In this document: positions 1-42,914 of the stretch, piece by piece
Position numbering within the stretch: the stretch's first letter is position 1
Layout of the letters: every line of letters starts with the position of its first letter
Source of the DNA: Anaerolinea thermophila
Lineage (GTDB): Bacteria; Chloroflexota; Anaerolineae; Anaerolineales; Villigracilaceae
Reading direction: 5' to 3'
Length of the DNA stretch: 42,914 nucleotides
Assembly: GCA_020722345.1 (NCBI GenBank)
Contig: DYKZ01000004.1
Coordinates: forward strand, 1 to 42,914
Notes under the pieces: generated by a model
The model's input: only the letters and a program-made list of their open reading frames with translations
Database searches by the model: none
What the model was told of the DNA's origin: nothing
Position numbers and translations under genes: made by a program

Positions 1-36
1 GTGATTCCACCGACCTTGTGCAGTTCGGCCACAAGC

Positions 37-390
37 TCAAGCCCCCACAGCAGTGCACAACTTCCGCAGGTTTTTATCATTGGTCACGCATGTGAAACCA
101 TGCCGTTTGGCCGTAAGCAGGCACAGCCAGTCCTCAAACGATAATGGTCCGGATCGGCCGCCGGCGGCATACGCATCTTCGATTTCCGGCTCGATGATGA
201 TCAGTCCGAGGGCTACCAGTTCGTTTTCATCATCGATTTCGTTGACCTCGTCGACGACCGGGCTGGTCACATGCAGCGGCCCGACATGTTTCACCACAAG
301 TTCCAGCACGGCCCGCTCCGTCTTGATGAAATCGATCAGCACGCATGCGTCCATGATCATCAGTTTGCGCGGGGGCGGGCGGCGTGTCAC
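37..390 (-). CDS. PIN-domain protein (toxin-like), probably C-terminally truncated by a frameshift
   Basis: Translation has LMIMDACVLIDFIK near the N-terminus and SFEDWLCLLTAKRHGFTCVTNDKNLRKLC, typical of PIN nucleases. GTG start at 390 overlaps the TGA of the upstream regulator gene (GTGA). Confidence 0.7.
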   Translation of the reverse strand: MTRRPPPRKLMIMDACVLIDFIKTERAVLELVVKHVGPLHVTSPVVDEVNEIDDENELVALGLIIIEPEIEDAYAAGGRSGPLSFEDWLCLLTAKRHGFTCVTNDKNLRKLCTAVGA

Positions 391-1499
391 AGAATGACCT
401 CCCAATTCTGGAGCAGGTCCTGCATCTCCTCAATGCCGATTCGAAGCATCTCCGCGCCGCGGCTGAGTGAAATCTTGTTTTTTTCCACCGCTTCCCTGGT
501 CAGGCGTTTGAATCGGTCTTCGTAGAAATCGAACCTTTGCATCCCGAACGGCTCCGCTGGATCGATGCCCATCGGTTCTTCCTTGAAGGAGAGCTTCCGG
601 TTGAAGTGTTGCTGATAGGCCAAGTTGAACTTCATCCAGATGGACTTGTCCACGGCCCCCTCCTCCAGGAGACGCGAGAGAACGGTTTTGTAGCTGACCC
701 GGAAAATGCGCTTGACCTTGAAGACTCTGTCGACGAAGTGCAATCCGGCCGCTTCATTCCATTCCTTGCGGAACCCCTCGTTCGGCATCAGAAAATGCCC
801 GGCGAAACGGTCGGCTTCGTGCTCTTCCTCTTTGTTTTCCTCGACCTTGGTGACGTCGTAGGCGTCGGGATGCAACATAAGATGGCCGAGTTCATGGGCG
901 GCGCTGAAAATGCGCCTTTCCACCGAAATCCGCTCCCATACGTTCACGACCACAGCCGGCCCGCCGTCCTCCTCTCCCACAGAGAGGCCGAAAAAACTAT
1001 CGGAAGCCATGGGGACCGAGAAAACCTTCACGCCCGCGTGTTCGAGCAGGCCGCAGATGTCGTGGATGGGTTCGGTGGCCTTCAGCCCCAGCTTTTTCCG
1101 GCAGAGTCCGGCCGCCTCGGCGAGGCGGTCTCTGGAGCATTGCCTCCGGACAGCGCTAAGGCTGAACGGCATCTTTTTGTTCAGACTCTCCTCGAGGAAG
1201 TTGAAATCATCAAGCCATCTGGCCACCTCGGCCAGGACATTCTCGCGATTCTGCATCCGCTTCGCCGAACGGAAACGAACGGTGTGCAATTCCCGAACTG
1301 GCTGGAAAAGCTCCTGAAGCCTCACATCGAGGGCCTTGGCGATTGCCTGCATGGTCCTCATCCGCGGCTCGCTCTTTGCGAGTTCGAGACTCTTTATCGC
1401 CGGCAAGGAGAGACCCGCGTTATCCGCCAGAGCGCTTTGGCTCAAGCGATTCGCAGTTCTCAACCGCCTCACATTTTGGGCGAGTATCTGCAGATTCAT
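387..1499 (-). CDS. XRE-family HTH plus ImmA/IrrE (COG2856) metallopeptidase
   Basis: N-terminal HTH (NVRRLRTANRLSQSALADNAGLSLPAIKSLE) and HExxH motif AHELGHLMLHPDAYD. Likely start is MNLQIL at 1499, inside the longer listed ORF. Confidence 0.88.
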   Translation of the reverse strand: MNLQILAQNVRRLRTANRLSQSALADNAGLSLPAIKSLELAKSEPRMRTMQAIAKALDVRLQELFQPVRELHTVRFRSAKRMQNRENVLAEVARWLDDFNFLEESLNKKMPFSLSAVRRQCSRDRLAEAAGLCRKKLGLKATEPIHDICGLLEHAGVKVFSVPMASDSFFGLSVGEEDGGPAVVVNVWERISVERRIFSAAHELGHLMLHPDAYDVTKVEENKEEEHEADRFAGHFLMPNEGFRKEWNEAAGLHFVDRVFKVKRIFRVSYKTVLSRLLEEGAVDKSIWMKFNLAYQQHFNRKLSFKEEPMGIDPAEPFGMQRFDFYEDRFKRLTREAVEKNKISLSRGAEMLRIGIEEMQDLLQNWEVIL

Positions 1500-1525
1500 G
1501 GGGACCCCCTTTCTATTTTTTCTAA

Positions 1526-1553
1526 AATATACCACACGACAAAATAATGTCAA
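1526..1553 (-). promoter_or_regulatory. Sigma70-like promoter for the XRE/ImmA-PIN operon
   Basis: On the minus strand: TTGACA (1548-1553), 16-nt spacer, TATATT (1526-1531). ATACCAC (1529-1535) and GTGGTAT (1554-1560) form a 7-bp inverted repeat over the promoter. Confidence 0.7.
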
Positions 1554-1582
1554 GTGGTATTTTTTAAAGCCGGAAAAGCCGC

Positions 1583-1616
1583 CCCGACACTTCCCGTCCG
1601 GCTCCGGTAGGTATCC
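1583..1616 (+). repeat. Dispersed ~34-bp element, copy A
   Basis: CCCGACACTTCCCGTCCGGCTCCGGTAGGTATCC; aligns without gaps to copies at 10667 and 17677. Confidence 0.65.
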
Positions 1617-1651
1617 AGCGGAAACGTTCGCTTGAACCGGAGGAACCGGAA

Positions 1652-2200
1652 TTGGAAACCGTTCGCACAGTCGTTGAAAACCTGATCCGCCTGGTCAAAG
1701 CGGAGATCGACCCGGACGCGCTGCTCGTCGCCGCGGACGATGTCTTCGAGGTGCCCAACGTGCCGAGCCTGATCCTGCAGGGACCGACGCTGGCGGAAAA
1801 CGGCGACCGCCGCACCATGGCCCACATAGTGGAGAAGGATGTCCCGAACCTCGTTTATGAACAGTGTCGGCATCCCCGGCTCTACCACCTCGACTTCGAC
1901 GTCATCGTCACCGCCGGCCATGAAGGCGATCTGCTGGACCTCCAGGAACGGGTGGCCCGTTTCTATCAGCTCCACCCGGTCCTGGTCGTAGAAGACCGTG
2001 GCTCCCTCAACCTGACTGAGATCGTCCCCTTGGGCGGGTTGCGACGGGTGAACCTGTCCAACCTGCGCCAGAGCAGCGGCCGCTGCCGGATCGAGGACTG
2101 CCCGGTTTACGACGGCCTCGTCGAAACGGGCCCGCTCATCAAAGACCGCCGGTTCGAGTTCCGGGACGGCGTCGAGGAGGATCGGCTCCATACCCCATGA
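1652..2200 (+). CDS. Phage tail protein, possible tail terminator/completion protein
   Basis: 182-aa ORF, TTG start after a GGAGGAA-type RBS, first gene of the tail cluster. Confidence 0.5.
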   Translation: METVRTVVENLIRLVKAEIDPDALLVAADDVFEVPNVPSLILQGPTLAENGDRRTMAHIVEKDVPNLVYEQCRHPRLYHLDFDVIVTAGHEGDLLDLQERVARFYQLHPVLVVEDRGSLNLTEIVPLGGLRRVNLSNLRQSSGRCRIEDCPVYDGLVETGPLIKDRRFEFRDGVEEDRLHTP

Positions 2201-2217
2201 AACAAGGAGGAACCACT

Positions 2218-2487
2218 GTGATCGAAATCAAGAATCTTCTGTTCCAACCGCTCACGTTCCACCTGGCGGGAGGCGGCCGGGGGCTTCATCTGAATCCCCG
2301 CGAGCGCAGAACGCTGGAAGAGGACGACATTTCCCCCGAGATCGATGCCGCGGCAAAGCGGGGCTTCGTGTCGCTGACGCCGGCGACGCCGACCGTTCCC
2401 GAACCCGAGACGGCGCGGGAAGAGCCGGTCGAGACCGAGACGGAAAACACCAGCGCAAACGGCGGCAAACGTCGGAAACGGAGGTGA
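2218..2487 (+). CDS. Hypothetical phage protein
   Basis: GTG start preceded by AAGGAGG; alternative ATG at 2197. Positioned just before the sheath gene. Confidence 0.5.
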   Translation: MIEIKNLLFQPLTFHLAGGGRGLHLNPRERRTLEEDDISPEIDAAAKRGFVSLTPATPTVPEPETAREEPVETETENTSANGGKRRKRR

Positions 2488-2490
2488 CCC

Positions 2491-4347
2491 ATGGGCACGT
2501 ATCTTTCACCGGGCATCTATACCCGCGAAGTCGACTTCAGCTTTTACGTCAAGCAAATATCCACCTCCTCCTGCGGCATGGTGGGTGTGGCCGAACGCGG
2601 CCCGATCAACAAGCCCGTTCTGGTCACGAGCTGGGAGCAGTTCATCAACAAATTCGGCTCCTACCTGCAGGCCGGATACCTCGCCTACGCCGCAAGGGCG
2701 TTCTTCGACAACGGCGGCTCCGTCCTTTTCGTGAACCGCATCGCCCATCTGACCGATCCCGCGGACCGGAACACCCTGACCGCCGTGAAGGCGCAAGCTA
2801 TCCTCAAGGACCGGCGCGCGGCGATGGCGTCACTTGTAACCGGCACCGTCGGCACGGATCGCATCGCGTGGCGGGCGATTCAGCCGGGGGCCGCGGGAAA
2901 CGCCGTCTCCGTCGAACTCGTCGTTTCGGGAAACGATACGCCGCTCTCCGTCGAGGTCTTGGGACAAGCAATCACCGTCAACCTGGCGACCGACGGCGCG
3001 GGTGATCCTGTATCCACAGCGGACCAGGTGGTCGCGGCGGTCGTCGGGTCTCCGTATGCCTCAGCGCTGGTCACGGCGGAAACGCAGGAGACGGGCGTCG
3101 TCCAAGCCGCAGTCTCGGCGAACCTGTCCGGAGGCATGGACGCGATGGACACGCTCAAGGTGCGGGCGGCCGACGAAGGAACCTGGGGCGAGCGTCTCTC
3201 CGTCCAAGTCGAAGACGGTTCTCTCGATCCGAGCGGCGCTTTCAACCTGGTGGTCCGCCACAAAGGTGAGGTCGTTGAGGTCTTCAAGGACCTCTCGATG
3301 GACGAAGCGGCTTCGAACCATGTCGAGCTTGTCGTCAACGAACGGTCGGACTTCATCACCGTCGAGGACCTTGGAACCGTATCCGGCCTTCCGTTGGACA
3401 GGCCGGTGATCGGGGTGTTCGATCTTTCAGGAGGAAACGACGGTCTTACGGGGCTGGACGACGCCGACTACTCCGGCGATCCCTCCCAGCACACAGGCTT
3501 CTACGCCTTCGACGAGATCGACGCGCTGAATCTGATCATGGTTCCGGGCGTCACGACCGCCGAGGTGATCCACGCCGGCGTCACCTATGCGGAAAACCGC
3601 CAGGACCTCATGCTCCTCGCCGAAACGCCTATCCACCTCGAACCCCTGGAAGCGGTGGATTTCCGCAAGGGCCAGGGGATGTATTCCCACGGGGCCTTCA
3701 ACTCGTCTTATGCCGCGCTCTACTATCCCTGGATCGAGATCAACGACCCGGTGACCGGCAAGCGCAAGCTCGTTCCGCCCAGCGGAGCCGTGGCCGGGTG
3801 CTACGCCCGCAGCGACAAGAAGACCCATGTCTGGTACGCGCCCGCGGGCATCGACCGCGGCCGGGTCTTCAACGCCTTGTCCCTGGGCTACAAGACCAGC
3901 CGGGGCGAGCGGGACGTCCTCTATCCCGAGGGTGTCAACGTGATCGCTTCCTTCCCCGACAGCGGCATCAACATCTGGGGGCAGAAGACCCTGCAAAGCC
4001 AGCCCTCGGCGCTCGACCGAGTGAACGTGCGGCGGCTGATGATGTTCATCGAGGAAGCCATCGCCGAGTCCTCGCGTTTCGTGGTCTTCGAACCCAACAA
4101 CCCGCAGACCTGGCGGGCGCTGATCCGGTTGATCAACCCCTTCATGCAGGACATCAAGGACAAGGGCGGGCTCTACGACTTCGCCGTCCAGTGCGACGAG
4201 GAGACCAACACCCCGGCCGTGATCGACCGCAACGAACTCGTGGCGCGCGTCTTCGTCAAGCCGACCAAAACGGCGGAATTCATCGAGCTCAACTTCGTGC
4301 TCACCGCCACGGGGGCAGATTTCAAAGAGATATTCAAGACCGGGTAA
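2491..4347 (+). CDS. Contractile tail sheath protein
   Basis: 618 aa beginning MGTYLSPGIYTREVDFS; C-terminal region VNVRRLMMFIEEAIAESSRFVVFEPNNPQTW typical of sheath proteins. Confidence 0.95.
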   Translation: MGTYLSPGIYTREVDFSFYVKQISTSSCGMVGVAERGPINKPVLVTSWEQFINKFGSYLQAGYLAYAARAFFDNGGSVLFVNRIAHLTDPADRNTLTAVKAQAILKDRRAAMASLVTGTVGTDRIAWRAIQPGAAGNAVSVELVVSGNDTPLSVEVLGQAITVNLATDGAGDPVSTADQVVAAVVGSPYASALVTAETQETGVVQAAVSANLSGGMDAMDTLKVRAADEGTWGERLSVQVEDGSLDPSGAFNLVVRHKGEVVEVFKDLSMDEAASNHVELVVNERSDFITVEDLGTVSGLPLDRPVIGVFDLSGGNDGLTGLDDADYSGDPSQHTGFYAFDEIDALNLIMVPGVTTAEVIHAGVTYAENRQDLMLLAETPIHLEPLEAVDFRKGQGMYSHGAFNSSYAALYYPWIEINDPVTGKRKLVPPSGAVAGCYARSDKKTHVWYAPAGIDRGRVFNALSLGYKTSRGERDVLYPEGVNVIASFPDSGINIWGQKTLQSQPSALDRVNVRRLMMFIEEAIAESSRFVVFEPNNPQTWRALIRLINPFMQDIKDKGGLYDFAVQCDEETNTPAVIDRNELVARVFVKPTKTAEFIELNFVLTATGADFKEIFKTG

Positions 4348-4358
4348 GGAGGTAAGTC

Positions 4359-4820
4359 ATGCGCAGCGGCAACATGCCCAAGAGTCTGTATCAGAACTGG
4401 CAATTCGCCGTCGAGGTGAACGGTTTCGACGTGGCGCTCTTCAAGAAGGGCCAGGAACCCAAGACCGAGTTCGAGGAGGTGGCCTTCGCGCCCGCCGGTT
4501 CCATGTTCGACCAGAAGGTGGCCGGGCGGGTCAAGTTCGAGGACATCACCTTGGAGAAAGGGATTCTCCAGGACGGTTCCGACGAGGCCGCCAGGGAGTG
4601 GATCAAGAAACAGGTGGACGTCAACGCCGTGGTCGGCGGCCTGCCCAACGACTACATGCGCGATATCGACCTCGTCCGCTACGACCGAACCGGCAACGAA
4701 ACGCGACGGTGGACCCTGCACGGCGCGTGGATCAAGGTCCTGGAGTACGACGAACTCGAGGGCGCGAACACGGACAACACCATTGAGAAGCTCAGCATTT
4801 GCTTCCAGTATTGGACCTGA
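4359..4820 (+). CDS. Tail tube protein (T4 gp19-like)
   Basis: 153 aa: SLYQNWQFAVEVNGFDVALFKKGQEPKTEFEEVAFAPAGS; directly after the sheath. Confidence 0.85.
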   Translation: MRSGNMPKSLYQNWQFAVEVNGFDVALFKKGQEPKTEFEEVAFAPAGSMFDQKVAGRVKFEDITLEKGILQDGSDEAAREWIKKQVDVNAVVGGLPNDYMRDIDLVRYDRTGNETRRWTLHGAWIKVLEYDELEGANTDNTIEKLSICFQYWT

Positions 4821-4836
4821 TCCGAGGAGGTAGATC

Positions 4837-5514
4837 ATGCACACATTTGAACTGCCGAGCGGCATCGAGATCGAGCTCCGGGAAATGACCGGAGCCGAGG
4901 AGGAACTGCTCACCAACCAGCGTCTCATCCGCACGGGCGACGCCGTGAACCAGGCGCTCAAGAACTGCATCGTGCGGCTGGGGGACAACGACGAACCGAC
5001 GGCGAAGGATGTGCTGGACCTCCTCTCCGGGGACCGGCTGTTCATTCTGGTCCGGCTCCGTCAGATCTCGCTCGGCGACGAGGTCGAGCTGGAACTGACC
5101 TGCCCGAACACCGCCTGCCGGGCGGCGAACGCCGTCACGGTCAACCTGGACGAACTGGAGGTCACGCCTTACGGAGAGGAACGGGAGTTCGCGTTCACGC
5201 TGCCCGGTTCCGGAGGCAAGGTCCGGTTCGGTTATTTGGACGGCCACAAGGAGAAACGCCTGGCCGCACTCAAAGAGCCTTCCATCTCGTCGGCCATGTT
5301 GATCCGGATCATCGACGTGGACGGCGCGCCGCCGACCAAAAAGATCATGAACGACATGTCGATGCGGGACCGCAGCGCTCTCCGGCAGGAGATGCTAAGG
5401 GTGGACGCGGGTGTCGACACGACCGTGGAGACCGATTGCCAATCGTGCGGGACACGCATCCGCACCCGGCTGGAGGCGGAACCGGGTTTTTTGTTTCCCG
5501 GAGTTCGTTTGTAA
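4837..5514 (+). CDS. Baseplate hub / tail assembly protein (T4 gp26-like)
   Basis: 225 aa, Cys pairs CPNTACRAAN and CQSCGTRIRTR, located between tube and tape measure genes. Confidence 0.6.
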   Translation: MHTFELPSGIEIELREMTGAEEELLTNQRLIRTGDAVNQALKNCIVRLGDNDEPTAKDVLDLLSGDRLFILVRLRQISLGDEVELELTCPNTACRAANAVTVNLDELEVTPYGEEREFAFTLPGSGGKVRFGYLDGHKEKRLAALKEPSISSAMLIRIIDVDGAPPTKKIMNDMSMRDRSALRQEMLRVDAGVDTTVETDCQSCGTRIRTRLEAEPGFLFPGVRL

Positions 5515-5663
5515 GGGACGCGTTTTTCCTCGCCTACGGCGGGCTCCACTGGAGTTTCTCAGAAACACGGGCGCTGCCGCTCTCGGTCCGCCGCGAATTC
5601 GTGGAGGCACTGGAGCGGCAGCTTGCTTTTGAGCGTGAAGAAATGGAGCGCAGGCGCACATGA
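5487..5663 (+). CDS. -1 frame extension (DUF6760-like), possibly made by programmed frameshift
   Basis: Open -1 frame after T TTT TTG (5487-5493), encoding FLAYGGLHWSFSETRALPLSVRREFVEALERQ and ending in ATGA overlap with the tape measure start. No good ATG start in this frame. Confidence 0.55.
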   Translation, partial: FFVSRSSFVRDAFFLAYGGLHWSFSETRALPLSVRREFVEALERQLAFEREEMERRRT

Positions 5664-8600
5664 ACGGAGATCTCGGACTCGGCGTCATCGTCTCGATGAA
5701 GGACGCGTTCTCGCAGAACGCGGCCCGGGTCCAGTCGTCCATGCAGTCCCTGGACGCGACGGTGGCCGCCTCCAGCGAGCGCATGACGCGCAACCTCGAC
5801 CGCATCCAAAAGGGGACCATGATGATCGGCGCGGGGCTGGCGCTCATGGCCGTGCCCGTCGGACTCATCGCCTCCACCGCCGCGACACAGAAAGCCCTGG
5901 GCGAAATGGCGTCGCTCGGCACCAAGGACCTGCGCGCTCTCGAAGACGCCGCCGAGAACTTCACCAATACCTGGGCCGGATACAGCAAGGCCGAATTCAT
6001 CGGGGCGGCCTACGACGTAAAGTCGGCGCTCGCCGGCTTGAGCGACGAAGCCGTGGGAACCTTCTCCGCCATGGCCGCGCTCACCGCCAAGGCCACCAAG
6101 GCCAGCATCCAGGAGATGGTCGGCACCTTCACCACCGGGTACGGCATCTTCAAGCCGATCATGGCAAACATGACCGACATGGAGTGGGCGAGGGCATTCT
6201 CAGGTGCGATGGCGCAGACCGTGGCCGTTTTCAAGACCACCGGCGCGCAGATGGCGGAAGCGATCAAGAACATCGGTGCGGTGGCCGCTTCCTCCAACAT
6301 TCCTCTCCATGAACAACTCGCTATTCTCGGACAACTGCAGACCACGATGCCCGGTTCGGAAGCCGGAACGCTCTACAAGGCTTTCATCATGAAGGCTGCC
6401 GAAGCCGGAGAGCAGTTGGGGCTCTCGTTCATCGATTCGAGCGGGAGACTCAAAGGGATCATTCCCATCCTCCAGGAGGTCAAATCGCGGTTCCCGGACC
6501 TTTCCCAGGCAGCCGCGCAGGTGCAGATCAAGAAGGCCTTCGGCTCCGACGAGGCGGTGAAGTTCCTGCTCCAGATGTCCCAGGGGATGGAGTCCCTGGA
6601 GGGCAACATCAGTTCCATCGAACAGGCGATGAAGAGCGGCACCGCCGTCACCGAGGAAATGGCGCGGGCCATGAACATGGATATCGGGAGTCAGTTCCAG
6701 CTTTTGCGCCAGCAGGTCGGAAACCTCGCTGAAATCCTCGGCCGCACACTCCTGCCGGTGGTCACCCCGATCATCCAGGGGATATCGAAGGCCGTCCTGT
6801 TTTTCCAGAAGCTCGCGCGTTCCATGCCTGGTTTGACCAGGGTCCTCCTGACCTTGTCCATGGCGCTGGGTGCCGTGCTGGTAGTCGTCGGAGGAGTGAT
6901 CGCCGCGGCCGGGACCATCGGTCTGATGCTCCCCGCCGTCAAGGCGGGGCTTGCCGCCATGGGCGCGGCAATCGCCGGTGTGGGGAGCATGTTCGCGGCA
7001 TATTTCCTTCCGGTGGTCGCGATCATCGGCGGTGTGGTACTCGCCGTCTATCTCCTCAAACGGGCTTGGGAGACCAACTTCGCCGGCATCAGGGACACCA
7101 TCCTCGGCGCGTGGGAAAAGGTGCAACTCGTATTCCAGGGAATCCGGGCGCTCGTCACCTCGCTCTCCGGCGGAGCCGGGACCATGTCGGCCGACCTGGC
7201 GCAGAAGCTCGAACAGGCCGGACTGATGGGACTGGTGGTCACGGTCTTTCGCATCTACTACCGGGTGCGCCAGTTTTTGACCGGCTTGTGGGAGGCCTTC
7301 TCCGATGCGTTCGGAAAGATCAGAGCGATTCTCGAACCCGCGGTCCGTGCGCTCATGCAGGCTTACGGCATGCTGTACAAAGCGATCTTCTCGGTCCTTG
7401 AAATCTTCGGCTTGGCGGCATCTTCCGCCGACGCCTCCTCCTACCGGAGTCTCGGCGAGACACTCGCCACGGTGCTCGGTGTGATCGCCAAGATCGGCGC
7501 GTATCTCCTCAAATTCGTCATCTACAACCTGGCGGCCGTCATCACGGTGGTGGCTTGGGTGGTGCGCGCGGTCGTCTGGCTCGGCAAGACCATCGTCACC
7601 GCCTTCATCGAGGCGGGGAAGTTCATCTACAAGTTCTTCCTGCCGGTCAGGCTTTTGGTCGAGGCGCTCCGCATGGCGGCCCGAGTGGTTTCTACGGTCT
7701 GGCGGGTGCTCACCGGCGACCTCTCCGTGCTCGACGGGCTCAAGGCCATCGGCGGCGCGGTCTTTGATTTCCTGGCCACGCCGTTCCGCTGGGCCCGGGA
7801 CGTGATCGTCGGTGTCTGGGATTTCATCAAGGGACTCTTCTCCGCCGTCGGAAGTTTTTTCGCTTCCGCGGCATCGGCTTTGGCTGCAGCCTTCATGAAC
7901 CTGCCTCTGGTCCGGACGCTGGCCGATGTCTTCGGCGCGGTGCGGGGATTCCTATCCGGCGACACGACTTTCTTCGAGGCGGGCAAGGCGATTCTCGTAT
8001 CCGTCGGAAAAGGCATCTGGTCGGCGGTCACCTATCCGTTCGAGATGCTCAAGAAGGCACTCGGGTGGCTCCGCAGACTGCTGCCTTTTTCAGACGCGGA
8101 GACCGGTCCGTTGTCGGACCTCACCGCTTCCGGCGCGGCCGTTCTCAAGACGCTGGCCAAGGGAATGCTCGGCGTCCTCTCCCTGCCGGGCAAGGTTCTG
8201 AGTCTGGCGCTGCAAGGAATGCTGAACGCGGTCCGCTGGGTGTGGGACGGTTTGAAAAATCTGGGAAGCGGCATCCTTGCGGCGGTCACCTGGCCGTTCA
8301 GAAAAGGAGCGGAGGCCGCGTCCGCCGTCTGGCGCACTGTCGGCACTGCGGCATCGAGCGCTTGGAACGGCATCACAACGCTCGGTCGTGGAACTGCGGA
8401 CGTGTTGGCCGCGCCCTTCAAATGGATGCAGTCCGCAGCCGGGACCGCCTGGAACGGCATCGCAAGCGCCGCAACCGGATTTTGGGGGAGCCTCGGGAAC
8501 ATCGGGCGCACGGCTTGGTCGCTCGTCAGCACGCCCTTTTCGTGGATCGCCGGTTCCGCGGGAGCAGCCTGGGACCTGGTTCAAACCTCTGCCGGCGCGG

Positions 8601-9565
8601 CCTGGGATGGAATCGCCAACCATCTGCAGGGTGGATGGAGCCGGATCGGTTCGCTGTTCCAGTCGTCCTGGTCGCTGCTTTCCGCGCCCTTCGACTGGAT
8701 CGCCGGGAGCGCCGCCTCCGCCTGGAGCCGGATCACCGGCACGGCGTCGACGGCATGGGACACCCTCAAGACCACGGCGCAGAGCGCCTGGGAGTGGATC
8801 AAGGCCCCGTTCGAGGGACTGGCATCGGTCGCATCGTCCGCATGGGAACAAGTAAAGACCGCCGCATCGAGCGCCTTCGGGTCTCTGGCATCCAGCGTAT
8901 CAGCACTGGCGGGCTCGGCGTTCGAGAGCGGCAGGGCGTTCATGACCGCGGTGGGCGACGGTATCAAGTCCGCCGTGAGCGCGCCGTACCAGGCGGCGAA
9001 GTCGGCACTTTCGTTCGTGCGGAATCTGCTGCCTTTCTCCGATGCCAAGGAAGGCCCGCTCGCGGACCTGACCCGAAGCGGTGCGGCGCTGATTCAGACC
9101 CTGGCCGGAGGCATCACCAAGGCCGCCTCAGCACCCGCCGAGGCCATGACGCGCGCATTCGGGTTCATGACCGGGCTGACCGGGAAGATCGCCGCTCCGG
9201 CCATGTTGGCGGGAACCCTGGCGCTCACCCCGGTCATGACGGCAGAAGCTCCGACACTTGCCTCTTCCTTGGAAAGCACCGGAGCGGCGGTTCCGATGGA
9301 GCGACCGGCCGCTTCTCTTCCCACCGGCCAGGCCCGTCTTCTCAGTGAGACCAAAGGAGCGCTCGGTCCGGAGTCCGGCATGCCGTCCGCACCTCCGGGG
9401 GAGACGCTTCGCCCGGTACTCGAATCCTTGATGGCGAAGCTGGAGCAACTCGGAGATCGGCCCATCGAGGTGTCGGTGACCACGCTGCTCGACGGACGGC
9501 AGGTGGCCCGTTCCGTGTACCGGGACCTGCGCGAACGCAAGATCAAGAACTACGAGACGCTGTGA
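5660..9565 (+). CDS. Tail tape measure protein
   Basis: 1301 aa, N-terminal MKDAFSQNAARVQSSMQSLD, hydrophobic central segments, Trp-rich periodic repeats; longest tail gene. Confidence 0.9.
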   Translation: MNGDLGLGVIVSMKDAFSQNAARVQSSMQSLDATVAASSERMTRNLDRIQKGTMMIGAGLALMAVPVGLIASTAATQKALGEMASLGTKDLRALEDAAENFTNTWAGYSKAEFIGAAYDVKSALAGLSDEAVGTFSAMAALTAKATKASIQEMVGTFTTGYGIFKPIMANMTDMEWARAFSGAMAQTVAVFKTTGAQMAEAIKNIGAVAASSNIPLHEQLAILGQLQTTMPGSEAGTLYKAFIMKAAEAGEQLGLSFIDSSGRLKGIIPILQEVKSRFPDLSQAAAQVQIKKAFGSDEAVKFLLQMSQGMESLEGNISSIEQAMKSGTAVTEEMARAMNMDIGSQFQLLRQQVGNLAEILGRTLLPVVTPIIQGISKAVLFFQKLARSMPGLTRVLLTLSMALGAVLVVVGGVIAAAGTIGLMLPAVKAGLAAMGAAIAGVGSMFAAYFLPVVAIIGGVVLAVYLLKRAWETNFAGIRDTILGAWEKVQLVFQGIRALVTSLSGGAGTMSADLAQKLEQAGLMGLVVTVFRIYYRVRQFLTGLWEAFSDAFGKIRAILEPAVRALMQAYGMLYKAIFSVLEIFGLAASSADASSYRSLGETLATVLGVIAKIGAYLLKFVIYNLAAVITVVAWVVRAVVWLGKTIVTAFIEAGKFIYKFFLPVRLLVEALRMAARVVSTVWRVLTGDLSVLDGLKAIGGAVFDFLATPFRWARDVIVGVWDFIKGLFSAVGSFFASAASALAAAFMNLPLVRTLADVFGAVRGFLSGDTTFFEAGKAILVSVGKGIWSAVTYPFEMLKKALGWLRRLLPFSDAETGPLSDLTASGAAVLKTLAKGMLGVLSLPGKVLSLALQGMLNAVRWVWDGLKNLGSGILAAVTWPFRKGAEAASAVWRTVGTAASSAWNGITTLGRGTADVLAAPFKWMQSAAGTAWNGIASAATGFWGSLGNIGRTAWSLVSTPFSWIAGSAGAAWDLVQTSAGAAWDGIANHLQGGWSRIGSLFQSSWSLLSAPFDWIAGSAASAWSRITGTASTAWDTLKTTAQSAWEWIKAPFEGLASVASSAWEQVKTAASSAFGSLASSVSALAGSAFESGRAFMTAVGDGIKSAVSAPYQAAKSALSFVRNLLPFSDAKEGPLADLTRSGAALIQTLAGGITKAASAPAEAMTRAFGFMTGLTGKIAAPAMLAGTLALTPVMTAEAPTLASSLESTGAAVPMERPAASLPTGQARLLSETKGALGPESGMPSAPPGETLRPVLESLMAKLEQLGDRPIEVSVTTLLDGRQVARSVYRDLRERKIKNYETL
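8235..8860 (+). repeat. Trp-periodic repeat region inside the tape measure gene
   Basis: Recurring AAPFKWM / STPFSWIAGSA / SAPFDWIAGSA / KAPFEGLA units alternating with AWxxI segments. Confidence 0.6.
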
Positions 9566-9572
9566 GGAACGC

Positions 9573-9884
9573 ATGAAACGGGTATTCATTTGCAGCCGGT
9601 ACGCCGGGGACGTTCCCCGGAACACGGCGACCGCCGAACGGCTCTGCCGGAAGGCGGTGGAGCGAGGTTGCGCGCCCTTCGCGCCGCATCTGCTCTACAC
9701 GCGCTTCCTGGATGACGGGAAGACCTCCGAACGAGAAGCGGGCATCGCCTGCGGCCTGACGTTCATGGAGATCTGCGACGAGGTCTGGGTGTTCACCGGC
9801 GAAGGCCTTTCCGACGGCATGCGACGGGAAGTCGATCATGCCCGGCGTCTGGGCAAGCCCGTAATCGAGCTGGAGGTGATGTAG
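9573..9884 (+). CDS. Nucleoside 2-deoxyribosyltransferase-like (DUF4406/DUF7768-type) protein
   Basis: 103 aa: MKRVFICSRYAGDVPRNTATAERLCRKAVERGCAPFAPHLLYTRFLDD ... EVWVFTGEGLSDGMRREVDHARRLGKPV. Confidence 0.7.
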   Translation: MKRVFICSRYAGDVPRNTATAERLCRKAVERGCAPFAPHLLYTRFLDDGKTSEREAGIACGLTFMEICDEVWVFTGEGLSDGMRREVDHARRLGKPVIELEVM

Positions 9885-9886
9885 CT

Positions 9887-10357
9887 GTGGCTTGGGACCA
9901 GAAAGAGATCACCGCGTACCTGGTGGACGTGGACACGGGCGACTACCTCGATTTTCAGTACAACCCGAACGACATCGTCGACGAGAAAAGCACGGCCTAC
10001 GCGGCCATCAAGATTCCGGGCATGAGCCATCCCCGCTACCAGTACGTGGCTGGCGAGCCGCGCAAGATCGGCTTCAAGCTGGTCTTCTTCAAGGGGTCCG
10101 TAAAGGAGTCGGTGGACTGGCTGCGCTCCCTGCTCTATCCCGAACACGCCGGAACCATGCTCAAGAACGCCCCGCACCGGGTGATCTTCATGTTCGGAGA
10201 CCTCTACCCGGGCGTGCTTTGTGTCGTCCGCCAGGTGAAGGCCCGGTTCTTCCACATGTTCGACCGGGACAACCTGCTGCCCCAGCACGCCGAAGTGGAC
10301 GTGATGATCGAGGAGTACATCGACCAGTCCGTGGACTATTCGGAGGTGCGCGGATGA
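9887..10357 (+). CDS. Contractile injection system tube/baseplate-associated protein
   Basis: 156 aa: FQYNPNDIVDEKSTAYAAIKIPGMSHPRYQYVAGEPRKIGFKLVFF; resembles CIS tube-protein domains that precede LysM/hub genes. Confidence 0.55.
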   Translation: MAWDQKEITAYLVDVDTGDYLDFQYNPNDIVDEKSTAYAAIKIPGMSHPRYQYVAGEPRKIGFKLVFFKGSVKESVDWLRSLLYPEHAGTMLKNAPHRVIFMFGDLYPGVLCVVRQVKARFFHMFDRDNLLPQHAEVDVMIEEYIDQSVDYSEVRG

Positions 10358-10644
10358 TCGGACGTCGATCCAGATACGCAGCATCCATTCTCTACACGTC
10401 GGGAGACGGAGACTTCCTGGGCACGCGTCTTCCGACCGAGGGCAAGCCACGCCCCGACGACCGGTTTCACACGGTGATCGAGGGGGACCGGGTCGATTTA
10501 CTCGCCCATCGCTATCTGGGACAGGCCGATCTCTGGTGGATCATCTGCGACTACAACGACATTTTCTTTCCCATGGAACTGACGCCGGGGACCATCCTGC
10601 GCATCCCCTCGGCCGAACACGTCAGCATGCGGCTTCTGGACTGA
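10354..10644 (+). CDS. Tail protein X / gp53-like baseplate wedge protein
   Basis: RVDLLAHRYLGQADLWWIICDYNDIFFPMELTPGTILRIPS; ATGA overlap with the upstream gene. Confidence 0.65.
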   Translation: MIGRRSRYAASILYTSGDGDFLGTRLPTEGKPRPDDRFHTVIEGDRVDLLAHRYLGQADLWWIICDYNDIFFPMELTPGTILRIPSAEHVSMRLLD

Positions 10645-10666
10645 GTCTCCGGACGCATCCATCCAT

Positions 10667-10700
10667 CCCGACACCTCGCGCCGGTCGCCGGTAAGTATCC
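10667..10700 (+). repeat. Dispersed ~34-bp element, copy B
   Basis: CCCGACACCTCGCGCCGGTCGCCGGTAAGTATCC in the gap before the gpD-like gene. Confidence 0.65.
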
Positions 10701-10742
10701 GGTGGAGTCCGTCCTTCAGGCGGGCCGACTGGAGATCGGCGC

Positions 10743-12008
10743 ATGGATATCGACACCTTCAAACCGACTTTTCTGATCCAGATCGAGGGGCAGACCCTTT
10801 CGGCGGATATCACGCAGGAGATCACCTCGTTCGTCTTCGAGGACAACGAGGAGGAACTCGACGTGTTGGAGCTCGCGGTCACCGACCGAAATCTCCAGTT
10901 CGTCGACGATCCCCTGTTCCAGGAAGGCAACGAGATCGTCGCCCGTTTCGGATATGTCGGCAACCTCTCGCCGCGGAAGAAGGCGGTCATCAAGGATATC
11001 GACTACGACTTTCCGGAGGACGGTGACCCGACCATCCATATCAAGGCCTACGACAAAGGCTTCAATCTGGCCGGAAAGGAGAACCAGAAGGTCTGGCAGA
11101 AACCCGCTCCCGGCATTCTCTATTCCGAGATCGCCGAGGAGATCGCAGGGGCCAACGGCCTCACTCCGGTGGTCACGGCCACCAAGGGCCGCCATCTGCG
11201 TGTGACCCAGAGCAACGTTTCCGACGCCCAGTTCCTCAAGGAACTGGCCGGAAAGGCGCGCGACAAGGACGGCGACGGCGTCACCGGATACGTCTTCTAC
11301 ATCCAGGACGACGAGCTGCATTTCCATCCCCGCGATCTGGACAAGAAGCCCGCCGCGACCCTCGAGTACTTCACCGACCGCAAGGGCGTTCTGCGTTCCT
11401 TCCGTCCCTCGACGCAATCACAGGGGGCCAAGGGAGCGGGCGTCGAGACCAAGGCCGTGGGCGTAGACCCTCGCAAGAAGGAGCCGGTCGAGCACAAGGC
11501 CAACAACGAGACCACCCCGGAGCGGACCTCGCTGGGGAAACGGACCTACCTGGTGGACGGGAACACCGGCGAGGGCGCTTACAAGGAGCAGGAGTCCGGG
11601 CAGGTGGTCCCCACCTTTGACCGTTCCGAGGGCTTTCACGAGGAGCCGCGACAGGAACCGGCCCAGGACCTCTCCGAGGGGAAGTTCCGCGAGTCGGAAC
11701 TCCGCCAGGTGGAAGCCGACGCGGTGACCATCGGCATCCCCGCGCTGCGAGCCAAGCAGAACGTGGAGGTCAAAGGCGTGGGCCGCAAATTCTCGGGCGT
11801 CTACTACTGCCATTCGGTCCGCCACGCTTTCGGCGAGGGCGGATATCACTGCGAACTGAAACTCAAGAAAAACGCCCTGGGCAAAGGGGCGGGCGACAAG
11901 TCGGACGAGGCCAAGGGCAAGCAGAACGACCAGGAAGCGCCGCCCACACCGAAGGAAGAGCCGCCGCCGATGGTGACCATCGATGCGGACAGCGGGCGGA
12001 GGCTGTAA
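10743..12008 (+). CDS. Phage late control D / gp27-like baseplate hub protein
   Basis: 421 aa: MDIDTFKPTFLIQIEGQTLSADITQEITSFVFEDNEEELDVLELAVTD, VGRKFSGVYYCHSVRHAFGEGGYHCELKLKKNALG. Confidence 0.85.
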   Translation: MDIDTFKPTFLIQIEGQTLSADITQEITSFVFEDNEEELDVLELAVTDRNLQFVDDPLFQEGNEIVARFGYVGNLSPRKKAVIKDIDYDFPEDGDPTIHIKAYDKGFNLAGKENQKVWQKPAPGILYSEIAEEIAGANGLTPVVTATKGRHLRVTQSNVSDAQFLKELAGKARDKDGDGVTGYVFYIQDDELHFHPRDLDKKPAATLEYFTDRKGVLRSFRPSTQSQGAKGAGVETKAVGVDPRKKEPVEHKANNETTPERTSLGKRTYLVDGNTGEGAYKEQESGQVVPTFDRSEGFHEEPRQEPAQDLSEGKFRESELRQVEADAVTIGIPALRAKQNVEVKGVGRKFSGVYYCHSVRHAFGEGGYHCELKLKKNALGKGAGDKSDEAKGKQNDQEAPPTPKEEPPPMVTIDADSGRRL

Positions 12009-12021
12009 GGAGGAAAAGCAT

Positions 12022-12453
12022 ATGGGAGATTTGAGCCGGAATTTCTCGAAGAGCGAGTTCGCCTGCCGGTGTTGCGGCAAGACCGAGATCGATCAACGCC
12101 TCGTGGATGCGCTCCAGGAATTGCGCGACCTCGCTGGCGCTCCCGTCCGCGTGACCAGCGGGTACCGCTGCCCCGATCACAACCGGGCGGTAGGCGGAGC
12201 AAAACAGAGCCGGCATCTGCTCGGACATGCCGCGGACATAGTGATCAAGGGCTTGTCCGTCGCCGGGATGTATGAACTCGCGGAGCAGGTGGCCGCCTTC
12301 CGCAAGGGCGGAATCGGCGTCTATCCGGAGCGGGGATTCATTCACGTCGACATACGCGAGGGGCGGACCCGATGGGGTTACCTCGACGGCAAATACGTCT
12401 CGTTCGAAGAAGCCATGACAACCAACGGAGGTGACCGCAATGCAGCAGTTTGA
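12022..12453 (+). CDS. Peptidase M15 family (M15A-type) endolysin
   Basis: LSRNFSKSEFACRCCG, RVTSGYRCPDHNRAVGGAKQSRHLLGHAADI (SGYRxxxHN, SxHxxGxAxD). Confidence 0.88.
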   Translation: MGDLSRNFSKSEFACRCCGKTEIDQRLVDALQELRDLAGAPVRVTSGYRCPDHNRAVGGAKQSRHLLGHAADIVIKGLSVAGMYELAEQVAAFRKGGIGVYPERGFIHVDIREGRTRWGYLDGKYVSFEEAMTTNGGDRNAAV

Positions 12454-12766
12454 ACAGATTCTTACCTTCATCCTGGACCACAAGGAACTCATCGCGACCT
12501 TGTTCGTGACGCTCCTCACCGTCGTCAAGCTCACCGCCTGGGGTCGGGCCAAGGCCGCGGCTCTGGACGCGGTGATCGGCGTCATCGAGCGGCTCGGCGC
12601 GAAAGAGGTCAAAACCGGCGTCGCCGGTCAGGAACTCAAGCTCGAAGCCGCAGCCCAGGACGCCCTGCGTCATGCCGTGGCCAAGGCCGATCCGAAGAAG
12701 ACGCCGGACGGAACCGTCACCCGCATCGTGCGCGAGGTGCTGCGGGGCCTCTTGCCGTTGAAGTAA
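12440..12766 (+). CDS. Holin-like small membrane protein
   Basis: One TM segment (ELIATLFVTLLTVVKLTAWG) in a small protein overlapping the M15 peptidase gene; alternative GTG start at 12431. Confidence 0.55.
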   Translation: MQQFEQILTFILDHKELIATLFVTLLTVVKLTAWGRAKAAALDAVIGVIERLGAKEVKTGVAGQELKLEAAAQDALRHAVAKADPKKTPDGTVTRIVREVLRGLLPLK

Positions 12767-12781
12767 TCCGGAGGACGGACC

Positions 12782-13831
12782 GTGATCGAGACACAGGACC
12801 GCCAGCACGAGGAACGCTACAAGAACCGCTGGTATGGCAAATACCGGGCGTTCTTGCGGGACAACAACGATCCGGAGCGGCTCGGCCGCTGCCGGCTCGA
12901 AATCCCGGCCGTGCTCGGCACCGGCAAGGAGAACTGGTCGGAATGGGCGTGGCCCTGCTTTGCCTACGGAGGCAACGAAGACATCGGCGTGTTTCTCATC
13001 CCCGAGGAAGGGGCTTCCGTCTGGGCCGAGTTCGAGGGCGGCATCGTCCAATACCCGATCTGGTCCGGCGTCTGGCTGGCCAAGACCAACCCCGGCGAAC
13101 AACCGGAAGAATCGAAGCGCCTGTGCTCCGATCCGACCTGCACCGACTGTGAGGACAAACTCGAACACAAGCCCGATCGGCGGGACGACCTGGAGCACAA
13201 AAAGCACCACGGCCACCCGCCGTACTACTGCCCGCGCCGCAAGGTTCTTCTCAAGACCGAAACCGGTCACACCATCGTTCTCGACGATCGGGACGAGGAG
13301 GAATTCCTCAAGGTCATCGACCGGGCCGGGCAGATTCTCCACATGGAATGCCGCGTGAAGCGCGACGTTCAGACCGGCAATGCGCGCCGCCGGGGGACCA
13401 AGGACGCCGAGCAGGGCGACCAACTCGACATCGACTCGGACATCAAGGACCAGAAGGCCCGGATCGAGATCACCGATCTGTGCCGCCAGTTCGTGCGCTG
13501 GGAGGCGTGGAAGGACAAGGAGAAAATCCATATCCAGTCCTGCGACAAGTCCCGTGCCCGGTGGCAGAAGATTCTCATCGACACCACCAAGGGCAAGGAG
13601 AAGGTCCACATCTGGGGCCTCTGCGGCACGCAGGAAATCCTCATCGATTCCACCGCCGGGACCGAGATGGTCCGTCTCACGGACAAGGCCGGCCAGGTCG
13701 TCGTGATGAACGCGGCCGCTGGTCAGGAGCGCATCCAAGCCACGGACAAATCCGGAAGCGTGATCCTCATGGATGCCGTCATGGGGAACATCGTCATCCG
13801 CTCGACGAACAAGGTGCTGATCAACCCATGA
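12782..13831 (+). CDS. Baseplate assembly protein V / gp5-like spike
   Basis: 349 aa: N-terminal OB-like region (YRAFLRDNNDPERLGRCRLEIPAVLG ... WAWPCFAYGGNEDIGVFLIPEEGASVWAEFEGG) and C-terminal short beta repeats. Confidence 0.8.
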   Translation: MIETQDRQHEERYKNRWYGKYRAFLRDNNDPERLGRCRLEIPAVLGTGKENWSEWAWPCFAYGGNEDIGVFLIPEEGASVWAEFEGGIVQYPIWSGVWLAKTNPGEQPEESKRLCSDPTCTDCEDKLEHKPDRRDDLEHKKHHGHPPYYCPRRKVLLKTETGHTIVLDDRDEEEFLKVIDRAGQILHMECRVKRDVQTGNARRRGTKDAEQGDQLDIDSDIKDQKARIEITDLCRQFVRWEAWKDKEKIHIQSCDKSRARWQKILIDTTKGKEKVHIWGLCGTQEILIDSTAGTEMVRLTDKAGQVVVMNAAAGQERIQATDKSGSVILMDAVMGNIVIRSTNKVLINP

Positions 13832-14613
13832 CAAACAACGAGACGACAAGCCCCGCGGCATCCCTGGTCATGACCGTGTATAACGGCGAGCGTTATCTCG
13901 CCGAGGCGGTCGAAAGTGTTCTGGCCCAAACCCGGCGGGACTTTGAACTGGTCGTTTGGGACGACGGCTCCACTGACCGGACACTGGAGATCGCCCGTGA
14001 CTACGCCAAGCTGGACGACCGCGTGCGCGTCGTCGCTGCGAAGCATCTGGGCCGGACCCCGGCGCTCAAGGCCGCGATTGCGGAGACGACCGCGCCGTAC
14101 CTCGGCTGGGTCGACAGCGACGACATCCTCGCCGCGACGGCGTTGGAAGAGACCGCCGCGGTTCTCGACCGGGAATCCTCTGTAGGTCTGGTCTACACCG
14201 ACTACGTGACCATCGGGGAGGACGGCAAGGCACGCGGCTACGGCAACCGCTGCCGGATTCCCTTCTCCAAGGACCGGATGCTTCTCGACTTCATGACTTT
14301 CCATTTCCGCCTGATGCGGCGCTCGGCCTTCGACGCGGCGGGCGGCATCGACGAGAGCTTCCGTTGCGCGGAGGACTACGACCTCTGCCTGCGTATGGCG
14401 GAGCTCACCGAGGTCCGCCACATCCGCAGACCGCTCTATTACTACCGCATCCATGCGGACTCCATCTCCCAGCGCATGCGGATCGAACAGATCCACTGCG
14501 CCCGCAACGCCGTGGCCCATGCGTTGGAACGGCGAGGCCTGTCCGACCGGTTCGAGATCGATCTGCAGATACGCGGCCGCTTTTCGCTGAGAAGGAGAAA
14601 GACGAATGGATGA
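13828..14613 (+). CDS. Family 2 glycosyltransferase
   Basis: SLVMTVYNGERYLAEAVESVLAQTRRDFELVVWDDGSTDRTLEIARDY, WVDSDD, CAEDYDLCLRMAEL; ATGA overlap with the spike gene. Confidence 0.92.
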   Translation: MTNNETTSPAASLVMTVYNGERYLAEAVESVLAQTRRDFELVVWDDGSTDRTLEIARDYAKLDDRVRVVAAKHLGRTPALKAAIAETTAPYLGWVDSDDILAATALEETAAVLDRESSVGLVYTDYVTIGEDGKARGYGNRCRIPFSKDRMLLDFMTFHFRLMRRSAFDAAGGIDESFRCAEDYDLCLRMAELTEVRHIRRPLYYYRIHADSISQRMRIEQIHCARNAVAHALERRGLSDRFEIDLQIRGRFSLRRRKTNG

Positions 14614-14980
14614 AACCCGACATGACAGCGCCCCGTGCGACTGGAACCAGAGCGAGCGGATGCTGGCCCGGACCTTCGAATCCTGGCGGGCCGAATTCCG
14701 TACCATCCTCGAAGACCACCGCCGGGAAATCCAGGCGCGGCTTGAAAAGATCGAACGCGAAATCGAGAAGAAGTCGGACAAGGAGAACGTGGACCTTCTG
14801 GTGCGCAGCATCCAGGATGATCTGCGCCGCCATACCGACGACATCAAGAACCTGCAGTCGGGCATGAACGAGAAGATGGGCGTCGAGACCATGTGGAAGG
14901 TGGTCGGTCTCGTGCTCACTGTCGGCGGTGCCGTGGGCGGTGTCGTCGGCTTCCTGGTCCACGTCCTGACGGGAAAATAA
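14606..14980 (+). CDS. Coiled-coil plus C-terminal TM protein (XhlA/holin-like)
   Basis: Charged coiled coil followed by VVGLVLTVGGAVGGVVGFLVHVL. Confidence 0.5.
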   Translation: MDETRHDSAPCDWNQSERMLARTFESWRAEFRTILEDHRREIQARLEKIEREIEKKSDKENVDLLVRSIQDDLRRHTDDIKNLQSGMNEKMGVETMWKVVGLVLTVGGAVGGVVGFLVHVLTGK

Positions 14981-14982
14981 CC

Positions 14983-15249
14983 ATGGCAAGACCCCAGGCG
15001 AGACTCGGCGATATCTCCAGTCACGGCGGCGTGATCGTCACCGGCGCGTTTCGTACCGTTGTCAACGGAAGGCCCGCGGCGCGGCTGGGCGATCTGCATG
15101 TCTGCCCGATACCGGGCCACGGCGTGACACCCATCGTTACGGGCAGCCTCGACACCGCGACCGAAGGACTGCCGAACGCCCGCATCGGCGACATCACGGC
15201 CTGCGGCGCGATCATCGTGACCGGCAGCCTGAACACGAATGACGACTGA
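14983..15249 (+). CDS. PAAR-motif spike tip protein
   Basis: RLGDISSHGGVIVTGAFRTVVNGRPAARLGDLHVCPIPGHGVTPIVTGS ... RIGDITACGAIIVTGS. Confidence 0.9.
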   Translation: MARPQARLGDISSHGGVIVTGAFRTVVNGRPAARLGDLHVCPIPGHGVTPIVTGSLDTATEGLPNARIGDITACGAIIVTGSLNTNDD

Positions 15250-15258
15250 GGAGCGAGG

Positions 15259-15585
15259 ATGGATTTCGAGGAACCGCAGTTTCACTACTGGGACGTCTTC
15301 CCCAAGACGGTGAAGGTGTCGCTCACCGGCTGGTCGGTGACGATACCGCTTTCCGTGCGCGGCGCTCCCACCGGACAGATCGAGTTCGAATCCGCCGATT
15401 CCAACATCGCCTGGGTGGACGAAGACGGAAGACTGAACCTCGGCTGGCAGGCGGGTGCGACGGTCGTCATGGCTTACGACTCGGAGAATCGGGACAGCGT
15501 CCGCTACATCCAGGTGGAGGTCGTCGATTACGGACAAGGCGGAGGCGGAGGGTACGACGGGTATGGTTATGACTATCCCACATAA
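15259..15585 (+). CDS. Ig-like domain tail protein
   Basis: IEFESADSNIAWVDEDGRLNLGWQAGATVVMAYDSENRDSVRYIQVEVVD; Gly/Tyr-rich C-terminus. Confidence 0.55.
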   Translation: MDFEEPQFHYWDVFPKTVKVSLTGWSVTIPLSVRGAPTGQIEFESADSNIAWVDEDGRLNLGWQAGATVVMAYDSENRDSVRYIQVEVVDYGQGGGGGYDGYGYDYPT

Positions 15586-16302
15586 CCTTCCATTGTCCTT
15601 CTGGGAAGTCGCTCCCTCTCTGATCCGGGAACCGTATCGGGAGACGGAACAAGCGGTCCCGGTGGCGGTCATCGGATCGCCCGGCGGCGAGGTGCGGTTC
15701 GAGTCCCTCCATCCGGAAATCGCCAGGGTCGAGAACGGTGTGCTTCGCTTCGGCGCGATACCCTGGGCAACGGTCATCGTGGCCGAGGCGATCCGGGACG
15801 AGGTGGTGTCATCCCGCAGATACATCCAGGTCGACGTGGAGAAGCCCAAAGCCGCGGCGGTGCTCGACTGGAGACCGTCCGGCTATGTGGAACTTCTGCC
15901 GGACGGAACCTGGCACTTTTACTATTTCTCCGGCTGGTACGACGTTTCCGGCAGCAATATCCGCGTGACCGGGGAGCTTGCATCGGAGGTGACCCTGGAC
16001 CGGGACTACCTCCTCCGCTTCGATGTCTTGGGCGAGATCGAGAGCGTGGACGGACCCTACTTCGACCGGCTCGAGTTCTATGTCGACTGGTGGTCTATGC
16101 GGAGCTTTAATCCGACTTACGACATGAACGGCGCTCCGCTGCAGCCGTACCCCGTTCCGCGAAGGACCGAGACCATCGACCTGTCTCAATTCACGGGCGG
16201 CACGGTCACGCTGCGGTTTCTTTGGGACACGGGTGACGGCCTTTACCAGAAGTCGACGGCTGGTTCGTGCAGAACATCGGACTCATACCTATCGGGAGTT
16301 GA
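15563..16302 (+). CDS. Ig-like plus jelly-roll-like tail protein, likely interrupted by a 1-nt frameshift
   Basis: N-terminal part parallels the preceding ORF (VRFESLHPEIARVENGVLRFGAIPWATVIVAEAIRD...RRYIQVDVE). The open frame runs to 16432, but the -1 frame from about 16252 gives VDGWFVQNIGLIPIGS* ending at 16302. Confidence 0.5.
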
Positions 16303-16308
16303 CGGAAC

Positions 16309-17253
16309 ATGGTTGTCGGAAACGGATACGGAGAAGAGGGCGGCGGGCCGATCATCGAACAGACCAGTTCGTCGCCCTCCCATTACGAGATCATGGCGCT
16401 GGTGCGTCTGCTTGCGGCCGGTCTCGGCGTGACGGACGGCGAGGGTGAGGAGACCTATCTCCAGCAGATTCGAGACAGCCTGGCCGAGATCAAAGGCATT
16501 CTGCAGCAGAGTCACGACGCCTCCGAAGCCCTTCGGGCGGAAGCTCAAACGGTACTGGAGGCGCACGCCGAGAGCGCGCAGCAATACATGCAGGTCGTGG
16601 ATCAACCGATGCCGCCGGACTTCGACCCCTTCGTCGCCATGCCGGCGGGCACCGCCGTGAGAGACCTCCCGGATGGAGGGCGGTTTTTCACCCTGGCCGA
16701 TGGCGTCATGGTTCGGGTGGAACCGGACGGAAGACTGACGGCCATCGGCATGGATGGCTCTGTGACCCCTCTCGAACCCGCGCGCGGCGGCGTGGTGACG
16801 CTTCCCGACGGCCGGGAACTTACGCTCAAGCCCGAAACGGTGCGGATGACCCATGAAGCGGCCGGGATCGAAGGGCTTCCCCTGGACATCGATCCGATAC
16901 AGACCGCGCAGGGGCGCTGCCGCGTGGAACTTCTGGGTGGTTACCGGCTGGATGTATTCCAGTCAGAGCGCACGGCCATGATCGGCAACCCCGCGGGCAC
17001 CTCGGTGGTGCTCGGTATTTCCCGGATCGAAGGCGTGGGTGAGGATGTCGAGGTTCGTCTGGTACCCGGCGGGGCCAAGGGCTTTACGGCCATGGAAAGC
17101 GGTCACAAAGGCGTCATCGAGGCCGACGGCACGATCCATGTCGCCATGGCGGGCGGGTTGGACCTGGTCATTCATTTCCCGGACGACGATGACTCCAATG
17201 GAGACCCAGGTTCCGGTGACCCGCCCGCCTGCATCTGCGAGGAGCGTGATTGA
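16309..17253 (+). CDS. Hypothetical tail-associated protein
   Basis: 314-aa ORF with codon-dense context between baseplate genes. Confidence 0.6.
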   Translation: MVVGNGYGEEGGGPIIEQTSSSPSHYEIMALVRLLAAGLGVTDGEGEETYLQQIRDSLAEIKGILQQSHDASEALRAEAQTVLEAHAESAQQYMQVVDQPMPPDFDPFVAMPAGTAVRDLPDGGRFFTLADGVMVRVEPDGRLTAIGMDGSVTPLEPARGGVVTLPDGRELTLKPETVRMTHEAAGIEGLPLDIDPIQTAQGRCRVELLGGYRLDVFQSERTAMIGNPAGTSVVLGISRIEGVGEDVEVRLVPGGAKGFTAMESGHKGVIEADGTIHVAMAGGLDLVIHFPDDDDSNGDPGSGDPPACICEERD

Positions 17254-17708
17254 TGGCCTTGGATTTTCTCGGACGCGGGCTGAAGTTCCCCTTCCGCTTT
17301 CAGCGGCGGTCCGGGGGCGCGCAGGTTTCCTCGGCCACCTCCACCGAGCATGAACACATCCACGAGAGCATCATCCAGATTCTTGGCACCCGGCCGGGCG
17401 AACGCTTCATGCGCCCGGAATTCGGCTCGAAACTCAAGGACCTGGTGTTCGAGCCGAACGACGAGGTGCTGAAGGGCCTGATCCGCCATTACGTGATCGA
17501 CGCCGTGAAACGCTGGGAGAAACGGGTCGTCATCACCGGCGTCTCCTTCGACGATTCCCCCTCGAACAAGGATCGCAATCTTCTCCCGGTCCGCATCGCC
17601 TATCGCGTCATCCGGAGCCAGGTGGAAGGCAACCTGGTTTATCCCTTCTACCGCGAACCGCGCCAATCCGCTCCGCCCCGACAGTTCCGCTCCGTCGCCG
17701 GTAAGTAA
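17253..17708 (+). CDS. gp25-like baseplate wedge protein
   Basis: HEHIHESIIQILGTRPGERFMRPEFGSKLKDLVFEPNDEVLKGLIRHYVIDAVKRWEKRV. Confidence 0.9.
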   Translation: MALDFLGRGLKFPFRFQRRSGGAQVSSATSTEHEHIHESIIQILGTRPGERFMRPEFGSKLKDLVFEPNDEVLKGLIRHYVIDAVKRWEKRVVITGVSFDDSPSNKDRNLLPVRIAYRVIRSQVEGNLVYPFYREPRQSAPPRQFRSVAGK

Positions 17709-17710
17709 CA
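17677..17710 (+). repeat. Dispersed ~34-bp element, copy C
   Basis: CCCGACAGTTCCGCTCCGTCGCCGGTAAGTAACA, overlapping the end of the gp25-like gene. Confidence 0.55.
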
Positions 17711-17775
17711 AGCGGGTCCTCGTCCGGCTCGTCCGGCGGGACCACTTGTGACCGAACCGCAACGGACGAACGGAA

Positions 17776-19182
17776 ATGGGCAGAGCGAGCATCGCTTACA
17801 CGAACAAGGACTACGACTCCCTGCGCCGGGAATTGCTGGCGCGGGTGCCGCAGCTCACCGACCGCTGGACGGACTTCAACGCGTCCGACCTCGGCGTGGT
17901 GTTGCTGGAACTCTTTTGCGGCATCGGCGACATGCTGGCCTACTACCTCGACGCCCAGGCGGCGGAGGCCTTCCTGCCCACCGCCCGCCAGCGGCAGAAC
18001 GTCATCAACCTCTGCAAGCTCATCAGCTACCGGCTCGACGGGCCGGTGGCCGCGACGACCGCTTTGCGATTTTCCCTGGCCGCGCCGCTCGAAGCGGACC
18101 TGGTGATCCCGGCGGGAACGACGTGCAGGGCCCGTCTGGAAGAAAACGACATCGTGTTCGAGACGGCCGAAGACGCGACGATCCCTCGGAGCCGGACGAG
18201 CGTCGATGCGGGCGCGCGCCAGGGGAAACGCAAGACCGAGACCTTCACGGCCCACGGGGAAACAGGCGATCCGATCATCCTGGCCGGAAAGGAAATCGCC
18301 CACGGGTCGATCCGTGTGTGGGTGCAGGACCAGGAATGGACCGAGGTATCCCACTTCCAGGAAAGCGGCTCCGACTCGCGCCACTTCATGGCCGAGACCG
18401 ACGCGCTGGACATCACCCGGATCGTCTTCGGCGACGGATTGCGCGGAGCGGTTCCCGACTCCGGCGCGGAAATCCGCGTCCAGTACCTCGAAACCCTCGG
18501 AGCCGAAGGCAACCTCGGTCCCAACCTCGTCACGGAGCTTCTCTCGCCCATCTACTTCGACGGCGGTCTGGTTCCGCTTGCGGTCACCAACCCGGTCCCG
18601 GCGACCGGCGGAGCGGACCGCGAGACGCTGGAACACGCCCGCCGACAGGCCCCGGCCGAGGTCCGCTCGCTCTGGAAGGCGGTCACCAAGGAGGACTACC
18701 TGGCCCTGGCCGAAGGGTTTCCCGGCGTGGCCAAAGCCCAGGTTCTCGACGTCAACGACAAGAACATCCGCTACTACCAGGTCAACCTGGCCGTGGCCCC
18801 GGACGGCGGCGGTCCGCCGTCGACGCTTCTCAAGCAGGACCTCGCCGGATACCTGGAATCGCGCAAGGTCATCACCGTCGAGATCAACCTTTTCGATCCC
18901 GTCTACCGGCCGGTCTCGATTGACGCGGAGGTGTTCGCCTATGCCGGCGAGGACCTCGACCTGGTTCGAAGCCGCGTCGAACAGGCCTTGGCGGACTTCT
19001 TCGCCTTCGACCGCATGAGCTTCGGCGCACCGGTCCACTACTCGGATCTGGTCGCGCTTCTGGACGGCGTGCGGGGCGTGAGCCACGTGCGCATGTACAC
19101 GCCGACCCAGGACGTCGACATCAGCGCCGGTCAGATCGCGGCGCTTGGTCAGGTCAACCTCGACGTGCGGAGGGCGTCCTGA
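17776..19182 (+). CDS. Baseplate J / gp47-like protein
   Basis: 468 aa: FNASDLGVVLLELFCGIGDMLAYYLDAQAAEAFLPTARQRQNVINLCKLISYRLDGPVAAT. Confidence 0.92.
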   Translation: MGRASIAYTNKDYDSLRRELLARVPQLTDRWTDFNASDLGVVLLELFCGIGDMLAYYLDAQAAEAFLPTARQRQNVINLCKLISYRLDGPVAATTALRFSLAAPLEADLVIPAGTTCRARLEENDIVFETAEDATIPRSRTSVDAGARQGKRKTETFTAHGETGDPIILAGKEIAHGSIRVWVQDQEWTEVSHFQESGSDSRHFMAETDALDITRIVFGDGLRGAVPDSGAEIRVQYLETLGAEGNLGPNLVTELLSPIYFDGGLVPLAVTNPVPATGGADRETLEHARRQAPAEVRSLWKAVTKEDYLALAEGFPGVAKAQVLDVNDKNIRYYQVNLAVAPDGGGPPSTLLKQDLAGYLESRKVITVEINLFDPVYRPVSIDAEVFAYAGEDLDLVRSRVEQALADFFAFDRMSFGAPVHYSDLVALLDGVRGVSHVRMYTPTQDVDISAGQIAALGQVNLDVRRAS

Positions 19183-20753
19183 TGTCCTCCTACTTCGAAA
19201 AGAAACTCATCGACCTCCTTCCGCCGCTCTACCGCGAACGGGATGAGTCCGGCGATCTGGAGACAATTCTCAAGGTCCCGGCCGCGAGCCTGGACGAACT
19301 CAAGGTACTGGCCGAGCGTTTCCCCGAGATCTTCGACGTTGGGCGTTGCGAGGAGAGGTTCCTGCCGTTTCTCGGCGGGATCGTCGGCCGCCGTTTCGAT
19401 CCCACCGTCGATGCTGCCGCCCAGCGCAGGCTTATCCGCGAGGCCATAGAGATTTACCGGCGCAAGAGCACCATTCCCGCCATCGGCCGTTCGCTCGTTG
19501 ACATCGGGTGGGAGGGGCGCATCGAAGAGACTTTCCATAAGGCGCTGCGCCTGAACCGCCGTTCGGTTGTCGGACGGTCGAAGCTTCCCGGGCTGATCTA
19601 CAGCCTGGGCGTCTACCGTATCGACAGCGACAACCTCGTCCAGGGAGTCCGGGATGCGCTGCCCTTCCATCATCCCGCGGGCACTCGGGTTTTCTTCCTG
19701 CAGTGGCTCTACACGCTCCTGTCCATGGAGTCGGATTTCGACGCGGTCATCAAGAAGGTCGTCGAGCGCGTGTGTCTCGGGCATCTGCACGAAACCTTCG
19801 TGGTCAACCACAACGCGCTGAACACGGATTACCACCTCACCCGCAAGAACAAGACCTGGGGTTGGTGGCGGATCACCGACGGCACCACACTCATGCAGGA
19901 CATCGAGCATGCCGCGGTGTGCGTCTCCCGCTGGCATGGCCGCTCGCCCCGGTTCCGCCTGAACACCGGCAACCTCAACGCCGAACGTCTGCCGAACCTG
20001 TGGATCAGCGAGCGGCGTGCGGCGTTCTGCTGCGAGATCGAAACCAAGCCCGTAGTGGAACCGGGCGTCTCCTTCATCCGGCTGGCGGGCCAGGAACTGA
20101 ATCGTTCGCGCCTGAATCGTTCCGCGCAGCCTTGCCGGATCAAGTTCCGCCAGAAAGACATGCTCTCGGAAGCCGTCCAGGATGCGCCCGACCTCGAGGG
20201 AGACCGCCGCACGCACCGGTACGGGAAGCGGTCGCGGCTCTCCCATTGGTTCCGCGTCGGGCATTCGAGGCTTGGAAGGTGCGACAAGGTCTCCGGCGCT
20301 GCCGTGGGCCGTCACCTCTTCATTACCGCTTACGCCGACGCTCAGTGGTCGGAGGTATCCGGCGCATGGGACATCGTCGACCGCTGGCGCGCCCGCAGGC
20401 CCGGCTTCTCCCTGAACAACAAGGCGCTCAACCTCGCCGAACTGACCGACGCCTATGTGACCGAGGCCCGCGCATCCTTCGAGATGGACGTGGACACGGG
20501 CATTCCGCGCCGAAGACGCGTGGAGACGCTCCTGCTCAACCGCCGCAGGCTGAACCACACTGGCTTGCTGTTATCGGTGGACCGGACCCGGCCCATGCGG
20601 CTCGGCTCGATGCCGCTCAACGGGTCGGGCTTCCGCAAGTCGAAGCCGTGCCTCCGCTGGCGCTACCGGCAGCGGGACGATCACGCCGAGGCGACCGCCG
20701 GTTTCGAGGCGGCGGCGAACCAGTACACAGTCACGCAATGGCCGACGGCATAG
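19182..20753 (+). CDS. Phage tail protein I-like
   Basis: N-terminal LIDLLPPLYRERDESGDLETILKV ... LPFLGGIVGRRFDPTVDAAAQRRLIREAIEIYRRKSTIPAIG. Confidence 0.85.
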   Translation: MSSYFEKKLIDLLPPLYRERDESGDLETILKVPAASLDELKVLAERFPEIFDVGRCEERFLPFLGGIVGRRFDPTVDAAAQRRLIREAIEIYRRKSTIPAIGRSLVDIGWEGRIEETFHKALRLNRRSVVGRSKLPGLIYSLGVYRIDSDNLVQGVRDALPFHHPAGTRVFFLQWLYTLLSMESDFDAVIKKVVERVCLGHLHETFVVNHNALNTDYHLTRKNKTWGWWRITDGTTLMQDIEHAAVCVSRWHGRSPRFRLNTGNLNAERLPNLWISERRAAFCCEIETKPVVEPGVSFIRLAGQELNRSRLNRSAQPCRIKFRQKDMLSEAVQDAPDLEGDRRTHRYGKRSRLSHWFRVGHSRLGRCDKVSGAAVGRHLFITAYADAQWSEVSGAWDIVDRWRARRPGFSLNNKALNLAELTDAYVTEARASFEMDVDTGIPRRRRVETLLLNRRRLNHTGLLLSVDRTRPMRLGSMPLNGSGFRKSKPCLRWRYRQRDDHAEATAGFEAAANQYTVTQWPTA

Positions 20754-20762
20754 GAGAGATCG

Positions 20763-21356
20763 ATGGCGATACATCTGTACGAAGACATCACATTGACCCA
20801 GAGGATATCCGAGGGCGACCTCGTGAATCCCGATGACGACACCTACAACGGCACGGACGGGGAAACGAAAGACAAGGAGCTGTTCGTAGCCAACGAACAG
20901 ACGATTCTCGCCGCGGCCCTGGCATCGGGGGCGACCTCCCTGCAGCTTTCCGCGCCTCTCTTCACCGACGGTGAAATCATCATCGTCGACAACGAACAGA
21001 TGCGCATCCTGAGCGGCGGCGGGACGACCGTCCTCGCGGTGGAACGCGGCTATGGCGGCACAACCCCGGCCGCCCATGATCCGGGTGCCGCGGTCTATTC
21101 CGGGTACGACTATACCGGGCTGGTGATCGAACCGGTGGATGTCGCTGGCGGCGACGAGTCGGATTGGTACACGGTGGCCCTGACCCAGGCGGGTCTCGGT
21201 AGCGCCGTCGGAGGCGCACCGCTCAACCTGGGCGACAAGGCGCACGACGTAACTCTCTCGTTCTGGCGTCGCTGCACGGTGCCGTCCGGAACGCCGGTGC
21301 AAAACAAAACCGACATCAAACTCCGGCTCACCGGTACGGAAAACCCGATCCTGTAG
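20763..21356 (+). CDS. Hypothetical tail-associated protein
   Basis: 197-aa ORF with an RBS, collinear with tail genes. Confidence 0.6.
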   Translation: MAIHLYEDITLTQRISEGDLVNPDDDTYNGTDGETKDKELFVANEQTILAAALASGATSLQLSAPLFTDGEIIIVDNEQMRILSGGGTTVLAVERGYGGTTPAAHDPGAAVYSGYDYTGLVIEPVDVAGGDESDWYTVALTQAGLGSAVGGAPLNLGDKAHDVTLSFWRRCTVPSGTPVQNKTDIKLRLTGTENPIL

Positions 21357-21365
21357 GAGGAACGT

Positions 21366-22352
21366 ATGGCCTATCACAGCACATCCGGGACCGCTTCAAA
21401 CACCGCGGATTTCCTCGTCCGCCTGAAAGATTTCCTCGTGGGAACGGTCGGCTGGACGCTTCGGGACGACCGCTCCGGCGACGCCGAGCCCAGCTACGTG
21501 CTGGCTTCCACGGGAGAGAGCGGAGCCGAAGACATCTTCCTCCGGTTCGTCAACGACGCCGCAGCCGACCGAATCGCGGTCCGCGCCTACCTGTACTGGG
21601 ATGCGGCGACACACGCGGGCGTGAAGGAGGCGTTCAACACCAGCTACACCTACATCAAGACCGTGGATGCTTCCGCCTTCCTGTATTGGATTTACGCGGA
21701 CATGGACCACGTCTTCATCGTGACCAAGGTCGTCGCCACCTACTACGGGCATTACAGCGGTCTGATCAAACGCTTCTGGTCAGGGGTGGTGGCGGTCACC
21801 CAGGCGGCGGCCGGACCCGGCGCGGACATCACGGTGCAGGTCAACGACGCCTCCATTTTCACGGTCGGCTTGAGCTACATCATTAAAAACGACGCCGGGA
21901 TCGAGCGCGTCCAGGTAACCGCCGTCGATACGATTTCCATCCCCAATACGGTCACGCTGGCGAACCTCGCAAACGCCTACGCGGTGGGAGCCAAGATCGG
22001 CGAAGATCCGCAGCCGGTCGTGGTCGGCCACTACCAGTCTCCGGGAAGTTTTTACGCGCTCAACAAGTTCGACGGCTGGGCGGGCGCGGCCGGACAGGCC
22101 GGATCGTGCGCCGCGGCCCACGGTAATTTTCACACCGCCGCCAATCCCGACCAACGTTACGGCTTGGTCACCATGTTCCCCTGGCTCGTCGCGCACACAA
22201 CCGCGGCCTACAAGGAACTACGCGGCGAGTTGATCGAGGTCTATGCCATCGGCAGCGGTGCGGCCGATTCGGAGGACGTGCTCACGTTAAACGGTGCCTC
22301 CTACAAGATTTTCAACCTGTCCGGGCCGGGCTGGTGCGCAGTGAAGGAATGA
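21366..22352 (+). CDS. Hypothetical phage tail protein
   Basis: 328 aa: MAYHSTSGTASNTADFLVRLKDFLVGTVGWTLRDD. Confidence 0.6.
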   Translation: MAYHSTSGTASNTADFLVRLKDFLVGTVGWTLRDDRSGDAEPSYVLASTGESGAEDIFLRFVNDAAADRIAVRAYLYWDAATHAGVKEAFNTSYTYIKTVDASAFLYWIYADMDHVFIVTKVVATYYGHYSGLIKRFWSGVVAVTQAAAGPGADITVQVNDASIFTVGLSYIIKNDAGIERVQVTAVDTISIPNTVTLANLANAYAVGAKIGEDPQPVVVGHYQSPGSFYALNKFDGWAGAAGQAGSCAAAHGNFHTAANPDQRYGLVTMFPWLVAHTTAAYKELRGELIEVYAIGSGAADSEDVLTLNGASYKIFNLSGPGWCAVKE

Positions 22353-22356
22353 TCCC

Positions 22357-22488
22357 ATGGCGGTGAAATCTGGAAACAAGAAGGAGATCGCGGTGAGCGC
22401 CGGACGCTCGGTCCCGATGTTCCGGGTGGTCCGGGTCATCAGCGAGGCAAACAGGATCACCGGGAGGCTGAGACGTGGCAACCCGTAG
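22357..22488 (+). CDS. Small hypothetical basic protein (43 aa)
   Basis: ATG at 22357, TAG at 22486-22488, fills the gap between two tail genes; overlaps the GTG start of the next gene. Confidence 0.4.
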   Translation: MAVKSGNKKEIAVSAGRSVPMFRVVRVISEANRITGRLRRGNP

Positions 22489-22936
22489 CGGAAACACTCT
22501 CTCCGTCCAGCCCTTCGCAGGGTCCGTGGTTCCGATGAACCGCGCCCGGATGCCGGCCTTCCCGGCTGTCGTGTTCGAGGCCGTCGGCGCGGCATCTGAA
22601 ACGCGGACAATCCGGCGCGACACGGACGCGGCCTTGAGGATCACGGCGGAGGTGGACGCCCCAGCCGACATCCAGGCTGTGATTGTGCGGCCGGTCCTGC
22701 GGAGTTTCGACCTGCGGGGATGGGTGGTCCGTTTCCCGGCCGTCCTCTCCGACGCAGCCGTCCGGATTCACCGGCCGGTCGAACGGCGAAGCGATACCCG
22801 TTTTGCGGTGTTCGCCGAGATCGAACGGACTGCCGACTTGGCCCAACTCGTGGTGCGCGAGGCGACAGGTCAAGCGGACTCGCGCCTGACCGTCTTCGCA
22901 GTGCTGATCCGCGAAGGCCACACCATCCAGACCTGA
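22475..22936 (+). CDS. Hypothetical tail-associated protein
   Basis: 153-aa ORF with GTG start, collinear with tail genes. Confidence 0.55.
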   Translation: MATRSGNTLSVQPFAGSVVPMNRARMPAFPAVVFEAVGAASETRTIRRDTDAALRITAEVDAPADIQAVIVRPVLRSFDLRGWVVRFPAVLSDAAVRIHRPVERRSDTRFAVFAEIERTADLAQLVVREATGQADSRLTVFAVLIREGHTIQT

Positions 22937-22949
22937 AGGAGGAATACGA

Positions 22950-23483
22950 ATGTCACTTGGACTCATCGTCAAAACAGGCCGCATCCTCACCGCCCGGTTG
23001 CTCATGGGAGACCCCATTGAGGGCATCACCCATTGCGCCATCGGAGACGGGGACGCCACGTTCACCGATCCCATAAATCCGCCCGCGCCGGACATCGACC
23101 AGACAGCGCTCAAGAACGAGCGGGCCCGCAAAAAGCACTACAAGCGGACCTTTCTTAAGGAGGACCCGGAAGGGACGCTCATCGTCAACGGCATCCATTA
23201 CATCGAAACCGCCGAGGAGACCCAGACCATCGGCGTCTTCTTCCGCTTCGAGGAGAACGAGGCCAACGGCATCACCATCCGGGAATACGGCTTCTTCGGG
23301 GGCGACGTGGCCTACATCGCCGGACTTCAGTCCGACTATGCGGCGAACGGCGTTCACCACCCGGACACCAACCCGACCGGTGAGGTGCTCGATCCCGGCT
23401 ACCTCTACGAAGTGAAGAACATCCCCGACTTCAACAAGACCTCGGACACGCGGGTGGAGCTGGTCGGGGTCATCAAGATTTAG
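22950..23483 (+). CDS. Tail fibre/collar-like protein
   Basis: 177 aa: TGRILTARLLMGDPIEGITHCAIGDGDATFTDPINPPAPD...ITIREYGFFGGDVAYI. Confidence 0.6.
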   Translation: MSLGLIVKTGRILTARLLMGDPIEGITHCAIGDGDATFTDPINPPAPDIDQTALKNERARKKHYKRTFLKEDPEGTLIVNGIHYIETAEETQTIGVFFRFEENEANGITIREYGFFGGDVAYIAGLQSDYAANGVHHPDTNPTGEVLDPGYLYEVKNIPDFNKTSDTRVELVGVIKI

Positions 23484-23494
23484 GAGGAAAGACC

Positions 23495-26400
23495 ATGTCC
23501 ATCTCACGCGATACATTCGACCCGGCGAAGAACTACAAGCGGGTCCGCTACCACCAGGACCGGGACCTGCTCGACTCGGAGCTCAACGAGCAGCAGGACA
23601 TCATCAACCAGGAGCGCAGGAAGCTCGCGGACATCCTCTTCAAGGAGGGGGCCATCGTCAGCGGCTTCGGCGTGACGGTCGCGGCCAATGTGCTTACCGT
23701 GGCCGAGGGGCTGGTCTACATCGACGGCTGCCTGGAGCGCGTGCCCGGAGCGGTGCTCACCTATGACCCGGCCAAGACGAGCGGCGCGGATTACGTCTAT
23801 GTCGAGCTGCTCAAGTACAACTACGGCTACAACCAGGACGCCGTGCTCATCAACCCCGCCACCGGCGAACCCACCGCCGAGCGGGAGAAATGGGTTCTTT
23901 CCCTCAAGGATCACGACACGAGCGGCGAAGCCTTGCCCAACAACGTGACCCAGCGGAAGGTGGTCGCCCTCCACAAGTTCGACCGTGAGACCGGCGACGT
24001 GACCGCGACCGTCCGCGAGAAATCGAACCTCTATCTCCAGGACCTGCTCGGGACGCTGCCCGGAAGCCGCATTACCGTGGCGTCGATCACCGAGGACCAA
24101 CTCGCCTTCGCCGCCGCCGAGGGGCTGAATTCGCTTCTCCAGAACCTGGCGGAGCGGACCTATGACCAGGCCGGCAGCTACCTGGTGAAAGGACTCGACA
24201 GCTTCATCGGCGACAACGACGGCGAGAACGTCGAGGTGATCACCAACGCGGGCCGCGCTTACATTCAGGGCTTCCGCCTGCAGAAGGACATGCCCACGAC
24301 AACCCTGGTGCCCAAATCCACGGCGGTCAAGTCGGTCCGGGGCGAGCAGAAGACTTACGTGGTCGGCACCCGGCGGTACGCGCTCAACAGCACGCCCCTC
24401 AAGGAAACCACTCAGGTCGAAGCCATCGTGGAGATCGTCTCCAACATCACCCGCGGCTCCGTCGGGGGCGGCGAAGATCTGCTCGTCCCCAACCCGGTGG
24501 TGGACATCCTTGAGGTGAGCCAAGGTGCGACGGTCTTTCAGGAAGGCGCGGACTGGCAGCAGTCCGGGAACTACGTGGACTGGCTGGGCTCCGGCAACGA
24601 ACCGGCCATCGGCACCACCTACACCGTCCGCTGGACCTACACCAAACAGATGATCAAGGGGACGGACTACGTGGACGGCGGCTGGTTCGGACGCTCGGGG
24701 CATCCGGCGGCGGACGAGTATTTCTATCTGGTCACCGCGCAGAGCGCCACCGGCGAAACTCAGTACGATTCCGCCAAGGTCGTGTCGCGCGATACTTTGA
24801 CCGGGGAGATGAACCGCCTCTCCTGGCTTCCGGTCAGCGGCGCGACCGGGTACCGCATCTACCGAGGCACGCAGAATACGGTCCGCGCGGACTTCCAGCG
24901 GCTCAAGGACGTGGCCTCCGGGGTTACGTCCTACATCGACGACGGCGTCGACGAGATCATGGGCGGCAACCCGCCCGCCTCCAATACGAGCGGCCTGACC
25001 ATGTCCACGGTGCAGATCGAACCGGGCAACCTCTCCATCATCAACTTCGGCCGCACCGACATCGGCGACGAGCCGGTGGACGGCTCCAACTGCAGCATCG
25101 ACTACGACTACTATATCGGACGCAAGGACATCATTTACGCCACCACCCGCGAGATCAAACGGTTGGAAGGCGCTCCGGCCGACTGGCCGAAGCTGCCCAT
25201 CGTCCCGGAAGGCACCCTCGGACTGTGCAGCGTCGATTGTCCGCCGAATTCGGTGGACCTGACGGTCGTCAATTTCGGGCTGACCCGCATCACCATGGAC
25301 CAGATCCACGAGATCATCAAGGATGTAGAGGACTTGAAGTACAACGACGCCCAGTTCCAGATGAACAACGAGCTCCAGAACCGGGACGCCCAGACCAAGA
25401 AGGGCGTCTATTCCGACGACTTCTCGAACGACGCCCAGTCCGACATCTACCACAGCGAGTGGAGCGCCCGCATCGACGAGGTACGGCGGTTCGCCGCCCC
25501 GAACCGAGCGGCCACGCCGCAGGTGCTCGATGTCGACTTCGCCGGGAGCGACGCCATTTTCAAGGACAGCCTCGTTCTCCTTCCGGGCATGGAGCGCGTA
25601 CTCATCGAGCAGATCGATTGGTCCGAAGACAAGAACATCAATCCCTACGCCGTGTTCGAAAAACCAGACGCCGCCGTGGAGGTGACGCCGAATATCGGTC
25701 GGCGCGGTCAGACCGGCGTGGCTGTGGTCGGTTCCAACTTCACCCCCGGCGCGACCGGCGTGACGGTGCGCTGCGACGGGAAAGTGGTGGCTTCAGGTCT
25801 CAGCGGCGACGCGGTAGGCAGAGTCATCGCCTCCTTCGTTATTCCCGACGATGTCCGCAACGGCAACCGCGTGGTCGAAATGACCGACGGCACCTACTCG
25901 GCGCAAGCCAACCTTCAGGTCAACGATCCCCTGGTCATCACGCGAATCGAAAGGGTCGTGGTCAACCGCACCATCGTGCAGCGTCAGACCATCGTCCAGC
26001 AGGTGCCGCCGCGCATCATCCGCGTCCCCGTGGTCCGGACCGTCTGGCGCTGGCGCTGGGTGACCCGCCGCCGGGACCCGCTCGCGCAGACCTTCAGCTT
26101 CGGGGAGAACCGGGTCATCTCCGCCGTGGGGCTTCACTTCACGCAGAAGGATGCTTCCATCCCGGTAACCATTCAGATCCGCGGCGTCACGACCGGGCTT
26201 CCCAACGAGGTCATCCTGGCCGAGAAGGTCATCGCCCCGAGCGAGATCGCTCTTGGTTCCGAGACCAAGGTCGTCTTCGACGATCCCTTCTACGCGGAGG
26301 CGAACACCAGCTACGCCGTCGTGCTGCTGACCAACAGCACCAATTACCGGGTGCGTATCGCCACGCTGGGCCGCCTGGGACAAAACGGGGTCATCACCCG

Positions 26401-27088
26401 GCAGACCTATACCGCCGGGGTATTGCTGGAAAGCTCGAACGCCGAAACCTGGACGCCGCTCAACAGCTCTGATCTCACCATGAGAATCTACGGCTACGAT
26501 TTCCAGCCCGAAGGCGAGGTCCGCTTTCAGCCCATCACCGGAGTGCAGTTCAGCGACCTGAACCTGGACGAGTATTCGTCCATTCCGGAGGGCTGCGGCA
26601 TCGTCTGGGAGTACTCGACCGACGGCGGCGTCATCTGGGACGCCATCGTGCCGGCGGAAGAGGAGCGGCTGCCCAACCTCGCAACGCAGGTCCTGGTGAG
26701 GGCGATCCTCTCCTCCAACGCTCCCAACGACTCCCCTGTGCTGAACTACAAGGACGTCAACCTCATCGGTTATCTCAACGACCCGACCGGCGCGTATTTG
26801 AACCGTGAGAACGAACTCACCCAGGGCGTCTCCTCCACCAAGGTCTACACGCAGATGAACATCCCCAGCGGGACCACCATCGATTGGTTCGCCTCCAACG
26901 ACGGCGGGTCAACCTGGGAACCGATATCCATCCAGACGACGCGGGAGATCGATCAGGAGTGGACCGAGTACACGCTCACCAGAACCTTCTCCGATCCGAA
27001 CGGAAACAAGGTCCGCTACAAGGCGGAGATGACCGGCAACAACCTGGTTTACCCGAGGATTCACACCCTCGGCGCGACGCTGAGCTGA
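23495..27088 (+). CDS. Large tail/baseplate protein (DUF4815-type)
   Basis: 1197 aa: FDPAKNYKRVRYHQDRDLLDSELNEQQDIINQERRKLADILFKEGAIVSGFGV; Fn3-like segment; RDPLAQTFSFGENRVISAVGLHF. Confidence 0.8.
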   Translation: MSISRDTFDPAKNYKRVRYHQDRDLLDSELNEQQDIINQERRKLADILFKEGAIVSGFGVTVAANVLTVAEGLVYIDGCLERVPGAVLTYDPAKTSGADYVYVELLKYNYGYNQDAVLINPATGEPTAEREKWVLSLKDHDTSGEALPNNVTQRKVVALHKFDRETGDVTATVREKSNLYLQDLLGTLPGSRITVASITEDQLAFAAAEGLNSLLQNLAERTYDQAGSYLVKGLDSFIGDNDGENVEVITNAGRAYIQGFRLQKDMPTTTLVPKSTAVKSVRGEQKTYVVGTRRYALNSTPLKETTQVEAIVEIVSNITRGSVGGGEDLLVPNPVVDILEVSQGATVFQEGADWQQSGNYVDWLGSGNEPAIGTTYTVRWTYTKQMIKGTDYVDGGWFGRSGHPAADEYFYLVTAQSATGETQYDSAKVVSRDTLTGEMNRLSWLPVSGATGYRIYRGTQNTVRADFQRLKDVASGVTSYIDDGVDEIMGGNPPASNTSGLTMSTVQIEPGNLSIINFGRTDIGDEPVDGSNCSIDYDYYIGRKDIIYATTREIKRLEGAPADWPKLPIVPEGTLGLCSVDCPPNSVDLTVVNFGLTRITMDQIHEIIKDVEDLKYNDAQFQMNNELQNRDAQTKKGVYSDDFSNDAQSDIYHSEWSARIDEVRRFAAPNRAATPQVLDVDFAGSDAIFKDSLVLLPGMERVLIEQIDWSEDKNINPYAVFEKPDAAVEVTPNIGRRGQTGVAVVGSNFTPGATGVTVRCDGKVVASGLSGDAVGRVIASFVIPDDVRNGNRVVEMTDGTYSAQANLQVNDPLVITRIERVVVNRTIVQRQTIVQQVPPRIIRVPVVRTVWRWRWVTRRRDPLAQTFSFGENRVISAVGLHFTQKDASIPVTIQIRGVTTGLPNEVILAEKVIAPSEIALGSETKVVFDDPFYAEANTSYAVVLLTNSTNYRVRIATLGRLGQNGVITRQTYTAGVLLESSNAETWTPLNSSDLTMRIYGYDFQPEGEVRFQPITGVQFSDLNLDEYSSIPEGCGIVWEYSTDGGVIWDAIVPAEEERLPNLATQVLVRAILSSNAPNDSPVLNYKDVNLIGYLNDPTGAYLNRENELTQGVSSTKVYTQMNIPSGTTIDWFASNDGGSTWEPISIQTTREIDQEWTEYTLTRTFSDPNGNKVRYKAEMTGNNLVYPRIHTLGATLS

Positions 27089-27101
27089 TCGGAGGGATGT
27101 C

Positions 27102-27407
27102 ATGATCGTTCGAAGACAAGGCGGATTGACCGAGTTCATTCCGTCACCACAGGAAAAACGCGAGGGCGTCCTGCGGGATCACGCCCTCGAACTGCTCGCC
27201 AACCTCGACGCCCGCATGCGGCGCATCGAGGAGCGGCAGGGCATCTCCACGGACGCCGCAGAGGCGTTCGCAGGACTCATGGCCCGCATCCGGCGGGAGG
27301 AACTCGAAGCCAAGCGGATCAACCGGGAACTGATGGACGCCGGATACCTGCATGAAGACCTGTCCGCCGCGGCGCTTGCGGCGCAGGCCGGGAGGAACCA
27401 ATTATGA
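27102..27407 (+). CDS. Hypothetical tail-associated protein
   Basis: 101 aa, helical, ATGA overlap with the next gene. Confidence 0.55.
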   Translation: MIVRRQGGLTEFIPSPQEKREGVLRDHALELLANLDARMRRIEERQGISTDAAEAFAGLMARIRREELEAKRINRELMDAGYLHEDLSAAALAAQAGRNQL

Positions 27408-28717
27408 GCATCACCATAAAGAGCAACACCGATACGATTCTGGAACTGCCCGGGCTTACGGGTACGCTCGGACCTGGAAAGACCGCCGTCGTTCCAGCGA
27501 TGACCCCGGACTTGCTGCGCGCCGTGGACCTCGGCCTGCTGCTGGTCCCCAACGGCGCGGAACCATCCGAGGGGCTGCCGCCGGTCGTGTTCGACCACCG
27601 CTACCCGAACGTCCTGCCTCTAACCGCCGGGCGCGCCTACTATGTCCGCGTCCTCCGGACCCCGGGCGGTTTCCACGACGGGACTCGGGTTCGGGACTTC
27701 CTCGCATATTACGGCGACGGCGCGGGCATGAGCTGCGCTTTCTCCGACAACGGCTTTGCCTGGGACGCTGAGAAGAAGGTCACCGGCATCGCGGCCAACG
27801 GCTATCACGTGGTCTGCGCGCTGGAGGCCGCTGACCGGCTGCGCATCCTCTACTGGAACCCGGATGTTCCCAACCAGCCCTATGCCATGGCCGGTCTGCG
27901 CACAGCGGTCTGTGATCCGTCGGTTGCCCCCGCCGCGTTCACGGGCGATACCCCGTGTTCCGGTGACCTGGTGACCGAGGGAAGCGTCCAGGTCTGGAAC
28001 CGCGGCCACTACGGGCCGTCATTTCTCTGGTACAACCCGCTGCCCACCTCGGTCGAAGGAAGACCGTTCACCTGGCGCTACGCCATGTATTTCATCGCCT
28101 CGACCGGCGGCAACGACAGCCTCGGTCTGGCCTGCTCCAATGACGCGGTCGTATGGAAGTTGTTCGGAAACGGCCCGATCCTCTCCGGTCTGATCGACCC
28201 GCAGCCCTGGGAAGGCGCGAACGGCTACGTCTCCGCCGCCCACGTCGAGCGGCTTCCCGACGGGAGATGGTGGATGCTCTACTCCGGGGGCTCCGCGGGA
28301 AACGCCGGAATCGGCTACGCATGGTCCTGGGATCGCGTCCACTGGCGCAAGTCCGAGCTCAACCCCGTGTTCAAGAACGGCAGCGGGCCGTTCCTCGAGC
28401 GCTGCTATACCCCGAGTCTGGTCCGGGACGCCGACGGCTCGCTGCTCCTTTACCGCGCGGCCAAGGACGCGACCGACTACCGGACCTTCGTTTCCCGTCT
28501 GCGGGCACCGGCCCTCGGATGGCGGGACCTGCTCGGCCCGGACCGGCTCGGTCAGGGGCTCACCGCGCGGGAGGCCATCCACCGGGGCGTCGGCACCCAG
28601 GCTGAACGCGACGCTGCTCTCCCGAACCCGTCCAAGGGCGACGAGTGGTTCAACACCGACCTCGCGGGCGGCGGCAAGTGGGAGAAACACACCGGCACCG
28701 ACTGGAAGCAGACCTGA
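27404..28717 (+). CDS. Five-bladed beta-propeller glycosidase-like tail protein (GH43/GH32-like fold)
   Basis: Repeated blade signatures CAFSDNGFAWD, ACSNDAVVWKLFG, YVSAAHVERLPDGRWWMLYSGG, YAWSWDRVHWRKSELNPVF, YTPSLVRDADGSLLLYRA. C-terminal DEWFNTDLAGGGKWEKHTGTDWKQT typical of virion tip domains. Confidence 0.65.
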   Translation: MSITIKSNTDTILELPGLTGTLGPGKTAVVPAMTPDLLRAVDLGLLLVPNGAEPSEGLPPVVFDHRYPNVLPLTAGRAYYVRVLRTPGGFHDGTRVRDFLAYYGDGAGMSCAFSDNGFAWDAEKKVTGIAANGYHVVCALEAADRLRILYWNPDVPNQPYAMAGLRTAVCDPSVAPAAFTGDTPCSGDLVTEGSVQVWNRGHYGPSFLWYNPLPTSVEGRPFTWRYAMYFIASTGGNDSLGLACSNDAVVWKLFGNGPILSGLIDPQPWEGANGYVSAAHVERLPDGRWWMLYSGGSAGNAGIGYAWSWDRVHWRKSELNPVFKNGSGPFLERCYTPSLVRDADGSLLLYRAAKDATDYRTFVSRLRAPALGWRDLLGPDRLGQGLTAREAIHRGVGTQAERDAALPNPSKGDEWFNTDLAGGGKWEKHTGTDWKQT

Positions 28718-28796
28718 TTTCCGGAACACCTCATTTTTCTTCGGATGCCAGGAAACCCCGCAACCCCGCGTGTTTCCGCAGGTTACGCCTCCATGT

Positions 28797-28827
28797 ACAT
28801 AACTCATTGGAATCAAAGGGGTTATGT
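28797..28827. promoter_or_regulatory. Inverted repeat upstream of the amidoligase cassette (possible operator)
   Basis: ACATAAC (28797-28803) and GTTATGT (28821-28827) in a 213-nt non-coding, less GC-rich gap. Confidence 0.35.
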
Positions 28828-28930
28828 GTCGAATTCACCTTGCTTTCTGTTCGGAAAGAAGCCTGTATGTGTGTGAACACAAGAGCCGATCCCTTGCCGG
28901 GAACGGGCTTACAGAACGCAAGGAGAGACC

Positions 28931-30001
28931 ATGGACTTACGCCGGATCAACTTCGGAATCGAGATCGAGACAGTCAAACGGACGCGCGAGCGGGTGGCCC
29001 AGGCGATCCAGTCGGTGGTGGGCGGCCAAGTCCGCCACATCGGCAGCCCGGGGAGCTTCGACCCCTGGGAAGTCACCGACGACCACGGCCGGGTCTGGAA
29101 AGTGGTATCCGACGGCTCGCTCATCAATGTGCCGGTCCACCTGCGGGCCGAGGTGGTGAGCCCCGTCCTGTCTTACGAGGACATCCCCGTCCTCCAGGAA
29201 GTCGTCCGGGCGCTGCGGGCCTGCGGAGCCAAGGTGGACGACCGTTGCGGCATCCACGTCCACGTCGACGCCACAGCCTTTGACGGCCGGACCCTCGCGA
29301 ACCTCGCCAAGATCGTCTACAAACAGGAAGCGCTCATTCTCACCGCTCTGGGCGTGAACGAGACACGCCGCCGCAACTACAGCAAACCAGTGAGCGACGA
29401 CCTCATTGCCCAGATCGAGCGCCGCCGTCCCAGGACCAGGGACCAGCTCAACCACATTTGGTACGGCTACCACAACCGGCAGCCCCAGCACTACGACAGC
29501 ACCCGCTACCACGGGGTGAACCTGCACAACGTCTGGTACCGGGGCACGGTCGAGTTCCGCTGGTTCGAAGGGACGCTCCACGCGGGCAAGGTGAAAGCCT
29601 ACGTACAACTGGTCCTGGCCGTGGCGGCCAAGGCGCTGAACGGCCGGGCCGCATCGAGCCGCAAGCGGTCCTTCGACCCGCAAAGCGCCCGGTACGACTT
29701 CCGGGTCTTCCTGCTCCACCTGGGGCTCATCGGTGATGAGTTCAAGACCGCGCGCAAGCATCTGATCGCCGCCCTGCCAGGGGACTCGGCATTCAAACGC
29801 GGCAGGGTGAAACCAAATGAACAACCCGCCGACAAGGCGGAACCCTTCACGGAGGCCGGGCCCGACAATCCGGCAGGACAGCCGGATTGGACGCGCCAAG
29901 GGCGCGCCCAAAGGGTGAGGGCCATGGACGGCCCGAGTCAAACCCGGCCTCCGGCTTTTTCGGGGGGCGAAACCGGCGGGGCTCAAGGAGGCGCGTCATG
30001 A
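28931..30001 (+). CDS. Amidoligase_2-family (COOH-NH2 ligase, glutamine synthetase-like fold)
   Basis: [60 protein letters not shown]. Confidence 0.88.
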
Positions 30002-30498
30002 GAGTGCTGATCCGAAACACCGCCCTCAATGGGCAGCCGCTGGAAGGCGACGGCGAAATCTTCACCGGGGCGACGGTGACCGACGTGGTCCTGGCCATGA
30101 AAGGAGCCACGCTCTTTTCCGACCAGCGGGACCTCGAGGATTACATCGACATGGTCCTGCGCAACGCCAAGATGCTGTCTGGCGTCGAGCTTACGGTCCG
30201 GGGCGATACGCCGGAGGAAAAGGCCGCATCCTTCCTGGATGCCCTGATCAAACACGGCCTTGCCGAGGTGCAGGACGACAAATCGGCCCGGATACCGATG
30301 CCCTCCCTGGTTTGGCAGGGCATCGACGCGGTCCGGCTCTCGGGGTTGACCAACATGCTCGACCGGCCGGTCGTCGCCCGGCTGGCCGGGGAGCTCGGCT
30401 GGCCCGACGCCGCGCACTGGATCGAAGAGCACCCGAAGGAATACGCCGAGGGCGTCTTCCGCGGATTCATCGTCGATCCGCAGGGAGGGAAACCCTGA
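29998..30498 (+). CDS. Conserved-looking hypothetical protein of the amidoligase cassette
   Basis: 166 aa, ATGA overlap with the amidoligase gene, GGAGG-type RBS; no family recognised. Confidence 0.65.
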
Positions 30499-31280
30499 TG
30501 TGCGGACTCGCGGGCGTCATCTTCGGAAAGAAGCGGCGGCGAGTCGAGGAGCGGGAGCACCTCGCCTGGCTCTTCACCCGCCTGCTGCTGCTGAGCGAGG
30601 AGCGCGGGCCCCATGCCACGGGCGCGGCATGGCTCGATGCCGACGGCGGCCACCGGCTCTTCAAATGTCCGGTGACGGCTGAGCGGTTCGTGACGGACAA
30701 GGCCTTCTCCGAACTCCTTGCCTCCATGGACAACCGCGCCACGCTCCTGCTCGGGCACACCCGTTGGCGCACCCGAGGGGACGAGCGGGTCAACAGCAAC
30801 AACCATCCGATCCGCGCCGGGGAGGTGATCGGCACCCACAACGGCACCATTTACAACGCAGACTACCTGTTCCGCCGCTGGAAGATGCGGCGCTTCGCCG
30901 AGGTGGACAGCGAGATTCTGTTCCGCCTGGCCGCGAACGCCGCACGGGACGGTGCCATGGATATCGAGCGGTTCAAGGCGCGGCTCCGCCGCTGCCGCGG
31001 GCAGATCACCGCCGTCATCGCCTGCCGGACCGACCCGGGCACCGTCTTTGTGCTCAAGGGGAACCGGCCGTTGGAACTGCGCTGGCATCCCCGCCGCAAA
31101 GCGGTTCTCTACGCTTCGGACCCCGCATACCTCGACGCCGTGCTGGCGGAGGAAAAAGGCTGGAGGGAGCTTCCGGTCCCGCCCATGAGCCTGGTGGTGT
31201 TCCGGCGCGAGGACCTGGCCGCGTATTCGGTGGAGCCCTTCGAGTTCGTCGCCCAGGAGAGAAAGGGCGCGGAGCCATGA
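30498..31280 (+). CDS. Class II glutamine amidotransferase (Ntn hydrolase)
   Basis: Cys2 N-terminus [59 protein letters not shown]. Confidence 0.92.
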   Translation: MCGLAGVIFGKKRRRVEEREHLAWLFTRLLLLSEERGPHATGAAWLDADGGHRLFKCPVTAERFVTDKAFSELLASMDNRATLLLGHTRWRTRGDERVNSNNHPIRAGEVIGTHNGTIYNADYLFRRWKMRRFAEVDSEILFRLAANAARDGAMDIERFKARLRRCRGQITAVIACRTDPGTVFVLKGNRPLELRWHPRRKAVLYASDPAYLDAVLAEEKGWRELPVPPMSLVVFRREDLAAYSVEPFEFVAQERKGAEP

Positions 31281-31885
31281 CAGACACTCCAATGAACCCC
31301 ATGAACCAGGCAATGAACCCAACAGAACCCTTGAAGCCGAACACAAACGGAATGTTGAGGCTCTTCGTCTACGGCACCCTGAAGCGCGGTTTCTGGAACC
31401 ACGACCGCTTCTGCCGGGGAGTCCTGGCGGTGGAGGACGCCTTGGTCCGCGGCCGCCTCTTCGAGACATCCTCCGGAATCCCGGTCCTGCAGGTCCCGGA
31501 GGAGGACATCCTCGCCGTCGGGACCACCGACCCGCTCGCCGACGTGGCCACCTGTCTGCGTGCGGAAACGCACAGGCAGGCACAAGCGCGCGTCGTGGCT
31601 CGCATGTCCAATCCCGAGCCAACCCCCGACCGGCTTCCGAAGAAGGGCACAGGCGCGCCCTGGGGCCCCGTGTACGGGGAGATTCTCACCTTCGACGATC
31701 CCGTGATCCGCCTCCCGGCCATCGACCGGCTGGAGGGGTTCCACCCCGGCGGTCCCTGCCTCTACCGCCGGGTCCTGGTCTCCGTCCGGGCAAACGGAGA
31801 GGTCCTCCCCGCTTGGCTCTATGTTGTTGATCTGACAGGATATCGAGGGTTGACGACGCTGCCGTCCGGCAAATGGCGTTCCTGA
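31277..31885 (+). CDS. Gamma-glutamylcyclotransferase (AIG2/GGCT-like)
   Basis: LRLFVYGTLKRGFWNHDRFCRGVLAVEDALVRGRLFETSSGIPVL; PVYGEILTFDDPVIRLPAIDRLEGFHPGGPCLYRRVLV. Confidence 0.92.
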   Translation: MTDTPMNPMNQAMNPTEPLKPNTNGMLRLFVYGTLKRGFWNHDRFCRGVLAVEDALVRGRLFETSSGIPVLQVPEEDILAVGTTDPLADVATCLRAETHRQAQARVVARMSNPEPTPDRLPKKGTGAPWGPVYGEILTFDDPVIRLPAIDRLEGFHPGGPCLYRRVLVSVRANGEVLPAWLYVVDLTGYRGLTTLPSGKWRS

Positions 31886-31935
31886 AATCAGTCTCGATCA
31901 AGCCGCGGATTTCTCTTGATTTTCTCTTGCGAACG

Positions 31936-31956
31936 ATATAACATACGCTATTATAT
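31936..31956. promoter_or_regulatory. AT-rich inverted repeat / promoter region upstream of BREX
   Basis: ATATAA (31936-31941) and TTATAT (31951-31956), with a possible TTGCGA-N16-TATTAT promoter across 31927-31954. Confidence 0.45.
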
Positions 31957-32001
31957 TCGGTCAAGGGCCGTGGTCTGCCATCCAGACAAGAGGTGCAGCG
32001 A

Positions 32002-32232
32002 ATGGACACAGAAGGTCGAAGTCTTTCGGCATTGGTAAAAGAGATACGACGTCAGCTTTCCTTGAGTCAGGAAGACCTGGCCCGGCAGCTCGGCGTCAGC
32101 TATGCGACCGTCAACCGATGGGAGAACGGTCTGTCCAAGCCTTCCAAGCTCGCAAAAGCCCAACTGGAGAGCTTTTGTAAGAAGATGACCAGTCAGGGCA
32201 AGTTGACACTTCCAGAGGGTGAGCGCAGATGA
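32002..32232 (+). CDS. XRE-family HTH regulator coupled to BREX
   Basis: 76 aa: LSLSQEDLARQLGVSYATVNRWENGLSKPSKLAKAQLE; ATGA overlap with brxE. Confidence 0.88.
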   Translation: MDTEGRSLSALVKEIRRQLSLSQEDLARQLGVSYATVNRWENGLSKPSKLAKAQLESFCKKMTSQGKLTLPEGERR

Positions 32233-32783
32233 CGAGAGAACACGAAAAGCAAAAACCGCCGTTGCCTCTTCTTGTTTTCCGCCTTCGCGCTTTGGTCCTC
32301 GCTCTCGGAGAGTCGACGGCCCCCGCGTGGTGGAAAACCGAGTTCATGAACGAGACCGGGTTGAGATTCCTGGAGCGGATTTATCCGAGGACATCATTTC
32401 AGGCCGCAATCCACGCCGCCGGGAAAGCCGCGTCAGACGCTCATGACCGCGCCGTCGGACGCGTCGGTGTGTACCACCTCTTCAGGTTACCCGAATCCCT
32501 GGAATCCGAACTCCATCGAATGCCTCCGGACCCGGCCGATGATTTCTTCCCGACATTGCGCAACGCCTTAGGGCGGCCGGGGGAGCTGATGAAATTGCTC
32601 GCACCGATGTGCGGCGGCGAGGGAGCGGACGCCGCTCCGGGAGCAAGAAAGATCGGCACCGACAAGGACATTATGACAACGGCGGGGATCAGGAAAACCG
32701 CCGCTGTTTACCATACGGCGTTTGCTCGGAATAAACCCGGCTTCCCCTATTTCACGGCCGTAACGGACGGAGGCCGTGGATGA
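32229..32783 (+). CDS. brxE: BREX protein BrxE
   Basis: 184 aa: LRALVLALGESTAPAWWKTEFMNETGLRFLERIYPRTSFQAAIHAA...GVYHLFRLPESLE, matching my recollection of the BrxE family; first core gene before brxA. Confidence 0.75.
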   Translation: MTREHEKQKPPLPLLVFRLRALVLALGESTAPAWWKTEFMNETGLRFLERIYPRTSFQAAIHAAGKAASDAHDRAVGRVGVYHLFRLPESLESELHRMPPDPADDFFPTLRNALGRPGELMKLLAPMCGGEGADAAPGARKIGTDKDIMTTAGIRKTAAVYHTAFARNKPGFPYFTAVTDGGRG

Positions 32784-33586
32784 CCATGACCATGGATAAA
32801 GAAGTACAGCGGAAATACTCGACCGCGATCAGCAAGGGTGCCGGAATGATTGAAGAGACCCGGCGTCTCCTCGAACAATGGCGTCCGGATGAACCGCTCG
32901 ATGACTTCACGCGCAGGGTCCAGGCTGAAGGGCTTCTCGGCAACTCCACCGCCTACAGAACCCGCGACGTCGTCAGGAGGGTGTTTGCACCGCGGTTCTT
33001 GAGACCGAGCGACAAGCCCGCACGGATTCTTCAAAGAGTGCTTGCATCAGGCCTGCCGGGGCGTGTTTTCACCGAACTCCTGTTCGTGTTTGCGGCGCGT
33101 CAGGACCCCCTGGTCTATGACTTCACGATACGTGAATACTGGCCCGCAGCCCGCAGGGGAAGACCCGTCATGGACACGGACCCGATGCTCTCCTTCCTGT
33201 CGGAAGCACATTACGACGGTCGGTTGGACAACCAGTGGTCGGAGAAGGTGTCGGTGCGCATCGCCCGCTGCGTTCTCGGTCTCCTGCGGGATGTCGGATT
33301 CCTCCGCGAAGTCGTCCGGGGCCGTAGGGAGATAGTCAACTACCGCATGTCGGACGAAGGGGCCGCGATCTTGGCCCGGGAACTCAATGAAGCGGGCGTG
33401 ACGGATTCTTCTCTGTGCGATCATCCCGATTGGGGGCTGTTTGGAATGACACCTTCCGAGGTAGTGGAGCGGCTGGACGGGATCGGGGAACACCGCGGGG
33501 TGATCGTTCAGCGCGCCGGTTCGGTCGTGCATTTCACCTGGGTCGTCAAATCCATTGAGGAGCTGATCGATGTACTCACTCGATAA
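32780..33586 (+). CDS. brxA: BREX protein BrxA (DUF1819)
   Basis: 268 aa: YSTAISKGAGMIEETRRLLEQWRPDEPLDDFTRRVQAEGLLGNSTAYRTRDVVRRVFAPRFL. Confidence 0.88.
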   Translation: MTMTMDKEVQRKYSTAISKGAGMIEETRRLLEQWRPDEPLDDFTRRVQAEGLLGNSTAYRTRDVVRRVFAPRFLRPSDKPARILQRVLASGLPGRVFTELLFVFAARQDPLVYDFTIREYWPAARRGRPVMDTDPMLSFLSEAHYDGRLDNQWSEKVSVRIARCVLGLLRDVGFLREVVRGRREIVNYRMSDEGAAILARELNEAGVTDSSLCDHPDWGLFGMTPSEVVERLDGIGEHRGVIVQRAGSVVHFTWVVKSIEELIDVLTR

Positions 33587-34136
33587 CGCATTCAACGAAC
33601 TGCTCGACAAAATCCGAGACCCCGACGCGCTCAACCCGGCCAAGAGCGACCCGGTTTTTTATTTCGCCTATCCGCCGGAATTGATGCTCGATCTTAAGAA
33701 GCATCTGCCGCGATGGACATCCAAGATAAAGGAGGCGGGCTTCGAAGTCCGCCGCGTTTCCCTTGCGGACATTCTTTGGGAAACGGTCGACAAGTCCGGC
33801 AGATGGGATATTTGGCTTGAACTGGAGGCCGACGCCGAGGCGGATCAGATTAATGAAGCGGTCCGCGACGTCCTCCGCCAGGGGAACACTCTGGTGGACC
33901 GGGTGGCGGAAGTGATCGAGTCGACCCCCGAAGGCACCGTCGTGCTGCTCACCGAGGCCGAGCTGCTTCACCCCTATTTCCGTACACGGACCATCGAGAG
34001 CCGATTGCACGACAAGGTCAAGACGCCGACGGTGATTTTCTATCCCGGCAGGCGGTCCGGCCAGTACGGTCTCCATTTCCTCGATTTTTACCCGGTCGAC
34101 GGCAACTACCGGTCGACGTTGCTTGGAGGTCTATGA
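33570..34136 (+). CDS. brxB: BREX protein BrxB (DUF1788)
   Basis: 188 aa: NPVFYFAYPPELMLDLKKHLPRW-like region, TVIFYPGRRSGQYGLHFLDFYPVDGNYRSTLL; follows brxA. Confidence 0.88.
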   Translation: MYSLDNAFNELLDKIRDPDALNPAKSDPVFYFAYPPELMLDLKKHLPRWTSKIKEAGFEVRRVSLADILWETVDKSGRWDIWLELEADAEADQINEAVRDVLRQGNTLVDRVAEVIESTPEGTVVLLTEAELLHPYFRTRTIESRLHDKVKTPTVIFYPGRRSGQYGLHFLDFYPVDGNYRSTLLGGL

Positions 34137-37100
34137 TGAGCGGAACGATTCGACAGGTATTTTCGCCCCGGCGGCCCATCGACCGGACCATTGAGAAAGT
34201 CATCGACTATTACGCCCAGGAGGAGGACCGCCTGGCGCGTGAGGTCGCCGAATACGAGGTTACGGACAATATCGAGTCCTGCTTCCGCAAGTTCCTCGAC
34301 GTTTTCGGCGAAGGCGTCAGGGGCGGTCAGGTGACCGAGGTCGGCATCTGGGTCTCCGGCTTTTACGGCAGCGGCAAGAGCTCGTTCACCAAATACCTCG
34401 GCGCGTCCCTCGATCCGACGCGCACAGTCGGCGGCAAGCCCTTCCTCGATCTTCTCTGCGACCGTTTCCCCCGCAACGAAATCCCGGCCGCACTGCGCAC
34501 CGTCTCCAAGAAACACCCCACGGCGGTGGTGCTGCTTGATCTCGGCGCGGAACAACTCGCCGAAAGCGCCGCCGCCCCGGTCTCCACCGTGCTTTATTGG
34601 AAGGTCCTTCAGTGGGCCGGTTTTTCCAAAGAGAAGAAGACGGCTCAACTCGAGTTCACGCTCGACCGCCACGGGAAGTACGGTGAGTTCAAGGACAAAT
34701 ACCGGCGGCGGTACAAGGGTGCATGGGAGGCAATACACAACGATCCATTGATCGGCGTAGCCCGCGCGGCGGAGATCGTGCCGGAGGTTCTGCCCGATGA
34801 TTTCCCAACGCCGGAGAGTTTCCGCGGCCTGCGCTTCGAGGAAGCCAGGGACGTCCGGGACCTGGCGCGTGAGATCATCGACATCTGCAGGCGCAAGACC
34901 GGGCATGAAAACATTCTGCTCCTTGTGGACGAGGCCGGTCAGTACGTCGCCCCCCGCGGCGAGTTGATCCTCAACCTCGACGGGCTGGCCCGCAATTTCA
35001 AGGAGCTCGGCAAAGGCAAGGTCTGGATCGCCGCCACCGGCCAACAGACTTTGAGCGAAATCGTCGAAAAGGCCGCGCACAACTCCGCGGAGCTCAACAA
35101 GCTGCGGGATCGTTTCCCGATTTCCATCCATCTCGACGCGAGCGACATCCGTGAGATCACACACCGGCGTCTGCTCGACAAATCCGAGGAGGGGCGGAAG
35201 AAACTGGAAGCCCTGTTCAAGGAGCACGGCCAATCCACGGTCACCCACACCCGCCTCTCCGGTACGGCCCTGTTCAAGGGCGACCCCGATTCGGGAACTT
35301 TCACGCGCCTCTATCCGTTCCTGCCGCAGCACTTCGATCTTCTGCTGGAACTCATCCGGACCCTCGCCCGATCCACCGGCGGCATCGGTCTGCGGTCGGC
35401 GATCCGCGTCATCCAGGACGTGCTGGTGGACAAGAGCCGTGTCCTCGGTGCCGACGCCGTCAAGCTCGCCGACCGGGAGATCGGCGCGCTCGCCTGCGTG
35501 GACGATTTCTACGACACCCTCCGCGCGGACATCGCCAAGGTCCTGCCCCATGTCATCGGCGGAGTGGAGAAGACGGCGAAGATCTTCGGGGTTGACTCCC
35601 TCGAAACACGCACGGCCAAGGCGGTCGCCGCCCTTCAACCCGTGGAGACCTTCCCCCGTACCGCGGAGAATCTTGCCGCTCTGCTCTATCGAAAAATCGG
35701 GTCTCCCGGGCTGCTTGACCAAGTGCGGGAGGCTCTCCGGAAAATCGCATCCGAAAAGGAATGCGGACTTATCGAGGACCCGCAGGCGGGCGGCTGGGTC
35801 TTTCTGAGCGACGCCGTCAAACCGATCCGCGACAAGCGCAACAGCTATGCGCCGACCTCAGGCGAATGCGCCCGGGCGAGGATCGACGTGCTCAAACAAG
35901 GCACGGCGGACCATGCCATGTTCCGGGTGCAGCCCGCCGCGAGGCTGGAGAACATCAAGGAAGTCAGGTCATCGGTCAAACTCGGCCGAACGCCGGTCGT
36001 AGGCGGCTCTGAAGATGTCGAGCTGCGTCTGGAATTCGTCGATCCGGCCCTCTGGGACGGCAAGCGGGCTGAATTCCTGGTCTCCACCAATACGCAGGTG
36101 GAGCTGAAGAACACTGTGGTCCTCCTGTTGAAAAACGACGACACCGTGGAGGAACTCCTTCCCGAAATCGTGCGCTCGGAAAAAGTTCTCGGCGACATCG
36201 ACGAGCGGGCGGCGGATCACGTTGTGGCCCAGTATCTGCGCGCCGAACGCCGGGCGGCCGAGCGCTGCCGTGAGCGGACGGCCGCCGCAATGGAAAAGGC
36301 GATGCTGGAAGGCGTCTTCATCTTCCGCGGCAAGCCGACCCCCGTCCGTGAAGCCGGCGAGACCCTGGACGCGGCTGTACGCTCGGTCCTGGCCGGAGCC
36401 GTCAAGGAAGTCTTCCCCCATTTCCATCTGGCCCCGATCCGGCCCTCTATGGACGCGGCCGCGAAGTTCCTCGGCGTGGAGCGCATGGACCGCATCACAA
36501 AGGACCTCGACCCTCTCGGCCTTGTGGTCAAAAGCAAGGGCGCTCCTCGAGTGGACACCGCGGCCCCGGTGCTCGCGGAGGTCATCAGGGTGTTCCGGAC
36601 CAAGACCGCCGAGTCCGGTTCCGGAAGGCTCCAGGGTTCCTATCTTCAGGATTTGTTTTCCGCGCCGCCCTATGGATGGACCAAAGACACCGTGCGGTAC
36701 CTGTTCGCGGCTCTCCTTCGCGCCGGAGAGATCGAGTTCCACGTCCCGGGCGCGGGCGGACCAGTGCGCACCGCCGGACCCCAGGCCGTGGAAGCCGTCA
36801 AGAGCACGGTCTCATTCAATAGAATCGGTATATCGTCCCGCGACGCCAAGTTGCCCCCCGAAGCTCTGGACAGGGCCGCCCGGCGTCTGGAAACCCTATT
36901 CGGCGACGAAGTCCTGCCGTTGGAAGACCACATCAGCCGCTCCGTCCGGCTGCACGTTCCCGACCTTCTGGAAAAACTCGGGGCTTTGCCCGACCGTCTG
37001 CGTCTCCTGAGCCTTCCCGGCGAGAGCCGTTGCCGGCGCCTGCTGGCCGACGCGGCCGATCTGCTGAAGGGCGACGCCGGCGGAGCTGCTTCGGTCCTCG

Positions 37101-37818
37101 GCGGTGTGGAATGTGCGCTGCCCGACGAGATCACCTGGGCCAAGGCTGTTTTCGACGCCCTCGAGTCCGGTGCGGAGGCCGACGTACGGAACGCCCGGTC
37201 GGTGCTGGATTCCTCGGCCGACCTGGAACGGCTCTTCCCCGGTTCCGTGAACGACCTCCTGAGCGACGAAGACAGGAGCGCGGCGGAGGAAGTGCTGTCG
37301 AGCGAAAGGTTCTTCGAACGGCTGCCCGAGCTGCGGGGCTTGGTCAGATCCGCCGTGGACCGCACGGAGAAGAGATATGCGGTCGACCGCGCCGCGTATG
37401 AAGACGACCTCAAGAAAGCCCTCACCGGGCTCGAAACGGAACCGGACTGGACGAAACTGCTGGACGAGGACCGCGGGGAGATCGCGGCCAAGCTTACATG
37501 CGATCTGCCGCCGACGGCCGAGAACGGCGACCCCGTAAGGCTGCTGCAGACCCTGTTGGTGCGCCGGCGGACCCTGCCGGGTTTGATCGAAGAGCTGAGA
37601 GCGGAAATCAAACGGAGACGCCCGGCCGAGCCAGAACCCGAACCGGTTCCCGAAGAGGGCGGCGAGCCGCCGGTCGAGGAGATCGTCGAAGCCGACGCTC
37701 TGGTGGAACCCGCCGTGATCACCACGGCGGCGGATTTGGATTCGTGGCTGGCGGGCATTCGGGAGAAGCTGGCCGGACTGTTGAAATCGAACAAGCGGAT
37801 ACGGATCAAGGGGCGCTC

Positions 37819-37822
<4 letters not shown>
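34133..37822 (+). CDS. brxC: BREX ATPase BrxC
   Basis: 1229 aa; IRQVFSPRRPIDRTIEKVIDYYAQEEDRL, Walker A GFYGSGKSSFTKYLG. Confidence 0.93.
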
Positions 37823-39857
<2,035 letters not shown>

Positions 39858-39861
<4 letters not shown>

Positions 39862-41540
39862 GGATCAAGCACATCGAAATAGAAAACTACCGTTCCATCA
39901 AGACGCTTGAATTAGACGTCCCTCAGGTCTGTGCCTTCGTGGGTCCGAATAACGCCGGAAAGAGCAATATTCTCACTGCAATTTACAAAGTGCTCGGTCG
40001 GGACTGGGTCACCGTCAACTCATTCGATCTTGACGACATCCACTGGCGCAACCCGGAAGCGGATATGAGAATAACCGTCACCTTCGACCCGCCCGTGGAG
40101 TACCGGCGCTTCAAACAAGCCGATCCGGTCAAGATACCAACGTTCTCCTTTGAATATACCCGATACAAGGTGGGGGAAAGCAAGGGAAAGCGAAGGCTGG
40201 AACAGAAATGCCTGGCACAAGACGGCAAGCCTCCGATGGTCTTGAAGAAGGCCCCTAAGAAAGGTGAAAAACATGAGTTTGAACCTCTGGTCAACATCCC
40301 GTCGGAAATCCGCGAGAGCGTTCCCCTGATTTATATCGGGACCAACCGCTCTTTGAAGGAGCAGCTCCCTTCAGCCCGTTATTCTCTGCTTCGACAACTT
40401 CTTGAGGATGTCAATCGTGACCTTCATGATCCTTCCCGGACCGTCACTGTCCCGGACGGCGAGGAGTCTGAAAGGCCCATGCCAAGGGCCGCTCGTTTCA
40501 GGGAACTCATGGAGAACGCCATGGAACTTCTGCGCACCGAATCGTTCGTTCAACTTGAGCAATCCATCAAAGAAAACGCCCTCCGCCAACTTGGTTTCGA
40601 TCCGGCGGTGGACGGCGACAACCTTGATCTTTACTTCTCTCCGTTCGACACGATGGACTTCTACAAAGCGCTCGACCTACGTGTGCGCGAGGGAGATTTC
40701 ACCATCAGCGCGACCGAACTCGGTGAAGGAATTCAAAACGCCTTGGTCCTGGCGATCCTTCAAGCGTTTGAAGCGCGCCGCAAGCAAGGCGCGATCCTAT
40801 TGATCGAAGAGCCGGAGATGTTCCTCCATCCGCAGATGCAACGCTCGCTCTACAAGACGCTCCGTGAAATCGGGAAGACCAATCAAGTCATTTACACCAC
40901 TCATTCTCCCCATTTCGTCGCCGTTCCGTATTATGACCAGGTGGCACTGGTTAGAAAGAACGATAACGGCACATGTGCAACGCTTTCGGATCTTCCGATG
41001 GATGATAAGCGGAAAGAGAAACTTTTGAAGGAACTCGATCCGGAACGGAATGAGTTGTTTTTCGCAACGCGGGTCCTCTTTGTCGAAGGGGATACGGAGA
41101 AACTCGCCTTTCCGGAATACGCACGTCGCTTGGGCCTCGACTTGGACAAGGCGGGCGCTTCCATCGTCGAGGTCGGCGGTAAGCGAAACCTGATCGAATT
41201 CTGTCGGATCGCAAGGTCCTTCAATATACCATTCGGCGTCGTCTATGACGAAGATTCACCGGAAATCAAAGACAAGAAAGAAGAAACGAATTACAACACG
41301 GAGCTGGACGCCCTCGGTGTCGATGGGAACCATTCGTGGCGCTTTACGAAAACTTATGAGGATGAATTAAAGACCGCAGTCGGCGGCGACACCGAATATC
41401 AGCGGATGTGTCAGAAGTATCCCAACACCGGCAAGCCGACGAGGGCCCGGCTCATCGCGGCCGATCCGACTACTGTTGTTCCTAAGAAAGTGAATGACAT
41501 CCTCATATGGCTGTCCGGGACCAAGGAGGCAGGCCTATGA
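39858..41540 (+). CDS. OLD-family ATPase with C-terminal TOPRIM nuclease domain
   Basis: 560 aa; Walker A GPNNAGKSNILTAI, Walker B ILLIEEPEMFLHPQMQ, YTTHSPHFV, TOPRIM VLFVEGDTEKLAFPEYARRLGL and VVYDEDSPEIKD. Confidence 0.9.
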
Positions 41541-42914
41541 CAAACACCCTCTTCATCCGCCTGCTCCACCATGAGGACAAGGGCGCGGCGCTGGCCGGGC
41601 GTATAACGGCGTTGCGCGAGGGCCGAGGCGACGGCGATGTCTATGCCGTCAATCCTGATTCCTTTCGGCAGGTGCCCAACACGCCGTTTTGCTATTGGGT
41701 GAGCGGACGCATCCGGCGGCTGTTCAAAGAACTGCCGCCCTTTGAAAGCGAAGGCCGGACTGTGAAACAGGGGTTGGCCACGGCCGACGATTTCCGCTTC
41801 GTGCGCGCCTGGTGGGAGGTGCCGGCGGAGAGGATTCTTGACGGTGGGCGGTATGCGGCAGGCGGTGAGCAGAAGGATGGGGAAGAAAAGTGGACCGAGG
41901 AGCGGATTCGGGATTTTCAGGCCTGGTGCCGGCGAAGAACCTACGAAGGCAAACGCTGGGTCCCCTTCGCCAAGGGCGGCGAATACTCCCCCTACTACGC
42001 CGACATCCACCTCGTCGTGAATTGGGCGAAGGAAGGGGCGGAGATACGGAACAACCTTAATGATAAAGGCGGTATTCGCTCAAATGTATGGATGCTCCGT
42101 GATACTGCTACGAACTACTTTTTCCGCCCCGGGCTGACGTGGCCGTTGCGCACGCAGCAATTTGGCACGCGCTCATTACCAGCGAGTTGCATTTTTGGAC
42201 ACAAGGGACCGGCAGCCTTCACGTCAACCGGCGATAACGGAGCACTGCTTTCATTGCTTTCACTCATGTTGTCCCGTCCTTTCGACATGCTGGTCGAGTT
42301 GAGTTTGAATGCCGCGGACAAGACCGCGCGCTCGTTCGAGGTCGGCATCCTCCAAGGAGTGCCTATCCCAGAGCTTACGCAGAATGGGCAGGCACGGCTG
42401 GCGAGATCGGCCCAGAGCACCTGGTCACTCAAGCGTTCTCTCGATTTGTTCGAGGAAGTCTCTCATGCCTGCACCCTACCGGCACTTCTTCAGGTTCAAG
42501 GTGAGACCATTACCGATCGAGCATCGGCCTATGAAAAGCAGGCTGCCGAAACTGAGGCGGGACTACGGAGAATCCAATCCGAGATTGACGAAATCATTTT
42601 CGATCTGTATGGGTTCATCGAGGAGGAGCGGAAGCCTACGGTCGGTAATCGGGGGCTGGTCGTCGCTGAGCAATCCGAAGAAGATGATTCCATTGGAGGG
42701 GAAGAAGCCATCGAAGCCGCGCCCGGTGAGAGCCGACCGCTGATCACCGCCCTTTTCCTTTCTTGGTGTGTCGGCGTTACGTTCGGCCGTTGGGACATCC
42801 GCATCGCCATTGACCCGTCGCTCGCGCCGAAACTTCCCGATCCCTTTGACCCGCTTCCTGTCTGCCCGCCGGGGATGCTGGTCGGGCCGGACGGCCTGCC
42901 GGCCGAACCGAACC
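41537..42914 (+). CDS. pglX: PglX C-terminal (specificity) half, runs off the window
   Basis: Open frame with no stop to the window end (hence not in the ORF track): MTNTLFIRLLHHEDKGAALAGRITALREGRGDGDVYAVNPDSFRQVPNTPFCYWVSGRIRRLF...NAADKTARSFEVGILQGVPIPEL. Confidence 0.8.
   Translation, partial: MTNTLFIRLLHHEDKGAALAGRITALREGRGDGDVYAVNPDSFRQVPNTPFCYWVSGRIRRLFKELPPFESEGRTVKQGLATADDFRFVRAWWEVPAERILDGGRYAAGGEQKDGEEKWTEERIRDFQAWCRRRTYEGKRWVPFAKGGEYSPYYADIHLVVNWAKEGAEIRNNLNDKGGIRSNVWMLRDTATNYFFRPGLTWPLRTQQFGTRSLPASCIFGHKGPAAFTSTGDNGALLSLLSLMLSRPFDMLVELSLNAADKTARSFEVGILQGVPIPELTQNGQARLARSAQSTWSLKRSLDLFEEVSHACTLPALLQVQGETITDRASAYEKQAAETEAGLRRIQSEIDEIIFDLYGFIEEERKPTVGNRGLVVAEQSEEDDSIGGEEAIEAAPGESRPLITALFLSWCVGVTFGRWDIRIAIDPSLAPKLPDPFDPLPVCPPGMLVGPDGLPAEPN

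Follow-up and report, generated by a model that had tools for sequence, protein, structure and literature searches.

The four-gene cassette described here very probably represents an accessory set of phage genes carried beside an exchangeable cargo slot. It is located on contig DYKZ01000004.1 of the Anaerolinea thermophila assembly GCA_020722345.1 (GTDB lineage Bacteria; Chloroflexota; Anaerolineae; Anaerolineales; Villigracilaceae), positions 1-42,914 of which were analysed on the forward strand and are referred to below as the window. Successive genes overlap by 4, 1 and 4 nt in gene order (Table 1), and the ORFs lie where the original prediction had placed them (i.e., on the plus strand with overlaps of 1-4 nt). 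The tail cluster and the BREX genes (BrxE, BrxA, BrxB, BrxC and PglX) that had been predicted upstream and downstream, respectively, were both real, and the window contig ends inside the BREX cargo. The arrangement was judged to be more than chance because the same gene order recurs in approximately 40 loci and because dN/dS values for the four genes, determined against ten relatives, were between 0.04 and 0.41 overall. Purifying selection acts on all four genes, with values of 0.07-0.23 for the ligase, 0.14-0.31 for the DUF5049 protein, 0.04-0.25 for the amidotransferase and 0.26-0.41 for the cyclotransferase, the least constrained of the four.

Table 1. Positions in the window of the predicted cassette genes, their leader and the flanking modules.
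Feature	Position	Strand	Description
Contractile tail module (sheath, tube, tape measure, baseplate, fibres)	2491-28717	+	Cassette-linked in relatives
Conserved cassette leader	28838-28930	+	Invariant block 28838-28882
Amidoligase_2 ligase gene	28931-30001	+	356 aa; Pfam 5.5e-64
DUF5049 small-protein gene	29998-30498	+	166 aa; Pfam DUF5049 2.4e-9, C-terminal half only
Class II glutamine amidotransferase gene	30498-31280	+	260 aa, MCG start; Pfam GATase_6 6.4e-18
Gamma-glutamylcyclotransferase gene	31277-31885	+	202 aa; Pfam GGACT/AIG2 7.2e-19
Exchangeable cargo: HTH regulator and BREX (BrxE, A, B, C, PglX, OLD-like ATPase)	31993-42914	+	

The product of the first gene matched the Amidoligase_2 profile (PF12224) at 216.8 bits against a cut-off of 22, with coverage of positions 2-244 of 245, and residues E11, E13, D61, E74, H109, H111, E133, R192, E208 and R210 were invariant among 45 diverse homologues. 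A search of PDB sequences with the ligase profile gave zero matches, and a fold search was used instead. The closest Foldseek matches of the structure model (pLDDT 87.6, pTM 0.81) were YbdK, the gamma-glutamylcysteine ligase part of GshF, gamma-glutamylmethylamide synthetase, glutamine synthetase and Dop, the best of which are enzymes that make gamma-glutamyl amides. The product is predicted from this model to be a carboxylate-amine ligase of the GS/gamma-glutamylcysteine-ligase fold, a fold whose members can also amidate carboxylates or modify proteins. It resembles the YbdK/gamma-glutamylcysteine ligase/glutamine synthetase superfamily in predicted fold and in residues of the metal-ligand type but differs from it by the low TM-scores of the matches (0.3-0.4) and by a phage-specific C-terminal helical extension, in which a GDEF motif region (residues 258-287) is invariant; approximately 50 C-terminal residues are predicted to be disordered.

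The second gene, originally of no assigned family, proved to encode two modules. A partial family was found for it, with a DUF5049 match in the C-terminal half (residues 105-151); the N-terminal module spans residues 1 to about 95. In many relatives the N-terminal module occurs on its own (about 80 aa), and in others the DUF5049 part is a separate ORF; no significant structural match to this protein was noted in the PDB or among viral models. The third product is by sequence a stand-alone class II (Ntn) glutamine amidotransferase domain, with Cys2 as nucleophile and with C2, R89, T92, N101, G116 and D137 conserved in 98-100% of 55 homologues; it aligned to GlmS (1xff) with retention of GlmS-type glutamine-site residues. 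In the fourth product, the YGTL motif (Y32-L35) was 97-100% conserved and E153 was 100% conserved among 46 homologues, and Glu153 aligned, in a weak pairwise match, with the catalytic Glu of human GGACT (3jub). Enzymes of the AIG2/GGACT family cleave gamma-glutamyl-amine bonds and release 5-oxoproline. Pfam matches bore out the amidoligase, GATase II and GGCT identities assigned from sequence by the original prediction, and the active-site residues, the loss of which had been named there as grounds for refutation, were kept.

Different cassette genes were retained to different extents among 72 non-redundant amidoligase loci with enough flank. A cyclotransferase-like ORF, counted by motif with Pfam confirmation in 6 of 6 loci tested, occurred at most 3.3 kb downstream in 53 of these loci, the small protein in 27 and the amidotransferase in 10. 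The amidotransferase is inessential, since it is absent in most loci. The ligase and cyclotransferase form the core chemistry, because the cyclotransferase is the usual partner and the pair is also found in other phages, and it is the chemistry of this pair that needs explanation. The survey thus picks the genes to test, i.e., the ligase and cyclotransferase, to which the small protein and the amidotransferase can be added.

As to substrate, direction and biological role, we infer the following scheme. The amidoligase would link an amine with a carboxylate, most probably the one at the gamma position of glutamate, at the expense of ATP, and the cyclotransferase would remove gamma-glutamyl groups and so trim or reverse the ligase product. 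The amidotransferase could provide ammonia from glutamine for the ligase, or a supply of glutamate, and the DUF5049 protein might serve as a dedicated partner, a specificity subunit or a substrate. The predicted ligase fold and AIG2/GGACT family chemistry support, short of proof, the action of a ligase and an eraser on one bond. Gamma-glutamyl ligase/cyclotransferase chemistry, in which glutamyl-type groups would be attached to and removed from a host molecule, is considered somewhat probable. The earlier description of the enzymes as a chemically coherent set with phage precedents was upheld, and their homologues were found to reside in phages rather than only in unrelated metabolic contexts, which had been offered as a second ground for refutation.

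Two other uses of such chemistry were weighed. Auxiliary metabolism, by which the cassette would boost nitrogen, glutathione-like or polyamine metabolism during infection, is suggested by enzyme names that suit gamma-glutamyl metabolism, by gamma-glutamylmethylamide synthetase among the structural matches of the ligase and by the nitrogen metabolism proposed for a similar cassette in Phage-ZRK32 (PMC10945688). This use appears improbable, however, in that strict ligase-cyclotransferase pairing, a dedicated small protein and a conserved leader resemble a specialised system, and in that making and degrading one bond would amount to futile metabolism. DNA hypermodification or anti-restriction, with an amino acid or amide added by the amidoligase to a modified base, would be in keeping with the DNA methyltransferase genes that neighbour the gut-phage homologue and with a large phage-encoded protein that matches the phage DNA methyltransferase family phrog_27806. 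Against this use, which is quite unlikely, the neighbourhoods read were free of annotated nucleotide hydroxymethylase, kinase, pyrophosphorylase or queuosine-type genes (as judged from annotations only), and the cyclotransferase would remove such groups rather than build them.

The nature of the element that carries the cassette was evident from its relatives. In most of the close relatives, tail genes g17776-g27404 lie upstream of the cassette in conserved order, as looked for in the neighbourhood survey originally proposed, and on longer contigs a tyrosine integrase (phrog_1), terminase, portal, DNA-methyltransferase-family protein, major head protein and neck protein are encoded further left. 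The window contig begins after the neck genes and ahead of the sheath, beyond the head-gene region; judged from the sequences of its relatives, the element appears to be a temperate contractile-tailed phage. A tailocin context, raised in the original prediction, and the related reading as an injection system were dropped once whole prophages with integrase, terminase, portal and capsid genes had been recovered in relatives that share the tail module.

Several features of these phages were noted apart from the cassette. A minus-strand HTH-ImmA/IrrE (M78) gene with a small downstream PIN-domain-like gene lies between the neck and sheath genes of the window (37-1553); this insertion, possibly a toxin-antitoxin or repressor insertion, is shared with elements G001 and G016 and was not seen there in the other elements read. 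In elements G006 (17948-21802, 1284 aa) and G017 (16154-18553, 799 aa), the match to phage DNA methyltransferase falls just before the major capsid gene, in proteins that by eye also have a head-protease-like region; the longer G006 version seems to contain two methyltransferase parts. A very large protein with a Mu gpF-like start and long extra regions follows the portal gene of G017 (10602-15194, 1530 aa).

Copies of the phage from different hosts were closely similar. Isolate copies from Desulfocarbo and Desulfobulbus were 98.4% identical over 20,973 bp and those from Desulfofustis (Desulfobacterota) and Ectothiorhodospira (Gammaproteobacteria) were 96.2% identical over 7,020 bp. The window was 92% identical over 11 kb to a 2.6 Mb scaffold of the uncultured Desulfobacterium TRIP AH-1, and its matches of 97% in a Desulfatitalea MAG and 96% in a Bacteroidales MAG could include binning errors. 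From these comparisons the phage appears to be nearly identical across phyla, and the isolate copies, unlike the MAG matches, are free of doubt as to binning. No amidoligase was found in 100 relatives of the host genome, no match was obtained in the plasmid collection searched, and attachment-site repeats of at least 16 nt were absent from the stretches examined. Since the right ends of the phages were not found in the elements examined, it is only from its position that we infer the cargo to lie inside the prophage.

The accessory status of the cassette was evident from phages that lack it. The cassette follows the tail fibre genes in most copies, and its place directly after them in nearly all members of the phage lineage would suit a virion role, namely chemical modification of the tail fibres or of another virion protein. 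Four members (G011a, G347, L205 and L209) nevertheless have intact tail genes and no cassette; the cassette is therefore accessory and is dispensable for having an intact tail module. Elements of the first survey were recruited through the amidoligase, with cassette absence under-sampled among them. In a viral search that used the fibre-region protein g23495 as query instead of the ligase, the cassette was present at 10 of 12 informative loci (absent in L205 and L209), and in a tail-protein search of one bacterial class it was present in 5 of 6 informative elements (absent in G347), fractions that are indicative only, some elements being shared between the searches. Where the cassette is missing, the fibres are followed directly by a small DNA-binding protein and a defence system. 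That the cassette is no tail part follows from homologues in other phages, which sit among early or terminase genes (i.e., those of Firmicutes, Pseudomonas and Arthrobacter phages adjoin terminase, DNA methyltransferase or replication genes); the cassette also has its own leader. Service to the virion, one of two roles asked about in the original prediction, is accordingly very unlikely.

The second of these roles, service to BREX defence, was addressed by comparison of the slot to the right of the cyclotransferase gene. BREX with BrxE, as in the window, was found after the cassette in L008 only. Another BREX type occupied the slot in L011 and a third in L016, L021, L045 and L094, with DUF6079-type BrxC in L025 (Dichelobacter nodosus), L038 and L040 and a BrxC/SspC-like protein in L028. 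Several type I restriction sets (L007, L018, L046, L059, L087, L089 and L230), an HmaA-type helicase (L009), C5 methyltransferases (L012 and L014), a methyltransferase (L024), PDC-M23B (L030) and ZorD-like and MzaB proteins (L092) were noted elsewhere. PADLOC family matches, to several system types, were obtained for 18 of 20 large slot proteins from 16 of 18 loci, and none for the slot proteins of L026 and L031; PADLOC methyltransferase profiles are broad, and the type I sets do include neighbouring specificity or restriction genes. Large ORFs were taken for this test, and the evidently different slots of L013 (metabolic) and of L019, L020, L022 and L233 (efflux) were left out. The latter four hold a TetR regulator, outer-membrane lipoprotein, RND efflux and patatin-like set common to different Desulfobacterota. 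The slot is a defence hotspot whose position is constant in this lineage of contractile prophages, and BREX, given the many different defence systems found there, is swappable cargo. The cassette thus marks a site where this phage lineage exchanges whole defence systems.

Cassette and BREX are adjacent and co-oriented in the window and have the same order in L008, as might be expected if the cassette supplied an accessory defence component to BrxE-PglX. Cassette and BREX are nevertheless separated by an HTH gene that has a promoter-like site of its own, other loci carry type I restriction, Hma, C5 methyltransferases, efflux genes or a different BREX type in the slot, and L209, L205 and G011a keep a defence system there with no cassette. 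Constant association with BREX core genes was not found, and the cassette as a BREX component, already largely refuted by this swapping, was ruled out by the slot comparison across loci as extremely improbable.

Nucleotide similarity between phages tends to break at the cyclotransferase gene; the recombination that exchanges cargo may therefore enter this gene. Between the window and L007 or L009, identity was approximately 95% in the three other cassette genes and 72-73% in the cyclotransferase gene. Within the cargo of the window (37819-41540), a PglX-like methyltransferase of 680 aa is overlapped at its end by the following OLD-like ATPase/TOPRIM gene (likely start near 39855), which points either to a frameshift or to a BREX variant whose PglX is short or split. 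In Dichelobacter nodosus VPI 2340 (L025/L188), a BrxC-type protein (PDLC02482, E=0) follows the cassette and a tmRNA gene lies on the same contig; the vrl locus, known to integrate in ssrA (PMC2593044), may be related.

Upstream of the ligase gene, approximately 45 nt were invariant even where the protein was only 78% identical. A long stem is predicted between CCTTGC (28838-28843) and GCAAGG (28918-28923), covering the Shine-Dalgarno sequence AAGGAG (28920-28925), so that the 5' arm of the leader would pair with the Shine-Dalgarno region. The pattern TTGCTT-N(17-20)-TGTATGT, with at most 2 mismatches, was present in 33 of 169 leaders (related sequences counted separately) as opposed to 0.3 expected in shuffled leaders. 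RNAalifold gave no pairs on a MAFFT alignment of Firmicutes-type leaders, in which the arms were misaligned, and was replaced by an alignment-free arm-swap test. In this test of 55 dissimilar leaders, own arms paired better with their own ribosome-site regions than did arms taken from other leaders (z = -7.6, 0 of 20,000 permutations), while shifted arms gave -0.5 to -3.7 except at +/-10 nt; the signal was kept in both the low-GC (-6.0) and the high-GC (-3.6) half. The 5' arm thus covaries with the ribosome-binding region. The structure is not universal, since z values for individual folds were about -3 in the group of the window, -3 to -6 in the Firmicutes-type group and near 0 in others; little or none of it was seen in the L018 and ADurb.Bin236 groups. 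Spacing of -35-like and -10-like sequences is also compatible with a promoter and operator, and the leader is either a structured RNA or a promoter with an operator whose 5' arm would stay untranscribed. No credible Rfam match was noted for the leader of the window or of L126, and the exact 43-nt leader was absent from viral contigs. In some loci of Myxococcota and of the Firmicutes type, the element also precedes other genes; as TTGCTW...(GA)GAGYSNNTATGT it lies upstream of several other genes in L060 (8562, 12196), L148 (6939, 10226, 10771), L149, L048 and L066 and resembles a phage-wide regulatory sequence.

Taken together, the cassette is very probably a 'moron' of a temperate contractile phage. 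It has its own leader, comes after the genes for the tail fibres and opens a cargo region that has an interchangeable defence system as its distal part. The enzymes may modify a small amine or a peptide of the host envelope, either in the lysogen or at an early stage of infection, and might thereby alter susceptibility to competing phages. A superinfection-type role is favoured, at low confidence, because an accessory module with its own leader lies beside defence cargo in a temperate phage; taken by itself, this step is doubtful, and the explanation that omits it is modestly probable. Host-surface change or superinfection exclusion has been proposed for similar cassettes (PMC5498523, PMC10580990), and, as far as could be found, the literature holds no experimental test of superinfection exclusion by amidoligase/AIG2 phage cassettes. 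On the fullest reading, which is unlikely as a whole, the pair would itself act as a prophage anti-phage system, placing gamma-glutamyl groups reversibly on a host amine or on a peptide of the envelope; it would be under the control of a structured 5' leader of a new class and would form the first defence-cargo module of a phylum-crossing phage. The covarying leader may reveal what the system senses, and cultured bacteria from different phyla, which carry near-identical copies, offer an experimental host.

Likeness to known systems was partial in each case. P2/P4-type prophages have defence hotspots, which likewise place interchangeable defence systems at one fixed prophage site; the cassette slot differs in phage lineage, in its position at the tail fibre/amidoligase end and in its large systems (BREX, type I restriction). 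The start-associated sequences (ESAS) of cluster K mycobacteriophages are also short, conserved inverted-repeat elements upstream of phage start codons, as is the leader, which in some relatives of the window phage is repeated before several genes; the leader differs from them in sequence and hosts and occurs only once in the window. Gut Firmicutes phages (Ca. Heliusvirales; phrog_2443, phrog_2520) encode an amidoligase of the same subfamily, approximately 35-42% identical, with a gamma-glutamyl cyclotransferase; their loci differ in that no amidotransferase was detected and in that the pair adjoins DNA methyltransferase and terminase genes. Phage amidoligase/AIG2 cassettes have reportedly been under discussion since 2009, and in that year Iyer et al. 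are said to have predicted a podovirus 'peptidoglycan modification' cassette. Cassettes so named are described in RIO-1/PSA-HP1, phiEco32 and LUZ24-like podoviruses (PMC5498523, PMC3890496, PMC10580990). The RIO-1/LUZ24 type likewise combines Amidoligase_2, class II glutamine amidotransferase and AIG2/GGCT in one phage operon, as part of a larger gene set that in LUZ24-like phages lies among early genes, but includes a second COOH-NH2 ligase (PF14395) and an ATP-grasp/RimK-like enzyme, neither of which is present in the window cassette (compared with phiIBB-PAA2 orf20-26). The window type, in contrast, has an extra DUF5049 protein and a conserved leader and belongs to a temperate contractile phage, in which it lies at the end of the tail module beside a defence slot rather than among replication genes. 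Relative to known phage cassettes, it is therefore distinguished by a smaller gene set, a new partner protein, a new phage context and a new leader candidate.
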